Assembly: GCA_038040445.1 (NCBI GenBank)
Contig: JBBPIG010000007.1
Span: forward strand, 138,310 to 202,309
From: Acidobacteriota bacterium
GTDB lineage: Bacteria > Acidobacteriota > Blastocatellia > UBA7656
Length of the DNA stretch: 64,000 bases
Direction: 5' to 3'
Part shown: positions 1-64,000 of the stretch, in pieces
Layout: the number at the start of each line of letters is the position of its first letter
Position numbering within the stretch: position 1 is the first letter of the stretch
Program-made: the position numbers and the translations under genes
Notes under the pieces: model-generated
Told to the model about the DNA's origin: nothing
The model's database searches: none
What the model saw: the letters and a program-made list of their open reading frames with translations, nothing else

Positions 1-72
1 ATGATCTTCGGCCGCTTCAGCGAGGACGGGCGTCCGGCCGGCCCGCGGCACAACAACGCAGCCTCGCCGTGA
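1..72 (+). CDS. C-terminal end of a PIN/TRAM-domain protein (partial)
   Basis: Only the last 23 codons of this frame lie in the window; it is open from base 1 and stops at 70-72. The visible tail begins MIFGRF and continues with a proline- and alanine-rich end. That resembles the last strand of the TRAM domain in YacL-like PIN/TRAM proteins, which commonly ends in a motif like GRMIFGR. In many bacteria this gene sits directly upstream of ispD-ispF, as here. The stop overlaps the GTG start of ispD (GTGA), so the two are probably co-translated. The assignment rests on a short tail plus gene order. Confidence 0.5.
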   Translation: MIFGRFSEDGRPAGPRHNNAASP

Positions 73-770
73 CCGAACGCAAGCTCAACACAGCCATAAT
101 ACCCGCGGCCGGCATCGGCGCCCGCATGCACGCCGATCGCGCCAAGCAGATGCTGGAGTTGGGCGGCGTGCCGGTGCTTGTGCATACGCTTCGGCGCTTC
201 GAGCAGTGCGATGCAGTCGATCAAATCATTTTGGCCTTGCAGACGAACCTGACTACTGACGTGCTGGGGCTGATCTCTCGATACAACATTACGAAGATTG
301 CGCGCGTGGTGGGAGGAGGAGCCGAGCGGCAAGACTCGGTCTATCGCGGGCTCCAAGTGGTGAGCGAAGAAAACGCCGGCATAATAGTCGTTCACGACGC
401 CGTGCGCCCGTTCGTCAAGCCTGAAGAAATCCGCGCGGTGATCGAACGCGCCGCAGCCACCGGAGCTGCACTCCTTGCATTGGCCGCCACCGACACCATC
501 AAGCAGGTGAAATCGGGCCGCGTTCAGCGGACGCTTGATCGGCGGCGAATCTACTACGCGCAGACGCCTCAAGCGTTTCAATTCTCGATCCTTCGCGAAG
601 CGTTCGAGCGCGCATATGCCGATGGCTTCATGGGTACCGATGAATCGCAGCTTGTGGAGCGGCTTGGCCATCGGGTGTCGGTGGTGGAAGGCTCGCCGAT
701 AAACATCAAGATCACCCGGCCGTTTGATCTGCGGCTGGCGGAAGCGATACAAGCCGCGTTCTTCGATTGA
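69..770 (+). CDS. ispD: 2-C-methyl-D-erythritol 4-phosphate cytidylyltransferase
   Basis: This cytosolic enzyme transfers CMP from CTP to MEP, the third step of the MEP isoprenoid pathway. The protein has 233 residues, the normal family length. The N-terminal nucleotide-binding loop reads AAGIGARM followed by AKQ (usually PKQ). Further family motifs are RQDSVYRGL, VVHDAVRPFV and, near the C-terminus, ITRPFDLRLAEA. Start is GTG at 69, overlapping the upstream stop. It is followed after 4 bases by ispF, the usual pair. The proline-to-alanine change in the P-loop-like segment is mild; the Lys that follows is kept. Confidence 0.96.
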   Translation: MTERKLNTAIIPAAGIGARMHADRAKQMLELGGVPVLVHTLRRFEQCDAVDQIILALQTNLTTDVLGLISRYNITKIARVVGGGAERQDSVYRGLQVVSEENAGIIVVHDAVRPFVKPEEIRAVIERAAATGAALLALAATDTIKQVKSGRVQRTLDRRRIYYAQTPQAFQFSILREAFERAYADGFMGTDESQLVERLGHRVSVVEGSPINIKITRPFDLRLAEAIQAAFFD

Positions 771-774
771 GTAA

Positions 775-1275
775 ATGAACGAATTGAGTCGCATAGGAAT
801 CGGCTACGACATACACCGTTTGGTTGAAGGGCGGAAACTTGTGCTGGGCGGCGTGGAGATTCCCTTCGAGAAAGGACTGCTCGGGCACTCGGATTCGGAT
901 GTGCTCACTCACGCGATCTGCGACGCACTGTTGGGGGCTGCTGCGCTTGGAGATATCGGCACGCACTTTCCGGATAGTGATCCTCGCTGGGCGGGAGCGT
1001 CGAGCCTGGACTTTCTCGCGCGGGTGGTTGAGCTAGTCACTGAAAAGGGATATCGAATTGCGAACGCCGACGCGACGGTTATGGCTGAGCGGCCTAAGCT
1101 CGCGCCATATGTTCAAGCTATGCGCGAGAGATTGGCTTCGGTCCTTCGAATCGACGTTGATCAAGTCAACGTGAAAGCAAAGACGAACGAAGGGCTCGAA
1201 TCAGTCGGCCGCGGCGAGGCTATGGCAGCGCAGGCAATTGTGCTTCTTGCATACTCTGGGGCGAGAGCCTTATGA
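775..1275 (+). CDS. ispF: 2-C-methyl-D-erythritol 2,4-cyclodiphosphate synthase
   Basis: It cyclises CDP-ME-2-phosphate to MECDP with release of CMP in the MEP pathway and forms a trimer in this family. The 166 residues start with GIGYDIHRL, which supplies metal ligands Asp12 and His14; the third ligand, His46, is in SDVLTHA. The C-terminal motif [16 protein letters not shown] is intact. It lies 4 bases downstream of ispD and shares an ATGA overlap with the next gene, a BrnT-like toxin, so that module sits as a translationally coupled passenger at the end of the ispDF operon. Confidence 0.97.
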
Positions 1276-1563
1276 AGTTGCGGTTCGAATGGGATAATAG
1301 AAAGGCTGCGGCGAATCGTCGTAAGCATAGAGTGGGCTTTGATGAGGCGAGCACGGTCTTCGACGATGCGCTCGCGCGTATCTTTGATGATGTGGGGCAC
1401 TCGACCGACGAAGTACGAGAGATCAAAATGGGGAATTCAATACTCGAGCGGCTGCTGGTGGTTTCTTTCGTTTTAGGTACCGGTGGAAGATATTCGAATC
1501 ATCAGCGCGCGATTGGCGACCAGGAAAGAGCGTGAAGACTATGAAGAAAACATCAGGGCGTAA
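1272..1563 (+). pseudogene. BrnT-family toxin, frameshifted near its C-terminus
   Basis: BrnT proteins are ribonuclease toxins of type II toxin-antitoxin modules. The N-terminal part is typical: FEWDNRKAAANRRKHRVGFDEA, then TVFDDALAR and LLVVSF. After about base 1473 the reading frame loses family resemblance and stops at 1533-1535. One frame over, bases 1486-1563 encode EDIRIISARLATRKERE and end in a TAA at 1561, which is the expected BrnT C-terminus. A one-base indel between about 1474 and 1485 would restore a gene of about 96 codons. Start ATG overlaps the ispF stop. The cause may be mutation or a sequence error; programmed shifting is unlikely because no slippery site is apparent. Confidence 0.78.
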
Positions 1564-1798
1564 GATTCGGAAGAATCAATCAGACGAATTGCGACCGGAG
1601 TACCGCTTCGACTATGAAAAGGCACGTCCAAATCGGTTTTCGAGTGGGACGAGCGAGGAGCGGAGGGTCGTAGTGCTGGATCCCGACGTTTCCGCAGTCT
1701 TCAAGACACCCGAGTCTGTTAACAAGGCTCTCCGGGCGATAATCTCCGCAATGCCAGGAAGCAGGCCAAAAGTCATTCGCGAGTCAACACAGAAATAA
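1532..1798 (+). CDS. Antitoxin partner of the BrnT-like toxin
   Basis: A small basic protein of 88 residues (85 if ATG at 1541 is used instead of GTG at 1532). The N-terminal part is rich in Lys/Arg. The middle has YRFDYEKARPNRF, and the C-terminal half has VVVLDPDVSAVFKTPESVNKAL. This layout is common in small antitoxins encoded directly after BrnT toxins, where the C-terminal part is a ribbon-helix-helix-like DNA-binding segment. An AGGAAAG Shine-Dalgarno-like stretch at 1521-1527 precedes both starts. It overlaps the restored toxin frame by about 30 bases, as expected of such a pair. I recognise the family type, not a specific named gene. Confidence 0.72.
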   Translation: MKTMKKTSGRKIRKNQSDELRPEYRFDYEKARPNRFSSGTSEERRVVVLDPDVSAVFKTPESVNKALRAIISAMPGSRPKVIRESTQK

Positions 1799-1820
1799 CT
1801 GAACCCCAACCGAACATCTG

Positions 1821-2396
1821 ATGCTCAAGCAAAGAAAGACACCTGCGGTTACCGCGATCTGTCTGGTTTGGTTGATCCTTACCAGCGTTGCTCTTCTGAC
1901 TCTGGCACAATCTCATCATAAGCCTTCGCGTGATGAAGCAACCAAGGCCATCCGCTCATCAGCGTACGAAATGATGAAGGCGTTTCTCACTCAGGACGTC
2001 GCGACATTCAAGCGTCATGCGGCGAAGCGGACGCTGGCACTGATAGACCTGGCATACGAGGCGGCGCGGCAGGATCCGCGTTATCAAGGAGAGCTGCAAA
2101 CCGCGCGAATCACGAACGCGGACCAGTTCTTGAGCTACTTCTTGCAGGGCATGGCAACCCAGTATCTTCAGGGTGCCCCGCTGTCTCCCGAAGCAGCGGC
2201 TATCAGAGTCGCTAACGACTCGACCGTTTCCTTCATCAGCGATTCCGAAGCCCGAATCATCGCGGGTGATTCTGAAGTCGCCCGCGCACGGCTAGTCGCG
2301 AGAGGGTGGAAGATTGATCTGACGGATGCACTTAAAAAGGCTGTCCTCAAAGAAGTAAATAATCCGGAGCTGCGAGCTAAAATAAAGAGCTTGTGA
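1821..2396 (+). CDS. Secreted protein of unknown function
   Basis: The 191-residue product begins with a clear signal peptide: KQRK, then a hydrophobic stretch ending LLTLAQ, with probable cleavage after about residue 30. The mature part is mostly helical by composition. It resembles in outline small nuclear-transport-factor-2-like lumenal proteins: AYEMMKAFLTQDVATF near the start, and a predicted beta-rich end with SEVARARLVARGWKIDLTDAL. That resemblance is only an impression. The gene ends 1 base before the phosphorylase start, so the two are likely co-transcribed. Confidence 0.7.
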   Translation: MLKQRKTPAVTAICLVWLILTSVALLTLAQSHHKPSRDEATKAIRSSAYEMMKAFLTQDVATFKRHAAKRTLALIDLAYEAARQDPRYQGELQTARITNADQFLSYFLQGMATQYLQGAPLSPEAAAIRVANDSTVSFISDSEARIIAGDSEVARARLVARGWKIDLTDALKKAVLKEVNNPELRAKIKSL

Positions 2397-2397
2397 G

Positions 2398-3702
2398 ATG
2401 CGAGCAGTCGATATCATAGCCAAGAAGCGCGACGGTCATTCGCTCACCGGTGACGAGATAGGCTTCATCATTCGCGGTTACACTAACGGCGAAGTCGCCG
2501 ACTACCAGATGGCCGCGCTCGTTATGGCCATCTATCTGCGCGGGATGACCACCGCAGAAACTCTCGCGCTCACCGAAGCGATGCTACATTCCGGAGAGGT
2601 CGTAGACTTCTCCGATCTGGCGCGCCCGCGCGTCGACAAGCATTCGACCGGCGGCGTCGGCGATAAGACTTCGCTGGTGATCGCACCGGTGGTCGCCGCG
2701 GCCGGTGTTCTCGTGCCGATGATCTCCGGCCGCGCGCTCGGGCATTCGGGCGGCACGCTCGATAAGCTCGAATCGATTCCCGGCTTTCGGACTGATCTAT
2801 CGCTTTCGGAGTTTCGAGCAACTCTTACAGAAGTCGGCGCGGCGCTGATCGGCCAGACCGCCGAGATCGCGCCTGCGGACAAGAAGCTCTACGCGTTGCG
2901 CGACGTGACCGCTACTGTTGCTTGCCGTCCGCTGATGGCTGCTTCGATCATGAGCAAGAAAATGGCCGAAGGAGCGAGCGGCCTGGTGCTCGACGTGAAA
3001 ACCGGCAGCGGCGCTTTCTTGAAGAAAGAAGAAGAGGCAAGGGAGCTCGCGGCGCTGATGATCTCGATCGCGCGCGGAATGCAGAAAGAATGCATCGTGC
3101 TGATCACCGATATGAACCAGCCGCTCGGCCGCGCGGTCGGCAATTCACTCGAGCTGATCGAAGCGATTGAGACTCTGAAAGGCGGAGGCCCGGATGACTT
3201 CAACACGTTGTGCCGCGAGCTTTCAGCGGAGATGCTGGTGATGGGCAGGGCGGCGACTGATACCGGCCGGGGCCGCCAGCTTTACGACGAGCTGATCTCA
3301 TCCGGCGCCGCCCTCGAGAAGATGCGAGCCATCATCGGGGCTCAGGGAGGCGATGCGCGCGTGCTCGACGATTACGGGTTGTTGCCACACGCGGAGCAGC
3401 AGCAGGAACTTCTCTCATCGCAAGCCGGTTTTGTTCAAGCCATCAACACCGAAGCCATCGGGCACGCATCGATGCTGTTGGGAGCGGGGCGGGCAAGGCT
3501 CGATACCGCGATCGATCTCGGCGTAGGCCTGACCGTACACGCGAAGATCGGCGACACGGTCGAGCGGGAATCTCTTCTCGCGACGATGCACTTCAACGAC
3601 GCCTCTCGCGCCGAAGAGGCCGGCGGCGACGTTCGCAACGCATACACGATAGGGCCGGAGCGGGTCGCTCCACCTCAGTTAATCAAAGCCGTTCTGCGCT
3701 GA
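2398..3702 (+). CDS. deoA: Pyrimidine-nucleoside (thymidine) phosphorylase
   Basis: It cleaves thymidine, and probably uridine, with phosphate to free base and (deoxy)ribose-1-phosphate in pyrimidine salvage in the cytosol. The length of 434 residues is that of the homodimeric family. The phosphate/nucleoside signature KHSTGGVGDKTSL is at residues 81-93, and SGRALGHSGGTLDKLESIPG follows at 110-129. The N-terminal helical domain contains DYQMAALVMAI. The C-terminal barrel-sandwich part contains VGLTVHAKIGD. Whether it is DeoA or Pdp by substrate range cannot be told from sequence. It probably shares an operon with the preceding secreted protein. Confidence 0.95.
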   Translation: MRAVDIIAKKRDGHSLTGDEIGFIIRGYTNGEVADYQMAALVMAIYLRGMTTAETLALTEAMLHSGEVVDFSDLARPRVDKHSTGGVGDKTSLVIAPVVAAAGVLVPMISGRALGHSGGTLDKLESIPGFRTDLSLSEFRATLTEVGAALIGQTAEIAPADKKLYALRDVTATVACRPLMAASIMSKKMAEGASGLVLDVKTGSGAFLKKEEEARELAALMISIARGMQKECIVLITDMNQPLGRAVGNSLELIEAIETLKGGGPDDFNTLCRELSAEMLVMGRAATDTGRGRQLYDELISSGAALEKMRAIIGAQGGDARVLDDYGLLPHAEQQQELLSSQAGFVQAINTEAIGHASMLLGAGRARLDTAIDLGVGLTVHAKIGDTVERESLLATMHFNDASRAEEAGGDVRNAYTIGPERVAPPQLIKAVLR

Positions 3703-3756
3703 TTTACAAACATAAGGCGAGTCGTTAGAATCGAGCGCGCTTCGACCCACACTGAA

Positions 3757-3918
3757 GTTTTGAGTTCAGCCTACAGGCTGCCGGGGTTTCGGAGAGACAA
3801 CCGGCAAGCTAAAGCTTGAACTCTGAACGTTTTGAGTTCAGCCTTCAGGCTGCCGGGGCTTCGGAGGCACGACCGGCAAGCTAAAGCTTGAACTCTGAAC
3901 TCTGAACTCTGAACTCAT
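3757..3918 (+). repeat. Two tandem 72-bp hairpin units plus 7-nt repeats
   Basis: Bases 3757-3828 and 3829-3900 are imperfect copies of the same 72-bp unit. Each starts GTTTTGAGTTCAGCCT and ends AAGCTTGAACTCTGAAC. The two ends of each unit are approximately inverse-complementary (GAGTTCA...CTGCCGG against CCGGCAAGCT...TGAACTC), so each can fold into a long imperfect hairpin. After the second copy the 7-mer CTGAACT repeats (3900-3918). The block lies between the phosphorylase and the asparaginase-like gene; it may serve as terminator-like RNA or be a mobile REP-like element. Confidence 0.85.
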
Positions 3919-3936
3919 CACGCCGAGGAGGACACA

Positions 3937-5073
3937 ATGAAAACCAAGGTAACCCGTCGAGACTTCTTTCGCACAAGCGCCGTCGCGGGATTTGGCGCGC
4001 GGCTGTTCGGAGGCCTGTCGCCGGTCACGTTTGCTCAATCAAAGGGCTCGCGCCCGCTTGTGGTTTCGAGCGCCAACGGATTGCGCGCGACGGCGAAGGC
4101 GATTGAGATGATCCGCGCGGGTAAGGACACGCTTGACGCCGTGGTCGCCGGAGTGAACATCGTAGAAGACGATCCAAAGGATATGAGCGTGGGCTACGGC
4201 GGCCTGCCCAATGAGGACGGCGTCGTCGAGCTGGACGCGAGCGTGATGCACGGCCCGACGAAACGCGCCGGCGCAGTCGCTTCGATTCAGAAAATCAAGA
4301 ACCCATCCAAAGTGGCGCAACTGGTGTTGGAACGCACTGACCACTTGCTGCTGGTCGGACCAGGCGCGCTTCGATTCGCGCTCGCTCACGGGTTCAAGGA
4401 AGAAGAGCTGCTGACCGAAGAGTCTCGCATCGTCTGGCTGCGATGGAAAGAGCGGATGAGCGCGGACGATGGGTGGGGGCCGGGGCTCGCCGCGCCGGAC
4501 GTTCCGCCTACTCAGAGCAAGCTTCTCAACGGCGACCCGAAGCGCGCAGAACTGATCGCTCTCGCAGATGAATACATAGCTCACCCGCCGACCGGCACCA
4601 TCAACTGCATTGCAGTGAACGAACGCGGAGACATCTCGGGCACGACGACGACGAGCGGGCTGTTTCACAAGTTGGCCGGACGCGTTGGAGATTCGCCCTT
4701 GATCGGCTGCGGCCTGTTTGTCGACAACGAAGTCGGCGCCGCGGGATCAACCGGCCGCGGGGAAGAATGCATAAAGATCAACGGCGCGCACACTGTTGTC
4801 GAGATGATGAGGAAGGGCATGTCGCCAACCGACGCCGCGCTCGAAGCCTGCAAGCGGGTGGCTGGGAACTACAACAACAATATGGCGAAGCTCAAAAAGT
4901 TCAGCGTCAATTTCTACGCGCTGAACAAGAACGGCGAGCACGGCGCGGCGAACTTGTGGGGCTACTCGGTGAATTCAAAGGGCGAGCGGAAACGCAATCA
5001 GTACGCGGTACACGATGGTCGAGAGAACAAGCTGCACGATGTTGCGTACTTATACGAATCGCCAGACAAGTAG
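3937..5073 (+). CDS. Tat-exported asparaginase/glycosylasparaginase-type Ntn hydrolase
   Basis: Family T2 enzymes cleave N4-(beta-N-acetylglucosaminyl)-asparagine or isoaspartyl bonds after self-cleavage. The 378-residue precursor begins with a twin-arginine signal (RRDFF, residues 7-11), a hydrophobic stretch and a cleavage site near FAQS (32-35). The autoproteolytic site is likely between Gly220 and Thr221 in PPTGTINCIAV, so Thr221 becomes the N-terminal nucleophile of the beta chain. Downstream GTTTTSGLFHK, GDSPLIGCGLFVDN and GAAGSTGRGEE are typical of glycosylasparaginases. A purine-rich GGAGGACACA precedes the ATG. Neighbouring P1-family peptidase suggests periplasmic peptide and amide scavenging. 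Confidence 0.92.
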   Translation: MKTKVTRRDFFRTSAVAGFGARLFGGLSPVTFAQSKGSRPLVVSSANGLRATAKAIEMIRAGKDTLDAVVAGVNIVEDDPKDMSVGYGGLPNEDGVVELDASVMHGPTKRAGAVASIQKIKNPSKVAQLVLERTDHLLLVGPGALRFALAHGFKEEELLTEESRIVWLRWKERMSADDGWGPGLAAPDVPPTQSKLLNGDPKRAELIALADEYIAHPPTGTINCIAVNERGDISGTTTTSGLFHKLAGRVGDSPLIGCGLFVDNEVGAAGSTGRGEECIKINGAHTVVEMMRKGMSPTDAALEACKRVAGNYNNNMAKLKKFSVNFYALNKNGEHGAANLWGYSVNSKGERKRNQYAVHDGRENKLHDVAYLYESPDK

Positions 5074-5099
5074 CCCGAAGCGTCTGTTTGCGTTGGATG

Positions 5100-5187
5100 A
5101 ACCGCCGATCTGCTCTGACTGACGCAACGCTGATCTTCGCAGATCAGCGAGGATCTGCGAACCGGCAGGCAGCGGAGACCGGCGGTT
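5100..5187 (+). repeat. Nested hairpin element between two hydrolase genes
   Basis: AACCGCCG at 5100-5107 pairs with CGGCGGTT at 5180-5187. Inside lie two mutually exclusive perfect hairpins. CGCTGATC (5128-5135) pairs with GATCAGCG (5142-5149), and TCGCAGATC (5137-5145) pairs with GATCTGCGA (5152-5160). The overlap means only one inner hairpin can form at a time, as in attenuators, although no T-tract follows. It could equally be a REP-like repeat like others in this window. Confidence 0.7.
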
Positions 5188-5239
5188 AATTCAGGCAGAG
5201 ATGCACATTCTCATATCCGGCCACTCGCGGAGAGTCTCT

Positions 5240-6436
5240 ATGACCAAACGTCGCTTGATCTTTGCGGCGAGCACCCTCATCACCACCCTCGCGCTCTTGC
5301 AACTCGCACCCGCTCAGTCGAAGCCACGGGCCCGCGATCTGGGGATTCCATTTGAGGGCACGCCAGGAGCGCTCAACGCGATCACCGATGTCAAAGGCAT
5401 CGAGGTCGGTCACACGACGCTAATCTCGGGCGAGGGCAAACTCCAGGTCGGCGTTGGTCCGGTTCGAACCGGAGTGACTGCGATTCTCCCGCGCGGCAAG
5501 CAGTCATCGAACGATCCGGTGTTCGCGGGTTGGTTCTCGCTCAACGGCAACGGCGAGATGACCGGCACAACCTGGCTCGAAGAATCGGGCTTTCTAGAAG
5601 GGCCGATCATGATCACCAACACCCACAGCGTCGGCGTCGTGCGCGATGCAGTGATCGCGTGGCGAGTGAAGCGCGGACCGCCGGACGCGTCCGGGTACTG
5701 GTGGTCGCTGCCAATCGTCGCGGAAACCTACGACGGCTACCTGAACGACATAAACGGATTTCACGTCAAGCCCGGCCACGCGTTTGATGCTCTCGACGGC
5801 GCCAAGCCTGGGCCGGTCACGGAAGGAAACGTTGGCGGCGGGACTGGAATGGTCTGCTACGGCTTCAAGGGCGGGATCGGAACGGCGTCGAGGAAACTCG
5901 ATCAAAACGTGGGCGGCTACACCGTTGGAGTGCTGGTGCAGGCGAACTTCGGCCGCCGCAATCAGCTTCGCATCGCGGGTGTACCGGTTGGTGTTGAGAT
6001 AACCGAAGGCGCCCTTTCGTCCAACGATGGCTCGCTTCGCGATGACGTCGGCTCCGTTATCATCGTCGTCGCGACAGACGCTCCCTTGCTCTCGCATCAG
6101 CTAAAGCGACTGGCTCGGCGCGCAGCGCTTGGAGTCGCAAGGACCGGGAGCATTTCAGGCAATGGCTCGGGTGACATCTTTGTCGCCTTGTCGACGGCAA
6201 ATCCGGAAGCCGCTAAGGAAACAGGAACAATTCAGTTGACGATGCTCCCGAATGAACGCATGACTCCGTTGTTCGAAGCAACCGTCCAAGCGACTGAGGA
6301 AGCGATCATCAACGCGCTGATCGCAGCGGAGACCATGACCGGGATCGATAACCATAAGGTGATCGGTCTCCCGCATGACCGATTGAAGCAGGTGATGAAG
6401 AAGTACAATCGCTCAGTTGGCGCGAAAGAGAGGTAG
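5240..6436 (+). CDS. P1-family aminopeptidase (DmpA-like), secreted
   Basis: P1 peptidases (DmpA, L-aminopeptidase/D-esterase) are self-processing enzymes of the DmpA/OAT fold. From ATG 5240 the product has 398 residues and starts with a signal peptide (TKRR, hydrophobic core, cleavage near APAQS); a start at 5201 would bury this signal. The family pattern RDLGIPFEGTPGALNAITDV opens the mature part, followed by VGHTTLI and GEMTGTTWLEESG. The autoproteolysis site is in GNGSGDIFVALST, where the Ser of GSGD becomes the nucleophile. It probably acts in the periplasm next to the asparaginase-like enzyme. Confidence 0.93.
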   Translation: MTKRRLIFAASTLITTLALLQLAPAQSKPRARDLGIPFEGTPGALNAITDVKGIEVGHTTLISGEGKLQVGVGPVRTGVTAILPRGKQSSNDPVFAGWFSLNGNGEMTGTTWLEESGFLEGPIMITNTHSVGVVRDAVIAWRVKRGPPDASGYWWSLPIVAETYDGYLNDINGFHVKPGHAFDALDGAKPGPVTEGNVGGGTGMVCYGFKGGIGTASRKLDQNVGGYTVGVLVQANFGRRNQLRIAGVPVGVEITEGALSSNDGSLRDDVGSVIIVVATDAPLLSHQLKRLARRAALGVARTGSISGNGSGDIFVALSTANPEAAKETGTIQLTMLPNERMTPLFEATVQATEEAIINALIAAETMTGIDNHKVIGLPHDRLKQVMKKYNRSVGAKER

Positions 6437-6634
6437 GTGCTGCCTATCAGGTCACTGCGGCGTAACCTGCAACCGGGGTCTTCAGCCTGACGACGGTGGA
6501 CGTCGGCCGGCTCATACCTTTCTGCAAGAAGGGCGCAAACAAGTCCCGATTGCCTCCCCTTTTCCCCTTGGTTCGACTACTGCATTCGGTAGTGTGATAT
6601 TCCTGCTTCGCTAGAGGTTTATTCACGGAATGTC

Positions 6635-7067
6635 CTAGTTAAGATAGCGCTCTAATTCTTTCGCGTTAATCGCACGTAGTGATAACAAACGCAAAGTCCA
6701 ATAGCGGCGACCACAACGTAGAACTGAGAGTTCATGGGTGTATAGCCGCTGTATTCCCGTTAATACAAAGTCCAGCGCGGCAAGGATGAGAACCAGGTAG
6801 GACATACCCAGTAGTGAGTGCACCACGACCTGTATCCATTTGATCTTGGATTCTATGGCCCATTCTAACCAAACCAGGCGGCACCAACGCAAAGCAGATG
6901 CCGAAGAAATAAAAAAGGGGAAAGATGGCTTCAGGCTGAGCGATATAGTTGTAAACGACTATAACGGCAATGCCCAAGAAAAAGGCAATGATAAGAATCC
7001 AACATCCAACCGAGAAGCCAAGTGTTAGGATCCTTTTGGCTCTTGATTCTTCGCTCGGAGCGTCCAC
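6635..7067 (-). pseudogene. Four-helix membrane protein, frameshifted
   Basis: Two overlapping reading frames on the minus strand together look like one small membrane protein. The upstream frame (7067 down to about 6860) encodes a charged start followed by two hydrophobic segments, around VGCWILIIAFFLGIAVIVVY and IFPLFYFFGICFALV. The downstream frame (about 6860 to 6635) continues with VVVHSLLGMSYLVLILAALDFVL and a basic tail. A single indel between about 6835 and 6870 would join them. Codon use is AT-richer than the neighbours: 25 G+C in the 60 bases from 6901. No family recognised. Confidence 0.5.
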
Positions 7068-7195
7068 GGATGCTATCTATACTCTTGTTTCAGACTTGCG
7101 ATCAAGCCGCAAGAAGTTCGGTAGTGGGGTAATAGTGTGTCGCCTCGAACGCTGAGACCTGCGGTACCATATTGCTGGCGGCAGTCCCAGGCGTT

Positions 7196-7477
7196 ATGAT
7201 CAACAGCATGAATCAAGAGCAGCCAATCAATCAGGAGCAGGGAATTGAGCTGGAATTTTGGGACAGGCAGGAATTCTGGAGGCAGGGGCGACCAATATCC
7301 GAACGCCGACGCCTTAGTCAGGGCGAGACAGTCCCGTTGCCGGAAAAGTTGGAATGCTTCGATGGCCACTTCTGGAAGGTGATAGAAACTCAACCAGTGG
7401 TAGGGATCGTGGGAACTCCTCCGGTAACGCTTGTCTTCTGTAGGTACATAGGACCGGCGAAGCAATCACTGAGCTAA
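7196..7477 (+). CDS. Hypothetical protein
   Basis: A 93-residue soluble, charged product starting MINSMNQEQPINQEQ, with several aromatic residues (FWDRQEFWRQGR) and a C-terminal beta-like region ending FCRYIGPAKQ. I do not recognise the family. An alternative start is ATG at 7208. The opposite strand is open over the same bases, but its translation is Arg/Leu/Pro-rich and looks less protein-like, so the plus strand is preferred. It lies in an AT-richer accessory stretch just upstream of a toxin-antitoxin pair. Confidence 0.45.
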   Translation: MINSMNQEQPINQEQGIELEFWDRQEFWRQGRPISERRRLSQGETVPLPEKLECFDGHFWKVIETQPVVGIVGTPPVTLVFCRYIGPAKQSLS

Positions 7478-7565
7478 GCGACAACCGGGCCTTATGATTA
7501 TCCAGCAACGCAGGAATATCACATTACCCTGCATTCTTGTTCCGAAATAACTCGTGATGTGATGC

Positions 7566-7571
7566 TATAAT
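7566..7571 (+). promoter_or_regulatory. Predicted -10 box for the antitoxin-vapC pair
   Basis: A perfect TATAAT lies 45 bases before the antitoxin ATG, in a locally AT-rich gap. A good -35 at the right distance is not obvious (TTGTTC at 7537-7542 is 23 bases upstream). Prediction only. Confidence 0.4.
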
Positions 7572-7615
7572 CCGATACAAGGATCGACGCGACTCTAAAA
7601 AGGTAGACGAATCTT

Positions 7616-7918
7616 ATGAAAATGACAGTGCTGGTGGAGCGGATCGAGGAACATAAGTACCGGGCGAGCACGGGGTATCCGTTGGCCATCGAGAGCGAAG
7701 GAAAGTCGCGTGATGAAGCAGTGGAGCGCCTGCGGAAGCGAGCCTTGGAACGCCTGGAGAGGAGCGAACTAGTGCAAGTCTCAATCGCCGACGAGCGCGA
7801 TATCAATCCCTGGGTCAAATACGCAGGCCTCTGGAAGGATCATCCAGACTTTGACGAGTTCCTCGAGAATATCGCCGAATATCGTCAGGCCGCCGAAGAT
7901 GTACGTCCCACCCGATGA
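7616..7918 (+). CDS. HicB-like antitoxin paired with VapC
   Basis: This 100-residue protein has an N-terminal beta-strand/helix part of the HicB-like type (TVLVERIEEHKYRASTGYP, then SRDEAVERLRKRALERL). A C-terminal tail WVKYAGLWKDHPDFDEFLE follows, which is common in antitoxins placed in front of PIN toxins and probably binds the toxin. It overlaps the next start by ATGA, so antitoxin and toxin are translationally coupled. It probably autoregulates the pair from the predicted TATAAT upstream. The family type is clear; DNA binding is inferred. Confidence 0.78.
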   Translation: MKMTVLVERIEEHKYRASTGYPLAIESEGKSRDEAVERLRKRALERLERSELVQVSIADERDINPWVKYAGLWKDHPDFDEFLENIAEYRQAAEDVRPTR

Positions 7919-8331
7919 GCCTCTACGTTTTGGACACCGACACGCTGACGTTGTGGCTTCGCGGTCACACACGCGTATGCGAGCGTGTCGCGGAGCAAGA
8001 TTCAAACGAGCTTTGCGTGAGCATCGTCACCATCGAAGAGATGCTCAGAGGTTGGTACACGCAGATTCGCCGCGCGAAAACAGACGAGCAGCTCGAGCGC
8101 GCGTATGCTGCTCTACAACAGGCCGTTCAGGTCGCATCACGGCTTCCGATCCTCGCGTTTGATCATGCGGTCATCCAACGTTTCGCCGAACTGAGGAAAC
8201 GCAAACTTCGGATTGGCACCAACGACTTGAAGATTGCGGCCACCGCGTTTGAAAACCAAGCAGTGTTGGTCACACGAAATCGGTCAGATTTTCGACGCGT
8301 AGCTGACCTGATGTTCGAAGATTGGTCCTGA
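7915..8331 (+). CDS. vapC: VapC-type PIN-domain ribonuclease toxin
   Basis: VapC toxins are Mg2+-dependent RNases that cut tRNA or rRNA when free of antitoxin. The 138-residue product begins YVLDTDTLTLWL, giving Asp7 and Asp9. The conserved acidic cluster continues with SIVTIEEML and, near the C-terminus, GTNDLKIAATA. The end LVTRNRSDFRRV is usual for PIN proteins of this clade. It overlaps the antitoxin by 4 bases. Its stop is 1 base before a fragment of signal peptidase I, so the module may have landed in or replaced part of that gene. Confidence 0.92.
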   Translation: MSLYVLDTDTLTLWLRGHTRVCERVAEQDSNELCVSIVTIEEMLRGWYTQIRRAKTDEQLERAYAALQQAVQVASRLPILAFDHAVIQRFAELRKRKLRIGTNDLKIAATAFENQAVLVTRNRSDFRRVADLMFEDWS

Positions 8332-8332
8332 G

Positions 8333-8481
8333 ATGAATCGCGACAACATCCTCGACAGCCGATTCTGGGGCACCGTCCCGCGTGGACTAATCAATGCCAG
8401 GTCATTTATGATTTATTGGTCAGTCGCGCATCTCGAAACGCGACGACTAGGTGGAACCGCCTCTTCAAAACAATTCGATAG
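8333..8481 (+). pseudogene. lepB: C-terminal remnant of signal peptidase I
   Basis: Bases 8333-8437 translate to MNRDNILDSRFWGTVPRG, then SFMIYWS. This matches the GDNRDNSxDSRxWGxVP box and following YWS of LepB. One frame over, bases 8446-8481 give TRWNRLFKTIR and a stop, the expected LepB C-terminal end, so a frameshift lies between. The catalytic Ser and Lys regions are missing: upstream sequence is vapC. The first frame stays open to 8506, overlapping the next gene's start. This is a decayed fragment, not a working peptidase. Confidence 0.75.
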
Positions 8482-8502
8482 ATCAGCGGCCAGAGACCTT
8501 AA

Positions 8503-9513
8503 ATGAAACGAATTGCTTTTGTTCTTTTGCTAACAAGCACACTCGCGCTGCCCGCTTGCACCGGAGTGATAGGCAAGCGCGATGAATCCGGCGGCAAGCT
8601 TCGCGTCGGCATTGTCTTCGACATCGGCGGCAAAGACGACAAGTCTTTCAACGCCGCCGCGTGGGAAGGCGTCAAACGCGCCAAGGAAGAACTCGGTATC
8701 TTTCTTCGCGACGTCGAACCAGGCGACCCCACGTCGATCGAGCCTTCGATGCGAGCCTTCGCGGAACGCGGCTACGATCTGATCGTGGGCGTCGGCTTTG
8801 CTCAGGCGCCCATCATGGACGAGGTCGCCCGCGATTATCCCAACTTGAAGTTTGCCATCATCGACGGAGTGATCGACTTGCCCAACGTCGCCTCCCTGAT
8901 CTTCAAAGAGCACGAGGGATCTTTTCTAGTCGGGATGATCGCAGCGCGGACGTCGAAGACCGGTAAGATCGGATTCGTCGGCGGGATGGATATTCCCCTG
9001 ATCCACAAGTTCGAGACGGGCTACGAAGAAGGCGCGCGCTACGCGAACCCGAAGATCGAAGTGTTCGATAACTACGTGGGCGTGACCGATGCGGCGTGGA
9101 ACAACCCAGGCAAGGGCAAGGAGCTTGCCAAGGCTCAGTTGGAGCGCGGAGCCGACGTCATCTTTCAAGCAGCGGGCAACTCGGGTCTCGGCGTCTTCGA
9201 CGCGGCCGAGGAGACGCACACGCTTGCGATCGGGGTCGATTCCAATCAGAACTGGGTGAAGCCGGGCTTCATACTGACAAGCATGATCAAACGCGTTGAC
9301 GTCTCAGTCTTCAACACGGTGAAGGACGTGGTCGAGGGCCGCTTCAAGGGCGGAATTCATGAATTCGGGATGGAGACTGATGGAGTTGGCTACGCGCTTG
9401 ATGACTACAATCGGAACCTGATCCCGCAGTCGGTGCTTGACGAAGTGGACCGAGCGAAACAGGATATCATTGCAGGACGCATCAAAGTCACCGACGCGAT
9501 GGCCGAGAAGTAG
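8503..9513 (+). CDS. BMP-family substrate-binding lipoprotein
   Basis: BMP/PnrA (TmpC) proteins are the nucleoside-binding components of ABC importers. The precursor of 336 residues has a lipoprotein signal with lipobox LPAC, so Cys19 is lipidated and the protein is membrane-anchored in the periplasm. The mature protein opens KLRVGIVFDIGGKDDKSFN, the family signature, with FAIIDGVIDLPNVASL and IGFVGGMDIPLIHKFETGY further on. No permease or ATPase gene lies beside it here, so partners must be elsewhere. Purine nucleoside as ligand is the family expectation, not shown by sequence alone. Confidence 0.93.
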   Translation: MKRIAFVLLLTSTLALPACTGVIGKRDESGGKLRVGIVFDIGGKDDKSFNAAAWEGVKRAKEELGIFLRDVEPGDPTSIEPSMRAFAERGYDLIVGVGFAQAPIMDEVARDYPNLKFAIIDGVIDLPNVASLIFKEHEGSFLVGMIAARTSKTGKIGFVGGMDIPLIHKFETGYEEGARYANPKIEVFDNYVGVTDAAWNNPGKGKELAKAQLERGADVIFQAAGNSGLGVFDAAEETHTLAIGVDSNQNWVKPGFILTSMIKRVDVSVFNTVKDVVEGRFKGGIHEFGMETDGVGYALDDYNRNLIPQSVLDEVDRAKQDIIAGRIKVTDAMAEK

Positions 9514-9600
9514 AAGTCAGAAGGCAGAAGTCGGAAGACGACCGAGGACCGGAGACGGCCGACCGTCAACCGTCAACCGTCGTCCGTCATCCGTCCTTGC
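9512..9600 (+). repeat. 7-nt-period repeat with complementary halves
   Basis: Between the convergent BMP and lipid-kinase genes, 7-mers of the type AGAAGTC/AGAAGGC are followed by five 7-mers of the type CCGTCAA, CCGTCGT, CCGTCAT, CCGTCCT (about 9564-9598). The purine-rich left half and pyrimidine-rich right half are partly complementary, so the transcript can fold back. It may act as a bidirectional terminator. Confidence 0.7.
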
Positions 9601-9605
9601 TAGCC

Positions 9606-10535
9606 CTATCCAAGAAATCGTATCGCCGAGGGCAGCACTTCTAGGTGGGCAGGCGTGAAGCCGACCATCTCACCATCCAGATCAATGGCCATCGGCTCCT
9701 CGGTTTCTATTGAGACTTCGCGAGCATGCATCTCGGTCACCTTCGGGCTTTTCAGATACGCGCCCCGCTGGATTCGCGGCAACTCCCTTATCACATCCAA
9801 ACGAGTAGCCCCGTCCGTTACGATCACGTCGAGCAGGCCGTCATCGAGTTCCGCGTGCGGCGCCAGCATCATCCCGCCGCCCGCGAACCTGCCGTTGGCG
9901 ACAATGATCAGGTTGCTGTTGATCTTCATCTCGCGTCCATCGAGCCGAAGCGAAACCGCGATGTTCTTGTAGCGCCCCAGAGCGGCGATGGCTGCGGCTG
10001 CGAATCTCGCGCTCCCGCCGATCCAGCGAGGCAGAGTGTTGCGCCAACGGTTGACCATCTCCGAAACATCGCCACCCAGTCCGAACGACGCGACGTTGAT
10101 GAACAAGCGAGAAACCTTCGCGCCATTCTGGTCGTGGAACTCCGCTCGCGCAACGTCGAGTAATCTGCTTTCCGGCTCGATCAGCGTTCGCATCCAGTCG
10201 CTGCGACTCGTCAATCCAAGCGTGCGGCGAAAGTCCGAACCGGTTCCACTTGGCAGCAGTCCTATCGATGCAGCCTCGTTGATAGCACAACCTCGATCGC
10301 TGAAGTAGCCATTGACAACCTCGTTCAGCGTGCCGTCACCGCCAACCGCTACAACACGCGAAGCGCCGGCGGAGAGCGCTTGACGCGTGACTTCAATTGC
10401 CTCGCCTGCGCGGGTAGTCACGTGCGCATCGAAGCCAATATCGAGGGCGTCAATTCGTTGCCGCGCATCTGCCCATGCGCGGAGAGTCGCGCCTCGAGCA
10501 GAAGCCGGATTGATGATGAACAGAATCTTTTCCAC
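9606..10535 (-). CDS. Diacylglycerol/lipid kinase family protein (YegS/DgkB-like)
   Basis: Members phosphorylate diacylglycerol or related lipids at the inner face of the membrane. The start chosen is GTG at 10535, giving VEKILFIINPASARG, the usual first strand. An ATG at 10598 would add 21 residues that look non-coding (a TATAAC lies within them). The ATP-binding motif VAVGGDGTLNEVVNG and the substrate-side motifs GLLPSGTGSDFRR and FINVASFGLGGDVSEMVN are present. A second lipid kinase of the same family is encoded at 31576-32484. Here the gene converges on the BMP lipoprotein gene. Confidence 0.9.
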   Translation of the reverse strand: MEKILFIINPASARGATLRAWADARQRIDALDIGFDAHVTTRAGEAIEVTRQALSAGASRVVAVGGDGTLNEVVNGYFSDRGCAINEAASIGLLPSGTGSDFRRTLGLTSRSDWMRTLIEPESRLLDVARAEFHDQNGAKVSRLFINVASFGLGGDVSEMVNRWRNTLPRWIGGSARFAAAAIAALGRYKNIAVSLRLDGREMKINSNLIIVANGRFAGGGMMLAPHAELDDGLLDVIVTDGATRLDVIRELPRIQRGAYLKSPKVTEMHAREVSIETEEPMAIDLDGEMVGFTPAHLEVLPSAIRFLG

Positions 10536-10614
10536 GTCTGAGGTCGGGCCAACAATGAGTCGGTTATACCAGCAGGGCGCAGCAGGCGTAGAAGTCAAAG
10601 TTCTGCGTCTTACG

Positions 10615-11025
10615 CTACGCTTGTTTTGCGAAGAAGAATGTCAACATGCCTGCTACCAAGAAAGAACTAGAGGATGCTGTTGCGTCGAGGTACGCAACAA
10701 GCGCAGTAGTGGAGTCATCCCTAATCAGAGCAAAGGCCAAGCAGCGCCACGCCAATAGGAGATTCCATATCGTGGCGATAATCAAGGCGATCCACAGCAT
10801 GGAACTCGATACCTGGCTCGTCCCAGATGTTCTCGCCCCAAAGATCCCTCCGATAATCACTGCCAGAGGCACTGAGTATATGGCCAAGAGCTTAGTAAGC
10901 GGAGGAACCAACTCATCGGCGTAAAGATCGCCCTTTACGAAGGCAAGGATTATTGCCGCGCTTTGCAGAAGAAGAAATGCTACAAAGACGGTTAGCAATT
11001 TAAGTCTTGCCCGAGCAATCGTCAC
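10615..11025 (-). CDS. Hypothetical integral membrane protein
   Basis: The 136-residue product has four hydrophobic segments: near LLTVFVAFLLLQSAAIILAF, LAIYSVPLAVIIGGIFGA, MLWIALIIATIWNLLLAW and SFLVAGMLTFFF. No catalytic or binding motif is visible and I do not recognise the family. Start is GTG at 11025 with GGGGA placed a few bases upstream on that strand. It lies 113 bases downstream of another minus-strand gene for a secreted protein and may be transcribed with it. Confidence 0.6.
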   Translation of the reverse strand: MTIARARLKLLTVFVAFLLLQSAAIILAFVKGDLYADELVPPLTKLLAIYSVPLAVIIGGIFGARTSGTSQVSSSMLWIALIIATIWNLLLAWRCLAFALIRDDSTTALVAYLDATASSSSFLVAGMLTFFFAKQA

Positions 11026-11138
11026 TTTCTTTCCCCAAGCCCCCTGAGCTCGTTTACCAGAGAGTCTATCTGCTTATGTGCTTCATCTTTCGTCGCGTCG
11101 CTCAAGTCATTCCGCCAGTTAGGGGATTTGCTTCTCTT

Positions 11139-11924
11139 CTAACGAACGAGATATTGAAGACGAAAGTACTTCTCACCACCGCCCGTTACATGCGGGTAAG
11201 AAAGAAGTATTGCGTACTGGCCAATCAGGGAATCGGAACGGATACTTAGAGGGATGTACGGGGTTGCGTAGTAAGTCGTATCCCCTTCGCGGTAAGGATG
11301 GAAATCCAGCGACTTGCGGGCAAAGAGGGCAAACGCAGCTTGTTCAAATGAAATGGCAAAAGGCCAAGGTTCATTTCGAGACGTTGATGCGAAGTCGCTC
11401 GGTTTGGGTATATCAAAGTCTGGAGGAGGTGCGTAATAATGGCCAACAGTAGCCATGAGAACAAAACTGAGAATGATGTTACCCCGATCCGGCTCCCGAA
11501 ACTCAATTGTTAACTTATCGGAAACAGACAGGAACTCAAACCTACCTTGACGTGGCAAGAGAAACTCAAGCTTGTCGCGATCAGAGCTTGAACGAGGTTT
11601 TGACAGACTCACGTAGACCGTATTTTCCTTGCCACTAACGTTCCCCATTGGCATTAAGTCAAAGAAATATCTTAACCTAACAACATAAATCAATTCTTGC
11701 TTCGTAGTGTATCTTTTTACCATGCTCGCTTCGATTGCTACACCCTTCATGGGAATCTGAAAACGGGACGTCTCCCCTGCCCTCTGCGGTTGGCCTCCAG
11801 TAGCGGATTGTCTGGCCTTAGCACTTGTGTCGGCGGCCACTGGTTTGTGGGTGGCATACGAGGGTTCAGTTAGGAGTATTATTGCAGTCGCGAGGATCAA
11901 TCTGCTCATAAGCCTCGAAGTCAC
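11139..11924 (-). CDS. Secreted protein of unknown function
   Basis: The 261-residue protein starts with a signal peptide (RLILATAIILLTEPSYA, cleavage about residue 25) and a short low-complexity Ala/Ser/Gln linker. The rest is beta-rich with many aromatic residues: ELIYVVRLRYFFDL, RFEFLSVSDKLTIEF, YYATPYIPLSI. No motif points to an enzyme. It may be a periplasmic or surface protein. No close neighbour gives a functional hint, and the surrounding DNA is AT-richer than the core genes. Confidence 0.62.
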   Translation of the reverse strand: MTSRLMSRLILATAIILLTEPSYATHKPVAADTSAKARQSATGGQPQRAGETSRFQIPMKGVAIEASMVKRYTTKQELIYVVRLRYFFDLMPMGNVSGKENTVYVSLSKPRSSSDRDKLEFLLPRQGRFEFLSVSDKLTIEFREPDRGNIILSFVLMATVGHYYAPPPDFDIPKPSDFASTSRNEPWPFAISFEQAAFALFARKSLDFHPYREGDTTYYATPYIPLSIRSDSLIGQYAILLSYPHVTGGGEKYFRLQYLVR

Positions 11925-12192
11925 TCTCAGACAAAACTAGGAAGGTCTTTCAACTCTACCCGTCCGCTTCGTGCGCGAAATAGGCCCAACGATTAATATG
12001 ATCATTTACCAGGTTATTAGACATCGCTGCTATTGCTTTCGGCTAACTACGACCTAGGAGTGGGCCGAATGATACCGTTTCCAACAAATGAATTCAAGAC
12101 CACTCGAATGCGACACACCAACACCAGTTGGATGGCAGCTAGGATCATTGAGAGAAGTTCGATGTCGATCGTTCGACCCAGGTCTCGAAACC

Positions 12193-13542
12193 TCAGCTCG
12201 CGGCAGACGGGACGGTTTCTTCTTTCACCCTTTCGATCTTAGTCTCAACTATCCGGTTTCGAGCCGTCGATTGGACCGTCAGCTTCAGACCGTTGTACTC
12301 GACGCTCTCGCCGCGCTTCAACAGCCTGCCCGCGCGCGCCATCATGAATCCGGCTATCGTGTGATAACTGTCGGACTCGGGCAGATTCAACGCTAGCCGT
12401 TTGTTCGCGTCTCTGATCGAAAGATTGCCGCGTACGTTGTAAGTGCCGTCGGGCTGTTCGACGATCTGGCGCGCCGCGGCTTCATCGTGCTCGTCGCGAA
12501 TGTCGCCGACGATCTCTTCGAGCAAGTCTTCGAGCGTGACCAGTCCTTCCACTCCCCCGTGTTCGTCGACTACGAGGGCCATGTGCTCGCTCGAGCGGCG
12601 CAACATGCGAAGCGCGTCGTTGAGCTTCACGTTTGTCGGAATAAAGACGGGAGTCCTGACAAACTCTTCGAAGCTTACAGCACCGCCTCGTCGAACCGCG
12701 CGGCTCAGATCCTTGTGCAGCACGATGCCGATGATGTTGTCGAGCGAGTCGCGATAAATCGGCATGCGCGAGTAACGAGTTTGCTCGAACACGTCGAGCA
12801 TCTCGGCGGGACTGAGTTCGGCATCCAGAGCTTCGATCTCGGTGCGCGGCACCATTACGCTTTCGACTGTCGCTTCGGTGAAATCAAAAACGTTGTAGAT
12901 CAACTGCCGCTCGTCTTCGATCAGGTGGCCGCTCTTGTGGCTGAGCCCGACGAGGTGGCGCAACTCTTCCTCGCTGTATGCGGCGGCGTGTTCGGCGGTA
13001 GCTCGCAATCCCATCCAACGCAGGATCAGAACCCCGGATCGGTTGATCGACCAGATGGGGGCTTTGAAGACGCGGTAGAAGATCTCCATCGGGCGCGCTA
13101 CCGCGAGCGCTATCTTCTCGGTTCGTTCGAGCGCAAACGCCTTAGGCACCAATTCGCCGAGCAAAAGGTGCAGGTAGGTTATCACGACAAACGCGAGCGC
13201 GACTGCGGTCGAATGCGCAGCGACTTTGGATGCGACGGCGGACAGAATCAAATCCGTCACCGGGTTAAGCAGCTGTGCGATGGTGTTCTGGCCGATCCAT
13301 CCGAGCGCAAGACTTGCGAGGGTGATACCAACCTGGCACGCGGAAATGTAACCAGTCAGATCTTCCGTGATGCGCAGCAGGAGCCGCGCGCGCTTGTGTC
13401 CCTCCGCCATCAGGGTAGCCACCCGCGATCGCCTGAGGCTGACCAGTGCGAACTCGGCGCCGACAAAGAAAGCGTTGGCCAGCACCAGCATAAAAACAGC
13501 GGCCAGCTTGAGGAGGACAGTCAATAGTGGCGAGCCGTCCAT
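12193..13542 (-). CDS. CNNM/CorC-HlyC family transporter-like protein
   Basis: Family members (formerly hemolysin/UPF0053) are linked to Mg2+ or Co2+ handling at the inner membrane. The 449 residues divide into a CNNM membrane domain (about 1-190, with FVGAEFALVSLRRSRV and LLGELVPKAFALERTEKIAL), a CBS pair (about 205-335, with VMVPRTEIEALD, YSRMPIYRDSLDNIIGIV and ALVVDEHGGVEGLVTLEDLLEEIVGDI in the usual places) and a CorC/HlyC domain (about 355-440). The ion and direction of transport cannot be inferred. It is the last gene of a possible glpK-M28-CNNM minus-strand run, 116 bases after the M28 gene. Confidence 0.94.
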   Translation of the reverse strand: MDGSPLLTVLLKLAAVFMLVLANAFFVGAEFALVSLRRSRVATLMAEGHKRARLLLRITEDLTGYISACQVGITLASLALGWIGQNTIAQLLNPVTDLILSAVASKVAAHSTAVALAFVVITYLHLLLGELVPKAFALERTEKIALAVARPMEIFYRVFKAPIWSINRSGVLILRWMGLRATAEHAAAYSEEELRHLVGLSHKSGHLIEDERQLIYNVFDFTEATVESVMVPRTEIEALDAELSPAEMLDVFEQTRYSRMPIYRDSLDNIIGIVLHKDLSRAVRRGGAVSFEEFVRTPVFIPTNVKLNDALRMLRRSSEHMALVVDEHGGVEGLVTLEDLLEEIVGDIRDEHDEAAARQIVEQPDGTYNVRGNLSIRDANKRLALNLPESDSYHTIAGFMMARAGRLLKRGESVEYNGLKLTVQSTARNRIVETKIERVKEETVPSAAS

Positions 13543-13658
13543 AGACGGGGAGATTCTATCAAGCCCATGTAGTGATGACTAGCAACCGGGCGATCCGCCA
13601 ATTTCTTAGAACATAGACCCCGCGCATAGAACCGATCGAATCGCGGGGCGCGGATGCC

Positions 13659-14558
13659 TTACTTCCTACCGACGCCGCACGGAAGCTCGTGCAGTTCAGC
13701 GACCAGTGCCAACGCGAACCGATACCCTACGTAGACGCTCGGCACGTGGACTCGTTTCACCTGGTCGCCGACACTATGGAGAATTGCCTCCCAGCCATTC
13801 GAGATACCGGCTATCGTAATCGCGGGTATCTTCTTCGAGATAAACGAACTGGAATCCGCGTCGGCGAAGTTAAGGTTGGCTCGCCCCAACGGAAGCTTCA
13901 TTCGTTTTGCTAAATCGACTGCTCGTTTGATCAGCAATCCGCTTGACAGGTTTTCGATAACCTCGAGGCCCCCCATTCCCAGACTGTCAATGTTGACCAT
14001 AGCGCAATAGCCGTCCGCTTCTTCCTTCTTGATCGCTTTCGCCATTGCCTTGGAACCAAGCAGTCCTTGCTCTTCTTTTCCGAAGGCCACAAAGACCAGG
14101 CTTTTTTGGATTGGATAATCTTTGAGGCTTCTGAATATGTGAGCCAACGCGACAATGCCGGTCCAGTTGTCGATCGCGCCGCATCCGTCCGCGACTTTGT
14201 CGTAGTGCGCACCCACGATTATAGTGCCGGTGGAGGTGCCCTTCTTACGTAAGACGAGATTCTCAACGCCATCCAGTTTTTCGACGTTTAGTTCGTCCTC
14301 GCGAGCGCCCATCTTCAAGAACAGAGCCTTAACGGCATTCAATCGTTCTAAGTCATTGCATGGAGCGAGAGCGAGGTCGCGAGCAATTTCCTCCTGAGTG
14401 GAAATAACACCTTGTTGAGCCTGAGCGGCGTAGTCCGGCTTTATCGAGGCGGGCGCCAGCAAGACGAAGGTGAAGAGCGGGACGACCAGACCCGTAGCAG
14501 ATGGTCGTCGCTTTCTCGTATGGCTCAATCTGCACACATCATTTTGAAGTGATTCCAT
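13659..14558 (-). CDS. M28-family zinc aminopeptidase, secreted
   Basis: Co-catalytic zinc peptidases of this family release N-terminal residues from peptides. From ATG 14558 the 299-residue product has a basic N-terminus (HTRKRR) and a hydrophobic signal (LVVPLFTFVLLAPASI). ATG 14627 would overlap glpK and push the signal inward, so it is less likely. Metal and catalytic residues are in place: GAHYDK, AIDNWTG, the general-base region FGKEEQGLLGS, NIDSLG and a C-terminal LHSVGD. Export to the periplasm is expected. It follows glpK by 58 bases on the same strand. Confidence 0.88.
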   Translation of the reverse strand: MESLQNDVCRLSHTRKRRPSATGLVVPLFTFVLLAPASIKPDYAAQAQQGVISTQEEIARDLALAPCNDLERLNAVKALFLKMGAREDELNVEKLDGVENLVLRKKGTSTGTIIVGAHYDKVADGCGAIDNWTGIVALAHIFRSLKDYPIQKSLVFVAFGKEEQGLLGSKAMAKAIKKEEADGYCAMVNIDSLGMGGLEVIENLSSGLLIKRAVDLAKRMKLPLGRANLNFADADSSSFISKKIPAITIAGISNGWEAILHSVGDQVKRVHVPSVYVGYRFALALVAELHELPCGVGRK

Positions 14559-14616
14559 GGTTGACCGTTGGGGCAAGCGGCGGGAATCTCGATCGAGCTT
14601 CGCATAGCGCCCTTGC

Positions 14617-16119
14617 TCAGCCGCCATTCACCCAATTCCTCGCGCGCCCGATTGCGCGAGTCCATTCCGAAAGCAAACGATTGCGCTCCGATTCCGACAT
14701 CCGTGGCTCGAACGTCTTCTCTCGCTGCCACAACTCGCTCAGTTCACTTGTGCTCGACCAGAAGTCAACCGCGAGCCCCGCAAGAAACGCCGCGCCTGCC
14801 GCGGTTGTTTCCGTGTTAGCGGGACGCACCACCGGGATTCCCAATATGTCTGATTGAAACTGCATCAGGAAGTCATTGCGCACCGCGCCGCCGTCTACTC
14901 GAAGCTCGGTCAGATCGATTCCCGAGTCGTCACGCATGCACCGCAACACGTCGCTTGTCTGATACGCGATTGATTCGAGAGCCGCGCGCGCGATGTGCTC
15001 TCGCGTCGAGCCGCGCGTCAGACCGACTATTGTCCCGCGGGCGTATTGGTCCCAGTGCGGCGCGCCCAGTCCGACGAACGCCGGAACAAAATAAACGCCG
15101 CCGTTGTCTTCAACGCTGGTGGCCATCGCTTCGGTGTCGGCTGCGGAGTCGATGATTTTGAGCCCGTCGCGCAGCCATTGGATTGCCGCGCCCGCGATAA
15201 ACACGCTGCCCTCGAGCGCGTATTCGATCGGCTCGCTGTCGATCTGCCACGCGATCGTAGTCAGCAGGTTGCTCTTAGATCTTACAAGCTCCTTGCCGGT
15301 GTTGAGCAGCATGAAACAGCCCGTGCCGTAAGTGTTCTTTGACATGCCGGGTATCGTGCAGACCTGTCCGAACAACGCCGCTTGCTGGTCGCCGGCATTG
15401 CCCGCAATTGGTATCGCGCGGCCGAACAACGAGGGGTCCGTTTCGCCTATCATCGCGCTCGATGGAACGACGTGTGGGAGCACTTCGCGGGGCACATCGA
15501 GCGCGGCGAGCAGTTCATCATCCCATTCTCCGCGTTCGATGTTGAAGAGCAGAGTGCGGCTGGCATTCGACGGATCGGTCGCGTGAATGCGGCCGCCGGT
15601 GAGCTTCCATATCAACCACGAGTCCACCGTCCCAAAAGCGAGTCTGCCTCGGGCGGCCAGTTCTCGCGCGCCGGGAACGTGATCGAGCAGCCAGCGCACC
15701 TTTGTGCCTGAAAAATACGCGTCCAGCACGAGGCCAGTGCGTTGTTGAAAGAGCGGCGCCAGCCCCTCGCTTCGCATGTGATCGCAGTCTTCAGCGGTGC
15801 GCCGGCACTGCCACACGATGGCGTTGTGAATCGGTTCGCCGGTCTCGCGATCCCATATAATCGTCGTCTCGCGCTGATTGGTGATGCCGATGGCTGCGAT
15901 CTGGTCAGGCTTAACATCCGATTCTCTCAAGACAACGTGGGCGGCGTTGAGCTGGGAAGACCAGATGTCTTCAGGCCGGTGTTCGACCCAACCGGGTTGC
16001 GGGTAAAGCTGCTCGAATTCTTGTTGCGCGACGGAGGTCGCGCGGCCCTGACGGTCGAATAGAATCGCGCGTGAGCTGGTTGTTCCTTGATCGAGCGCGA
16101 GGATGTACTGTTGACTCAT
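14617..16119 (-). CDS. glpK: Glycerol kinase
   Basis: It phosphorylates glycerol to sn-glycerol-3-phosphate with ATP in the cytosol. The 500-residue length is standard for this FGGY kinase. The N-terminal phosphate-1 motif [17 protein letters not shown] is intact. The middle shows [12 protein letters not shown] and [15 protein letters not shown], and the C-terminal FGGY-type region shows [25 protein letters not shown] lies 8 bases before the ATG on that strand. No glpF or glpD is adjacent, so glycerol uptake and oxidation genes are elsewhere. Confidence 0.97.
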
Positions 16120-16194
16120 TAACGTTCTCCAGGAAGGATGAGCTTCAAAAGGCGAGCAATGATAGCACTCGGGTTCTTTCTCAGCTAGAACAAA

Positions 16195-16435
16195 TTTGGA
16201 CTGCGCCGCCCTAAACCAGATTCCTACTCAGCTAGAACATCGGCGGCGCTTTTGCTTCGTGCAATTGTTTAGAAACCGCGAATCGGTCAAGAAAGGACCA
16301 TCGCAGGGAGCGGCGGTGCTTTGGCTTCCGCGGGGTGATGAACCGGGGCGTAGCACCTGTTGGTAGGGTGTTCGCCAAAAGCGCCGCCACAGCCTGAGAT
16401 AGTCGTTGAATCAGGAATAGGCGGCGCAGTCCAAA
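16195..16435. mobile_element. MITE-like element with long terminal inverted repeats
   Basis: The ends are a perfect 16-bp inverted repeat: TTTGGACTGCGCCGCC at 16195-16210 and its complement at 16420-16435. Inside, GGCGGCGCTTTTG (16242-16254) pairs with CAAAAGCGCCGCC (16376-16388). The intervening 31 bases on each side are only loosely alike, so the arms span about 60-70 bp. The core has no convincing gene. It occupies the divergent gap between glpK and the M1-like gene. The size (241 bp) and structure fit a non-autonomous element or a large REP-like hairpin; no clear target-site duplication was found by eye. Confidence 0.65.
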
Positions 16436-16622
16436 TAAGCCGCTGCATGACACACTCGTTGCGCAGCAGCGTGAGCGTGTGGCTGCAATAACTGATCGAA
16501 GGCGGCGCACCACAAAGAGGTTCAAGTTCCTCGCAAGTCCACAGGTACGCCCCATTCGTTCTTGTGGACTCCAGTGGACAACCAGGTTTTCCCCTTACTG
16601 GTACTGCCAGCAAACGCGATGG

Positions 16623-16628
16623 TATAAT
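16623..16628 (+). promoter_or_regulatory. Predicted -10 box for the M1-like gene
   Basis: TATAAT lies 45 bases before the ATG at 16674 in the gap following the inverted-repeat element. A matching -35 is weak. Prediction only. Confidence 0.4.
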
Positions 16629-16673
16629 TCACACCGTCGCGACGTTCAGTCACACAGAAGGAAACAAAACAGA

Positions 16674-18701
16674 ATGGTAGCAACACGAACCCACAAGAGA
16701 GCGGTTTCAGTCACGCTCCTCGGATTGCTCTTTGTGCTCGCCCCGCAAGCATTAGCGCAAACTGAACAAGCTTCAGCGATCGATGTAACGCACTATAAGA
16801 TCAATGCTGAGTTATTGCCCGACTCGCACACCCTCAAGGCACAAGCGATCGTAACGTTCAAAGCTCTCAAGCAGACTCAGTCAGCGGTGTTTGAGATGAA
16901 CGGCTCGCTTAGCGTTTCCAGCATCAAAGCGCCCGACGGCAAAACGGCGCTGCAATTCATCCAGGACAAGGTCAACGAACTGAATGTCAGGGTGAACCTC
17001 GGCCAGTTGTATCCCGCCGGCGCCGACGTTACATTGACGTTCGACTACTCGGGTCCGCTGGCAACACCCGAAGGCGGTCCGATAGCTGACACTCGCCTGG
17101 CTTACATAGGACCCGAAGGCTCTTACCTGTTTTATGCGTCGCGTTGGTTTCCGTTTCACGGATACGCGGCCGACCGCGCGACTTCTGACATCAGTTTAAC
17201 GGTACCGGGCAACTGGACCGTCGCCGGACACAGCGCCAACCCGGTTACTCCGGTCACGAATAAAGACGGGCGCAAGTCGTTCAGTTTTGTCGAGACTCAA
17301 CCGGTGCTTCCGGGCTCGTTTGCGGCCGGGCAGTTCATCACCAAGACGATCAACTCCAGTGGCATGCAGTTGGACATAAGCGTTCTGCCGGGCAGCGAAG
17401 CGCGGCTTCAGGAGTTCGGTCAGGAGATCGCGCAGATAGTTCAGTTCTACAACAGCCGCTTTGGCCCGTTCCTGCTTGGCTCGCGATTTGTGATCGCTGA
17501 GATCGACGACGAAACGCTCGAATATTATAGCGGCGCGGGTATCGGGTTCATTCCCCACAGGACGCTCATATCCGATAAGCCGCTTCCGGTGGACGACCTG
17601 GCTCGCGAGATTGCCTATCAGTGGTGGGGGCAGGCGGTCGGGTTGAAGAGCTTTGACGACGCGTGGCTGTCGCAAGGGCTCGCCGAGTACTCCGCGGTGC
17701 TTTATCACGAATCACGACAGAGTCCGGCTGAATTCCATGAGACATTGTCAGCGATAATCGAACTTGCGCTTGCCTTCGAACAAGATGCTTCGATATCTCG
17801 CGCGCCGGCCCAACTCAACGATCAGTCGCCGGCCTATCGCTCGGTGGTGATTTACAAGGGCGCTTACGTTTATCACATGCTGAGGACCACGATCGGCGAC
17901 GACAAGTTTTTCAACCTGCTCAAGACCTATTACTCGACCTACAAAGGACAGAACTCGGGCATAGAAGACTTCGAGACGCTGGCCGACAAGGTGTCGGGAC
18001 AGAAGTTGCGAGGCTTCTTCGGAATGTGGATTGATTCGACCGGCGTGCCTGAGTTCAAGGTCGAGTACTCGATAATCCGGACGAAAGAAGGCAAATTCAA
18101 AGTGCGCGGCACATTACGCCAGAACATGGATTCTTTCCGCGGTCCGGTCGGCGTCGCGCTCGAAGCAGAGGGAGGCCGTGAGACAAAGGCCACGCTGGAC
18201 ATGCGCGGGACATCGGTTGACTTCGATCTCACAAGCGACGGCAAACCGCTGGACGTAGTCGTCGATCCCGAGAATCGTTATCTGCGAATAAGCGATGCGA
18301 TACGTGTATCGGTCGTGGTGCGGCGCGGGATTCAGAACTTCCAGCGCGAGGAATACGCAGAGGCCGAGCAACAGTTTCGAGGGGCGCTCAAGCTTAATCC
18401 GCGCTCGTCGTGGGCGTGGTACAACATCGGTTTGCTCTATGTGGAGCAGCGCAATTGGCAGAAGGCGCGCGACGCCTTTACTGAAACGCTTAACGGGGAC
18501 CTTGAGCCTGCGTGGCTTGAAGTCTGGTCTTACATCAAGCGCGGCAATTCGTGGGACGCTGAAGACAATCGCGACCGGGCCGTCGCCGAATACAACAAAG
18601 CCAAAGAGGCCGGGAACAATCACAACAACGCTCAGCAAGCGGCCGAGAAGTACCTGGGGCAGCCGTACAAGAAAGAACGATCGAGTCAGCCTGGCAACTG
18701 A
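16674..18701 (+). CDS. M1-peptidase-like protein lacking zinc ligands, with C-terminal TPRs
   Basis: The 675-residue product has a signal peptide (LLGLLFVLAPQALAQ) when started at ATG 16674. An N-terminal beta domain of the M1 aminopeptidase type follows (IDVTHYKINAELLPDSHTL). Where active enzymes have HEXXHQWWG, this protein reads REIAYQWWG at residues 311-319, so both zinc-binding histidines are replaced. The third-ligand region is LSQGLAEYSA instead of NEGFAEY, and no GAMEN loop is seen (YSGAGIGFIP instead). The C-terminal 130 residues form TPR repeats (YAEAEQQFRGALKLNPRSSW). It is most likely a periplasmic scaffold or binding protein, not a peptidase. Confidence 0.88.
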   Translation: MVATRTHKRAVSVTLLGLLFVLAPQALAQTEQASAIDVTHYKINAELLPDSHTLKAQAIVTFKALKQTQSAVFEMNGSLSVSSIKAPDGKTALQFIQDKVNELNVRVNLGQLYPAGADVTLTFDYSGPLATPEGGPIADTRLAYIGPEGSYLFYASRWFPFHGYAADRATSDISLTVPGNWTVAGHSANPVTPVTNKDGRKSFSFVETQPVLPGSFAAGQFITKTINSSGMQLDISVLPGSEARLQEFGQEIAQIVQFYNSRFGPFLLGSRFVIAEIDDETLEYYSGAGIGFIPHRTLISDKPLPVDDLAREIAYQWWGQAVGLKSFDDAWLSQGLAEYSAVLYHESRQSPAEFHETLSAIIELALAFEQDASISRAPAQLNDQSPAYRSVVIYKGAYVYHMLRTTIGDDKFFNLLKTYYSTYKGQNSGIEDFETLADKVSGQKLRGFFGMWIDSTGVPEFKVEYSIIRTKEGKFKVRGTLRQNMDSFRGPVGVALEAEGGRETKATLDMRGTSVDFDLTSDGKPLDVVVDPENRYLRISDAIRVSVVVRRGIQNFQREEYAEAEQQFRGALKLNPRSSWAWYNIGLLYVEQRNWQKARDAFTETLNGDLEPAWLEVWSYIKRGNSWDAEDNRDRAVAEYNKAKEAGNNHNNAQQAAEKYLGQPYKKERSSQPGN

Positions 18702-18706
18702 GCGCC

Positions 18707-18795
18707 GGTTCGTAGTCCCGCCTTCAGGCGGAAGTTCGTGGCTGGTTCCACCCGAGCAAACTACGAACCTCCGCCTGAAGGCGGGACTACCAACC
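18707..18795 (+). repeat. Long hairpin element after the M1-like gene
   Basis: Left arm 18707-18732 (GGTTCGTAGTCCCGCCTTCA, then GGCGGA) pairs with right arm 18770-18795 with one mismatch over 26 positions; part of the loop is also complementary. It starts 6 bases after the stop codon and ends 20 bases before the DinB gene. It could end transcription or stabilise the upstream mRNA, and belongs to the hairpin class seen repeatedly in this window. Confidence 0.8.
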
Positions 18796-18815
18796 GTTAG
18801 AAAGGCGATCATTCG

Positions 18816-19340
18816 ATGACAGCAGCTATCACAAAACGCCCGGAGAGTTCCGAGTATCCGCCCTACACCGAGGGCTACATTTCACGGGTACCCGACGGCG
18901 ACATCGTGGCGACGCTCGGCAAGCAACTCGAAGATACGCTCGCTCTGATCAACAGCATTCCTGAAGCTCGCGGTGAGTGGCGATATGCGGAGGGCAAGTG
19001 GAGCGTCAAAGAGCTTATCGGGCACGTCATAGACAGCGAGCGAGTGTTTGCCTACCGCGCGCTGCGGTTTGGTCGCGGAGACGCGACGCCGCTGTCAGGC
19101 TTCGAGCAGGACGACTTCGTTCGCGGTGCAGACTTCAACAAGCGGAGTCTTAGCGATCTTGCAGACGAATACGAGCACGTTCGGCGCGCGACGATTTCTC
19201 TTTTGGCCAATCTGGATCAGAGCGCGTGGGATCGGCGAGGCGCGGCCAACAACAACGAAGTGTCGGTTCGTGCGCTTGCGTTCATCATTGCCGGCCACGA
19301 ACGCCATCACGTCGACATACTTCGAACACGGTATCTGTGA
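18816..19340 (+). CDS. DinB-family metal-dependent hydrolase-like protein
   Basis: DinB/YfiT-like proteins are four-helix bundles with a three-His metal site. Some act as thiol transferases and many have unknown roles. The 174-residue length is normal. The helix-2 histidine is His70 in [19 protein letters not shown], and the C-terminal pair is His161 and His165 in [11 protein letters not shown]. The WSVKELIGH and [12 protein letters not shown] motifs make family membership firm. Substrate is unknown. It is a single-gene unit between a hairpin element and tRNA-Ala. Confidence 0.9.
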
Positions 19341-19411
19341 AGGGTGTTCGGTTGACTGAGCCGATCGGCGGTTGCTAGTATCGGCAACAGATTAGATCCT
19401 CGAATTAGAGT

Positions 19412-19487
19412 GGGGCCATAGCTCAGCTGGGAGAGCGCATGACTGGCAGTCATGAGGTCAGGGGTTCGATCCCCCTTGGCTCCACCA
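19412..19487 (+). tRNA. tRNA-Ala (GGC)
   Basis: The 76 bases fold as a cloverleaf: acceptor GGGGCCA pairs with TGGCTCC and includes the G3-U70 wobble that marks alanine tRNAs. The D-arm contains TAGCTCAGCTGGGAGAGC. The anticodon stem is CATGA/TCATG with loop CTGGCAG, giving anticodon GGC. The T-arm contains GGGGTTCGATCCCC, and CCA is encoded. It is directly followed by a minus-strand restriction-type gene, as at many island insertion points, but no repeated tRNA 3' end was seen. Confidence 0.98.
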
Positions 19488-19584
19488 ACTACCTCACGCT
19501 ATTTCGCTTCGGGGTAAGTTTGGGGGTCACTTTCGGAGCCGAAACCGCCCTTTGGAGCAACCAGTTGCTTAGATCATTAGATTC

Positions 19585-21778
19585 TCATCTCGCCCAATGT
19601 GAACTAATGTAGTCAACGGATTCTTTGGTTCCTAATTCCTGAGTCGCGTTTCCAGTACGAACGTAGAATCGAGTTTGCTGCCCCTCTTGAATGTATACGG
19701 GTCGCGAGCTTCGATTGACGCGAATGACGCATATCTCTTGTCCTTTGGCTGGCTGAAAGGAGACAGAAAGATAGGCGCAGCTGTCCTTGCCCATACACGA
19801 GGAAACGAGGTTTACCAAGAACTGTTGATAGCCGTCGCGATCTGGACGCTTCGAAAGTGTTCCGTAGTCCTTCTCGAGCCCCAGCACATTACCGTCATCG
19901 TCGATCCCGACAATCACGATTCCACCATTTCCGTTCAGGAAACCTGCGATCGTCTTAGCAATCACCGACTCCATGACCTTGTTTTGTTTTCCTTCACGGT
20001 AATCCCACCGAGCCGATGACTTGAATTCGACCTCATCGCTTTCGCCTTTGGAAATGAGATCGTCAATGTCCACGACGTCCAAAGACAGCTCATCTTTCTC
20101 TATGAAATCATTAATTGCTCTAGCGAGGGCCGCGCGGCGGTACTCCAGGAATTGGGGATATGCATCAATGCTCCACAGTGATTCATCCAGCGGCAGGCAA
20201 TGCGCGGCTAAGGCTTCCTCTCCTTGTTCTTCTGTGCAAATATTCTTCTGGTGGCTTCGACGCGATACTTCGGTTTGTTCCCCCACTGACGAACGCCATA
20301 TTTGCGATCTCGTTGATTTCACTTTTACTGTATTCCGCCTTTCTCAATAGGGACTTCGGAAATATGTGATGATGCTCTATAAAATCGAAACGACCTTGGT
20401 GTGTGAGAGACAGACCCAACCGGCTTCGCCAGTCTTTCGCGCCTCGAGCTTTTAGAGCTAGATAGGCAGTCGAGAATAGGGCGCTTCTCTGCCCACGGCC
20501 TTTAAAGTCGCTCGGCTCAATCTCGAATCGCCCAAGCTGCTGTCTCAAAACCTCGAGCAGATCATTTGTTGTTCCATCCCGGCTAATAATATTGAGATCA
20601 ACATCAAGAGTCGTTTCTGATGAGCCACTGTAGTGTCCGCGAGCATTGGCGACATACAGCCAACGCCTCAGCTCCGCCTCATCACTCCGCGTCAGCTGAT
20701 AGTGCTGGTGCATCGCGTAGAACGCTATCGTGATAATGAACACCGGTGAAGAAAGAAGACTCTCATCCTCAATGCCGGCATTAGCCCGTAGAAAACTAAC
20801 CGCGAAACGAATTCCGTTTTTCGCCTCCTCCCAACCAGCTTTCAAGCGTTGAACAGGAATTGTTCCAACCGTTTTGAATCGACTCTGTCCTGTCGTAAAC
20901 ACTACCAGTGCGCGTACGAGTAATCCGAGGTCAAGCGTAAACCATTTTTCTTCACACTCCTCCTGGAACTGCTCAAAAAGCTTCAGTGAGTCTTGCCATC
21001 GAGAGGTGATTTGCGCTAGGGCTAGGTCAGATCCGCGAAGCTTGATTCCCAGCGAATTCACTCTCACGAAGATTTCGGCGACCTCTTCGTATGAAAGCTC
21101 TTTGTCGAGCACATGCATCACGTAAGGATAGTCCTTAATCTTTCGGACTGCTTGCAACCGTTTCGAATACCTGTCGAATAGCGGATCATCGAAGGAGTTC
21201 ACTAATCCTTTCAAAATCCGAGCATCCGACTTGTCTTCAGCGAAGATATCCGAGATTTTCACCCAACGAGGATCTGACTGTATCGATCTGGCGGCCACCA
21301 CAAAGGTGCGGAGTTTAAGTCTCTCGTGAATATTCGGGCCGGGCTCCTCTTCGTCACCTTCGGTTTCACTATCATCACCCGCCGTGTCATCTTCGACTTC
21401 CAGCACCTCCACGGGGGGACCGTCAGGGTGATCGAGATTGAACAATATGTCTATCGATCTCTTTCGTCCTCTGACCGAGACAGGTGTGCCCCTCAGTATA
21501 GCTGAGAGCGATGTCAGGCGCTGCTGCCCATCCAAAAGCAGTTTGTGACCTTTAAACGGGCTCGTCTCCTGTTCAATCGCAAGATCACGACTGGGCATTT
21601 CGCGATCAGTTTCCCAGACCAAGATGGTTCCGGATGGGTAACCTCGATAAAGCGAGTCCATCAAGTCGCGAACTCGCGTGGCGGGCCAAACGTATCGCTG
21701 CTGCATTTCGGGTAGGCGCAGTTCGCCGTCCCTTATCATCGCGACAAGGCTTCCAACTGTGGTATCGATCTTCGGCAT
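19585..21778 (-). pseudogene. DUF262-HNH-AlbA protein (GmrSD-like restriction family), frameshifted
   Basis: Two overlapping minus-strand frames (21778-20183 and 20322-19585) join into one protein of about 730 residues. The first part is the DUF262/GmrS ParB-like domain with LDGQQRLTSL at 82-91, an acidic linker, then an HNH-like motif EHHHIFPKSLL. The family C-terminus should continue, and it does so in the other frame: EEALAAHCLPLDESLW and AINDFIEKDEL. That is followed by an AlbA_2/Schlafen-type domain with DEVEFKSS and FLNGNGGIVIVGIDDDG. One indel at about 20225-20245 restores it. AAGGAG precedes the ATG. Two sampled 60-base lines have 28 G+C each, below the neighbours. A role in DNA restriction or phage defence is inferred from the family. 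Confidence 0.8.
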
Positions 21779-21923
21779 GATGAGCTACTCCTTTTCAGGG
21801 TCTTATCATACGGGCTCGAGCCCCACAAACCGAACGGACAATATACCCGACTCTTACCCCAGCAAACAACGGACGGAAACGGAGGATTCAAATCATGCTC
21901 AGGGAAACAACAATTCGCGCTCG

Positions 21924-21943
21924 ACAGGACCAACTGGTCCTGT
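21924..21943 (+). promoter_or_regulatory. Palindrome upstream of the NrtR-type gene
   Basis: ACAGGACCA at 21924-21932 and TGGTCCTGT at 21935-21943 form a perfect 9-bp inverted repeat with a 2-base centre. It lies 63 bases before the regulator's ATG. The size and spacing suit a dimeric regulator's operator or a short hairpin. Its ligand is unknown. Confidence 0.45.
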
Positions 21944-21958
21944 TAGAGTCTAGTTTGA

Positions 21959-21975
21959 GTAAAGGTGACCTTAAC
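21959..21975 (+). promoter_or_regulatory. Half-sites resembling the nadA palindrome
   Basis: GTAAAGGTG (21959-21967) and GACCTTAAC (21967-21975) resemble the half-sites GTTAAGGTG and CACCTTAAC found upstream of nadA, but here they overlap by one base instead of being 5 apart. They lie 30 bases upstream of the regulator's ATG, so autoregulation is possible. The different spacing makes this uncertain. Confidence 0.35.
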
Positions 21976-22005
21976 TCTTACTCTGTGAGATCGGAGCTTG
22001 ACAGC

Positions 22006-22719
22006 ATGGCGAAGGCGGCATCGGCGAAGAAAAGAGTAGTCAAATCCGGCGGAGGGCCCTGGCCGACGATTGGCGTTAGCGTTGTAATCTTCGCTCTGCG
22101 TCCGCATGGCGACTCGCACGAACTTGCCGTCCTCCTGGTCCGCAGAGAGTCGTCTCCGTTTGCCGGGCTGTGGGCGCTTCCGGGAGGTTGGGTGCATACG
22201 GGCGAGGGGCTCGAGGAATCGGCGCGACGGCATCTGCTCACTAAGACAGGTCTCCAGGCAGCGTACCTGGAGCAGCTCTACACTTTTGGAAGACCGGACC
22301 GTGATCCTCGCGAACACCGAATCGCCGTAGCCTATTACGCGCTTGTCCCCGGCGATCCCGTGGAGCCGTCGACCGGTCAGCGTGAAGCGCGTTGGTTTTC
22401 GGTCGAGCGGTTGCCGAAAAAACTCGCCTTCGATAACCACGAGATTCTTCGATATGCCCTCTGGAGGCTGCGCAACAAGGTCAGCTACGCCGACGTCGCG
22501 TTCCAGCTCTTGCCACGAAACTTTACGCTCTCCGAACTGCGCGAGGTCTACGAAGTGATTCTCGACCGCAAGCTCGATCCGACCAACTTCCGCCGCAAGG
22601 TCGAGGCCAGCGGGACCATAGTTCCAACCAGCAGCCGGGTAGAAGGCGGGGCTCACCGGCCTCCTAGACTATACCGCGCACACCGGCGGAGTCTGCCAGA
22701 ACCGGCGCCAATGAACTGA
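22006..22719 (+). CDS. nrtR: NrtR-type Nudix transcriptional regulator of NAD synthesis
   Basis: NrtR proteins are Nudix-fold repressors with a C-terminal winged helix that sense ADP-ribose-type metabolites. From ATG 22006 the product has 237 residues; an upstream ATG at 21895 would translate through the operator-like palindromes. The Nudix region reads LPGGWVHTGEGLEESARRHL then LTKTG: the catalytic REXXEE is replaced by RHLLTK, so hydrolysis is probably lost, as in NrtR. The C-terminal part (SYADVAFQLLPRNFTLSELR, then FRRKVEASG) is the usual winged-helix tail. It precedes nadABC on the same strand, which fits the role. Confidence 0.88.
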   Translation: MAKAASAKKRVVKSGGGPWPTIGVSVVIFALRPHGDSHELAVLLVRRESSPFAGLWALPGGWVHTGEGLEESARRHLLTKTGLQAAYLEQLYTFGRPDRDPREHRIAVAYYALVPGDPVEPSTGQREARWFSVERLPKKLAFDNHEILRYALWRLRNKVSYADVAFQLLPRNFTLSELREVYEVILDRKLDPTNFRRKVEASGTIVPTSSRVEGGAHRPPRLYRAHRRSLPEPAPMN

Positions 22720-22763
22720 AAACAATGGTCAATGTCCAACGTTCAAGATATCCTCTGCATCAT

Positions 22764-22786
22764 GTTAAGGTGGTTAGCACCTTAAC
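22764..22786 (+). promoter_or_regulatory. Perfect palindrome upstream of nadA, probable NrtR operator
   Basis: GTTAAGGTG (22764-22772), five bases GTTAG, then CACCTTAAC (22778-22786): a perfect 9-bp inverted repeat. It sits right before the Shine-Dalgarno GGAAGGAG (22788-22795) and 18 bases before the nadA ATG, where a bound repressor would block transcription. NrtR operators are palindromes of similar size in other phyla. Binding by the neighbouring regulator is inferred. Confidence 0.65.
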
Positions 22787-22804
22787 TGGAAGGAGAAAGC
22801 CAAG

Positions 22805-24046
22805 ATGACAAGCCTGAATACACCATCGGCGCCTGTGAAGCTGTGTAACCCGAAGCTGAAGCAAGAGCCATGGAATTTCGACGCGCCGCTCCCGCCGCAC
22901 TACGGGCCCGGATCGAGCCAGGATGACGCAATCCCCCCAAGCGCGCCTGTCCAGCATGGCCTGCCGGCGTTCTACCGCTCGCTCAGCGAGGAACAACTGG
23001 CCGAGCGCATAAGGCAAGCGAAAGAGAAGCTGGGCGAGCGGCTGATAGTTCTCGGGCACCATTACCAGCGCGATGAGATCATTTGTCACGCCGACCTTCG
23101 CGGCGACTCGTTCAAGCTATCGCGGCAAGCCGCTGCGCGAACCACTGCGGACTATATCGTTTTCTGCGGCGTCCACTTTATGGCGGAGAGCGCCGACATA
23201 CTGGCTCAACCCCATCAGCAGGTAATCCTTCCTAACATGGCAGCGGGCTGCTCGATGGCTGACATGGCGGACACTGATGACGTGATTGACGCGTGGGAAG
23301 CTCTCGTCGAGGTGTTGGGGCCTGGCAGCGGCAGCGTGTCGATCCTTCCGGTCACGTATATGAACTCGGCTGCCGCGCTTAAGGCGTTTTGTGGCGCCAA
23401 CGGTGGGATTGTGTGCACTTCATCGAACGCCGAACGGGTCTTGCAGTGGGCTTTCGAGCGAGGTGAGCGCGTGCTGTTCTTTCCCGATCAACATCTCGGA
23501 CGCAACACCGGATACAAGATGGGCGTCGCGCTCGATCGGATGCTCGTGTGGGACCCGCTTCAGCCGCTTGGCGGAAACACGCCACGACAGTTGCGGGACT
23601 CGCGAATCATTCTCTGGAAAGGGCACTGCTCGGTTCACAAGCGCTTCACCGTGGCGCAAATCGAGAAGGCGCGCCGCGACTACCCGGGCATCAATGTCAT
23701 CGTTCATCCCGAGTGCGAGCTTCCGGTCGTTCAGGCGGCTGATCTCTCGGGTTCGACTGAGTTCATACTGGCTCGCATTGCGGCTGCCGAGCCCGGTTCG
23801 CAGTGGGCCGTCGGCACGGAGTTCAGCATGGTGCACCGACTCGCCTCGGAGAATCGCGACAAGCTGATCTTCTGTCTTGATCCCATTGTTTGCCCGTGCT
23901 CGACAATGTACAGGATTCATCCGGCCTATCTCGCCTGGGTACTCGACAACCTGCTTGAAGGCCGCGTAGTGAATCGCATTCAGGTGGATGCGGAAACGAA
24001 AGGATGGGCTAAGGTGGCACTCGAACGCATGTTGGCGCTGCCTTAG
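22805..24046 (+). CDS. nadA: Quinolinate synthase
   Basis: It condenses iminoaspartate with dihydroxyacetone phosphate to quinolinate, using a [4Fe-4S] cluster in the cytosol. The 413 residues are at the long end of the family because of an N-terminal extension of about 70. The first substrate motif is VLGHHYQRDEI, followed by GDSFKLSRQAA. The three cluster cysteines are in AAGCSMADMA, GGIVCTSSNAE and IVCPCSTMYRI. FFPDQHLGRNT and WKGHCSVHKRF are also conserved. AAGGAG is spaced 9 bases from the ATG, with a palindromic operator just upstream. First gene of the nadA-nadB-nadC run. Confidence 0.97.
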   Translation: MTSLNTPSAPVKLCNPKLKQEPWNFDAPLPPHYGPGSSQDDAIPPSAPVQHGLPAFYRSLSEEQLAERIRQAKEKLGERLIVLGHHYQRDEIICHADLRGDSFKLSRQAAARTTADYIVFCGVHFMAESADILAQPHQQVILPNMAAGCSMADMADTDDVIDAWEALVEVLGPGSGSVSILPVTYMNSAAALKAFCGANGGIVCTSSNAERVLQWAFERGERVLFFPDQHLGRNTGYKMGVALDRMLVWDPLQPLGGNTPRQLRDSRIILWKGHCSVHKRFTVAQIEKARRDYPGINVIVHPECELPVVQAADLSGSTEFILARIAAAEPGSQWAVGTEFSMVHRLASENRDKLIFCLDPIVCPCSTMYRIHPAYLAWVLDNLLEGRVVNRIQVDAETKGWAKVALERMLALP

Positions 24047-24061
24047 CGCCTCGAGTCTGTG

Positions 24062-24152
24062 ACCTGTATGGGCGTCCCTCCGTGGGCGCCCCTCCTTGCT
24101 CTTCAGCGCTCCGGCGGAGAAGGGGCGCCCACGGAGGGACGCCCATACAGGT
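24062..24152 (+). repeat. Perfect 32-bp-arm hairpin between nadA and nadB
   Basis: Left arm 24062-24093 and right arm 24121-24152 are perfectly complementary over 32 bases, with a 27-base loop. The arms contain TATGGGCGTCCCTCCGTGGG and its complement. The right arm ends 36 bases before the nadB ATG. It has no T-tract, so it more likely reduces or modulates read-through or protects the nadA message than ends transcription fully. Its perfection suggests recent insertion or strong conservation. Confidence 0.9.
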
Positions 24153-24187
24153 TCTACCAGGCTCGTTTGTCAGGAAGGATCATAACC

Positions 24188-25768
24188 ATGCACGACTACA
24201 TTATCATCGGAAGCGGAATAGCCGGATTGTTCACGGCGCTGCTGGCCTCGAAGCACGGCACTGTTCTTGTGCTGACCAAGGCCGCGCTTGAAGAGAGCAA
24301 CACGCGCTACGCTCAGGGCGGGATTGCCGCCGCCATGTCGCCTGCTGACAGTCCGCGCCTTCACTACGAGGACACGATCGCAGCAGGGGGCGGGTTGTGT
24401 GATGAACGCGCTGTCGAAGTCCTCACGCGCGAGGCTCCCGGCCGAATCCGGGATCTGCTCGCTCTCAACGTCCCGTTCGACCGCCAGGGCAGCGAGCTGG
24501 CGCTTGGGCTCGAAGGCGCGCATCGCGCTCGGCGTGTCTTGCACGCGGGCGGAGACGCGACCGGATTCCATATCGAGCAGACGCTTTGCCGTGCGCTTCG
24601 GGATGCTGGCGTTGAAGTCATCGAAGGCTGCTTTGTAACCGACATCGTCACCCACGAAGGCCGCGCGGTAGGCGTGCGAGCCTTATCTGATGAGGGCTCC
24701 GACGTTGTGGAAACCCATTTGATGCTTGGCCGCCACATCGTTCTCGCGAGCGGCGGAGCGGGACAGTTGTTTTCCCACACGACGAACCCGCTGGTGGCGA
24801 CGGGCGACGGGCTGACCCTTGCCTACCGCGCCGGTGCGGAGCTTGCCGACATCGAGTTCTATCAGTTTCATCCGACAGCGCTGGCCATCCCGGGTCTTCC
24901 GTCTTTCCTGATCTCAGAGGCAGCGCGCGGCGAGGGAGCGTTTTTGCGAAATGCCGGCGGTGACCGGTTCATGCTCAGAGTCGATCCGCGAGGTGAACTT
25001 GCTCCGCGAGATGTCGTTGCGCAGGCGATCTCAACCGAGATGCTGCGGAGCGGGGCGACCCACGTGTTTCTCGACCTGAGTCATCTGCCCCATGAGACAG
25101 TCAGGAGTCGTTTCCCGACGATCGATGCATACTGCCGCAAAGCCGGACTCGATATGACTGTAGACTTGCTGCCGGTAGCGCCGGCCGCGCACTACTTGAT
25201 GGGCGGAGTGCAAACCAATCTCTGGGGTGAAACAAATGTGCCCGGCCTCTATGCGTGCGGCGAAGTTGCCTGTACCGGAGTTCACGGAGCGAACAGGCTG
25301 GCCAGCAATTCACTGTTGGAGGGGCTGGTTTTTGGAGCGCGAATTGTCGACCGCACGACGCGCGAGACCAAGCGCGAACCGGCACACGCGGATGCGAATG
25401 CATTTCGAATCAGCGAGACTGCAACGGTCTCAGCAGATCTAGGGCCAGTTGAGAAACCATCTTTGGCAGCGTTGCAGAAGCTGATGTGGAATCAGGTCGG
25501 TCTTGTGCGCGACGAAGCCGGGCTTAGCGCCGCGCGAACCGAACTGGCGGTCTGGCAGCACGCATTGCCTGAACCTCGCTCGCCCGTAGATCACGAATTG
25601 AAGAACATGATCTTGATTGGCAACTTGATGGCGACGGCGGCACTCGAGCGACGAGAGAGCCGCGGAGGTCACTGTCGCAGAGACTTCCCGGGCGCGGACT
25701 CACAATGGCGACGCCACATTGTTTTGTCGAAAGCTGCGGCCGCGCGTTGCGCCAAGGAGTTCATATGA
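24188..25768 (+). CDS. nadB: L-aspartate oxidase
   Basis: This FAD enzyme oxidises L-aspartate to iminoaspartate, which NadA uses. From ATG 24188 the product has 526 residues; the frame is open farther upstream, but that would translate the hairpin. AGGAAGGA precedes the ATG at good spacing. The N-terminal FAD motif is YIIIGSGIAGLFTALLAS, followed by TRYAQGGIAAAMSP. The family motifs EFYQFHPTAL, ISEAARGEGA and the C-terminal GVHGANRLASNSLLEGLVFG are intact. Its stop overlaps the nadC start by ATGA. Confidence 0.97.
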   Translation: MHDYIIIGSGIAGLFTALLASKHGTVLVLTKAALEESNTRYAQGGIAAAMSPADSPRLHYEDTIAAGGGLCDERAVEVLTREAPGRIRDLLALNVPFDRQGSELALGLEGAHRARRVLHAGGDATGFHIEQTLCRALRDAGVEVIEGCFVTDIVTHEGRAVGVRALSDEGSDVVETHLMLGRHIVLASGGAGQLFSHTTNPLVATGDGLTLAYRAGAELADIEFYQFHPTALAIPGLPSFLISEAARGEGAFLRNAGGDRFMLRVDPRGELAPRDVVAQAISTEMLRSGATHVFLDLSHLPHETVRSRFPTIDAYCRKAGLDMTVDLLPVAPAAHYLMGGVQTNLWGETNVPGLYACGEVACTGVHGANRLASNSLLEGLVFGARIVDRTTRETKREPAHADANAFRISETATVSADLGPVEKPSLAALQKLMWNQVGLVRDEAGLSAARTELAVWQHALPEPRSPVDHELKNMILIGNLMATAALERRESRGGHCRRDFPGADSQWRRHIVLSKAAAARCAKEFI

Positions 25769-26643
25769 GCAAAGGCGAACTTCGGCTCTCTGACTACATG
25801 ACCGAAAGCGGCTTGCGCCGGCTCGTAGAACGGGCTCTGGAAGAAGACCTGGGCCGAGGCGATATTACCAGCGATCTCCTCGTTCCCTCAGATGTCACCA
25901 CGAAAGCTGTGTTGCGAAGCCGCGGCCAGGGTGTGATTGCCGGGCTTGATGTTGCAGCGATGGTGTTCGCTTCGGTGGATGCGCAAGTGCATTTTGCTGC
26001 TCTGATCACAGACGGCGACGCTGTTGTTCCGGGTCAGGAACTCGCGGTTATTTCGGGCGCCGCTCGCAGCCTTCTGCGCGCCGAACGGGTCGCGCTAAAC
26101 TTCCTTCAGCGGTTGAGCGGTATCGCGACGCTGACATCTCGTTACGAGGAGGCTGTGCGAGGCACGCGGGCTCGCATCGTCGACACGCGTAAGACGACTC
26201 CCGGACTGCGGTCGCTGGAAAAGTATGCAGTCCGTGCCGGTGGCGGCTTCAATCACCGGCGCGACCTGAGCGACGCGATGATGATAAAGGACAACCATCT
26301 CGCCGTGATCGAAGCCCTTGGGCTTTCCCTCAGCGAAGCGATCAAACAGGCGCGCGAGTCGCTTCCGCACACGCTGAAGATCGAGATTGAAGTAGACCGG
26401 CTCGATCAGATTTCCGAGGCTCTCGCTGCCGGCGCGGACATCGTACTGCTCGACAACATGTCGATTGAGGACTTAAGGAGAGCCGTGGCGATGATCGATG
26501 GCCGAGCTATGACTGAAGCATCAGGCGGAGTGAACCTACGCACGATCTCTGAGATCGCGGCGACCGGTGTTGATGTGATTTCGGTTGGCGCGCTTACGCA
26601 TTCGGCGCCAGCGTTGGACATCGGATTGGATTTCGAGGTCTAG
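25765..26643 (+). CDS. nadC: Nicotinate-nucleotide pyrophosphorylase (carboxylating)
   Basis: It converts quinolinate and PRPP to nicotinate mononucleotide, CO2 and PPi, the step feeding NAD synthesis. The 292-residue length is standard. Active-site segments are ALEEDLGRGDITSDLL near the start, ERVALNFLQRLSGIAT, VDTRKTTPGLRSLEKYAV and GGGFNHRRDLSDAMMIKDNH. The C-terminal barrel shows DIVLLDNMS and GVDVISVGALTHSAPALDIG. ATG 25765 overlaps the nadB stop, and AAGGAG precedes it, so it is coupled to nadB. A longer start at 25705 is unlikely for that reason. Confidence 0.97.
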   Translation: MSKGELRLSDYMTESGLRRLVERALEEDLGRGDITSDLLVPSDVTTKAVLRSRGQGVIAGLDVAAMVFASVDAQVHFAALITDGDAVVPGQELAVISGAARSLLRAERVALNFLQRLSGIATLTSRYEEAVRGTRARIVDTRKTTPGLRSLEKYAVRAGGGFNHRRDLSDAMMIKDNHLAVIEALGLSLSEAIKQARESLPHTLKIEIEVDRLDQISEALAAGADIVLLDNMSIEDLRRAVAMIDGRAMTEASGGVNLRTISEIAATGVDVISVGALTHSAPALDIGLDFEV

Positions 26644-26656
26644 ACGGTCCAGGCCC

Positions 26657-27334
26657 TTACTTCTCCTCGCCGCCACGCGTGATGAGTATCTCGGTTCCTT
26701 CGTCGCCGCCCATTATCACGACATCAATGTCTCCAGCCTTCAAGATGGTCTGGCCGACTATCGAGATCTTTTTAGCACCTTTTAGTCTCGCGATGTACCA
26801 GCCGGTGACCCTTGTTGCTGCGTCATCGGAGTGCAAATTAAGCACGCTCTTACCACCGTCCGCTTGGATCGACATTGTTTGGCGCGCTCCGGGGTAGATA
26901 AGCGATTGATCGATTGTCGATGGGCCATTGATGGCAGGGGGCGCGGGGGGAGGAGCCGGCTCCGAGAAGCCTGGCGGCGGCGGGGTCGCGGGGATGTCAT
27001 CTGAACCCAGTCCGAAACTCAAGAAAGCCAACAAGCCCGCGAGCGCAAATATTATCAACGCCAACGTGCTCACAAGGATAATCAGATTGCGCTTCTGTGT
27101 CTTTTGTCTCAGGTCGTTAGTTTGCGGAGCCGGCGGCAACTCAAAGGGAGCCATGTAAGCCGGGGTCGTGAATGAGGGTCCAACGGGACTGGTCGGACTC
27201 TGAACGCCGGGCTGTTCGTCGAATCTTTTGGTGGCCGCTTCCGATAGAGGAGTGGGCTTTCCGCAAGCGCGGCAGAACTTGGCGGTTTCCTCAAGCAGGC
27301 TTGTGCCGCAGTTGTCACAGTACACTGTTCCCAT
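26657..27334 (-). CDS. Zinc-ribbon membrane-anchored protein
   Basis: Starting at ATG 27334, the 225-residue product opens with a double-CxxC zinc ribbon (Cys6, Cys9, Cys21, Cys24 in YCDNCGTSLLEE and KFCRACGKP). A Pro-rich linker, one transmembrane helix (about 83-108, LIILVSTLALIIFALAG) and another Pro-rich linker (TPPPPGFSEPAPPPAPP) follow. The C-terminal beta-rich domain of about 90 residues contains YPGARQTMSIQ and IVGQTILKAGDIDVVIMGGD. A longer frame to 27568 adds basic, low-quality sequence. The role is unknown; the layout fits a sensor or envelope protein. It converges on nadC. Confidence 0.8.
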   Translation of the reverse strand: MGTVYCDNCGTSLLEETAKFCRACGKPTPLSEAATKRFDEQPGVQSPTSPVGPSFTTPAYMAPFELPPAPQTNDLRQKTQKRNLIILVSTLALIIFALAGLLAFLSFGLGSDDIPATPPPPGFSEPAPPPAPPAINGPSTIDQSLIYPGARQTMSIQADGGKSVLNLHSDDAATRVTGWYIARLKGAKKISIVGQTILKAGDIDVVIMGGDEGTEILITRGGEEK

Positions 27335-27566
27335 GACCGCAATAATCGGCTCCTCAAGCGAGTTCGTCAACAGAATGACCTGCGTTCTCAAGCGCCGCTT
27401 GCGTTCCGTACCCTTGATGATAGAATCGCGTTCGAATAAGTGAGAGGCGGGAACTGCCAAGCGCCAGGCTCGTGCTGGATTTGGCGAATCTCTTCGGCCC
27501 GCGCGGCTAATCACACGTCTAGTTAGACAGAACCTACGCGGCGAAACGCTCTGACGGAGGTGACTC

Positions 27567-29609
27567 ATGAAGCGAACGATGTTTTATGCGAGCTCGATGG
27601 TGATCGGCCTGCTCGTTGTCACAGGGCTTGCTCAGCAGCCGCGGCGCATGCAGCTCGACGATCTTGGGCGAGTCGTACGCGTCTCCGATCCGCAAATCGC
27701 GCCCAACGGCAAGACGATCGTTATCGTCGTTTCGCGCGCCAACTACGACGAGAACCGTCATGATGGGGACCTCGTGCTCGTGGACATCGCCAGCGGCAAT
27801 CAGCGCACTCTGACTAACGAGCGCCGGAGCGTCAGCCAACCAAGGTTTTCGCCGAACGGCAACCGGCTGGCGTTTCTATCGAACGTCGCGCTTGCAAGCG
27901 GCCAACAGCCGCGCCCACAGGTCTTCGTTATGCCAATGAACGGCGGCGACACGCGGCGCATCACCGCCGCGCCAAAAGGCGTGCAGCAGTTCGCGTGGTC
28001 ACCCGACGGGCGCACGATCGCGTACGCGACCGAGGACGAGGCCGAGAAGAAGACCGGCCCTGAGCGCTTCAACGACTCGTTCGAAGTCGGCAACGACGAT
28101 TTCCTGATCCAGTCTCAAGCTCTGCCGACGCACGCATGGCTGGCGCCCGCCGAGGGTGGTGAGGCGCGCCGGCTCACGTCGGGGTCGTGGAGCCTTCCAA
28201 TCAATCATCCACCGGGAGCGCCCGCTTCTCCGCTTGCGTGGTCGCCTGATGGCAGCTCGCTTGTGCTGGTCCGGCTCGCGACTCCGCACTCGGGCGATGC
28301 TCGTGAGGCGACAATTCAAGTGCTCGAAGTCGCGACTGGACGAATGCGCGGGGTGACCGGACGCGACAGCCTCGAAGGTCAGCCCACCTATTCGCCCGAT
28401 GGCTCGCAGATCGCTTACTGGCAGCCTCGCGATGGTGATTCCGGCAACGTGAACGAGATTCACGTTGCGCCTTCAACTGGCGGCGCGGGCAAGAGCATCA
28501 CCCGCGCCATTGACCGTCATATCGCCAGATCGATCTGGATGCCCGATGGCAAGTCCTTGCTGGTCGGCGCGAACGACGGAACTCGAGTGTCGCTGTGGCT
28601 GCAACCTCTCGTCGGCCCGGCGCGCAAGCTCGATCTGGGCAAGCTCAGCCCGTCCTCCTCATTCTGGGTCGATGTTGCGGTTGCCAAGGACGGCGCGATT
28701 GCGTTCACCGCGACCGATCCGTCGCGACCGGCGGAACTCTACTATTCGTCATCCGCGACCGCGGCGCCGAAGCGACTGACGAACCTCAACGCCGAGGTTG
28801 CCGGGCTGGCACTCGGACGGACTGAAGTAGTCTCGTGGCAGTCGGACGGCTTCACGCACAACGGGATCGTGACCTATCCGCCGGATTTCTCTAACACCCA
28901 AAAGTACCCTTTGGTGCTCGTGATCCACGGAGGTCCGACCGCCGCGTCGCTCGAGACATTCGCGACAAACGCGCACTTGTTTGCGGCGAAGGGTTGGGTG
29001 GTCTTCCAGCCGAACTATCGGGGCAGCGATCAAATCGGCAATGTGTATCAGCACGCCATCGTCAACGACTCAGGCGCCGGACCGGGACGCGACGTGATGG
29101 CCGGTATCGAAGCTCTGAAGCAACGTGGCTTCGTCGACGCGACTCGAATCGCCGTGTCTGGTTGGTCCTACGGCGGCTATATGACAACGTGGCTGCTCGG
29201 GCATTACTCGGGTTGGCGAGTAGCAGTAGCGGGCGCGGCAGTCACCGACTGGCTGGACCAGTACAATCTCGGGGACGCGAACGTGCGGCGAGGCGCTGCG
29301 TTCGGCGGCTCACCCTGGACTGATTCGAAGCGGATGCAGTCCTACATGGAGCAGTCGCCCATCACCAACGCTTCCAGGATCCGGACTCCCACGCTGGTGA
29401 TGACAAACACGCAAGACTTCCGAGTAACGCCCACACAGTCGTTCAAGCTGTATCACGCGCTCAGGGACAACGGCGTCCCGACGAAGTTCATCGCCTATCC
29501 GATTTACGGGCATAACGCGGGAGACCCGGTCCGGCAAAGGGACGTGCAGCGCCGGTGGATCGAGTGGATTGAACAGTATTTCCGCGAGCCGGCTTCCAAC
29601 GGACAGTAA
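27567..29609 (+). CDS. S9-family (prolyl oligopeptidase-like) serine peptidase, secreted
   Basis: S9 enzymes cleave peptides with a catalytic alpha/beta hydrolase domain behind a beta-propeller. The 680-residue product has a signal peptide (FYASSMVIGLLVVTGLAQQ). TolB/WD-like propeller blades span about residues 30-410 (ISDPQIAPNG-type, QPRFSPNGNRLAFLS, FAWSPDGRTIAYA, PTYSPDGSQIAYW). The peptidase domain is about 430-675. The triad is Ser534 in GWSYGGYM, Asp617 in NTQDFRVTP and His649 in YGHNAGD. GGAGG lies 8 bases before the ATG. Likely a periplasmic acylaminoacyl- or dipeptidyl-peptidase. Confidence 0.95.
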   Translation: MKRTMFYASSMVIGLLVVTGLAQQPRRMQLDDLGRVVRVSDPQIAPNGKTIVIVVSRANYDENRHDGDLVLVDIASGNQRTLTNERRSVSQPRFSPNGNRLAFLSNVALASGQQPRPQVFVMPMNGGDTRRITAAPKGVQQFAWSPDGRTIAYATEDEAEKKTGPERFNDSFEVGNDDFLIQSQALPTHAWLAPAEGGEARRLTSGSWSLPINHPPGAPASPLAWSPDGSSLVLVRLATPHSGDAREATIQVLEVATGRMRGVTGRDSLEGQPTYSPDGSQIAYWQPRDGDSGNVNEIHVAPSTGGAGKSITRAIDRHIARSIWMPDGKSLLVGANDGTRVSLWLQPLVGPARKLDLGKLSPSSSFWVDVAVAKDGAIAFTATDPSRPAELYYSSSATAAPKRLTNLNAEVAGLALGRTEVVSWQSDGFTHNGIVTYPPDFSNTQKYPLVLVIHGGPTAASLETFATNAHLFAAKGWVVFQPNYRGSDQIGNVYQHAIVNDSGAGPGRDVMAGIEALKQRGFVDATRIAVSGWSYGGYMTTWLLGHYSGWRVAVAGAAVTDWLDQYNLGDANVRRGAAFGGSPWTDSKRMQSYMEQSPITNASRIRTPTLVMTNTQDFRVTPTQSFKLYHALRDNGVPTKFIAYPIYGHNAGDPVRQRDVQRRWIEWIEQYFREPASNGQ

Positions 29610-29644
29610 CCAAAGCGCAACGCGGCCGGCCTTCGGTCACCTGT

Positions 29645-30172
29645 TCAGAATTCAGATTGCAGATTGCAGATTGCAGATTGCAGAATAACAGAGTTGACGG
29701 TCAAGCCGGCCGCGCTTGTTTGACTTTGTTTAACGTGCACTTTGAATGTGATCACTCGCTCCACTTTTCCGGTGCAGGCCTTTACCCGAACACTCACCAC
29801 GTATTTGCCTGCGTCGCCGATCTGAGGGGCGATCTGCACAACGCCCAACCCCTCCGCGTATTCGGTTCCCCGGGTTTCATTGCGATACGCCGAGGATAGG
29901 TGAACAAAGCCGGGGGCGGAGGGCAGCAATTCAAACTGAGTGTCGCTCTCGTCTTCGAGAAGGCACGTCGCGGTTACAACCACTACGAAGGAGTCGCCTT
30001 CACGGGTGACAAACAGATCTTTGGCAGGGGTAATAAACGGAGGAGCGATCGAAGAATATGCTGTCAGGTTGTCACTCTGGGTACGATCATCATCATCAGC
30101 CAGTGTCTCGCTCCTACCGGCAACGACACAGAAAAACGCCAGGATGACTATTGTTCCAATACGTCTGAGCAT
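29645..30172 (-). CDS. Small secreted protein with a decayed paralogue nearby
   Basis: From ATG 30172 the product has 175 residues. A signal peptide (RRIGTIVILAFFCVVAGRS) is followed by an acidic stretch and a beta-rich domain: SIAPPFITPAKDLFVTREG, VVVTATCLLEDESD, GVVQIAPQIGDAGKYVVSVR. The last part looks like an Ig/cadherin-type fold. The start is supported by GGAGG just before it and by the same arrangement in the pseudogene at 32625-32993. The final codons (ILQSAICNLQSEF) are made of a 7-nt tandem repeat that has run into the 3' end, so the native C-terminus may be changed. Function unknown. Confidence 0.72.
   Translation of the reverse strand: MLRRIGTIVILAFFCVVAGRSETLADDDDRTQSDNLTAYSSIAPPFITPAKDLFVTREGDSFVVVVTATCLLEDESDTQFELLPSAPGFVHLSSAYRNETRGTEYAEGLGVVQIAPQIGDAGKYVVSVRVKACTGKVERVITFKVHVKQSQTSAAGLTVNSVILQSAICNLQSEF
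29653..29685 (+). repeat. 7-nt tandem repeat CAGATTG
   Basis: The 7-mer CAGATTG repeats four times with a partial fifth copy across the 3' end of the minus-strand gene. It is one of several 7-nt-period arrays in this window. Confidence 0.9.
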
Positions 30173-30286
30173 ATCCCTCCAATTAATCATGAACCTAATC
30201 ATCGATAAATGAAGAATACTGACAGAATTCCGGGTCGATGTCGCACTCACTCGCCGGCTTGTGGCTGTTGCCGCTCGCCAGAAGAA

Positions 30287-30562
30287 TCAGTTGTTGGTCT
30301 TGCCTTCGTCGTCGACAACATTGAAGTCGGCGCCGTCATTAAAATCGCCGTCGTACACGATTACGTCCTCAGAGGGACTGGTAACAGGCGCTGGGGTGAC
30401 TGATTTTGTATCGTCATCCTCGTCGGACTCATTGAGCTTCGGAACTTCATCCGGGTTTACTAACACTCCAGCGCCGCCCAACGAGTTCAGTTTTTGGTAG
30501 TTCGTCAAGTCATCGACTTCGCGTTTCGTCGAATGCTCCCGCTTGTCGTAGTCTTCATCCAT
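30287..30562 (-). CDS. Small acidic protein of unknown function
   Basis: Starting at ATG 30562, with GGAGG 8 bases upstream, the product has 91 residues and is very acidic: MDEDYDKREHS at the start, LNESDEDDDTKS in the middle and VVDDEGKTNN at the end. The segment LGGAGVLVNPDEVPKL is the only hydrophobic part. It has no signal peptide or known motif. The strong ribosome-binding site and non-random composition favour a real gene. A longer frame to 30700 adds unlikely sequence. Confidence 0.6.
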   Translation of the reverse strand: MDEDYDKREHSTKREVDDLTNYQKLNSLGGAGVLVNPDEVPKLNESDEDDDTKSVTPAPVTSPSEDVIVYDGDFNDGADFNVVDDEGKTNN

Positions 30563-30750
30563 GGCTCGCCTCCGTCGTGGTATCGTAGCCATTCTAGCGT
30601 AGCACATGTGGCGGGAGAAAGGTTCCGCGACATCCTTCCAAGCTTCTAACTTAAAAAAAACCGGTTCTATAGCGACCACCTTAAAGACTGCAGTGTCCAC
30701 CAGTGCTCGGGTGGACGGCTAATAAGATCTGAGGTTGGCGCGTTTCCGCA

Positions 30751-31572
30751 TCACTCTTGATTCGGGACCTGCGTCCAGCCTTCGCTCCCCAGGCGAAACC
30801 GTTCAATTCCGGACACGACAAAGACCGCCCCGTTTGTATGCCAATCCAAACGTTCTATCGTAATGTTCGGACGTTCCATTCTAATGACGTTGAAGGAATT
30901 TGCTTCTCCTCTGCCTCGCGTGGATGCTGCCGTACCTGCTTGAACGACGAGAGCTGAGCGCCCGCCGACTCTGTAGCGTTGTGCCGTGTGTCCGGTATGA
31001 CTGACGTGCAGATGACCCGCCAGAAACACATCGGCGCCACAACCCGCGAGTAACTCGATTGCCATTTCCGCTCGCCCGACCAAGTCGCTTTCGCGATGAC
31101 CCTCGGGCACATCGAACGGATGATGGGTGACGACGATCTTGATAACCTCGGGGCCGAGAGCGCAAAGCTTCTCGCGGAGCCAGGCCACTTGTTCTTCGTT
31201 GATGCGCCCGCCTTTGATCGTCAACGAGCGTGCTGTGTTGACACCAAGCACCGCGATCTCATCATCGGCACAGAAAGGCCGCAGGTCGTGGGTTATGTAG
31301 CGACGATACTTGTCGAGCGGGCGCACGAAACGGAACAAAATGTTGTGCAAAGGAATGTCGTGATTACCGGGCACCACAATTTGGGGAAGGGGAAGCGCAT
31401 CGAGAAAAGCGCGAGCCGCTTTGAACTCGCGAACGCGCGCGCGTTGAGTGAGGTCGCCGGAGAGGGCAACGACATCGGGCTTGACGTCGTTGATCGCCTG
31501 AATCAACGGCTTGATGATCGCATGGTCAACGCGACCGAAGTGGATGTCAGAGAGATGCACAAGGGTTCGCAT
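30751..31572 (-). CDS. Calcineurin-like metallophosphoesterase
   Basis: Two-metal phosphoesterase of 273 residues. All family motifs are visible: LSDIHFGRVD (Asp and His metal ligands), ALSGDLTQRA, VVPGNHDIPL, VTHHPFDVP and the C-terminal GHLHVSHTGH. This type (CpdA/Icc-like) often hydrolyses cyclic nucleotides or phospholipid head groups, but substrate cannot be read from sequence. It starts 3 bases after the stop of the upstream lipid kinase, so both are translated from one message. The kinase partner makes a lipid-phosphate role plausible by inference. Confidence 0.93.
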   Translation of the reverse strand: MRTLVHLSDIHFGRVDHAIIKPLIQAINDVKPDVVALSGDLTQRARVREFKAARAFLDALPLPQIVVPGNHDIPLHNILFRFVRPLDKYRRYITHDLRPFCADDEIAVLGVNTARSLTIKGGRINEEQVAWLREKLCALGPEVIKIVVTHHPFDVPEGHRESDLVGRAEMAIELLAGCGADVFLAGHLHVSHTGHTAQRYRVGGRSALVVQAGTAASTRGRGEANSFNVIRMERPNITIERLDWHTNGAVFVVSGIERFRLGSEGWTQVPNQE

Positions 31573-31575
31573 CTT

Positions 31576-32484
31576 CTATTTGGTTCCTTCGGTTTCTTCA
31601 GGTACAAGAACGCACAGCGCTCCCGGATGCACGCGGTAGTCAAGCGGCATCTGCATAACCGCGACTTCGCCGTCAGTTGAGACGCGAACGCGTCTGCGAC
31701 GCGTTTCTACGCGCACCTCCGTGGTAGTCAGCGCGACGAAGTCCTGAGGATTTCGCAACCGCCTGAAAAGGGCGCGAAGGGCAAGTCGCACCAGGCCCCA
31801 CCGCCCCGTGCGGTTTGTGACGTACAAGCTCAACACTCCGGCGTCCAGGCGCGCGCGACTTCCGATATTAAAGCTCTCCATCTCATAAATATTGTTGCCG
31901 ATGAAGACGAACGGCGTGCGGGTCGCAAATTCCTTACCGTCGAGGATCAACCGGACGGCGAGAAACGGATTACGGCGAAGGACTGTGAGCGCGGCCCACA
32001 GGAACGCGGGCCACTTGCCGTGTCCCAGCCGTTGTTTCATCTCGCGTTGGTGGACGATGCTTGGATACAAACCCAGGCTCGAGTTATTAAGGAAGATGCG
32101 ATCGTTGACTTCACCGACGTCGACCTTCATGGTGCGGCCGGCAATGATCGTGCGCGCCGCCGCCTCCAGGTCGAGTGGGATCCGCAAATCTTTTGCGAAG
32201 TGATTGAGCGTGCCGAGCGGCAAGACGCCGAGCGTTTTAGTCGTTCCGAGGAGCGTCGAAGCGACGGCATTAATTGTGCCGTCTCCGCCGCCGGCAACAA
32301 CGGTTTGAGCATCGCCACTAGCCGCGCGTCGCGCGAGTTTGACCACTTCCGCTCCACTCTTCGCGAGCGAGATGCGCGCCTCGACGCCAACGGCGGCGAA
32401 TACGGCGGCGAGCAGGCGGCGCGCCGCTTCTTTGTCGGACGCGCCCGAGCTTGCATTGATAATGACATCAACGGGCGGAGGCAT
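31576..32484 (-). CDS. Diacylglycerol/lipid kinase family protein, second copy
   Basis: From ATG 32484 the product has 302 residues and begins PPPVDVIINASSG, the usual first strand; a TTG at 32529 would add an unconserved extension. Catalytic motifs are VVAGGGDGTINAVAS (nucleotide binding), GVLPLGTLNHFAKDL and FLNNSSLGLYPSIV. The end is a beta-sandwich with VSTDGEVAVMQMPLDYRVHPGAL. It differs from the kinase at 9606-10535 in having GTLNHFAKD where that one has GTGSDFRRT, so they are distinct subfamilies. Operon with the metallophosphoesterase downstream. Confidence 0.92.
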   Translation of the reverse strand: MPPPVDVIINASSGASDKEAARRLLAAVFAAVGVEARISLAKSGAEVVKLARRAASGDAQTVVAGGGDGTINAVASTLLGTTKTLGVLPLGTLNHFAKDLRIPLDLEAAARTIIAGRTMKVDVGEVNDRIFLNNSSLGLYPSIVHQREMKQRLGHGKWPAFLWAALTVLRRNPFLAVRLILDGKEFATRTPFVFIGNNIYEMESFNIGSRARLDAGVLSLYVTNRTGRWGLVRLALRALFRRLRNPQDFVALTTTEVRVETRRRRVRVSTDGEVAVMQMPLDYRVHPGALCVLVPEETEGTK

Positions 32485-32624
32485 ATCGTTCTTCAGGCAT
32501 AGCGGGGCGCGCGGTTTCTGGGCGCTCAAAACATTGGTTGTGCTTGTAAGCCATCGAGCCCTCTTGCTGGATCAGCTTCTACGAAAGCTGGCCCAGTCTA
32601 ATCCTAAAGGTTCGGGCTTTCAAT

Positions 32625-32993
32625 CACGACGCTGCGGCGCCGATCTGAAGGGCGATCTGCGCCACGCCTAAGCCCTCAGCGTACCCGTTTGCTCTGCTCT
32701 CTTTGCGATAGCCGCCGGAGACGTGAACAAAGCCCGGAGACGAGGACAGCAATTCAAACTGCGCATGCTGTCATCTTCGAGAAGGCACGTCGCAGTCACG
32801 ATCGTTATGGCCCTCGCGCGTCACAAACGAATCTTTGGCGGAAGTGATAAACGGGGGAGCAATCGAGGAGTATGCAGTAACATCGTCGTCAGCGGCTCGA
32901 CCCTTAATTTGACCGGCTACGGTTTTGCCGGTGCCCGCTACAAAACAGGCACACGCCAGTAAAGCCCATTGCTAGACCACGTCTAGTGAGCAT
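32625..32993 (-). pseudogene. Decayed paralogue of the secreted protein at 29645-30172
   Basis: On the minus strand, bases 32993 downward repeat the start of the 29645-30172 gene: GGAGG, ATG CTC, then in a shifted frame AYSSIAPPFITSAKDSF, and in yet another frame QFELLSSSPGFVH and YAEGLGVAQIALQIG. The first frame stops within 30 codons, at least two frame changes are needed, and a stretch equivalent to part of VVVVTATCLLEDES is shortened. Similarity ends at about 32630, so the C-terminal part is missing. This is a gene remnant from a local duplication. Confidence 0.82.
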
Positions 32994-33327
32994 ATTCCTC
33001 CTATGACTAGGTGTCTGATCGTTAGTAAGGTGAGAAGGAGCGGGCATTCCGAGATTCAGTGATGGTGCCGCTAGGGCGAGCACCGTAGATAAAGAATAAG
33101 AAAGGTCAGATTAAGTTGAAACCAGTATGAAGGCATCCACGTCTGAAACATTGGTGGTTTCGCTAAGAAAACGGCTTTCGACGATGCGTTTCCTTGTTGG
33201 CAAAAAAAACACAATCCGTCACAATGAAGCTCTCGATGATTGCCCCAGCAAAAAGCCTATAGGAGTACCGCGCTATCGGCGTGCCCGACCCGTGCATAGC
33301 AGCTAATATTCTCTCATCAGGGAAAAT
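32994..33327 (+). other. Gap with no recognised gene
   Basis: About 330 bases between the pseudogene and the GH36 gene. The first 40 bases match the upstream region of 29645-30172 loosely. A minus-strand open frame (33381-33163) overlaps the next gene's start and looks random. A TATAGG at about 33257 with TTGCCC upstream could be a weak promoter for the GH36 gene. Nothing else seen. Confidence 0.5.
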
Positions 33328-35448
33328 ATGACTGACCATTCTGCGCATACAAGTCAAACCGCGCTTGCTAGCAAAAGGCACAAGTCACGCAAGCTGTCAG
33401 GTTCCTTTCGATGGCTTCAGACGCTTGCCCTTGGTCTCGCTTGGACGCTGGCGCTTGCCCTGGCAGCGCAAGCGCAGAAGTTGGACAACGACACCGTGCT
33501 GTTACAATTGGGCGTCACGCCCGAAGGCATTCCGGTAATTGAAGAAGCCGCTTGGCTGGCGACGGGCCAGACCGCATTTCGCGACTTGGGAACCCCTGAT
33601 GGTCTCGGCGCATGGGTTCCAGCGTCGCTGATTCCAAGCGCTCAGACCGCGCCGGTAATATGGAGTATTACCGAAGGCAATGGCCTCACGACCGCCGAAG
33701 CGACGCGCGAACTCAACAACAAAATGCGCATCACCTGGATTGTTGAGTTGCCGAAACACGGGCAACTCTTTCGTCTGCGCATTCGATTGACCAATGGCGG
33801 CAAGAAGGCGCGAGCGGTGGATTGGTTTCCGGCGTGGTCGGCCAGTTGGGATGTCGCCGGCCAATCGCAATGGGCGCGCTGGTGGCGGTCTCTGGAGTAC
33901 GACCGCATTGAGCAGGCATTGGATGCCGGCAGCAACATTCGCCTGGGCAGCCGGCTGCATAGCTCGGATGATGCCGCCGGCGGCGTCAATCCTTACTGGG
34001 TCGTCGGCGGTTCGAATAGTCGCATCTATTTCGGTCTGGAGTGGTGCGGCGGTTGGAGCGCCAGACTCGATGGCCTCGACCATGGCTTCACTTTTGCTGT
34101 TGGTCTGCCGGCTGAAGAGACGCAACTAGTGCTCAACAAGGGCGAAACGATTGAAGGCCCGGCGCTGCTGGTAACCCCGATGCCGGAATCGGACGACACT
34201 AATGATCGCGCCATCTGGATGAGCCAGCGAAGCGCGCTGGGGCGCATGCTCTACAGCGGCCCCCCGCCGTCGTTTCCGCTGTCTTACAATCACTGGTATG
34301 CGGCCCGCCGGCAAGTGGACGCCAGGTTTTTGAATCAGCAAATCGCGGCGATGTCGCCTTACTCGTTTGAGGCGTTCATCATCGATGCGGGGTGGTTTGG
34401 CGACGGGCGCTGGAAGCCCGACCCGGAGAAATTCGAGTCGGGCGAGATGACCGAGATGCTCGCATCGCTCAAAGCCAATGGCATCAAACCCGGGTTGTGG
34501 TCATCGCCACAGTACGTCAGCGAGATCAACGGCCCGTCAGGGTTGGCCATAGAACAGCCGCCGGTTTTCTCCAGATTTTTTGGCGGCTTCCTCGCTGACA
34601 TGTCGGAAGACGCCTTCGCGGATTATTTGACCGGGCATGTGCAGAAGCTGCGAGACAAGTATTCCATGGACTACTGGAAATATGATCAGGCATTTTTCAC
34701 CGACCGGTCGCGCGCGGGAGAAATGAAGAACGTCGTTGGTTTTCAGAATGCGTTGCGAGCCGTGCGGCAAGCCAATCCCGATCTAACCATTGAAAATTGC
34801 CAACTCGGCGGGCGAATGATCAATGAGTTCACCTTGCTGGCAACCCAGACGACCTGGCTAAGGGATGCCGGCAACATGGGGCTGGAAGATCCGCGCGTCA
34901 ACATCCGTGTTGCGCTGAATGCGCTGGAGTTCGTCTTCCCGTGGGCGGCGCTGCGCTTCACTATCAATCTGGATCAGATGGATCAAAACGATGACGAAAT
35001 GACGCGGCTCTATTGTCGCAGCGCGATGGCCGGCAGATGGGGCATCTCCGCCGACCTATCGCAGATCGGCGAGCGCCAGCAGAACATCATCCTGACAGAG
35101 ATTCAAAACTATCGGCGGTTGAACAGGATGAAGGACTCCTCCGTCTACGATCTGCAACTACCCACCGAAAGCGCGGATGTTGCGGGCGCAACCTTCTACA
35201 GCGGGGGCCGGTCTAGTGCGGGAATTTTGCTCTACCGGTGGCAGTTGAGCGGGGCCTTCGATCAGCGGGTCGTGTTGCCGAAGCTGAAACCCTCGGCGAT
35301 GTACCACGTTGTGGACGTGGACACGGGGGTGGAAATCACCGCCAGCGGCAGTGATCTGATAAGCAACGGAGTAACCGTCTCTTTCAGCAGCGAGCGGCTA
35401 TCGGCCCTGTTATTCGTCGAGTTGGCCGCAGAATTGCCGGTGCAGTAA
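33328..35448 (+). CDS. GH36-like alpha-galactosidase, secreted
   Basis: Clan GH-D enzymes remove alpha-galactosyl units from oligosaccharides or glycans. The 706-residue product has an N-terminal basic stretch and hydrophobic signal (ALGLAWTLALALAAQAQK). A beta-sandwich domain (about 50-310) is followed by the (beta/alpha)8 catalytic domain opening with YNHWYAARRQVD and FIIDAGWFGDGRW. The nucleophile is Asp453 in DYWKYDQAFF and the acid/base is probably Asp513 in TTWLRDAGN. ENCQLGGRM stands at the usual CxxGG(G)R position. The C-terminal beta domain ends LSALLFVELA. It is a single gene without a sugar transporter nearby. Confidence 0.88.
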   Translation: MTDHSAHTSQTALASKRHKSRKLSGSFRWLQTLALGLAWTLALALAAQAQKLDNDTVLLQLGVTPEGIPVIEEAAWLATGQTAFRDLGTPDGLGAWVPASLIPSAQTAPVIWSITEGNGLTTAEATRELNNKMRITWIVELPKHGQLFRLRIRLTNGGKKARAVDWFPAWSASWDVAGQSQWARWWRSLEYDRIEQALDAGSNIRLGSRLHSSDDAAGGVNPYWVVGGSNSRIYFGLEWCGGWSARLDGLDHGFTFAVGLPAEETQLVLNKGETIEGPALLVTPMPESDDTNDRAIWMSQRSALGRMLYSGPPPSFPLSYNHWYAARRQVDARFLNQQIAAMSPYSFEAFIIDAGWFGDGRWKPDPEKFESGEMTEMLASLKANGIKPGLWSSPQYVSEINGPSGLAIEQPPVFSRFFGGFLADMSEDAFADYLTGHVQKLRDKYSMDYWKYDQAFFTDRSRAGEMKNVVGFQNALRAVRQANPDLTIENCQLGGRMINEFTLLATQTTWLRDAGNMGLEDPRVNIRVALNALEFVFPWAALRFTINLDQMDQNDDEMTRLYCRSAMAGRWGISADLSQIGERQQNIILTEIQNYRRLNRMKDSSVYDLQLPTESADVAGATFYSGGRSSAGILLYRWQLSGAFDQRVVLPKLKPSAMYHVVDVDTGVEITASGSDLISNGVTVSFSSERLSALLFVELAAELPVQ

Positions 35449-35553
35449 ACCGGGCCTATGGTCATTCTTTAAGTGTGTCAACGCGCGGGTAGCGGAAGAG
35501 CGACATTCAGATCACAACGCGTAGGATTCTGTGAAGATGCACAACGGTGGGCG

Positions 35554-36753
35554 TCAACTTCGCAGTGGCCATTCTTTGTCGATAAGCTGAACACAGAGCC
35601 GTTCCAGCCCATCTTTTCCGATGTATCGAGTTCTAAGCGCGGCCAGGCCTTCGAACTTCAGCTTTGGGCAGCTCACCCTCATCAGATCGAACTCCGCTGG
35701 GGCTGTGGTCCCCGAGATTCGGACACCCGAACGACTTACGTTCTCGGTCCTCGCCTCTTCTCTCGCGATTGACTGCATGCTCTCATCGAAGTACTCGATC
35801 TTCACGATCTCCGACCGGTCCACTCGATCGGGTCGCCTGCGTTCGTCGCCACCCCACCTCTTAGCGCGGAAAAGAGCCCAGGGTTTGTCGAGGAATCCTT
35901 TAGGCGGATGCTCGCCAAGGAATTCAACGCCAACGGCGCGCACGCCTTGCTTTGGCGGCTCCACTCTTCGAACCAGGGTATAGACGTTGTAGCTTTGCTC
36001 GGCGAAACCGTGACTGCGCAATTTTGCCGGCAACGGAAGCGTCACGAAGAGCACCGTGCCGTGCTTGACCCGCCTACGGAGGCGAAGTCTGACGCCCGTT
36101 CGGCTGACGTCGATCGTCTCGGTCATCTCGTGCCACTTACCGTTCTTTCGATCATAACCCGTAACTCGCGCTGGAACGCTTAGCTTGAATCGCTCGCATC
36201 TGCGGCGGTTGTCGTTCGCTTTAGCCTTGGACGACTCTCTGTACACCTCGCCTTGTTGAGGCATGCGGCTAATCGCCAGATCATAATTTTCCGCCGCTAC
36301 CTCCGACGAGTCGGAGCGACGCGCGCTGCCGGACTGCGAGGCTTGCGGCTGATTGAGTTGAGGCTGCTTGGGCGGACTAGCGACCGATGGTTTGTTAGCT
36401 ATCGAGAGCAAGGCGCCGTCGTATTCCTTTCTCCTGGCAAAACTAGCGAGCACGGCGAACGCTTGCGAAGCCTTGTTGAATGCGCGCTCAATTCGCGGAG
36501 CGATTTCCGCGGGCATGGTTCGGCCGATGACGTAGGGAGGGAAGAGCAGATCTAGGAGTTGTTGAAATGAGGACTTGATCTGTTCTTGTCCATCAGCGCG
36601 ATCTACCCCGAGTACCTGGTAGTAGGTTGTTGCGGAATCGATTCGACCGAGCAAGCCTTCGAGATCCAAAAAGTACGCGCTCACGCGGTCCGGCGCGAAT
36701 TCAGCCAGTGCGGGACTAAGGTCCATCTGTGTTGGTGCAATAATAGTGCTCAA
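35554..36753 (-). CDS. Degenerate J-domain protein with two PilZ domains
   Basis: The 399-residue protein combines three parts. Residues 42-115 look like a DnaJ J-domain (YYQVLGVDRADGQEQIKSSF, later FARRKEYDGAL), but the HPD motif is replaced by FPP, so it should not stimulate DnaK. A Ser/Gln-rich linker follows. PilZ domain 1 (about 183-285) has the c-di-GMP signature RRCER and DVSRTG; PilZ domain 2 (about 304-395) has RRRPDR and NVSRSG. PilZ proteins bind cyclic di-GMP to control motility, secretion or polysaccharide. No cyclase is adjacent. Divergent from the secreted protein gene at 37160. Confidence 0.85.
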   Translation of the reverse strand: MSTIIAPTQMDLSPALAEFAPDRVSAYFLDLEGLLGRIDSATTYYQVLGVDRADGQEQIKSSFQQLLDLLFPPYVIGRTMPAEIAPRIERAFNKASQAFAVLASFARRKEYDGALLSIANKPSVASPPKQPQLNQPQASQSGSARRSDSSEVAAENYDLAISRMPQQGEVYRESSKAKANDNRRRCERFKLSVPARVTGYDRKNGKWHEMTETIDVSRTGVRLRLRRRVKHGTVLFVTLPLPAKLRSHGFAEQSYNVYTLVRRVEPPKQGVRAVGVEFLGEHPPKGFLDKPWALFRAKRWGGDERRRPDRVDRSEIVKIEYFDESMQSIAREEARTENVSRSGVRISGTTAPAEFDLMRVSCPKLKFEGLAALRTRYIGKDGLERLCVQLIDKEWPLRS

Positions 36754-37159
36754 GGCTTCACCTCGAACGGGCGGCGTTTATTCCATTTGTGGCGTCGTCG
36801 TCCGAAGGGGCTTCCAATCAAATGGTTCCCGAGTCGAGCCCATTATGATCGGCTGAACTTGTTTGTCAACAATGTTGTTCTTTCGGGTTTTGTTGGCCTA
36901 CCCGCGTGGGGCACGCCATCGCCCGACTGATCAAAATCTGAACTGTGTTTATGATGTTCGCACGTTCGACATCCTGTTCTAAGAGGAGAGAAATGACTAG
37001 CCGGCGCCTCTCAAACCGAGTCGGGTGATTAGAAGCGCGGCGCAATGCATGGTCAACTAAGAGAATTTCGACCGCTCAAGCAAAAAAAGAGTACAATTGC
37101 TGTGCTCAATCTGACATCGAAGCTGGATGCTTTCCTCTCACGCCCGCGGAGGATCACAG
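36754..37159. other. Divergent intergenic region, no gene recognised
   Basis: About 400 bases between the PilZ gene and the carboxypeptidase-regulatory gene must carry both promoters. CAACAATGTTG (near 36869) is a small perfect palindrome in an AT-rich patch. A run of seven A at about 37082 precedes the right-hand gene by 70 bases. I could not choose firm -10/-35 boxes. Confidence 0.4.
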
Positions 37160-38845
37160 ATGTACTCACTCGAGCGAAGGACAGTTCTGGCAGCGACGAT
37201 GATCGTTACCATAGTAGCGACGGCTCATTCTTGGACGCCCGTCCAATCCAGTCAAACTACGGAGGCAACGTGTTCAATCTCGGGCCGGGTGATGATCGCG
37301 GACCTACCCGCGCGCGGCGTAACAGTTTTGCTGCTGCCGGCAGAAAACCGACCAAGCGAGAAACCGCTTGCCAAGGCGATCACCGATCAAGACGGCCGCT
37401 TTCAACTGACGGGTGTGCCTGCCGGTCAGCATCTACTCCAGGCCTTCGCCCCCGCGCTGGTAGCTCGAGGCGACAACATGATCGGCGGTTCGGGGAAGCT
37501 CATCCATATAACCGCCGGTGAGTCTATCGAAGGCATCGACATTGCTCTGACTCGCGGCGCGGTGATTACCGGACGAGTGACCGATGCCGATGGCCAACCT
37601 CTCATTCAGGAAAATGTTCGGCTGTTCGCCGTATCCGAACAAGGCAGGAAAGAATCGATCCATTTGCCTAACGCTTCCTTTGCTACTTATGCTACGGACG
37701 ACCGCGGGGTGTATCGAGTATTTGGTTTGCCGCCGGGCCGATACATCGTCTGCGTAGGTATGGATACTGGCGCGCCGACCAGCAGGATGGCTTCAGGGAA
37801 TACATATTATCCGGCCACCTATCATCCTGACGTAGCCGATGAGGCGAAGGCTACCGTGGTTGAAGTGTCGGCCGGGAGTGAAGCTACCGGCGTGGACATA
37901 GTGCTCGGGCGCGCTTCGAAGGCTTACTCGGCATCGGGCCGAATAGTCGACGCGAATACCGGCAAGCCAATAGTAGCTATGCAGTACGGCTCCGCTTCAC
38001 TAGATTCTGGCGGGCGCCAGGTTTTTGCAACGAGCTCCGGGGCTTCAACCTCCGGAGCGAGAGGAGAGTTCCGGATCGACGGGCTGGCGCCCGGGCAGTA
38101 TTCCGCTTACGCAGTTCCAATCCCCGATAGTGAGATGTACAGCGACACAGCTCCATTCACGGTCAACGACAGTGATGTCGCCGGGCTTGAGATCAAGGTT
38201 CGTCGCGGGTCAACCATAATCGGCTCGGTGATCATCGAAGGGGCCGAAGGTCAGCGAGGAGCGCCTCCCCTTTCTGAAGTGCGAGTGGGCATTTCCTCTG
38301 GCTTAGTGAACGCAGCTCCCCGGAATCGTTTACTGAGCATCGCTGCCGACGGTAGCTTTCGCGTGACGGGGCTACCGCGGGGGGTCGCGAACTTTCATGT
38401 TTTTACCTATCCCTCCAATACAGGGCTAACGCTCGTCCGCGTGGAGCGCGACGGAGTGGAGCAGAAGAATGGTGTCGAAATCGGCGTAGCAGGGGAGATT
38501 TCGGGAGTCAGAGTTGTGTTTGCTTACGGGAGCGGGACGATACGCGGGCAGGTGCAGATGGAAAGCGGTGAGATCCCAGCCGGCGCAATGATGTTCCTCT
38601 CCATTCGACGAATCGGAGCTGCTCAGAATCAAGGGAGGAGACCGCCATATCCCGATTCGCGCGGCAGGTTCGCGATCGACGGACTTCTGCCCGGCGAGTA
38701 CGAACTCTCGCTCACCGTTCAAGTCAGACAAGTCGCCGGTAGTCCTCAAATAGGCCCGAAGTCAGTGAAGAAGACGGTCACGGTCACAAACGGAGCAGAA
38801 ACGCAGGTCACGATGGTCGTGGACTTGAACGAAAAGAATCAATAG
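37160..38845 (+). CDS. Secreted protein with carboxypeptidase-regulatory-like domains (copy 1)
   Basis: From ATG 37160, with GGAGG 7 bases upstream, the product has 561 residues and an N-terminal hydrophobic signal (VLAATMIVTIVATAHS). The rest is made of repeated beta-sandwich units of the carboxypeptidase D regulatory/SpaA-prealbumin type. Each shows patterns such as ISGRVMIADLPARGVTVLLL, DQDGRFQLTGVPAGQH, ITGRVTDADGQPL and DDRGVYRVFGLPPGRYIV. No enzyme domain is fused. Such proteins are probably surface or periplasmic binding or structural modules. It is 28 bases upstream of a paralogue of the same size. Confidence 0.88.
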   Translation: MYSLERRTVLAATMIVTIVATAHSWTPVQSSQTTEATCSISGRVMIADLPARGVTVLLLPAENRPSEKPLAKAITDQDGRFQLTGVPAGQHLLQAFAPALVARGDNMIGGSGKLIHITAGESIEGIDIALTRGAVITGRVTDADGQPLIQENVRLFAVSEQGRKESIHLPNASFATYATDDRGVYRVFGLPPGRYIVCVGMDTGAPTSRMASGNTYYPATYHPDVADEAKATVVEVSAGSEATGVDIVLGRASKAYSASGRIVDANTGKPIVAMQYGSASLDSGGRQVFATSSGASTSGARGEFRIDGLAPGQYSAYAVPIPDSEMYSDTAPFTVNDSDVAGLEIKVRRGSTIIGSVIIEGAEGQRGAPPLSEVRVGISSGLVNAAPRNRLLSIAADGSFRVTGLPRGVANFHVFTYPSNTGLTLVRVERDGVEQKNGVEIGVAGEISGVRVVFAYGSGTIRGQVQMESGEIPAGAMMFLSIRRIGAAQNQGRRPPYPDSRGRFAIDGLLPGEYELSLTVQVRQVAGSPQIGPKSVKKTVTVTNGAETQVTMVVDLNEKNQ

Positions 38846-38873
38846 CCTGGGCGTTCGGTTTCAAGGAATTGAA

Positions 38874-40640
38874 TTGAAACACAAACTCCTCTTTGTAACG
38901 GTTTTGCTTCTCATGGCCTCAGCAGGGTTAGGGGTGAATAGTCTGGGCCAGACCGCCAACCAAACGCCCACGCAAAAGACTAATGAGCGAAGCGCAGGCT
39001 CGATCACCGGACGCGTAGTCAATGAGAGCGGCCGCCCCATGCCCAACGCAAAAGTCTCGGTCTACGGCATGGGTAGACAGACAGTCCGCCGAACAGTCAT
39101 CACAGACGAAGCCGGCAAGTACGTGGCTGATGCTCTTCCTCGCGGCTCATACGCGGTCGTGGCGCAGGCCAACGGATACGTTTTGTCTCGAGACCCGCGC
39201 GATCCGTTTCACTACAGACCGGGCGACACTGTGAATCTTACTTTGAAGAAGGGCGCTGTGATCACCGGGGCGGTGACGAACTCGGATGGCGAGCCGGTGG
39301 TGGGCGTGCCGATAAGCGTGATTCTCGTTCGTGACGGGCAAGGCCGCCCCATCGGCGCTACCTTTGGCCAGGCGAGATTCACTGACGACCGCGGGGTCTA
39401 CAGATTTTTTAGCTTGCCCGCCGGCACGTACATAGTTGCCGCGGCCCTGAGGACCGCAGGCTCGTTGATGCAGACCCCATACGGCGACGACGCTCCAACC
39501 TACTATCCTTCTTCAACGCGAGACACGGCAGCCGAGGTTTCGCTTCATGACGGTGCTGAAGCGACGGGCATCGACATCCGCTATCGCGGAGAGCGAGGCT
39601 ACGCGGTGAGCGGTACGATTGCCGACGCATCTTTTACGAACTCGTTAGTAGCCCCTGTTATTGTGCTGTTGATCCGCGCCTCGAACGATATGCTGGAAGC
39701 GCAAGCCTTCGTTCAGCCGCGAGCCGGCGAGCGAGCGTTCGCCTTCTACGGCGTGCCTGATGGCGACTATTACCTGAGCGCGCGCCGGGGTTCTTCCGAG
39801 AGCGATGACGGAGCCATCTCGAAGCGCGTTCCAGTGAAGTTGAGGGGCCGTGATGTCACCGGGGTTGGAATCAGCCTCGTGCCTCTTGGCTCAATTGCCG
39901 GGCGCATGACCCTCGACGTGACTACCCGGAACCTCAAGTGCGAAACGACGCCGGCGCCTGCGATTGAAGAGACTCTCATCACTGTACAGACAGACGAGAC
40001 GGATAGCTCGGACCCTTCTTCCCGCTTCGCGTCCGGAATGAACGCGCCGGACAGCAAGGGCGACTTCCTATTCCAGGGGCTTCGAGCCGGGCGTTATTTG
40101 CTCGACACCAGGCGGTTGCTGGACGAAGCGTGGTACGTGCGGGCGTTCACCGTTCCAGGACCGACTAACACGCCGCTGGATGCCAGTCGCAGCGGGATTT
40201 CCGTGAGGCCAGGTCAACGGATCAATGGGATCAGAGTTGTGCTTGGCGAAGGCGCCGCTTCGCTTCGCGGACGAGTGGCCGCCGGCAAGGAAGGCGCCTC
40301 GCTGCCTGATCGTCTGCGCGTTTATCTGCTGCCGGCCGAGCCAGATTCCGCCGGCGATATATTGCGCTTTTTCGATGCAGAGCTTCAGAGCGACGGCTCG
40401 TTCAAGCTCACGAATCTCGCGCCTGGCCGTTACCTTGTAGTCGCTCGCCAGCGTTCAGAGGAAGAAGCAAAGCAGAGGTCGCCTCGCCCGCTGGCCTGGA
40501 ACGCGACAGAAAGGGCCAACCTGCGCCGCCTTGCGGAAGTCTCGAACACGACCTTGGAATTAAAGCCCTGTCAGCGCGTCTCGGACTACGAGCTTCGCTA
40601 TTCGCCGCCGAAAGAAGCGCCAAGAGATAAGCGGCCTTAG
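38874..40640 (+). CDS. Secreted protein with carboxypeptidase-regulatory-like domains (copy 2)
   Basis: The 588-residue product starts at TTG 38874 with AAGGA a few bases upstream and has a signal peptide (KHKLLFVTVLLLMASAGLG). Like its neighbour it is built of beta-sandwich units: GSITGRVVNESGRPMPNAKV, DEAGKYVADALPRGSYAVVA, VITGAVTNSDGEPVVGVPI and DDRGVYRFFSLPAGTYIVAA. The order of units and the TYYPSSTRDTAAEVSL segment match copy 1 (TYYPATYHPDVADEAKATV), so they arose by tandem duplication followed by divergence. The last unit ends in a Cys-containing tail (LELKPCQRVSDYELRY). Role unknown. Confidence 0.88.
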   Translation: MKHKLLFVTVLLLMASAGLGVNSLGQTANQTPTQKTNERSAGSITGRVVNESGRPMPNAKVSVYGMGRQTVRRTVITDEAGKYVADALPRGSYAVVAQANGYVLSRDPRDPFHYRPGDTVNLTLKKGAVITGAVTNSDGEPVVGVPISVILVRDGQGRPIGATFGQARFTDDRGVYRFFSLPAGTYIVAAALRTAGSLMQTPYGDDAPTYYPSSTRDTAAEVSLHDGAEATGIDIRYRGERGYAVSGTIADASFTNSLVAPVIVLLIRASNDMLEAQAFVQPRAGERAFAFYGVPDGDYYLSARRGSSESDDGAISKRVPVKLRGRDVTGVGISLVPLGSIAGRMTLDVTTRNLKCETTPAPAIEETLITVQTDETDSSDPSSRFASGMNAPDSKGDFLFQGLRAGRYLLDTRRLLDEAWYVRAFTVPGPTNTPLDASRSGISVRPGQRINGIRVVLGEGAASLRGRVAAGKEGASLPDRLRVYLLPAEPDSAGDILRFFDAELQSDGSFKLTNLAPGRYLVVARQRSEEEAKQRSPRPLAWNATERANLRRLAEVSNTTLELKPCQRVSDYELRYSPPKEAPRDKRP

Positions 40641-40819
40641 ATCGCTCGCAAATCGCGCCTTCTACATTTCCGGTCCGGCTTGGAGTGGCGATACTCAACA
40701 GCGACAAAGCCAACGGGACACTTCAAGATTCAGGGTTCGTTGCTGCCGCTTGCCGATGTAGGCGCTGGCAGATAACATTCCGGTAGTGCCAAGCAAACCT
40801 CGTCGAAAGGAATACTCAA

Positions 40820-41344
40820 ATGAATTTCAAGAAGCTCGTTCTCTGTGCAGCAATGATCTGCGCATTCGCCGCCATTGCAGTTGCTCAAGGCAACCGCGGC
40901 AAGGCTGAAGCCACTATCAAAGGAAAGCTGATCACGATCGACTACGGCCGGCCGCCAATCGGGAAGCACAGCGTTTCCGAACTCCCTGTCGGAGGCGTAT
41001 GGCGAATAGGCATGAATGCAGCTACGCGGATCGAGACGGCGGGCGACCTCGGGGTCGGAGCTGAAACGGTCAAAGCCGGGACGTACACTCTCTGGATCAA
41101 GCGAACCGGAGACAGTAGCTGGGTGCTTGCGTTTCATCCGAAAACGGAAGGCGCACCCGGCAAGCCTCTATGGGGCGCACCTCCTCAAACCGCCGGCTTC
41201 ATCGCCGAGACGCCTCTCAAGCTCGAAAAGGCAAAAGACTCCGTCGATCAAGTGACGATCACGCTCGCAGACGCCAAGGGTAAAGCAGCGTTCAAAGTTC
41301 AATGGGGAACCGACGTCCTGACTGGCTCGTTCGACGTGAAGTGA
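40820..41344 (+). CDS. DUF2911-family secreted protein
   Basis: The 174-residue product has a clean signal peptide (KKLVLCAAMICAFAAIAVAQ). The DUF2911 pattern follows: ITIDYGRPPIGK, VWRIGMNAATRIE, then a strand GAETVKAGTYTLWIKR and the end VTITLADAKGKAAFKVQWGTD. AAAGGA lies 8 bases before the ATG. The family is widespread in Bacteroidota and Acidobacteriota and its role is not known. It is followed by a strong bidirectional hairpin terminator shared with the convergent cytochrome gene. Confidence 0.9.
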   Translation: MNFKKLVLCAAMICAFAAIAVAQGNRGKAEATIKGKLITIDYGRPPIGKHSVSELPVGGVWRIGMNAATRIETAGDLGVGAETVKAGTYTLWIKRTGDSSWVLAFHPKTEGAPGKPLWGAPPQTAGFIAETPLKLEKAKDSVDQVTITLADAKGKAAFKVQWGTDVLTGSFDVK

Positions 41345-41380
41345 GATGCGCATATCGAACTGACCGTCGCATTAGACGAA

Positions 41381-41409
41381 GAAGGGCTGCTCTCTACGAG
41401 CAGCCCTTC
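41381..41409. terminator. Bidirectional hairpin terminator
   Basis: GAAGGGCTGCTC (41381-41392) pairs perfectly with GAGCAGCCCTTC (41398-41409) around a 5-base loop TCTAC. It lies between convergent genes (DUF2911 on plus, cytochrome c on minus). The T-tract is weak on both sides. Confidence 0.75.
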
Positions 41410-41439
41410 CTGCTTGAGAACACTCAACCGATCAGAGGC

Positions 41440-42708
41440 TTACCTCTGAGACCCGGTTGCCGCGCGCTCTCCACCGGCCTTCTGACTGTCCACGGTGAAA
41501 TCGAAGAACGCATTCATCATCTCGTCCCATGTCTGCTCGCCGAATCTGACCTCCTTCGTCGGATCCGGATTGCGCGGGTTCTTGGCCGAGTTGTCGTAAT
41601 GCGCGACCGCTTCGATGCGAGTACCTTTCGGTACTGCGAGCGGCTTTATCGGATAGTAGTAGACCTGCCAGTTGAAATTGTATCGCGGAACGGAGAGCAG
41701 AATCTCTGAGCGTCCATCGGGATAGATCGCGCGATAGGTGATGTCTTTCCCGCGCAGATGCATGTGAGGCATCAGGCTGATTATGTGCGAGTCCTGCTCG
41801 AACTCGTAGACGGATTTCACTTCGTAGTTCTGAGCGCCCGCCGGAATCACAAACTTGATATCGAACGCTGCTTTTGTGTTTACGATCTTGTCGACCGGAC
41901 CTTTCGCGAAGATCAGTCCCACCGTCGAGCGGTCCTTCGCTTCTTTTCCGTTTGGCGTGTAGTGCATCTGAAAGATCAGTTGTGAACCCGCTTTGATCAG
42001 CTTGGCCTGTCCGGGCTTGGCAACAAAAGGAGTCTGCCCCGGCGAGAGCGCGCCGAGAATTCCGTCACCGATGTTGAACTTGCGCGCCTGTCCGCGCTGA
42101 CGCGCTTGCTCTCCAGGTTCGCGCACATACATCACGATGTGATGCACCACCGAGAGATTGCCGGCGCGCGCTTCGAGAGCTTGAATGTAGCGATCCTCTT
42201 TGAAGTTTGTCGGCACGCTGAAGTACTGATAAGGCACCGAGCCCTCGGCCGGCACGGTGAATTCCGCAGGCATCTGAAAGACGAGGTCAGGTTCACCGAT
42301 CTGCCATCCGCTGGCAAGCTTGGGAAGCGTCGGCAAGTCCTTCGGATTCCCTTCGCTGGCGCCCTGGTCAATCCACGCGACGACCGTGTCGATCTCCTTC
42401 TGATTGAGCCGCCGGTCGTTCTCCCATTTGCCGTATTGGGAGTCAAGATGCCAGGGCGGCATCTCACGCGTAGCGATCTTCTCGCGGATCGACTTGGCCC
42501 AGGGTCTGACCTCTTTATAAGTCAGCAGCGACATTGGCGCGATCTCACCGGGCCTGTGACAGCCGATGCAGTTCTTGTAGAAGATTGGAGCGATGTTTTT
42601 GGAGAAGGTCAACGACGCCTTGCTGTCACCGCTCACGGTATTCGACCCAACCAGAGCAATGATGAAGCAAAACGCGGACGCGAGCACAACCAGACCAGCC
42701 TTTTTCAT
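41440..42708 (-). CDS. Cytochrome c fused to a PHM-like copper monooxygenase domain
   Basis: Starting at ATG 42708 the product has 422 residues and a signal peptide (KKAGLVVLASAFCFIIALVG). A single heme-c motif CIGCH (about residues 46-50) with axial-type Met in APMSLLT follows, and a planctomycete/acidobacterial cytochrome c fold extends to about residue 110. The rest resembles the copper type II ascorbate-dependent monooxygenase (peptidylglycine hydroxylating) fold, with His-rich motifs VVHHIVMYV, LIFQMHYTP and LMPHMHLRGKD. A periplasmic redox enzyme is likely; the substrate is unknown. It converges on the DUF2911 gene. Confidence 0.85.
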   Translation of the reverse strand: MKKAGLVVLASAFCFIIALVGSNTVSGDSKASLTFSKNIAPIFYKNCIGCHRPGEIAPMSLLTYKEVRPWAKSIREKIATREMPPWHLDSQYGKWENDRRLNQKEIDTVVAWIDQGASEGNPKDLPTLPKLASGWQIGEPDLVFQMPAEFTVPAEGSVPYQYFSVPTNFKEDRYIQALEARAGNLSVVHHIVMYVREPGEQARQRGQARKFNIGDGILGALSPGQTPFVAKPGQAKLIKAGSQLIFQMHYTPNGKEAKDRSTVGLIFAKGPVDKIVNTKAAFDIKFVIPAGAQNYEVKSVYEFEQDSHIISLMPHMHLRGKDITYRAIYPDGRSEILLSVPRYNFNWQVYYYPIKPLAVPKGTRIEAVAHYDNSAKNPRNPDPTKEVRFGEQTWDEMMNAFFDFTVDSQKAGGERAATGSQR

Positions 42709-43025
42709 GTGCGACCCCACGAGTTTTCTTTATGCGCGGTCTTGAGTCCGCGGACTAGGATTCTTGCGACTCAATTAGGTTCCACTGGCGCAACAGATTC
42801 TATGAGTACGCCTCCTCGAAGTCAATGGGTCAACGGGGGTACCGGATGAACTCCTGTTCCGGGTGAGCAAATCGGGCAACAGCCACACGATATGGAGCGG
42901 CGCGAGAAGCGTCCCGTTTACTTTTTGCGCTTTTCTCACAAAGAAGCGGAGAGGCTGCTGTGTCGTTGGCTGGAACGCGAGTTGCCGCGATCATCGGTGC
43001 ATCTTATCAATCAGGAGGAAGCATA
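42709..43025. other. Divergent gap, no gene recognised
   Basis: About 315 bases between the cytochrome gene and the glycine-zipper gene. A plus-strand frame is open from 42960 but the signal peptide and AGGAGG of the downstream gene place its start at 43026. No clear promoter or repeat was found. Confidence 0.4.
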
Positions 43026-43472
43026 ATGTTAAAGAGAACCGCAGCAATTGTCCTGGCCGCTACCTTCCTTTCTCTGGCCATCGCGCCGGAGACGCTTGCG
43101 CAACGTTATCGAAGGGCCGGTGACCGCCGGTCGGTAGCTACAAGCTACAATAGTCGCGGCGTGGCGGGGACGCGCTATTACGCGCAACCGTACTACAGCG
43201 GGGTCGGTTCACGTTATTACGGGCAGCCGTATCGCAGTAGCGTCGCCGGAACACGTTATTACGGACAGTCGTACGATCGCGGCTATTACGGCCGATACGA
43301 TCGCGGCCGCTCTACGCGGAACCTGGCTCTGACAGTAGGAGCGCCTGCGGCAATCGGCGCCGGCATCGGAGCACTGGCGGGCGGCGGTAAAGGCGCTGGC
43401 ATCGGAGCGCTTGTTGGAGGCGGAGGCGGTGCATTGTTCTACCTGCTCAACAACCGACGCGGTCGCCGCTAA
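43026..43472 (+). CDS. Secreted glycine-zipper protein with Tyr-rich repeats
   Basis: The 148-residue product, started at ATG 43026 behind AGGAGG, has a signal peptide (RTAAIVLAATFLSLAIAPETLAQ). A Tyr/Gly/Arg-rich region follows with the repeat SRYYGQPYRSSVAGTRYYGQ and similar units. The C-terminal segment is a glycine zipper: GAPAAIGAGIGALAGGGKGAG, then IGALVGGGGGALFYLL. Such zippers insert in or line the outer membrane. The function is unknown. It is followed by a tandem-repeat array and a strong terminator. Confidence 0.72.
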   Translation: MLKRTAAIVLAATFLSLAIAPETLAQRYRRAGDRRSVATSYNSRGVAGTRYYAQPYYSGVGSRYYGQPYRSSVAGTRYYGQSYDRGYYGRYDRGRSTRNLALTVGAPAAIGAGIGALAGGGKGAGIGALVGGGGGALFYLLNNRRGRR

Positions 43473-43479
43473 GAATAAG

Positions 43480-43611
43480 GTTCAGGGTTCAGGGTTCAGC
43501 GTTCAGGGTTCAGCGTTCAGAGTTGAGAGTTCAGCGTTCAGAGTTGAGAGTTCAGCGTTCAGAGTTGAGAGTTCAGCGTTCAGAGTTGAGAGTTCACTGT
43601 TCCGCGTTCAA
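43480..43611 (+). repeat. 7-nt-based array with four 21-bp units
   Basis: From 43480 the 7-mers GTTCAGG and GTTCAGC alternate. From 43508 to 43591 a 21-bp unit (GTTCAGCGTTCAGAGTTGAG plus A), itself three diverged 7-mers, repeats four times in perfect register, then decays. The same 7-mer family occurs on the other strand at 3900-3918. Confidence 0.92.
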
Positions 43612-43667
43612 AGTTGATCGTCGGTTTCGACAACCTGAACCACGAACCCGGAACCATTGAACCAAGC

Positions 43668-43708
43668 AAAAGACATTGGTAGCCGTCCGCCGGCTACCAA
43701 TGTCTTTT
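43668..43708 (+). terminator. Strong intrinsic terminator after the repeat array
   Basis: A 17-bp perfect stem, AAAAGACATTGGTAGCC (43668-43684) with its complement at 43692-43708, has a 7-base loop and a TCTTTT end on the plus strand. It separates the glycine-zipper gene and repeat array from wecB, which therefore needs its own promoter. Confidence 0.88.
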
Positions 43709-43799
43709 CGTGTCTCAGGGCACTGACCTTGTGTCGACCAACAAGCCAACTGTAGACTTCCTGCCTGAGTTTCAGCTTCAACAATCTGAAAATAATGCG

Positions 43800-44915
43800 A
43801 TGCTCCGAATAATCAATGTCGTCGGCGCCCGGCCAAACTTCATGAAGATAGCGCCGGTGCTCAACGAGATGCGTCGGCGCTCAAATCGAATCGAGCCGCT
43901 GCTCGTCCACACTGGACAACACTACGACGAGTCGATGAGCGACTCGTTCTTCGAAGACCTGCAGATTCCGCGACCCGATATCAACCTCGAGGCCGGTTCG
44001 GGCTCACATTCCGAGCAGACTGCCTGCATAATGACCGCCTTCGAACAGGTCTTATTGAAGCACGCGGCCGACTGGGTGGTGGTTGTCGGAGATGTGAACT
44101 CGACGATGGCCGCGGCGATAGTAGCAGCAAAAATGCTCGTGCGGGTTGCTCATGTGGAAGCCGGGCTTAGAAGCGGCGACCGCACGATGCCGGAAGAGAT
44201 CAACCGAGTCGTCACCGATGCGCTTGCGGATCTGCTGCTTACACCGTCACGAGATGCAAACGAAAACCTGCTTCGCGAAGGCGTAGCGCCGGAAAAGATA
44301 CGCTTCGTCGGCAACGTTATGATCGATACGCTTTATAACAATCTCGAGCGGGCGCGTACCTCGCCGGTGCTCGACCGCTTGAATCTCAAGCAGGGCCGGT
44401 TCTGCGCGATGACTCTGCATCGTCCATCAAATGTCGACGACAAGACAACGTTGTCCGGGATACTCGATGCGCTACAGGTGATCGGCGCGCGCTTGCCGAT
44501 CGTCTTCCCGGTTCATCCCCGCACCCGAGCCCGCTTGGAGCAGTTCGGCTTGAACGAAATGGTTCGCAGGCAGTCGTCACTCATACTCACCGAGCCGCTT
44601 GGCTATCTGGACTTTTTGCAGCTTTACAGCAACAGCCGTTTGGTCCTCACCGACAGCGGCGGCATTCAAGAGGAGACCACGGTGCTTGGCATTCCGTGTT
44701 TGACGCTCAGGCAAAACACGGAGCGACCCATCACTATCACCGAGGGGACTAACCGACTAGTTGGCAACGATCCCGAGGTAATAAAACGCGAAGCGCTCGC
44801 CGCACTCGAGCGACCCTTGCGTCCAACGCGTGTGCCCGAACTCTGGGATGGCCACGCTGCCGTTCGCATCGTCGACGCGATCGAACAGGCGAGCAACCCG
44901 CCCCGGGCTACATAG
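43800..44915 (+). CDS. wecB: UDP-N-acetylglucosamine 2-epimerase (non-hydrolysing)
   Basis: It interconverts UDP-GlcNAc and UDP-ManNAc, a precursor for surface polysaccharides. From ATG 43800 the product has 371 residues and begins LRIINVVGARPNFMKIAPVL, the expected first strand. A GTG at 43710 lies right behind the terminator and adds unconserved residues. Catalytic segments VVGDVNSTMAAA, VAHVEAGLRSGDRTMPEEIN, TLHRPSNVDDK and LTDSGGIQEETTVLG are conserved. First gene of the polysaccharide cluster. Confidence 0.94.
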   Translation: MLRIINVVGARPNFMKIAPVLNEMRRRSNRIEPLLVHTGQHYDESMSDSFFEDLQIPRPDINLEAGSGSHSEQTACIMTAFEQVLLKHAADWVVVVGDVNSTMAAAIVAAKMLVRVAHVEAGLRSGDRTMPEEINRVVTDALADLLLTPSRDANENLLREGVAPEKIRFVGNVMIDTLYNNLERARTSPVLDRLNLKQGRFCAMTLHRPSNVDDKTTLSGILDALQVIGARLPIVFPVHPRTRARLEQFGLNEMVRRQSSLILTEPLGYLDFLQLYSNSRLVLTDSGGIQEETTVLGIPCLTLRQNTERPITITEGTNRLVGNDPEVIKREALAALERPLRPTRVPELWDGHAAVRIVDAIEQASNPPRAT

Positions 44916-44948
44916 AACTTCAAGCTATCAATTGAGATCTGGTGACCG

Positions 44949-46490
44949 ATGGACAGACAGCGAGATAGGCCGGATAGGTTCTTTGCAGCGTCACCCCCTC
45001 TTCGCACCACTGCTTTGTTGATCCTGACCACTATTGCCGTGGCGTTTGCGGCGATACTCTGCGCGAGCGGCAACTACAGGGAGGCCGCCGTCCTTGCAGC
45101 GGCCGGTCTGGGCGCTGGGCTTCTCGTCGCCGGGCCCATCTCAGTCCAAGCGGTACTGATTACGTGGTTCGCAACCGCGCCGCTGGCGTCCTTCTATATC
45201 AGGTTTCCTACCGATAGATCGATCGTCACATATAACCGTAGTGTTTTCGCTCTGGTCATAGTAATGCTTTTGCTGAAGCCTGGATGTACGGCGTCGCTCA
45301 CGCAAACAACAAGCGAGGCGCAATCGTCTTCCGGGAATGCGTGGTCGAGACGAGCGGCCTTCTCCGTATCAAAGTTCGAAGTGGCCTGGGCGCTGTTGTC
45401 GGTCCTCGCGCTCGCAAGCGCCGTGGCCGCCTCGAACAATGCCGCCAATGCAGCGCGAATAGCGATCGATACGTTCTGGCTTCCGCTCGTCGCCTTTCAC
45501 GTTGCGAGGAACTATCTGGGCTTGCGGAACGGCGGCAGGTGGTTGTTGCTCGGAGGCATCGCGCTAGCGCTGTTCTTGTTTGCGACCGGCGCCTTCGAGT
45601 TCGTGACCGGCGCCGACTTGTTCGCCTACAAAGGCTCTGAAATAGTGCGCGAGGGCGAGCGCCGTGTGAACGGCCCGTTCGCCGCCGATTCCTCTTTTGC
45701 GATCATCTGTCTGATCCTCTTCTTGTTCCTGCTGGCCGCGGCCAAACTCTTTCGCGTGCGGTTCGACCGGACCGGCAAGCTCGTTTACGCGTGCGCGCTG
45801 ACGGGAGCCGCACTAGGAGCGCTGTTGCCTTTGTTCCGCGGCGTCGCCCTCGCGCTCGTCGCCGGCTGGATCGTGTTGCAATGGAGCGGGCGGTCGCTGC
45901 TTAGTCGGCCGGCCTTTCGTCGCGCCATACCCATGGGCTCGGTTATCGTTCTACTCTTGATCGCCCTTGTTGCGTGGATCGTGACGATCGCTCCGTCGCC
46001 TGTTGGAAACCGCCTTACGGACGCGCGCACTGCCTACGGCAGGCTCGCTACCTGGCAGGCGGCGGCGGAAATCGCATTCGACAATCCCGTCCTTGGCGTC
46101 GGCCTGGCCAACTACGCCGATTATTTCGACGCCTCGCATTACTATTCGGACGAGCCTCCTGAGGAGGTCCTGGACACGAGGGCTGCAGACAGTCCGCACT
46201 CAAATGTCTTGTGGATCGGAGCGGAACTCGGGCTCACGGGGCTTGCGCTGTACTTCGCGGCGAACGCTTATCTCTTCCTGATTGGCTGGCGCGCGCTAAA
46301 GCGAGCGGGAGACTCACGGCAACGAACCGCGGCCTTGTGCTTCCTTGCGCTTGTTGTAGCTTACTGGATCCCAGGGCTGACTCTGGCGAGCGGCTACTAT
46401 TCGGATTTGAATTTGTACTTTCTTTTCCTGCTCGGAGCGCTGTCCAATTCGTCCCTAGTTCCGAGCAGCCGGTCGTTAACCCACGGTTGA
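44949..46490 (+). CDS. O-antigen ligase/polymerase (Wzy/WaaL-like) membrane protein
   Basis: A 513-residue polytopic membrane protein with about 11-12 hydrophobic segments. A large periplasmic loop carries the family end of the O-antigen ligase/polymerase domain: GRLATWQAAAEIAFDNPVLG, then GVGLANYAD and SPHSNVLWIGAELGLTGLALY. These proteins polymerise or ligate repeat units to lipid carriers in the inner membrane. The stop overlaps the next start in TTGA, so it is translationally coupled to the heparinase-like gene. The exact role (polymerase or ligase) is not decidable by sequence. Confidence 0.88.
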   Translation: MDRQRDRPDRFFAASPPLRTTALLILTTIAVAFAAILCASGNYREAAVLAAAGLGAGLLVAGPISVQAVLITWFATAPLASFYIRFPTDRSIVTYNRSVFALVIVMLLLKPGCTASLTQTTSEAQSSSGNAWSRRAAFSVSKFEVAWALLSVLALASAVAASNNAANAARIAIDTFWLPLVAFHVARNYLGLRNGGRWLLLGGIALALFLFATGAFEFVTGADLFAYKGSEIVREGERRVNGPFAADSSFAIICLILFLFLLAAAKLFRVRFDRTGKLVYACALTGAALGALLPLFRGVALALVAGWIVLQWSGRSLLSRPAFRRAIPMGSVIVLLLIALVAWIVTIAPSPVGNRLTDARTAYGRLATWQAAAEIAFDNPVLGVGLANYADYFDASHYYSDEPPEEVLDTRAADSPHSNVLWIGAELGLTGLALYFAANAYLFLIGWRALKRAGDSRQRTAALCFLALVVAYWIPGLTLASGYYSDLNLYFLFLLGALSNSSLVPSSRSLTHG

Positions 46491-48559
46491 TTGCGACGTT
46501 GAAACGGCTCCAAAACATTCGCGAGAAGCTCGACGGCTTGACGGCGGGAGAGATCGCCGGTGAAGCCTTCCTTCGGGCGCGCCGGAAAATCTCACGAGCC
46601 ATAAGCCGCGCGAGTGATACCCCGCAAACAACTTATGTTTCTGACGAGGACCTTCGTCGCGCGCTGGGTGGACAGTCGATCGCCAAAGTCGCTTCAAGAA
46701 TTCGAGAGAGCGGAGGGCCGCACCTGACGCCGGGGCTTGCTGACCTGTCGCAGACGGTTGCCACCGTCAAAGAGTTCTTTCCCGATTCGGTCGAAGCCTC
46801 TCGTCTCGAAGCTGACGCCGTTGTCGATCACAGGATCAGTCTGTTCGGCCGCGCTTACGATCTCGGCCCGAAGATAGATTGGCTCCTCGATCCGCAAGCG
46901 GACCGGGCCTGGCCGCTTGCTCACTTCACTCGGGTCCCGCTGGTGATTGGGCAAGGCGCCGACGTGCGCGTGGTTTGGGAACTCAATCGCCTTCACCACC
47001 TGGTAACGCTGGGCCGCGCATACTTGCTTACCGGCGACGAGCGCTACACCGAAGAGTTCCTGGGTCAGCTCGCCTCATGGTACGAAGACAATCCGCCGCG
47101 CTTCGGAATCAACTGGACTGTTGCAATGGAAGCAGGCATCCGCGCGGTGAATATCATCGCGGCGCTCGAGATGTTCCGTGGCTCGCCACAGGTGACCGGC
47201 GAAGCGATCGAGCTGATACTCAAGACGCTGATCGCTCACGGCAGCTTCATCCGCGGCAACCTCGAGTTCTCTTACCGCGTGCCGAGCAATCACTACCTCT
47301 CGAACCTTATCGGCCTGTTTGTGATTGGGATGATGATGCCCGAACTTGGTGAAGCTCGCCGCTGGGTGAGCTTCAGCGCGCGACGGCTGGTGAAGGAGAT
47401 GGACCGGCAAGTGCTCGCGGACGGCGTCGATTACGAAGGCGCGATTGGCTATCACCGTTTCGTGCTTGAAATCTTCGCGCTGTTTTTCTCGATGAGTCAC
47501 GCAAACGGCATTCAAATTCCCGGCCGCTACTGGGTGCGGCTGGAAGCGATGTTTGACTTCGTGCGCCACTATCTCAAACTCGATGGGACTGCGCCGATGA
47601 TCGGCGATTCAGACGATGGGCGGTTGATCAAATTCAAAACTCGTCCGTCCGGCGATCATACCTACTTGATGTCGATCGCCGCGGTGTTGATCGAGAACGA
47701 GAGGTTCAAGCAGTCGAGCCGCTTCGACGAAGAAGCCATCTGGTGGTTCGGACTCGAGGGGCGCGAAGCCTTTGACAGCCTGGCGATCGGCAAACAACAG
47801 CCGGCTTCCCGAGCTTTCCCTGAGGCGCAGATTTATATTCAACGGGGCGTAACACAAGGAGAGGACGACGGGCCGCTCTACGCCATCATCGACTGCGGCG
47901 ATCACGGCGCGCGCGGCCGCGGCTCGCACGCACATTCGGATGCGCTGTCGATTGAGGTGTTCGCGTTCAACCGGACTTTTCTTCGAGACCCGGGAACGTA
48001 CGTCTACACGGCAAGCGAGCGGGAGCGCAATCTGTTCCGGTCAACCGCTTATCACAATACCGTTCGTGTCGATGGCGAGGAGATCAGCCAGGAAACTCCA
48101 GGCGAGCTTTTCGCGTTCGCCTCTAACGTGCGCCCGCACGTGAATCTGTGGGAGAGCACGAGTGAACGCGACGTGCTCGACGCTGAGCATTACGCATATC
48201 AACGTCTCAGCTCGCCGGTGACTCATCGCCGCATCGTCACGCTGGACAAGCGCGAAGGCTACTGGATCATCAAAGACATCTTCACCGGCAAGGGCAGGCA
48301 TCGATTCGAGTTCTTCTTCAACTTCGACGTTGGGCTTGAAGTCACGATCGACGCGAGCAACCGCGCCATCGCTCGCGACGAAAGGGCGGCGCTCACGATC
48401 GTGCCTGCTTGCGATCACAAGCTTGAAGCGATGATAGAGTCGCGAGGGGTCTCACCCACCTACGGGATTCGGGTAGCGTCGTCTGCTATCATTTACAGTC
48501 TTGCGGCGGACGTTCCGTTGGAGGTGAGTTTTCAGTTGTTACCATCGATGACCATGTGA
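46487..48559 (+). CDS. Heparinase II/III-family polysaccharide lyase-like protein
   Basis: The product, started at TTG 46487 (coupled to the upstream stop), has 690 residues. A helical alpha/alpha toroid spans about 60-380, with NRLHHLVTLGRAYLLTGDERY, GINWTVAMEAGIRAVNIIAA and SNHYLSNLIGLFVIG. The beta-sandwich heparinase II/III domain starts at about 450, with DHGARGRGSHAHSDALSIEV and RDPGTYVYTASERERNLFRS. This pair of domains is common in exopolysaccharide clusters, where it may cleave or trim polymer. An upstream in-frame extension to 46211 lies within the ligase gene and looks random. Confidence 0.9.
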   Translation: MIATLKRLQNIREKLDGLTAGEIAGEAFLRARRKISRAISRASDTPQTTYVSDEDLRRALGGQSIAKVASRIRESGGPHLTPGLADLSQTVATVKEFFPDSVEASRLEADAVVDHRISLFGRAYDLGPKIDWLLDPQADRAWPLAHFTRVPLVIGQGADVRVVWELNRLHHLVTLGRAYLLTGDERYTEEFLGQLASWYEDNPPRFGINWTVAMEAGIRAVNIIAALEMFRGSPQVTGEAIELILKTLIAHGSFIRGNLEFSYRVPSNHYLSNLIGLFVIGMMMPELGEARRWVSFSARRLVKEMDRQVLADGVDYEGAIGYHRFVLEIFALFFSMSHANGIQIPGRYWVRLEAMFDFVRHYLKLDGTAPMIGDSDDGRLIKFKTRPSGDHTYLMSIAAVLIENERFKQSSRFDEEAIWWFGLEGREAFDSLAIGKQQPASRAFPEAQIYIQRGVTQGEDDGPLYAIIDCGDHGARGRGSHAHSDALSIEVFAFNRTFLRDPGTYVYTASERERNLFRSTAYHNTVRVDGEEISQETPGELFAFASNVRPHVNLWESTSERDVLDAEHYAYQRLSSPVTHRRIVTLDKREGYWIIKDIFTGKGRHRFEFFFNFDVGLEVTIDASNRAIARDERAALTIVPACDHKLEAMIESRGVSPTYGIRVASSAIIYSLAADVPLEVSFQLLPSMTM

Positions 48560-48584
48560 CTTCCGCCCTCTGACCTCTGACCTT

Positions 48585-50597
48585 ATGTGCGGTATTTGCG
48601 GAATCTATGAATACGGCGCGAGCCAGCCGGCGGTGAGTGACGCGCTCGTCGTTCGTATGCGCGACACGATGACTCATCGCGGACCCGACGACGCCGGTGT
48701 GTACGTCAGCGAAGATCGTCGCGTAGGACTCGGCAACCGGCGGCTTGCGATCGTAGACTTATCACCCGCCGGCCGCAACCCGATGCCTAACGAAAACGGG
48801 CGTGTCTGGATAACCTTCAACGGAGAAATCTACAATCACGAATCGCTCCGTCCCGGACTCGAAGCGAGAGGCCATCGCTATCGTTCGCGCACCGACACCG
48901 AAACGATCATTCATCTCTATGAAGAGCGCGGCCTGGATTTCGTTCACGAACTCGAAGGCGACTTTGCAATCGGGATTTGGGATGAAGACGCCAACCGCAT
49001 CGTGCTCGCGCGTGATCGCATCGGCGTCAAGCCGCTCTACTACACGCTCGCGGGCGGCCGGTTGATCTTCGCGTCCGAGATAAAAGCCATACTCGAGCAT
49101 CCGGCGGTTTCGCGCGACATCAACGAAGAAGCTCTCTATCACTACCTGACTTTCCTGGCGACTCCAGCGCCTCAGACACTGTTCGCGGGCATTCAAAAAC
49201 TTCCCGCCGGCTGCATGCTTACGTGCGACGCGCGAGGCGATGTGAAGGTCACCCGCTACTGGGACGCGATCGTCGAGCCGCGCGATTCCGCGGAGTTTCA
49301 AGACGAGCAGGCGGTAGCCGAAAAGCTGCGCTGCCTTCTTAGAGAGTCGATAGCCAAGCGGATGATGAGCGACGTCCCCTTCGGCGTGTTCCTGTCGGGC
49401 GGAATTGATTCGACTGCCAACGTCGCCCTGATGGCTGAGTTGATGGATCAACCGGTTCGCACCTTCACCGTTGGCTTTCGCGACAACCCGGCTTATAACG
49501 AGATCGAAGAAGCGCGCTCGGTTGCTCGCGAGTACGGCACCGATCATCACGAAGTCATGATCAGTCAGCAAGAGCTTATCGATTTTATTCCCGACTTGAT
49601 CTTTCACCAGGACGAACCGATCGCCGACCCGGTCTGCGTGCCGCTGTATTACGTTTCAAAGCTTGCGCGCGATACCGGCACAAAAGTCATTCAAGTGGGC
49701 GAAGGATCGGACGAGCTTTTCTGCGGCTACAGAAACTACGTTCTCTATCTTAGATTTCACGATCTGTTTTGGCGGCGCGCGATCCGGTGGCCTCAGCCGA
49801 TGCGTGGTATCGCCTCCGCGGCGGGCCAGGCATTCTACCGGCTCGGCGGCGGGCGGCTTCTGCCGAACGTGGGTAAGATGATTCCGGATTTGATGCGAAG
49901 GCTGGCAGCGCGCGAAGAACTTTTCTGGGGCGGAACATTTGTCTTTGATGAGGTGAACAAGCAGCGGCTGCTGACGCCCCAGGCCAGAGCGAGGCTGGCC
50001 GCGGCCGGCGGAAACGCACTCTCGTCTCACTCGATCATAAGCGCGGATCTCGATCGACTGCTTACGGCAAAGCCATCCGCCGATCAACTCGAGCAGATGA
50101 TCTACGTCGAGTTGAAACTCCGCCTTCCGGAGCTTCTGCTGATGCGCGTCGACAAGATGACGATGGCAACCTCGGTCGAGGCCCGCGTCCCGTTCCTGGA
50201 TCACAAGCTGGTTGAGTTTGCGATGGGCTTGCCGCGCGACCTCAAGTATCGCAACGGCGAAACCAAATACATACTCAAGCGCGCGCTCGAGGGCGTGGTG
50301 CCTGAGCGGATCATCAAGAGGAAGAAGAAAGGCTTCGGCGTTCCGATAAATGAATGGATGCTCGATCAGCTTGGCGGTTTCGTCGAGGAGTCGCTGTTCG
50401 ACTCTTCTCTGCGCAAGAGAGAGTTATTCGATTATGGCTATATCAAGCAGCTTCTAGATGCGCATCGAGCGCGCCGCGCCAATTATTCGTTCTTCCTGTG
50501 GAGTCTGCTGAATCTGAGTCTTTGGTATGACCGCTGGATTGAAGGAGGCGCAACCGGACCGAAAGCAATGGAGGTCGATATGAGCCTCCGAGTTTGA
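48585..50597 (+). CDS. asnB: Asparagine synthase-type glutamine amidotransferase
   Basis: It uses glutamine and ATP to amidate a carboxyl group; in polysaccharide clusters the acceptor is often a sugar acid or amino-acid decoration. The 670-residue product starts MCGICGIYEYG, so Cys2 is the glutaminase nucleophile. RGPDDAGVY, FNGEIYNH and RTDTETIIHLYEE follow. The synthetase part has the ATP loop FLSGGIDSTANVAL and VGEGSDELFCGY. Two CCTCTGA 7-mers lie just upstream (48567-48580). The length exceeds 550-600-residue AsnB, as in exosortase-associated amidotransferases. Confidence 0.93.
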   Translation: MCGICGIYEYGASQPAVSDALVVRMRDTMTHRGPDDAGVYVSEDRRVGLGNRRLAIVDLSPAGRNPMPNENGRVWITFNGEIYNHESLRPGLEARGHRYRSRTDTETIIHLYEERGLDFVHELEGDFAIGIWDEDANRIVLARDRIGVKPLYYTLAGGRLIFASEIKAILEHPAVSRDINEEALYHYLTFLATPAPQTLFAGIQKLPAGCMLTCDARGDVKVTRYWDAIVEPRDSAEFQDEQAVAEKLRCLLRESIAKRMMSDVPFGVFLSGGIDSTANVALMAELMDQPVRTFTVGFRDNPAYNEIEEARSVAREYGTDHHEVMISQQELIDFIPDLIFHQDEPIADPVCVPLYYVSKLARDTGTKVIQVGEGSDELFCGYRNYVLYLRFHDLFWRRAIRWPQPMRGIASAAGQAFYRLGGGRLLPNVGKMIPDLMRRLAAREELFWGGTFVFDEVNKQRLLTPQARARLAAAGGNALSSHSIISADLDRLLTAKPSADQLEQMIYVELKLRLPELLLMRVDKMTMATSVEARVPFLDHKLVEFAMGLPRDLKYRNGETKYILKRALEGVVPERIIKRKKKGFGVPINEWMLDQLGGFVEESLFDSSLRKRELFDYGYIKQLLDAHRARRANYSFFLWSLLNLSLWYDRWIEGGATGPKAMEVDMSLRV

Positions 50598-50636
50598 AGG
50601 CCTGGTCCTTTACCTCTTGCAGCCTCATCATCTTTT

Positions 50637-50840
50637 CAGTGACTAGTGGCGTGTAACAGACATTTCGCCAGTGAAGCGGTATCCGCGCAAATCCGTCGGA
50701 TCAGTGTCATCGGTGGTTCTATGCGGTACTACCAAACCGATTCTTCCGAACGCATAGACCACCGATGAAACGGATTTGACGGATTCGCACGGATTTCTTG
50801 TCCATTTGATCGCTAGCGAAATGCCCCGTACAAGTCACTA
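50637..50840. repeat. Large imperfect hairpin element between asnB and GT39
   Basis: Left arm 50681-50725 and right arm 50751-50794 pair at about 38 of 44 positions with one gap (core: TCATCGGTGGTTCTATGCG against CGCATAGACCACCGATGA). Weaker pairing continues outward: CAGTGACTAG (50637-50646) with AGTCACTAG near 50832-50841. The element fills most of the gap. It resembles other hairpin repeats here in form, not in sequence. Confidence 0.8.
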
Positions 50841-50857
50841 GGTACTGGTGCTTCTGA

Positions 50858-52870
50858 GTGATTATGCTGATTCATCGTCTGGCATCGTGGCCCTCTACGA
50901 CAAGCGGAATTGATGTTCCCCGGACAACGTTATCCCGCGCTCAGCTCTTAACAACCTGCGCAGTTATTTTTCTCACCGCTCTTGGCATAAGGCTTTTGTA
51001 TTGGCAGGACAACTATGCCGAGCTCGCACGCGGGAAAAGAGACTCGGGACTTCAGATAGTGTCCTTCTTCTACTACGACCAGGCTCAGAGGATACTTGAT
51101 GACGGAGGCATTCTATTCCCGCGCAATCCGGTGGACCCCGGTGACGCAACTGTACTAACGCATCCACCCGGCTATTCAATATTAATGGCCGCTGTCTTCA
51201 AAACGTTTTATGAGCAAGGGGCCGGGCAGTCGCTTTCGCGAGCCGACACCGTCCTCAGAGTTGTGCAGATAGTTGGCGATGCCGCTTCGGCAGTTGTGAT
51301 CTTCCTCATCGCGGCAGAGTTGTTTCCCGTTGCCGTTGCGATCATCGCCGCGATGCTCTGCGTTTTCTCTCCTCATTTCGCTTACTACTCGCTGATGCTG
51401 GGGCCCGATTCGCTTTCGATCTTGCCGATCCTGCTGGCAGGTTATTTCATGATTCGAGCAATCAAGCGTCCTCGATTTATCACAGTAATAACTGCCGGCG
51501 CCTTTGTCGGGTTGTCCTGCTGGCTCAGATCAAACGCGCTGCTGCTCGCGCCGTTTCTTGCCTGCATCATTCCGCTACTCTTCGAACGCGGAAAGCGGCT
51601 GCGTTACTCGCTGGCTCTCATTGCTGGCACTGTCCTCATAATCGCGCCGATAATTATTCGCAACTGGATTGTGTTCCATCAATTCGTTCCGCTCTCGGTT
51701 ATGGCAGGACTCAACCTGGTTGAAGGCATTGGTGATTATGACAAAGAGGACAGGTTCGGGATGCCGAGCAGCGACGCCGAATCTGCTTTGAAAGATGCTG
51801 AGTGGCACGGCCGCCCCGACTACGCAGGCAGCCTTTGGAGACCGGACGGCATCGAGCGCGATAAGGCGCGTTTTGGGCGAGGGCTTGCGGTTGTTCGGTC
51901 AAATCCTGGCTGGTTTGTTGGCGTGATGCTGCGCCGGATGGAATTCATGCTGAGATACAACGACTTTCGCCCGCGGGATTTCCCTCACCTTACGACAGCG
52001 CCCGCACTTTCAGCCGCTCCCAACTTCGGTCACAAGCTAGAGCCCGCTGCCGAAATGACGCCAATGTGGTCAAGTTCTTCGCCCAAGGTGATGGCAAATG
52101 GCGACGCCGTTTCCAGGCTGGCGCAAGCTGCGATCCCAGATGGCAACCAGGCGCTTCAAATCACCGGCGACGGATCTCAATACGGAGAGATCTTCTCCTA
52201 TGAGCCGATCGAGGTGAAAAAGAATACCGACTATGTGCTCAGGTTATCGGTAACCCTCGAACAGGGGAACGCCGATGTTAAGATAGGAACCGCCGATCCG
52301 CGAATCGTGCTTGCGTTGGTGGCTGCGTCGAGTGCAGTAAAAGAGCCGAAGCGGAAGACGGAAGACAAAGATGCCAACCAAGCTGATCCAACTCGTGAAC
52401 CGCGGATGAAAGTGCTTCTAGTCCCCTTCGCAAGCGGGGACAACGCGCAAGTACGGCCATCATTCTATAAATCAACTGTAGAGCGAACAGTGCTGAACGT
52501 ACGCCGGGCCGAGATGTTCGAGATCGGGCCGACGGGTTATCTCTGGACGCGACACCCGCGCGCCCTGATTCGCGGTGTTCAGAAAAACGTCTTCAAGACG
52601 AATCCTATGCGCGCGCTTATCGCGATAGGCATCATTCTATTGGCACTCGCGCGGCGCGGCCGAGTGCTTGCCGTCCTGCTGATCGTTCCAATCTATTATC
52701 TTCTTGCGCAGTCGCCCCTGCACACAGAGTACAGATACGTGCTGGCGATACACTACTTTCTTTTTGTGGTAGCAGCAGCAACGATCTACTATGGCGGCCT
52801 GGTCATCGGGCAACTTATGCAGAGGGGCTATCAACTCGCACACGACAAACTCGCGCGCCAAATTAATTGA
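50858..52870 (+). CDS. GT39-type (ArnT/PMT-like) membrane glycosyltransferase
   Basis: The 670-residue product begins at GTG 50858 (an ATG follows two codons later). It has an N-terminal membrane helix (AVIFLTALGIRLLYW), then the GT-C motif region DSGLQIVSFFYYDQAQRIL and THPPGYSILMAAVFK, and about 10 more helices. A large soluble domain of about 200 residues (about 360-560) has a beta-rich section (NTDYVLRLSVTLEQGNADVKI). GT39 enzymes transfer a sugar from a polyprenyl-phosphate donor on the periplasmic side. Acceptor unknown. Within the polysaccharide cluster, downstream of asnB. Confidence 0.85.
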   Translation: MIMLIHRLASWPSTTSGIDVPRTTLSRAQLLTTCAVIFLTALGIRLLYWQDNYAELARGKRDSGLQIVSFFYYDQAQRILDDGGILFPRNPVDPGDATVLTHPPGYSILMAAVFKTFYEQGAGQSLSRADTVLRVVQIVGDAASAVVIFLIAAELFPVAVAIIAAMLCVFSPHFAYYSLMLGPDSLSILPILLAGYFMIRAIKRPRFITVITAGAFVGLSCWLRSNALLLAPFLACIIPLLFERGKRLRYSLALIAGTVLIIAPIIIRNWIVFHQFVPLSVMAGLNLVEGIGDYDKEDRFGMPSSDAESALKDAEWHGRPDYAGSLWRPDGIERDKARFGRGLAVVRSNPGWFVGVMLRRMEFMLRYNDFRPRDFPHLTTAPALSAAPNFGHKLEPAAEMTPMWSSSSPKVMANGDAVSRLAQAAIPDGNQALQITGDGSQYGEIFSYEPIEVKKNTDYVLRLSVTLEQGNADVKIGTADPRIVLALVAASSAVKEPKRKTEDKDANQADPTREPRMKVLLVPFASGDNAQVRPSFYKSTVERTVLNVRRAEMFEIGPTGYLWTRHPRALIRGVQKNVFKTNPMRALIAIGIILLALARRGRVLAVLLIVPIYYLLAQSPLHTEYRYVLAIHYFLFVVAAATIYYGGLVIGQLMQRGYQLAHDKLARQIN

Positions 52871-52975
52871 CCTCGAAGATCAAGTCGCCAACATTTCCGT
52901 TTGAGAACTGGCGAATGTCAGCCTTTGATACGGGAGTGCCTGGGCGATAGAATTTAGAACGCATAAAAAAAAACA

Positions 52976-54379
52976 ATGAGCATCGGAAGCGGATTAAAGT
53001 CTCTTTTGAGACCGGCCTACTATCGCCTGCCGGCAACCTTCTGCTATGGGCCGCTCTTCTCGCGAACGCTGAAGTTCCTGGAAGAGTCTCAGAGGTGGGA
53101 CGAAGATCGCCTGATTGAATACCAGACCTCAAAGCTCCGCGTGATGCTCCGTCATTGCGCGAAGCACGTCCCGTATTACCGGCAAACGTTTCGCGAGGCC
53201 GGGTTTGATCCCGAAAACTTCCGCAGACTTTCTGACCTGCGCGTTCTTCCTTTGCTCGACAAAGAGACTATACGTTCCCACCCGCAGGATTTTATTGCCG
53301 ATAACGTCAGTCGTCGCCAGATGCTCTATTTCACAACAGGGGGAACGATGGGTCAGCCACTGGGGCTGTACAACCTGAGACACAGCGGGGGCCGAGAAAG
53401 AGCTTTCATGTACTCACAATGGGCCCGGGTTGGTTTTCACTACAACAACCGTCGCGCGATGCTCAGGGGCTCGCCGGTGAAAAGCAAACGGCATTGGAAG
53501 TATGAAGCCTCGGAGCGCGCGTTTGTTTTTTCAAACTTCCATATGACCCCGGACAACGTGACTGAATATGCGCGCGTTATGCGCGACGAGAATCTTCCGT
53601 ATCTGCACTCCTATCCGTCGGCGGTGATCGATTTCGCCCGCCATCTCAAAGAGCTCGAGATCGAACCTCCGCGCTTTCGAGCAGTGCTGGCGGCCTCGGA
53701 GAACTTATATCCGGGTCAGAGAGAATTCATCGAGTCTTTTTTCGGCGCGAGGTTGTTCTCATGGTACGGGCACACCGAGAACACGATTCTGGCCGGGGAG
53801 TGTGAACTGAGCAATCACTACCATATTTTCCCCGAGTACGGAGTGGTGGAAGTGATCAAGCAAGACGGCTCTTCCGCTGAGCAGGAAGACGAGATGGGCG
53901 AACTGATCGGCACGTCGTTGGATAACTTCGCGATGCCTTTGATCAGATACCGCACCGACGACTGGGCGGTGATTGGACCCGAGCGATGCGCGTGTGGGCG
54001 CAACCAGAGGCTTCTCAAAGAAACTTATGGCCGCTGGCATCAGGAGATGCTTGTCGGGAAACTGGACAATCTCATCTCGGTGACCGCGCTCAACGTGCAT
54101 ACTCATGTTTTCGATAACGTCCAGCAGCTTCAGTTTTATCAACGTGAGAAGGGCAAGGTTGAACTGCGATTGAAGCGAAAACCCGGCTACTCAGAACGAG
54201 ACTCGAAGCGCATAATTGCGGCGCTTGACGAAAAGATGGGAGATACGATGGAGGTCTCGCTGAATTTAGCCGATGATATACCGCTTATGCCTCGCGGCAA
54301 GTTCCGTTTTGTGATTCGGGAGTTGGACCTTCCACGATCTGTCTTTGATGAGGTTCGCCTTGAAAAGTCTTCTAGCTAA
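52976..54379 (+). CDS. CapK/PaaK-like adenylate-forming enzyme
   Basis: This family of phenylacetate-CoA-ligase-like enzymes activates carboxylic acids as adenylates; CapK members in capsule loci are of unknown substrate. The 467-residue product has the ATP motif YFTTGGTMGQPLGLY (around residue 120), YGHTEN and ELIGTSLDNFAMPLIRYRTDD. GPERCACGR is a Cys-rich knuckle common in PaaK. The C-terminal lid has DIPLMPRGKFRFV. No strong ribosome-binding site is seen before the ATG. It overlaps the following DUF362 gene by 32 bases, so the two likely work together. Confidence 0.87.
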   Translation: MSIGSGLKSLLRPAYYRLPATFCYGPLFSRTLKFLEESQRWDEDRLIEYQTSKLRVMLRHCAKHVPYYRQTFREAGFDPENFRRLSDLRVLPLLDKETIRSHPQDFIADNVSRRQMLYFTTGGTMGQPLGLYNLRHSGGRERAFMYSQWARVGFHYNNRRAMLRGSPVKSKRHWKYEASERAFVFSNFHMTPDNVTEYARVMRDENLPYLHSYPSAVIDFARHLKELEIEPPRFRAVLAASENLYPGQREFIESFFGARLFSWYGHTENTILAGECELSNHYHIFPEYGVVEVIKQDGSSAEQEDEMGELIGTSLDNFAMPLIRYRTDDWAVIGPERCACGRNQRLLKETYGRWHQEMLVGKLDNLISVTALNVHTHVFDNVQQLQFYQREKGKVELRLKRKPGYSERDSKRIIAALDEKMGDTMEVSLNLADDIPLMPRGKFRFVIRELDLPRSVFDEVRLEKSSS

Positions 54380-55886
54380 CCTGGATGTTGGTCTGGTTTC
54401 CGGTGACGGCCGGTATCCGTCGGAGTCTCCGTTTCATCCGCCTGAGTTGTATCCAGAGTATCCCCACGAAGAACTAAATACTGACCCGGCCAACCAGGTA
54501 TACACGATGGTGCGGGAGTCTTTGCGGCTGTTGGGGATGGACAAAGCGAACTTCGGCCGGCCGGAGTGGGACCCTCTTGGCGAGCTGATTTCGCCGGGGC
54601 AGCGCGTGCTGATCAAACCTAATTTCGTGCTGCACTTCAACGCCGGCCAGGGCCCCCTCGACGCGGTCATTACCCATCCTTCGGTGATTCGAGCCATATG
54701 CGATTATGTCGTCATTGCGCTTCGCGGCGACGGCGAATTAGTTGTGGGCGATGCTCCGCAGATGAACTGCGATTTCGCCCGGCTTTGCCAGGCTTCGGGC
54801 ATGGATATCCTGGCGACCTACCTTGAATCGGCCTGCGCCCGGCGAGGCATCGCGCTACGGTTGGTGGATTTTAGAAAGGAACAAACGCGCTACAAACACG
54901 GAATCGTTTGGGAGCGCAAAGCGCTAAACAATGGCGAGTCTGTACGAGTGAGCCTCGGCGAAGACAGTTCCATGGAGAACATCGATGGCCGGTTGTTGTA
55001 CGGAGCTGACTACTCGCGGCGCGAGACTGTGCAGGCGCACGAAGGCCATCGCCACGAATACGTCGTTGCGCGCCCGGTGTTATCGAGCGACGTGGTGATC
55101 TCCGTGCCCAAACTGAAGGTTCATCGCAAGGTGGGAGCAACTCTAAACCTGAAGAACATTGTCGGGATCAATACCGACAAGAACCATCTGGCTCATTATC
55201 GCGTCGGGTCTCCTGCGAGCGGCGGGGACGAGTTCTCCGACCCGGGATGGGAAGATCGAGCCGAACGCGTTCTGTCGGACATCTTACTTGGACGCTCGTG
55301 GCGGTTTGGAAAATATCCCTTTCTTGCCTGGAGAGCCTTCCGAAAGGCTCTCGGGTATTTTGCCGCCGACTCGGCCAGGCCGGCTTTCAGTTACGGCAAC
55401 TGGCATGGAAATGACACCGCATGGCGGATGGTGCTCGACTTGAATCGAATACTGCTATACGCCGACGCCGAAGGCCGTTTGCAAGAGCTGCCGACTCGTA
55501 AGTATTTCTCCGTTATTGACGGGGTGATCGGCGGAGAAGGCGAAGGTCCATTGCATCCGGCTGCTTATCCGTCTGGGGTCGTGCTTGCGGGGTTCAATCC
55601 GGTGGCCGTGGATTGGGTAGCAGCACGGTTGATGGGATTCGAGGCCGGCCGGATTCCACTCTACCGGCATGCGCTCGAACAGATGCGCGAATGGCTCCCC
55701 GATTTCGCGATCGAAAGAATTCGCGTTGTCTCGAACGTTCCGAGTTGGGAGGCTATTATGAAGACCAGCGAGGTGGTGTTCAATTTCCGAGCGCCTGCGG
55801 GCTGGCGCGGTCAGATCGAACTACAGGAGCCGGCCCCGGAATCTGCCCGGCAAGAAGAGACAACCGTTGGCATGCTATCTCAGTAG
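54348..55886 (+). CDS. DUF362-domain protein
   Basis: The product has about 512 residues from ATG 54348; TTG 54360 with GAGG six bases upstream is an alternative start. DUF362 is usually found with Fe-S domains, but no cysteine cluster is visible. Family motifs include VLIKPNFV, VVGDAPQMNC, VISVPKLKVHRKVGATLNLK, VIDGVIGGEGEGPLHP and GFNPVAVDWVAARLMG. The function of the family is not established. Overlap with the CapK-like gene suggests a coupled activity on a carboxylate or lipid-linked sugar. Confidence 0.85.
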   Translation: MRFALKSLLANLDVGLVSGDGRYPSESPFHPPELYPEYPHEELNTDPANQVYTMVRESLRLLGMDKANFGRPEWDPLGELISPGQRVLIKPNFVLHFNAGQGPLDAVITHPSVIRAICDYVVIALRGDGELVVGDAPQMNCDFARLCQASGMDILATYLESACARRGIALRLVDFRKEQTRYKHGIVWERKALNNGESVRVSLGEDSSMENIDGRLLYGADYSRRETVQAHEGHRHEYVVARPVLSSDVVISVPKLKVHRKVGATLNLKNIVGINTDKNHLAHYRVGSPASGGDEFSDPGWEDRAERVLSDILLGRSWRFGKYPFLAWRAFRKALGYFAADSARPAFSYGNWHGNDTAWRMVLDLNRILLYADAEGRLQELPTRKYFSVIDGVIGGEGEGPLHPAAYPSGVVLAGFNPVAVDWVAARLMGFEAGRIPLYRHALEQMREWLPDFAIERIRVVSNVPSWEAIMKTSEVVFNFRAPAGWRGQIELQEPAPESARQEETTVGMLSQ

Positions 55887-55902
55887 AGTCATACGTCGAA
55901 AA

Positions 55903-57204
55903 ATGACGCCTTCGAACAGACTACACGGTCTATATCTCCGTTTCCTCAACAGAGAGACGCCGCGACAGGCAGGCATGCTCTTTTCAGCCCAGACCGCATC
56001 GATGTTCGCCGGATTCTGCGCCAGCGTGATCCAAGCGAGATGGATGGAACCGGCGGAGATGGGCCGCTTCGCTTTTTGCCTCAGCATCATCGTTGTCACA
56101 AGCCTGTTCTTCGAGTTTGGCATCTCCTCGGCGGGGGCTCGCGTGCTTGCGCTCGCGCACGACCGCCAGAGCGAACGGCAGGCGCTGGGGGCGCTCGTCT
56201 TGATGACGCTTGCGATCAGCCTCGTTTTTTCCGCGTTCATCGCCCTCACGGCGGCGCCGATCGATTTGATCTTCAACAAGGACGTGAAATGGCTGCTGAT
56301 CGCGACGGCAGCGCTGGCGCTTTTTCAGCCGTTCCAGTTGTTGATCGAGCAGAGTTGCCAGGGTCTCAATCAGATTCGCCGGCTTTCGCTGTTTCAGTTG
56401 ATGATGTCAGGCGGTTACCTTCTGATATTGGCTGTGCTGGTAGCCACGCAGCGGCTGACCGCAGGAACGGCCCTGGGAGCCTATTTGGCGGGCACCGGGT
56501 TGGCGTCGGTCTGGACACTGGTTCGAATGCAACCGAGCTTTAAAGGCGCCTCGGGCTACATAAAGGTGACTCTTAAGGAGACTCGCGGGTACGGGTTCAA
56601 TCTTTACCTGGCGCGAATAAGCGGAATGGCTTCATCGCGCTCGGATCAACTGGCGATCGGTTATTTCCTGGCGGGCACTGCCCCGCTGGGCATGTACGCC
56701 ATTGCGCAAAAGTTCAGCAATCCGGTAGCGCTGATCGGCCGCTCGCTGGCGGTCACGCGATTCCGAGCCTTCGCGCGGCTCAACAGAGTGCCGCCGCGGA
56801 TCACCAGGTGGAACGCGATCGCGGTTGTGTCCGCATCCGCCGGGCTGATTGCGCTCGGGCCGGTTGCGTTGCGGCTGTTCTTCCCGAAATACAGCGACGC
56901 GGCGCCGCTTCTGCTTCCGTTCGCCGTCATGAATTCGTTTGTCGGGTTGTTTCAGCCCTACAACGTATTCCTTGCCTCGCACGGCCGAGGCGCTGAATTG
57001 CGAAACATCGTTCTGATAGTCGGCGCCGCCACGATTGCCACGCTGGTGATATTGGTGCCACGCTACGGCATCGCGGGAGCGGCGTGGACGGGGGCCGGGG
57101 CGATGGCGCTGGACTACCTACTGCACCTTCTCTACTATCGAAAGTTCAAGCGGACTCTCGAAACGGGCACGACCGGGCAAGAAGGACAGGAGGCTGAGGA
57201 CTGA
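55903..57204 (+). CDS. Wzx-type polysaccharide flippase
   Basis: The 433-residue product (ATG 55903; TTG 55867 would overlap the upstream gene) is a polytopic protein of the MATE/MOP exporter superfamily, with about 12-14 hydrophobic segments. The N-terminal part has GMLFSAQTASMFAGFCASVI and the first motif RWMEPAEMGRFAFCLSIIVV. Later segments include DQLAIGYFLAGTAPLGMYAIA. Such proteins flip lipid-linked repeat units to the periplasm. It is the export step of the Wzx/Wzy-type route implied by the O-antigen ligase/polymerase-like gene at 44949. Confidence 0.9.
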   Translation: MTPSNRLHGLYLRFLNRETPRQAGMLFSAQTASMFAGFCASVIQARWMEPAEMGRFAFCLSIIVVTSLFFEFGISSAGARVLALAHDRQSERQALGALVLMTLAISLVFSAFIALTAAPIDLIFNKDVKWLLIATAALALFQPFQLLIEQSCQGLNQIRRLSLFQLMMSGGYLLILAVLVATQRLTAGTALGAYLAGTGLASVWTLVRMQPSFKGASGYIKVTLKETRGYGFNLYLARISGMASSRSDQLAIGYFLAGTAPLGMYAIAQKFSNPVALIGRSLAVTRFRAFARLNRVPPRITRWNAIAVVSASAGLIALGPVALRLFFPKYSDAAPLLLPFAVMNSFVGLFQPYNVFLASHGRGAELRNIVLIVGAATIATLVILVPRYGIAGAAWTGAGAMALDYLLHLLYYRKFKRTLETGTTGQEGQEAED

Positions 57205-57240
57205 GAAAATGAACACAACACGCCACAACTCAGTCCTCGG
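57194..57240 (+). repeat. Hairpin around the methyltransferase start codon
   Basis: CTGAGGACTGAG (57194-57205) can pair with CTCAGTCCTCGG (57229-57240) at 11 of 12 positions. The ATG at 57209 lies in the loop, and the AGGAGG Shine-Dalgarno (57188-57193) abuts the left arm. The right side continues as 7-nt repeats (CAGTCCT, CGGTCCT, CAGAGCG, CAGTCCT). It could modulate translation or simply be a repeat insertion. Confidence 0.6.
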
Positions 57241-58057
57241 TCCTCAGAGCGCAGTCCTTGTAGACTACAAGCAACGCGCTCGTGAGCAATGGAGCGCGAA
57301 CCCATGCGGTGCTCACGTCGCGCGCGAGCATGAGTTTGGGACTCGCGAGTACTTCGATGCGATTGAACACAATCGCTACGTCGAGTACGCGCCTTGGATG
57401 AAACCGATAATTGGCTTCGATCGCTATGCCGGAAAACGGCTGCTCGAAGTCGGAGTCGGAACGGGCACCGACCTGCTACAGTTCGCCCGCGGCGGCGCGC
57501 TGGTTACCGGCGTCGACCTCACGCTGCGAAGCATCGAGATCGCCCGGCGCAGGTTTGAGGTATACGGCTTCGCCGGCGAGTTCGCGATTGGCGACGGCGA
57601 AAGCCTCAGCTTTCCCGACGCTAGCTTCGACGTAGCTTACTCGTTCGGCGTGTTACATCACGCTCCCGATACCCAGGGCGCCGTTCGCGAGATTCATCGG
57701 GTGCTCGAGCGCGGAGGCAAGGCCATCGTGATGCTGTATCATCGTCGATCGCTTTACTACTGGGGCTCGCTCGTCGGCAAACACGGAGTACTGGGCGGGG
57801 AGCTTCTTAAAGAGAGCATGACAGAGATCATGGCCCGCCACGTCGAATACTCGGAAACAGGCGGACGCCCGCTGGTAAAGGCTTACACGCGTGCCCAAGC
57901 TCGCCGCTTGTTTAGCGGCTTCAGCGAATGCGACATCAGTGTAAACCAGCTCTCGCGCCGCGAGCTGGGGCAGATCGGGCGCTTAATGCCTGAAGCGGTT
58001 TTCCAAGGGCTTGCTCGAAGTTTCGGCTGGAACCTCCTAATAACGGCAACCAAGTGA
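57209..58057 (+). CDS. Class I SAM-dependent methyltransferase
   Basis: The 282-residue product has a methyltransferase-11-like Rossmann domain. Motif I is RLLEVGVGTGTDLLQFA with acidic VTGVDLTLRSIEIARRR. Motifs II/III are SLSFPDASFDVAYSFGVLHH and GGKAIVMLYHRRS. The first 17 residues (NTTRHNSVLGPQSAVL) are encoded by the 7-nt repeat and hairpin and are likely not part of the fold. No other in-frame start codon occurs before conserved sequence. It probably O- or N-methylates a sugar or lipid in the cluster. It overlaps the GT4 gene by 4 bases. Confidence 0.87.
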   Translation: MNTTRHNSVLGPQSAVLVDYKQRAREQWSANPCGAHVAREHEFGTREYFDAIEHNRYVEYAPWMKPIIGFDRYAGKRLLEVGVGTGTDLLQFARGGALVTGVDLTLRSIEIARRRFEVYGFAGEFAIGDGESLSFPDASFDVAYSFGVLHHAPDTQGAVREIHRVLERGGKAIVMLYHRRSLYYWGSLVGKHGVLGGELLKESMTEIMARHVEYSETGGRPLVKAYTRAQARRLFSGFSECDISVNQLSRRELGQIGRLMPEAVFQGLARSFGWNLLITATK

Positions 58058-59811
58058 ATCCGCCTCCGCCTCCTAACAAATCCGCCCGACCCGTTGCCGC
58101 CGGCTACTCAAACAGAGGCGCGAGCGATACACGCGGTCGAGACGACGCAAGCCCGCTCGCGTTGTTACTGGATCTGTCCAGCAATAAGAGCGCCGCACTC
58201 GAATGGGCGTCCGAGCAGTTGTCGGGCGCCGACATCAAGCCGCTAAACAAAGCTGATCTCAAATGGACTTCGAAGCGCGAAGCGCTTGCGCGGGTGCGCG
58301 GGCTCAACCCGGATCTGTTCGCCGTGTTCACGCCGGACTTAAACACACAGAGCGGACTGAGCGCGCTCATGCTATTCGCGATCTCGGCAGGCGCGCGGCA
58401 GGTTGTGATCGGCGACCAGAAGGGCGGAACTGTTTCGCGCTCGAGGCTCGAGGTGCTGCTCATTCAAGCTCCGCGATTCTTGCTCGAGTTGTTGGGCGGG
58501 TACGGGTTGATAGTGCCTCTTTCATGGCTGCTCACCGAGGCGCTGCGAATTGCGCTCGCGTTTCGAAAGGTCGTGCGCGCATCGCGACCCGCAACAAGGA
58601 CGGCCGGCCCGAATCATGAGCAATCACTTAGCGCGCTATACATTCGAGCGACGTTGGCGAGCACCGCGGAAGGCGGGATGTCCAGTCACATCGCGGGATT
58701 CGCCAGCGGCGCCTCTCTGCTGAGACATCGACTCACGTTCCTAGTGAGCGGCGTCGAGAGTCCTGTCGAGAAACACAATGACGGCAGCATCGCGATTCCA
58801 CCGTCGCGAGTTTTCGGCGCGACCAAGGCGCTGTTTGAGCTGTGGAACAATCTGGTGTTCACCGTCAAGAGCTTGCAGCTAATTTCGAGTGAGTCCCTGT
58901 CGTCCAATGAGTTCGATTTCATCTATCAACGCTACAGCCGATTCAATTGGACCGGCGTTGCGCTATCTCTGATGACGGGGCTTCCGCTGATGCTTGAGTT
59001 CAACGGTTCGGAAGTGTGGGTCAGCCGCCAGTGGGACCCGATTGGTCAACTCTGGCTGTTGAAGCGCTTCGAGCGATTAAACCAGCGCGCGGCTGATCTG
59101 ATCTTTGTGGTCTCGGATGTCGAGCGCCGCAATCTGATCGATTCCAATCTTCGCTCGACGAAGATAATAGTAAACCCGAACGGCGCTGACACAGATCGGT
59201 TTCGACCCGAGAGTGGTGGCCGCGAGATCAGGCGGAGGCTCGGCATCGAAGACCGGATCGTCATTGGGTTCATCGGAACTTTTGGCCCGTGGCACGGCGC
59301 GCCAGTGTTGGCGGAGGCGGCTCGCGTAGTGAAGCCAGACGTGGGCTGTCACTTCCTGTTCATCGGCGATGGCGAACAGCGTGCACAAACTGAATCGATC
59401 ATCGAAGCGGGAGGCGTGAGCGCGACTTTCACGGGACGCGTCGCGCATCAGGAGGCGCCGGCCTATCTCGACGCTTGTGACATATTGGTTTCGCCACACG
59501 TTCCGTCGACTGATGCGAGTGAGTTCTTCGGCTCGCCGACGAAGCTGTTTGAGTACATGGCGATGGCCAAGCCGATCATCGCCAGCCGGATCGGCCAGAT
59601 AGCTGATGTGATCGCCGACGGCGAAAACGGAGTGCTTGTAGAGCCGGGCGATGCGAACGCGCTCGCGCAAGCGATTGAGGAATTGGGTCGGGATGAAGCG
59701 TTGCGCGAACGGCTTGGGGCTGCGGCCAGGCGAACTGTCATTGAGCGATACACTTGGCGGCACAACGCCGCGCGAGTGTTTGAAGCGTCGTCATCGTGCA
59801 TACCCAGCTAA
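58054..59811 (+). CDS. GT4-family glycosyltransferase
   Basis: A GT-B fold enzyme of 585 residues. The C-terminal nucleotide-sugar domain has VIGFIGTFGPWHGAPVLAEA, HFLFIGDGEQR and the donor-binding E-x7-E type region GSPTKLFEYMAMAKPIIAS, followed by NGVLVEPGDANALAQAI. The N-terminal acceptor domain is longer than usual, starts with a Pro/Ser-rich stretch, and contains VNPNGADTDRFRP at the hinge. GTG 58054 overlaps the methyltransferase stop. It adds a sugar, type unknown, to the repeat unit at the cytosolic membrane face. Confidence 0.9.
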   Translation: MNPPPPPNKSARPVAAGYSNRGASDTRGRDDASPLALLLDLSSNKSAALEWASEQLSGADIKPLNKADLKWTSKREALARVRGLNPDLFAVFTPDLNTQSGLSALMLFAISAGARQVVIGDQKGGTVSRSRLEVLLIQAPRFLLELLGGYGLIVPLSWLLTEALRIALAFRKVVRASRPATRTAGPNHEQSLSALYIRATLASTAEGGMSSHIAGFASGASLLRHRLTFLVSGVESPVEKHNDGSIAIPPSRVFGATKALFELWNNLVFTVKSLQLISSESLSSNEFDFIYQRYSRFNWTGVALSLMTGLPLMLEFNGSEVWVSRQWDPIGQLWLLKRFERLNQRAADLIFVVSDVERRNLIDSNLRSTKIIVNPNGADTDRFRPESGGREIRRRLGIEDRIVIGFIGTFGPWHGAPVLAEAARVVKPDVGCHFLFIGDGEQRAQTESIIEAGGVSATFTGRVAHQEAPAYLDACDILVSPHVPSTDASEFFGSPTKLFEYMAMAKPIIASRIGQIADVIADGENGVLVEPGDANALAQAIEELGRDEALRERLGAAARRTVIERYTWRHNAARVFEASSSCIPS

Positions 59812-59838
59812 CAACCGGAGCACATCAGCTCCTGAATC

Positions 59839-59943
59839 CCACCAACTGCGTTGGTGGTATTTGGGAGTGGCGCCTCCCGAATCTCTTAGGCGATTAGGAC
59901 GACGTTGCGTAAGCAGGCGCCAGCTCCTGCAGGCGCCAGCTCC
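59839..59943. repeat. Short hairpins and 15-bp direct repeats before the ATP-grasp gene
   Basis: CCACCAAC (59839-59846) pairs with GTTGGTGG (59850-59857) around a 3-base loop. Farther on, GCAGGCGCCAGCTCC occurs twice in tandem, at about 59914-59943. No gene in the 169-base gap. Confidence 0.6.
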
Positions 59944-59980
59944 TTTCCGAAGCACGCGCTCTCAGCTAACATTGCGAAAC

Positions 59981-61225
59981 ATGATCGACGATCCCAGCGA
60001 GCTCATCGCCACCGTGCGCCGGAAGATCAACACCTCCGATATGCCTGCGGCACTGGTGTTCAATTGCCACATCACTGGACTTGCAGTAGCACGTTCGCTT
60101 GGAAGGCGAGGCGTGCCGGTCATCGGGCTCGACCGCGACGAGAACGGCTTTGGTCTGCATTCGCGCTATACGACCATTGCGGGACGGTGTCCTTATCCGC
60201 TCGATGATGAGCGCGGCTTCATCGATCTGCTAATGGAAATCGGAACGGCATTGAAACAGAAGGCGGTCCTCTTTCCGTGTCTCGATGAATGGGTGTTTGC
60301 CGCCGCGCGTCACGCGGGCGAGCTTAGCGAGTATTTCATTCTTCCATTCTCGGATCTTGAAACCGTCGAGCGGATACTGGACAAGAATTTGCTCTATCGC
60401 AAATGCGAACAGCGGCAGATACCCATCCCGCGAACGTACTATGTCGGCGAACAAAGCCCGGAGCAAATCGCGAGCGAGATCGGCTACCCGTGCATCGTGA
60501 AGCCGGCGCTTCAACGCGAGTTCACCAACGAGTTCGGCGAAAAAGTCCTGCGCGCCCAGACGCGTGAACAGTTTCTTGGTTTATGCGAGCGCGCCGGCCA
60601 TCACGCACTCCTTGCACAGGAGATTGTCGGCGCGGGCGTCGATAGCTTCTACTCGCTGTGCAGCTACATCGGGCGCGACGGGCAAGCGAAGGGCGTGTTC
60701 GTGGGGCGCAAGCTAGAACAGTATCCGCCCGACTTCGGCACCGCCTGCCTGGTCGATTCGCGCTACGTCGAAGAGATCGTCGCGCGCGGCGTTGATATCC
60801 TGAATCAGTTTGGCTATCACGGCATCAGCGAAGTCGAGTTCATCTACGACGCGCCGAGCCGCGACTTCAAGCTGCTCGACATCAACACGCGAGTGTGGAA
60901 ATGGATCGGGTTGCCGATGCGAGCCGGTATCGATCTGCCGTGGCTGGCTTATGCCGATGCGGTCTTCGGCAGCGTCGAAGCGGCCGGGCGCCAACAAGAC
61001 GGGCTGCGATGGGTTTACTTGAAGGACTACGTTGGGTTGCGCCGCGAGCGAGCCGGAGCGGCTGAAACGACGCTGACGCGGCAGGAGTGGCTGGCCCTGA
61101 TCGCGGGCCGCGCGGAATCGGAGGGTGAGATCGTCGACGCAGTGTTGTCTGGCGATGATCCCGAGCCGTTTGTTCAAATGATCGAAAGCTTGTTCACGAA
61201 GCGGCAATACTATTGTGCTTGCTAG
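59981..61225 (+). CDS. ATP-grasp carboxylate-amine ligase-like protein
   Basis: The 414-residue product from ATG 59981 is an ATP-grasp fold enzyme. Its N-terminal Rossmann-like domain has ALVFNCHITGLAVARSLG. The ATP-grasp core has GYPCIVKPALQREF, LLAQEIVGAGVDSFYSL and the Mg/ATP motif GISEVEFIYDAPSRDFKLLD, followed by INTRVWKW. Members join a carboxylate to an amine via an acyl-phosphate, for example D-aspartate or amino-acid attachment to surface glycans. A frame open to 59651 upstream lies within the GT4 gene. Last gene of the polysaccharide run. Confidence 0.87.
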   Translation: MIDDPSELIATVRRKINTSDMPAALVFNCHITGLAVARSLGRRGVPVIGLDRDENGFGLHSRYTTIAGRCPYPLDDERGFIDLLMEIGTALKQKAVLFPCLDEWVFAAARHAGELSEYFILPFSDLETVERILDKNLLYRKCEQRQIPIPRTYYVGEQSPEQIASEIGYPCIVKPALQREFTNEFGEKVLRAQTREQFLGLCERAGHHALLAQEIVGAGVDSFYSLCSYIGRDGQAKGVFVGRKLEQYPPDFGTACLVDSRYVEEIVARGVDILNQFGYHGISEVEFIYDAPSRDFKLLDINTRVWKWIGLPMRAGIDLPWLAYADAVFGSVEAAGRQQDGLRWVYLKDYVGLRRERAGAAETTLTRQEWLALIAGRAESEGEIVDAVLSGDDPEPFVQMIESLFTKRQYYCAC

Positions 61226-61233
61226 ATCAGAAC

Positions 61234-61297
61234 TTAACCGCAGAGGAACGCAGAGAGTTTGCGTTCCTCTGCGTTCCTCTGCGCCCTCTGCGGTTAA
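61234..61297. repeat. Hairpin with 10-nt internal repeat
   Basis: TTAACCGCAGAGG (61234-61246) pairs perfectly with CCTCTGCGGTTAA (61285-61297). Inside, GCGTTCCTCT is repeated twice (61261-61280). Similar AACCGCAGAGG-type repeats occur widely in environmental bacteria. It lies after the ATP-grasp stop and may end the polysaccharide transcript. Confidence 0.8.
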
Positions 61298-61313
61298 ACT
61301 CGGGAGATGACTA

Positions 61314-62366
61314 ATGCCTAAGGTACGTTTTGGATTCTGGATGCCGATATTCGGCGGATGGCTTCGCAACGTCGATGACGAGCAAATGCACGCGACGTTC
61401 GACTACAACAAAAGGCTTGCTCAGCGGGCTGAACAGATCGGCTTCGATATCACGCTGCTCGCGGAGTTGAACCTGAACGACATCAAAGGCGCGACGGCTC
61501 CGGTGCTCGAGTGCTGGACTACTGCCGCGGCAATCGCGTCGGTCACCGAGAAGGTTGAATTGATGAATGCGATTCGTCCGGGATTCAGGCTGCCGGCAAT
61601 CACGGCTAAGATGTCGGCTAACATCGATCAGATTTCCAACGGCCGCTTCAGTCTGAACATCGTGTCCGCGTGGTGGGAACAGGAGATGCGCGAGTACGGC
61701 GGCACGTGGGTCGGTCACGATCAGCGCTACGAACGCACGCGCGAGTTCATCGAAGTGATGCGTGGGATGTGGTCCCAGGAAGAGTTCAGCTACGAAGGGC
61801 AATATTACAAAGTTGAAAAGGCGCATCTTGAACCTAAGCCTGTGCGCAAACCCTGGCCGACGCTCTACGCGGGCGGGGAATCGGAAGATGCCAAGCAGAT
61901 GATCTCGCGTTACTGCGACGGCTACTTGATGCACGGCGATCCTCCCGAGAACGTGCGTCCGAAAGTCGAGGAGATGGAACGTAGAAGACGCGAGCTCGGC
62001 CTGGGAACGATGACTTACGGGATCGCGGCTTACGTGATCTGCCGCAAGAGCGACGCCGAAGTGAAGAAGGAGATCGATCGCATCTGCGACGTAAAGGACA
62101 CGGCCGGTTATTTTGGCTTCAAGGATTTCACCACGCAGAGCAAGCTCGAGCGCGAGTTGTCGTTGCGTGATTACAGCGTGTCGAATCGCGGCTTGCGAAG
62201 CGGGCTCACGGGGACGCCGGAGCAAATCGCCGAGCGGGTGATCGAGTTTCGCTACGCGGGCGTCGAGATATTCTTGATGCAGATGAGCCCGATGAGAGAA
62301 GAGATGGAGCGCTTTGCCGAAGAGGTGATTCCTTTAGTAAACTCTGGCCTCGCCGACTCTGCGTGA
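61314..62366 (+). CDS. LLM-class flavin-dependent monooxygenase (SsuD/SfnG-like)
   Basis: The family uses FMNH2 and oxygen on alkylsulfonates, sulfones or other small molecules in the cytosol. The 350-residue length and motifs fit: FGFWMPIFGGWLRN near the start, TAKMSANIDQISNGRFSLNIV, the SAWWEQEMREYG loop and PWPTLYAGGESEDAKQM. LTGTPEQIAERV ends the barrel. GGGAG lies 8 bases before the ATG. The reductase partner is not nearby. SfnG (dimethylsulfone) or SsuD (alkanesulfonate) are both possible. Confidence 0.9.
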   Translation: MPKVRFGFWMPIFGGWLRNVDDEQMHATFDYNKRLAQRAEQIGFDITLLAELNLNDIKGATAPVLECWTTAAAIASVTEKVELMNAIRPGFRLPAITAKMSANIDQISNGRFSLNIVSAWWEQEMREYGGTWVGHDQRYERTREFIEVMRGMWSQEEFSYEGQYYKVEKAHLEPKPVRKPWPTLYAGGESEDAKQMISRYCDGYLMHGDPPENVRPKVEEMERRRRELGLGTMTYGIAAYVICRKSDAEVKKEIDRICDVKDTAGYFGFKDFTTQSKLERELSLRDYSVSNRGLRSGLTGTPEQIAERVIEFRYAGVEIFLMQMSPMREEMERFAEEVIPLVNSGLADSA

Positions 62367-62376
62367 GCTCAATTTA

Positions 62377-62400
62377 ACGCAAAGACGCAAAGACGCCAAG
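62377..62400 (+). repeat. 8-nt tandem repeat ACGCAAAG
   Basis: ACGCAAAG occurs twice followed by ACGCCAAG in the gap before the hydrolase gene. It is of the same short-period class as the other arrays. Confidence 0.85.
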
Positions 62401-62415
62401 AAAGAAGGGAGCGCT

Positions 62416-63480
62416 ATGCTTTTGAGACTAGCAACAAGAGCATTTCTTTTCGTGATTGTATCAATGTTGGCAATCGAGCCGGCTGCGTTTTCACAGCAGA
62501 GACCCACCCCACCTGCCGACCCTGTACAGGAGCGCTTGCGGGCAATCGAAGAAGCGATCAGTTTCCTTCAGCAGGCGTTGTCGAAGGACGTCGATGACCT
62601 GATGTGGATGCGGGCGTTGGATGACGTTGCGGTGGTCGATAAGGTCCGCTACACAGGGCCACCACCGCGAGTTATTCCTAACCCGACGGGCCAGGGTGCG
62701 GGTAATCCGGTCATCATCACCGCCTACACATTCATGCCGAAGAAGTATGCAGCGTCGGCGAAGCTGCCGCTCGTCGTCTACGTGCATGGCGGCGTTCATG
62801 GCAATTTCGAATCGACGGCGGTGCACATCGTTCGAGAGATGGTCGAACAGGGCTACGCAGTTATCGCGCCCGACTATCGGGGAAGCACAGGCTACGGGCG
62901 TGAGTTCTGGCGATTGATCGACTATGGCGGATTAGAAGTTGACGATGTGTTTGGGGGCAAACAGTGGATGCTTGAGAACCACACGAACGTCGATCCCGAG
63001 CGAGTCGGCATCATCGGCTGGAGCCACGGCGGATTGATAACGCTGATGAACATCTTCGACCATCCGAAGGACTTCAAAGTAGCGTATGCCGGAGTGCCGG
63101 TGAGTGATCTTGTCGCGCGAATGGGATACAAGAGTCAGAGTTATCGCGAACTGTTCTCGGCGCCCTATCACATAGGCAAGACCGCCGATGAGAACGTCGC
63201 CGAATACCGCAAGCGCTCGCCTGCGTGGAACGCCGAGAAGCTTCAGACGCCGCTATTGATTCACACAAACACGAACGATGAAGACGTGAACGCGCTGGAG
63301 GTCGAGCATCTGATTGCGAAGTTGAAAGCGGCAGGGAAGCAGTTCGAGTACAAGATCTATCAGAACGCTCCGGGTGGGCACGCGTTCAACCGGCTGGATA
63401 CGAAGCTTGCGAAGGAGTCGCGGGCGGAGGTGTATAGATTTCTGGCTAAGTATTTGAGCCCGCCGAATGCTGTGAAGTGA
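62416..63480 (+). CDS. S9-like alpha/beta hydrolase, secreted
   Basis: The 354-residue product has a signal peptide (RAFLFVIVSMLAIEPAAFSQ) and no beta-propeller, unlike the S9 protein at 27567. The hydrolase core starts LPLVVYVHGGVHGN. The nucleophile is Ser203 in GWSHGG; the acid is probably Asp288 or Asp290 in NTNDEDVNA, and the base is His322 in PGGHAFNR. VIAPDYRGSTGYGREFW marks it as prolyl-oligopeptidase-like. It is probably periplasmic and acts on small peptides or esters. Confidence 0.9.
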   Translation: MLLRLATRAFLFVIVSMLAIEPAAFSQQRPTPPADPVQERLRAIEEAISFLQQALSKDVDDLMWMRALDDVAVVDKVRYTGPPPRVIPNPTGQGAGNPVIITAYTFMPKKYAASAKLPLVVYVHGGVHGNFESTAVHIVREMVEQGYAVIAPDYRGSTGYGREFWRLIDYGGLEVDDVFGGKQWMLENHTNVDPERVGIIGWSHGGLITLMNIFDHPKDFKVAYAGVPVSDLVARMGYKSQSYRELFSAPYHIGKTADENVAEYRKRSPAWNAEKLQTPLLIHTNTNDEDVNALEVEHLIAKLKAAGKQFEYKIYQNAPGGHAFNRLDTKLAKESRAEVYRFLAKYLSPPNAVK

Positions 63481-63588
63481 TGGTTAGGGTCGAGTTGAAT
63501 TGAACTTTCTGTGAGATGGGTCTTGTCTTGGCTGCCGATCAGCAGGACAATGAAGTCACACATCTGATTAGGAGCGAGCGAGAGTTAC

Positions 63589-64000
63589 ATGTCGGCTGAA
63601 ACAAAACGGCGCTACACCCTTGACGAATACCTGGCTCTTGAACGCGAGTCGGACGCGAGGCTTGAGTTCTGGGACGGTGAGGTGTTCGTGATGAGCGGCG
63701 GCACGCTCGGGCATGAGCGGGCCATGGGCAACGCGTTCGATCTGTTTCGTATTCAACTACGCGGCAGTGAGTGCACAGTCTTTGGTAGTAACATGCAGAT
63801 CAAGGTGCCAACAGCGCCGCCCTATCGCTATGCCGACGGCAGTGTAACGTGCGGGAGAGTTGAAGTCGAAAGATTCAACGGGAACGATCTGCTACTGAAT
63901 CCAGTTCTGATCTATGAAGTCCTCTCGCCGAGCACGGAAGCGTATGATCGCGGCGACAAGTTCACGCACTACAAATCGATCGCAAGTCTTCGCGAATACC
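63589..64000 (+). CDS. Uma2-family (DUF820) endonuclease-like protein, partial
   Basis: The frame starts at ATG 63589 (AGGAG about 14 bases upstream) and runs off the window end without a stop, so about 137 residues are visible. The opening RRYTLDEYLALERESDARLE and FWDGEVFVMSGGTLGHERA are typical of Uma2 proteins. The restriction-like PD-(D/E)XK core is partly visible: RYADGSVTC, then LIYEVLSPSTEAYDRGDKF. The usual RxPDV is RYADG here. The family is highly multiplied in some bacteria and its role is unclear. Confidence 0.88.
   Translation, partial: MSAETKRRYTLDEYLALERESDARLEFWDGEVFVMSGGTLGHERAMGNAFDLFRIQLRGSECTVFGSNMQIKVPTAPPYRYADGSVTCGRVEVERFNGNDLLLNPVLIYEVLSPSTEAYDRGDKFTHYKSIASLREY

Follow-up and report, generated by a model that had tools for sequence, protein, structure and literature searches.

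Arrays of short tandem units, most with a period of 7 nt, recur through the window (the whole 64-kb stretch of DNA analysed here). In our view they are likely to form the inverted ends, mostly of ORF-less hairpins, of selfish elements that resemble S23p-bearing intervening sequences (IVS) and occupy post-stop sites in protein operons. Across three phyla the arrays are associated with genes of one family, PF05635; the arms are inverted, they are sited behind stop codons, and elements present in one species are absent from the corresponding sites of another. The first-pass annotation had suspected a common generating mechanism behind arrays with a shared period and unshared sequences. A common source is supported here by a single architecture (inverted arms, post-stop position) and a single flanked gene family, PF05635, despite the differing units.

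Period-7 arrays in the window and the genome

The window (G000:C7:138310-202309) was taken from a genome of 6.75 Mb in 72 contigs. The organism is probably an acidobacterium of class Blastocatellia, as its genus mate G001 agrees in PF05635 coordinates and scores with "Blastocatellia bacterium isolate Chersky_418". TRF recovered all six period-7 arrays that had been named in the window, two of them weakly, and period 7 accounted for 12 of its 33 rows. Uninterrupted lag-7 runs of at least 12 matches numbered four in the window and zero in each of 20 order-3 Markov simulations, and there were six runs of at least 10 matches compared with a simulation mean of 0.15 (maximum 1). The reading of the first-pass annotation had depended on a genome-wide excess of period 7, and this excess is present: in 400 kb of contig C1, chosen regardless of repeats, we counted 39 period-7 segments and 0-4 segments for each other period from 2 to 13. 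The pattern GTTCAGNGTTCAGNGTTCAG, built on the GTTCAG heptad, occurred 153 times in the genome, while its reversed control did not occur. The arrays and related features of the window are as follows.

3889-3916, plus strand: (TGAACTC)4, first annotated at 3900-3918, 20 nt before the ATG at 3937 (TRF)
9512-9595, plus strand: drifting heptad series AGAAGTC ... ACCGTCA, partly self-complementary (sequence, fold)
29653-29684, no strand assigned: single array (CAGATTG)4.6 at the 3´ end of the minus-strand ORF 29645-30250 (TRF)
43480-43615, plus strand: arm 1 of the main hairpin, about 19 copies of GTTCAGR, partly as 21-nt GTTCAGCGTTCAGAGTTGAGA super-units (TRF, sequence)
43632-43664, no strand assigned: arm 2, degenerate inverted heptads of the CCTGAAC / CGAACCC type, pairing with arm 1 (sequence, fold)
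43668-43708, plus strand: hairpin AAAGACATTGGTAGCC...TCTTTT resembling an intrinsic terminator, belonging to the upstream gene and located beyond the heptad hairpin (sequence)
48567-48583, plus strand: CCTCTGACCTCTGACCT, only 2.4 units, lying 7 nt beyond the stop of ORF 46211-48559 and immediately upstream of the ATG at 48585
57190-57205, plus strand: AGGCTGAGGACTGAG, the first arm of a short hairpin; it overlaps the stop codon that ends ORF 55867-57204 (fold)
57229-57262, plus strand: arm 2 of the short hairpin, CTCAGTCCTCGGTCCTCAG, in the N-terminal codons of ORF 57209-58057 (methyltransferase, Pfam)
62377-62401, plus strand: period-8 array (ACGCAAAG)3, 10 nt past the stop codon of ORF 61314-62366, a heptad-like siting (TRF)

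Two statements about these arrays hold in part. The shared period stands as a strong period-7 excess but not as a strict rule, as some related arrays have a period of 8 or 9, including the period-8 array at 62377-62401. Likewise, there are several unit types, but not a different 7-mer for every array, since the arrays at 3889 and 43480 have the unit GTTCAGA in common, on opposite strands. The complementary halves that had been noted for some arrays are correct and common; the regions 43480-43665 and 57190-57245 both fold as hairpins. At the first of these, arm 1 begins 6-7 nt past the stop codon of ORF 42960-43472, and the predicted fold (-70.2 kcal/mol) has a stem joining both arms. At the second, the TRF array (57229-57258) is weak, with 65% matches. 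The second arm here provides N-terminal codons of the downstream host gene (57209-57262), as also seen at L032 15440-15500, where the arm apparently provides the start codon as well, with a Shine-Dalgarno-like AAGGAG. No second arm was found at the locus of the array at 29653-29684. The series at 9512-9595 begins in the stop codon of ORF 8503-9513 (PnrA-like ABC substrate-binding protein, Pfam), and TRF split the array first annotated at 9512-9600 into 9506-9537 and 9562-9595. Its heptads shift stepwise from AGAAGTC to ACCGTCA, as if each had been copied from its neighbour with errors. Another period-8 array, CAAAGACG, lies behind the stop codon at L032 16030-16110 and forms a hairpin where the genus mate G001 has a period-7 hairpin.

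The (TGAACTC)4 array differs in its surroundings. Positions 3752-3900 hold two copies of a 72-nt REP-like hairpin unit (GAGTTCAGCCTTCAGGCTGCCGG...CCGGCAAGCTAAAGCTTGAACT), the TGAACTC end of which runs on as the array at 3889-3916, and palindromes related to this unit occur at C1 134395 and C1 175400. REP/REPIN-RAYT systems consist of small non-coding intergenic hairpins, copies of which are moved in trans, and the arrays could be extended tails of REP palindromes mobilized by a Y1 (HUH) transposase. The TGAACTC arrays adjoining REP-like palindromes at 3752-3916, C1 134395 and C1 175400 fit this idea, as does the location of E. coli REPs, which are also found near stop codons. Most unit types (GATCGAR, AATTGAR, AAAAGGC, GTCCGTA), however, have no adjoining REP palindrome among the listed arrays, which we looked over without counting, and no core common to the loops was apparent by eye. 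REPs also have a conserved palindrome instead of tandem arms, and they come without PF05635. A REP origin was therefore rejected for the family as a whole, suiting only some GTTCAGR arrays, and we consider the RAYT-type explanation very improbable.

Arrays also break assemblies. Contig C3 ends within a GTTCAGG array (G000:C3 381110-381129), and at L032 10302-10401 a stretch of Ns falls within a GATCCTC array.

Hairpin structure and position behind stop codons

Folding showed many arrays to be the arms of long hairpins, with heptads on the stop side, a loop of unrelated sequence and a complementary heptad arm. In 864 kb of the genome, which include a 20-kb stretch of C12 chosen for its richness in arrays, we found 88 segments in 62 loci, of which 57 were intergenic according to a home-made gene caller and 25 had at least two segments. 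Extrapolating from these 62 loci, the genome would carry hundreds of ORF-less arrays or hairpins. Only two of the 57 intergenic loci lie between divergent genes, though divergent gaps make up 36,033 of the 152,202 intergenic bp. Among the loci outside divergent gaps and not mostly genic, the array starts at most 8 nt behind a stop codon in 39 of 55, compared with a mean of 17.5 and a maximum of 26 in 2000 trials of random placement in the same gaps, a control that allows only partly for short operon gaps. For 36 stretches from other bacteria, selected with a GTTCAGR 27-mer, 14 of 33 loci lie within 8 nt of a stop codon (null 6.5, maximum 12 of 1000 trials). In two relatives of the same class the tendency was weak (8/19 loci; null 4.1, maximum 9).

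We found 33 arm pairs in the genome with at least 70% arm identity. By eye, without counting, the G-rich arm is on the stop side in most loci and the C-rich arm in a few. Of 45 arm pairs, only 5 mirrored the order of unit variants from one arm to the other better than shuffled order did (p ≤ 0.05), and therefore the arms today are not simple inverted copies. Mismatches between arms, read on the sense strand, showed no excess of G.T over A.C (32 and 47, respectively), giving no sign of selection for RNA pairing.

Comparison with G001 revealed differences at entire sites. At the ortholog of the main window locus, G001 has no heptads: ~27 nt separate its stop codon from a terminator-like hairpin, and the hairpin at 43480-43665 was therefore gained here or lost in G001. 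At C1 34973-35498, a GATCGAR arm 2 nt behind a stop codon is followed by a PF05635 gene and an inverted arm that enters the start of the next gene; a 20-kb comparison showed that the equivalent host genes in G001 are ~15 nt apart with nothing between them. Conversely, G001 C160 9420-9740 has a GATYGAR hairpin with a 103-bp loop that keeps a PF05635 remnant (E 0.0019), and its counterpart here is a different hairpin with a period of 8. A third site carries a hairpin in each of the two species, with both arms AAAAGGC in one and both arms AGAAGGC in the other. As the units match between arms and differ by species, the arms change in concert.

These observations bear on whether the hairpins are selected RNA structures of 3´ UTRs or intercistronic regions, serving as terminators, mRNA stabilisers or G-quadruplex regulators without any mobile element. 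The position after stop codons and the scarcity between divergent genes would be expected of such structures, and most heptameric repeats of this kind are transcribed according to a survey (PMC4692102). Against this, the hairpins are unconserved between two congeneric species at the window locus and at C1 34973-35498, the arm mismatches are without G.T bias, and a terminator-like hairpin is already present at 43668-43708. We therefore regard a purely functional origin as unlikely.

PF05635 genes between inverted arms

The gene found between arms belongs to PF05635 (23S_rRNA_IVP, S23p; E 1.3e-25, Pfam), relatives of which have been solved as crystal structures 2gsc (XCC0516 of X. campestris) and 2rld. 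S23p is the four-helix-bundle protein of 23S rRNA intervening sequences. The genome has six PF05635 matches, five above the Pfam cut-off, and five of the six loci have inverted heptad arms on both sides; four of these five two-armed loci have a unit class in common with ORF-less arrays. None of the six matches is inside the window, and the window hairpins are ORF-less.

We extended this analysis to PF05635 loci sampled regardless of repeats from this genome and 39 genomes of its class, 61 Bacteroidota and 59 Cyanobacteriota drawn evenly, and to a fourth sample of 25 named genomes from about nine phyla selected for the GTTCAGR pattern. The loci are part of the matches, mostly the best per genome. 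L182 (strand not listed), the duplicates L200 and L205, and one Bacteroidota locus that was too short on one side (leaving 28 of 29) were dropped. The control consisted of non-PF05635 genes of 250-700 bp from our own, array-rich genome. For each group, the counts are of loci with arms of period 7-9 on both sides, with an arm on at least one side, and with an inverted match beyond all 10 shuffles.

Blastocatellia: both sides 22/29; at least one side 28/29; inverted match 26/29
Bacteroidota: both sides 13/28; at least one side 23/28; inverted match 22/28
Cyanobacteriota: both sides 19/29; at least one side 23/29; inverted match 23/29
GTTCAGR-selected genomes: both sides 17/25; at least one side 24/25; inverted match 20/25
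Control genes: both sides 4/209; at least one side 46/209; inverted match 28/209

With the same scoring, no PF05635 locus had arms of periods 4-6 or 10-12 on both sides. Period 7 dominates the arms, followed by period 8, with period 9 rare. Among the 39 loci that have a period-7 arm at each end (from 65 loci, two duplicates included), 31 have units that are complementary between the two arms at 6 or more of 7 positions. The upstream arm starts between -15 and +10 nt from the stop codon of the same-strand upstream ORF in 35 of 51 loci, in 15 of 16 for Bacteroidota and in 7 of 14 for cyanobacteria, counts that come without a null and, for the latter two groups, cover loci with a scored arm and a same-strand upstream ORF of at least 100 codons. 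Some loci are more elaborate. L166 and L168 (G021 and G025) carry many extra GCGAGTG-type arrays with a higher-order spacing of ~36 bp and are possibly nested elements, and L208, from an Akkermansia MAG, has arms that look like period 15, made of GGTTTAG and GCTGTAGG in alternating steps of 7 and 8, which the period 7-9 scoring missed.

These data also speak to slippage. Duplications behind genes could grow as slipped-strand microsatellites, with replication favouring period 7 and the flanking of PF05635 being incidental. Variation within arms is by substitution and copy number, a mirrored order of variants is mostly absent, and heptameric SSRs are over-represented in many bacteria according to that survey (PMC4692102), all of which slippage accommodates. 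Yet it would not produce an inverted partner arm within 0-100 bp, place arrays at stop codons, flank one gene family on two sides across three phyla or make whole elements present in one species and absent from another. This leaves slippage as a quite unlikely source, and somewhat less credible than selected RNA hairpins.

Array density follows the gene family as well. Among 25 genomes of the class, which are related to each other, arrays of periods 7 and 8 numbered 0.84 per 100 kb in the 11 genomes without PF05635 and 8.4 in the 14 with it (Mann-Whitney p = 0.006). PF05635 was found in 22 of 25 genomes selected only for the GTTCAGR 27-mer and in none of 14 control genomes. The correspondence has exceptions: the 40 kb sampled from each of the PF05635-rich genomes G036, G019 and G016 had no period-7 arrays, and G003 has arrays and no PF05635.

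PF05635 resembles Avd, the accessory protein of DGRs (PMC10053308). Working in trans with S23p, as an Avd homologue, a reverse transcriptase might write the units and insert copies, and the iterated short units do look templated. Of the 39 relatives in the class, however, just 19 have RVT_1, which is absent from the PF05635-rich genomes G036 (17 copies), G032 (10), G008 (9) and G024 (6). Genomes with up to 17 PF05635 genes thus lack the reverse transcriptase that accompanies the Avd-like protein of a DGR, and the retro-element source that the first-pass annotation had proposed to search for is not supported. These RVT_1-less, PF05635-rich genomes rule out a reverse transcriptase in trans as a requirement, and we give the retroelement explanation very little credence.

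Relation to known repeats and rRNA intervening sequences

The S23p-bearing rRNA IVS of Coxiella have terminal inverted repeats and a 28-bp terminal stem and are excised by RNase III; two to three tandem heptamers (GACAGAT), the number of which varies by strain, precede the S23p start codon, and S23p is described there as having no known function (PMC4990558). The elements described here resemble the 23S rRNA IVS of Coxiella and Leptospira in having an S23p/PF05635 ORF inside and complementary termini that form a stem (PMC4990558). This plan of complementary ends with an ORF inside is the reason we read the intergenic elements as IVS-like. In contrast to rRNA IVS, they lie behind the stop codons of protein genes and not in an rRNA helix, each locus has its own 7-9-nt units, arrayed to form the arms, and there are several S23p copies per genome. 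On account of their location, they are not members of the rRNA IVS class.

Other heptamers have been described. Xanthomonas has GGGAATC arrays and Nostoc GGGGA(C/T)T arrays; they are found between genes, in the vicinity of stop codons, in sense orientation, and often as convergent pairs, of which two Xanthomonas genomes have 70 and 75. They lie at different genes in related species and showed no general link to mobile elements (PMC4692102). Intergenic tandem 7-nt units near stop codons and in convergent pairs are likewise found here, whereas that study describes one G-rich unit per genome, as opposed to the many unit types and the PF05635 link of the present arrays (PMC4692102). X. campestris, of the genus with GGGAATC-type repeats, encodes the PF05635 protein XCC0516. 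The TAACTGA direct repeats of Beggiatoaceae are intergenic heptamers present in several phyla, for which the author weighs a mobile carrier; they differ from ours in being a single unit, near start codons, and direct rather than inverted (PMC4679880). Further mentions are a Nostoc operon with ttgtcagttgtcagttgtca-type repeats (PMC2408588) and 23S rRNA IVP, listed where a figure legend deals with CRISPR-associated proteins (PMC10910872).

The comparison with the heptanucleotide repeats (STRR) of filamentous cyanobacteria, drawn in the first-pass annotation, appears apt: of the 29 PF05635 loci from cyanobacteria, 19 are flanked by arms both upstream and downstream, built of units such as GTCATTA, a classic STRR unit that occurs at L302 and L303. 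Cyanobacterial STRR are degenerate heptads with several types per genome. To our knowledge, the STRR of heterocystous cyanobacteria have been described without an associated gene or element. Across the titles and abstract openings covered, with few subscription papers and no preprints, none described heptad arrays beside PF05635 genes in a setting other than rRNA; the association is apparently unreported, a weak indication of novelty.

A shared set of units between phyla would be another link, and 9 of 42 non-GTTCAGR segments from non-acidobacterial loci have units in the lexicon of our genome (shuffled-unit mean 1.75, maximum 6 of 2000). We give this overlap little weight because six of the nine are of one class, a single MAG contributes several, and there is scarcely any enrichment of near matches (30 versus 25.2).

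In the organization we propose, a full element would consist of a host stop codon, an arm of 7-nt (sometimes 8- or 9-nt) units, an S23p gene running in the direction of the host gene, and an inverted arm that can enter the next gene. Most copies, including every one in the window, would be ORF-less hairpins or single arms. Paired with each other in the transcript, the two arms would make one long stem, and RNase III may then release the element from the operon mRNA, as happens with 23S rRNA. Such excision could explain why an insert in the gap after a stop codon is tolerated. The elements would be mobile, with S23p taking part. The ORF-less hairpins may descend from full elements; against this descent for the majority, a gene remnant was detectable in only 1 of the 43 loops of at most 103 bp, out of 46 hairpins in this genome and G001.

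More tentatively, STRR, GGGAATC, TAACTGA and other arrays of period 7-9 could all be ends or relics of one ancient S23p family. Its members would insert into, or be tolerated only at, sites right behind stop codons, would move without a transposase or reverse transcriptase, and would rewrite their arms wherever they settle, copying a short local template over and over. We find this broader scheme possible and a good deal less probable than the IVS-like reading of the arrays in this genome.

The IVS-like reading offers an explanation for a class of heptad repeats that has long puzzled biologists. Heptad repeats are used in the typing of cyanobacterial strains (STRR fingerprinting), and we know of no established origin for STRR heptads. 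Once heptad repeats and S23p are joined, each becomes a testable clue to the other. If the association is what it seems, S23p would be predicted to act on the arms and the hairpins to be processed from mRNA, and an element without a recognised transposase would have reached about nine phyla. In many MAGs it may have shaped the ends of genes, small genes annotated "four helix bundle" and the places where assemblies break.

Follow-up and report, generated by a model that had tools for sequence, protein, structure and literature searches.

In a soil-type bacterium of the Blastocatellia (Acidobacteriota) whose genome measures 6.7 Mb, a polysaccharide cluster carries the gene of a CapK-like adenylate-forming ligase (P0006, hereafter CapK) next to that of a DUF362 protein (P0007). 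We propose, with a probability of roughly 45%, that the DUF362 protein is a nickel-pincer nucleotide (NPN)-type enzyme which acts on the acid that CapK activates, and that the two work as a coupled module in glycan clusters. The original prediction for the window (the whole stretch of 64,000 nucleotides that was analysed) had considered the pair a possible coupled modification system and had missed the kinship of DUF362 with LarA, which is the more informative lead.

Pairing of CapK and DUF362

We searched 58 genomes, the source and 57 relatives, for homologues of P0007. Nine strong matches were found in six genomes, and a CapK-like gene adjoins every one of them, in either order, even where the CapKs share 23-26% identity with P0006. 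A scan of 84,980 species adds two loci: L019, in which the pair is adjacent, and L020, in which CapK and DUF362 lie about 7.6 kb apart within one cluster that also holds RgpF, GT4, WecB and heparinase-like genes. The L020 record is Bacterium 1XD21-70, which we take to be a Lachnospiraceae strain. The pair is adjacent in ten of the eleven non-redundant loci and shares a single cluster in the eleventh, L020, while none of 33 control loci from other DUF362 branches has a CapK-like gene within 1.5 kb flanks. A search of plasmids gave no P0007 homologue.

The open reading frames, which were chosen mechanically, overlap in seven of the ten adjacent pairs. Distances among the eleven CapKs follow those among the eleven DUF362 proteins (Mantel r 0.97), so that the two families co-diverge; the permutation behind this value ignores the species history shared by some pairs, and in three genomes there are two pairs that have diverged from each other. 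Adjacency in other genomes, which the original prediction had named as the test of its coupled system, is thus seen, and its frequency relative to the controls, together with the near-identical patterns of divergence, strongly supports the coupling. CapK and DUF362 form a two-gene module, probably translationally coupled, which glycan clusters carry.

At least eight of the eleven loci have glycan genes close to the pair (for a glycosyltransferase, polymerase or flippase, or for sugar nucleotides). At L021 and L023 the pair lies outside any Wzx/Wzy-type cluster, with a GT9 gene as the sole glycan gene seen nearby, and we therefore regard the pair as a portable module that often sits in glycan loci and not as a fixed part of a polymer pathway.

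Fold and conserved residues of DUF362

The AlphaFold model of P0007 (pLDDT 79.7, pTM 0.86) resembles structures of the LarA superfamily with Z scores of 15.2-16.1, compared to 5.7 for the best unrelated row, and Foldseek agrees; all rows that reach Z 14.8 belong to this superfamily. Structural alignment to 5HUQ (Z 16.1, r.m.s.d. 3.2 over 224 residues) places the model in the LarA fold. The same fold is seen in the model of the second of the two DUF362 proteins encoded after the larECB genes at L084 (Z 17.7 vs. 5.1 for the next). That LarA and DUF362 are kin was already known from their placement in one Pfam clan, CL0471 (PMC11770544). As to kinship, the literature that we found uses DUF362 only as an outgroup of LarA; our literature search found no function for the family. 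A PDB sequence search with P0007 gave no match, a Pfam scan of the protein gives DUF362 only, and Lar_N (PF09861) has no match in P0007 or in the whole source genome.

A profile alignment (hhalign) of 43 DUF362 proteins, from which two mis-picked reading frames had been left out, with 15 acidobacterial LarAs gave a p-value of 3.6e-5, and the reversed control one of 0.53. With the eleven close DUF362 proteins only, the probability was 5%, which is too weak; the broader alignment worked. It puts H260, K270 and H284 of P0007, invariant in 43/43 true DUF362 rows, in register with H174, K184 and H200 of LarA, the last of which is the nickel ligand, so that both the cofactor-anchoring lysine and the nickel-ligand histidine have counterparts in DUF362 (K270 and H284). 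In LarA, K184 carries the NPN cofactor covalently and H174 is a catalytic histidine (PMC7583248).

The catalytic pair H108/H174 of LarA is incomplete in DUF362, where H260 corresponds to H174 and no histidine corresponds to H108. D72 and R75, the latter a cofactor contact, are not kept; in place of this region DUF362 has an invariant K-x-N (residues 91 and 93; KPN 91-93 in P0007). LarA homologues with a single catalytic histidine exist, but these keep H108 and lose H174, and they have diverged in the C-domain, with a stable N-domain (PMC12611868); DUF362 has retained the opposite histidine. In comparison to the LarA superfamily (DUF2088, PF09861; 5HUQ, 2YJG, 9Q3K), DUF362 therefore shares the N-domain fold, the three residue counterparts and the clan, but differs in these losses, in the missing Lar_N match, in its C-terminal half and in having an adenylating ligase as a partner. 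The best NCBIfam match of P0007 is the Npun_F2552 family (NF052623), a model for DUF362 proteins that takes its name from a gene of Nostoc punctiforme; P0007 scores 51 bits and the larECB-linked protein 62 bits, against a much higher cut-off of 500.

The residues can also be read differently. DUF362 may have kept the LarA fold and given up NPN, its conserved lysine and histidines binding another metal, an Fe-S partner or a nucleotide ligand; CapK and DUF362 would then be paired because they share a substrate, and lifestyle or shared ancestry would account for the link to LarC. We consider this a serious contender, if short of an even chance. The disappearance of D72, R75 and H108 speaks for it, while the anchor lysine, the nickel-ligand histidine and one catalytic histidine that are still in register speak against it, as does the fact that P0007 contains no CxxC motif.

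Co-occurrence with NPN synthesis

The source genome encodes LarB (296 bits), LarC (504 bits) and LarE (338 bits), all over the curated cut-offs, and a genome-wide profile search found no LarA in it. P0007 is its only DUF362 protein. Over 396 Acidobacteriota genomes DUF362 and LarC are associated with an odds ratio of 7.0 by genome, which rises to 12.8 among LarA-negative genomes. Because over-sampled genera inflate the latter value, we used collapses to 210 genera and 87 families instead. The counts for the LarA-negative genera are 49/12/19/25 (odds ratio 5.4, p 1.5e-4) and those for the LarA-negative families 14/3/3/12 (p 0.001), for a profile that covers the Acidobacteriota only and handles kinship through these collapses alone. 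The known LarA-LarC pair reaches 5.2 by genus, a similar strength, and a profile as strong as that of a true pair argues against the view that DUF362 has lost NPN.

All eight tested genomes with a CapK-linked DUF362, including that of L020, have LarC, which is weak evidence by itself because LarC has a base rate of 71%. LarA is missing from five of these genomes, gives weaker matches (72 bits) in two and is clear in one. Synechococcus elongatus, taken as a control, has DUF362 and LarC and lacks LarA. POR (PF01558), tried as a control for anaerobes, proved near universal (364/396) and hence uninformative.

Other counts favour the loss of NPN. The DUF362 proteins of LarC-negative genomes (L041, L045 and L062) carry the same invariant residues, 24 of the 105 LarC-positive, LarA-negative genomes have no DUF362, and most larC genes have neither DUF362 nor another lar gene nearby. 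With the motif present in genomes without LarC, about a quarter of the relevant LarC-positive genomes lacking DUF362 and a profile confined to one phylum, the NPN assignment stands near even odds. On the other hand, one genus offers a physical link. In two of its genomes (L083 and L084) the genes larE, larC and larB precede, all on one strand, a large reading frame and two DUF362 genes; the run at L084, with short gaps, is larE-larC-larB-NapG/NapH-like polyferredoxin-DUF6599-DUF362-DUF362. Among 40 other larC neighbourhoods none contains DUF362 and two contain a LarA-like gene, so that the linkage, although direct, is confined to that genus.

Could DUF362 be the protein that takes up NPN where LarA is absent? 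About 15% of genomes, many cyanobacteria among them, make NPN without LarA, and the NPN protein in these organisms is unidentified (PMC11796402). We tentatively suggest that DUF362 may be the NPN-binding family of such LarA-less producers (many Acidobacteriota and most cyanobacteria), with the CapK-linked branch coupling nickel chemistry to the step that activates a hydroxy or sugar acid destined for a surface glycan; the odds lie somewhat against so broad a claim. None of the papers found in our literature search proposes an NPN role for DUF362, and papers beyond those searched may do so. DUF362 is widespread, keeps the LarA fold with counterparts of the anchor lysine and of the nickel-ligand histidine, co-occurs with larC and in one genus follows larECB, which makes it a concrete and testable candidate. 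Should DUF362 prove to be the missing NPN protein, that protein would not have the distinct fold that has been expected.

Proposed mechanism

In the model that we propose, NPN binding, the reaction, its substrate and the destination of the product are what we infer. DUF362, as a distant relative within the LarA fold superfamily, would most likely bind NPN through Lys270, with His284 as the nickel ligand and His260 as the acid/base. By moving a hydride with NPN it would isomerise, or oxidise or reduce, a hydroxy or sugar acid at the carbon that bears the hydroxyl group. The product would next be adenylated by CapK and transferred, in thioester, ester or amide form, towards the glycan or its lipid carrier. 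Since H108 and D72 are lost, plain LarA-type racemisation is not to be assumed. If the model is true, nickel hydride-transfer chemistry enters glycan modification.

Another arrangement, compatible with the original prediction, would give the pair an accessory role for the glycan, in acyl transfer or as a scaffold: CapK would activate the acid and DUF362 would be its transferase or carrier, with neither redox nor isomerase chemistry involved. The intact adenylation motifs of CapK and the frequent glycan genes around the pair agree with it, but the modelled fold is that of LarA and not of an acyltransferase, and we know of no LarA-fold protein that transfers acyl groups; we consider it unlikely.

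The CapK protein and possible amide formation

CapK has no Pfam match at E 1e-3. Alignment to PaaK (PDB 4r1l) reveals the motifs TTGGTMGQP, YGHTE and PLIRYRT, and the C-terminal K442 is invariant among the homologues (n=11), so that both the adenylation motifs and the C-terminal catalytic lysine of PaaK/CapK enzymes are present. CapK thus resembles these ligases in its core motifs and C-terminal lysine, but differs from them in its low identity and in the absence of that Pfam match. It scores below the NCBIfam cut-off of every named subfamily, including DVU_1553 (146/300 bits), FlxY (112/520) and PaaK (75/646). The papers found in a literature search on CapK deal with capsule genes of S. aureus or with other topics.

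The original prediction had read the cluster as one that activates a carboxylic acid and forms an amide on its glycan. Judged by their sequences, carboxylate activation by CapK and amide formation by AsnB are both possible, as both catalytic sets look intact; in AsnB the two domains appear complete, with Cys2 and SGGIDS kept. Acyl or amide groups may possibly end up on the glycan. AsnB could make a uronamide independently, and nothing links it to the CapK-DUF362 pair.

Genes of the cluster

Every gene that had been named for the polysaccharide cluster was recovered, by profile scans and, for CapK, by its sequence match to PaaK, all in one direction within 43800-61225 (Table 1), and CapK and DUF362 overlap by 32 nt if DUF362 starts at ATG 54348. 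In the Pfam scan a flippase, a polymerase/ligase and glycosyltransferases lie together in the one cluster, as in Wzx/Wzy-type systems. The start of WecB is the same ATG as proposed before. The mechanically chosen start of the heparinase-like gene, 46211, is inside wzy, and its true start must therefore be later, near 46487-46538. By inspection, the ATP-grasp gene most likely begins at 59981 and not at 59651.

Table 1. Features of the polysaccharide cluster, with positions in the window.
Feature	Position	Strand	Evidence
WecB-type UDP-GlcNAc 2-epimerase	43800..44915	+	TIGR00236 340 bits (cut-off 210); ATG at 43800
Wzy/O-antigen-ligase-like membrane protein	44949..46490	+	PF04932 (Wzy_C) 53 bits; PEP_O_lig_1 43 bits, below cut-off
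Heparinase II/III-like protein	46487..48559 (start uncertain, 46487-46538)	+	PF16889 138 bits (N), PF07940 123 bits (C)
AsnB-type glutamine-dependent amidotransferase	48585..50597	+	PF00733 339 bits; TIGR03108 522.5 bits, below cut-off 816.9
PMT_2 family glycosyltransferase-like membrane protein	50858..52870	+	PF13231 48 bits
CapK, PaaK-like adenylate-forming ligase (P0006)	52976..54379	+	PDB 4r1l E 3e-26; aligned motifs
DUF362 protein, LarA fold (P0007)	54348..55886	+	PF04015 103 bits (gathering cut-off 24); AF2 model
Overlap of CapK 3' end and DUF362 5' end	54348..54379	+	32 nt, given CapK stop 54379 and DUF362 ATG 54348
Wzx-like flippase	55867..57204	+	PF01943 47 bits
SAM-dependent methyltransferase	57209..58057	+	PF08241 83 bits
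GT4-family glycosyltransferase	58054..59811	+	PF13692 106 bits
ATP-grasp ligase-like protein	59981..61225	+	Weak: PF02786 (CPSase_L_D2) 29.5 bits; PRK12767/PRK06849-like, all below cut-off

Profile scans of this run of genes, 43800-61225, recognised no initiating phosphoglycosyltransferase. An AsnB-type amidotransferase and an O-ligase-like gene are also features of XrtA/PEP-CTERM exopolysaccharide clusters, but here both score below the family cut-offs (TIGR03108 522.5 vs. 816.9) and no exosortase is seen in the cluster; membership was rejected on the cut-offs. Downstream of the cluster follow genes of a luciferase-like monooxygenase and an S9 peptidase, which look unrelated to it.

The gene runs of L083 and L084, loci from two genomes of one genus, possibly encode an exported or membrane-linked nickel-pincer system, and the first of the two DUF362 proteins in L084 has a TAT-signal match. 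Judged by eye from the sequences, a folE gene (GTP cyclohydrolase I-like) adjoins larC in the Acidobacteriota loci L087 (9043-10795), L079, L080, L089 and L030, where metG-like or Sir2-like genes often also lie beside larC.

Gene clusters and adjacent genes
Locus	Position	Content
L084	2664-10150	larE-larC-larB, then polyferredoxin, DUF6599, two DUF362 genes
L083	4349-12660	larE-larC-larB, then polyferredoxin, DUF6599, two DUF362 genes
L020 (Bacterium 1XD21-70)	982-11404	rhamnan-type cluster with CapK, heparinase-like, radical SAM/SPASM and DUF362 genes
Window	37127-40640	two large proteins side by side

With the L020 cluster, the module of CapK and DUF362 is present beyond Acidobacteriota. In G001, a genome of the same genus as that of the window, genes resembling UbiA and UbiX, as judged by eye, lie next to the CapK-DUF362 pair (L024:2530-7768).

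The second large protein in the window contains CarboxypepD_reg repeats (Pfam); the first is similar to it in look.
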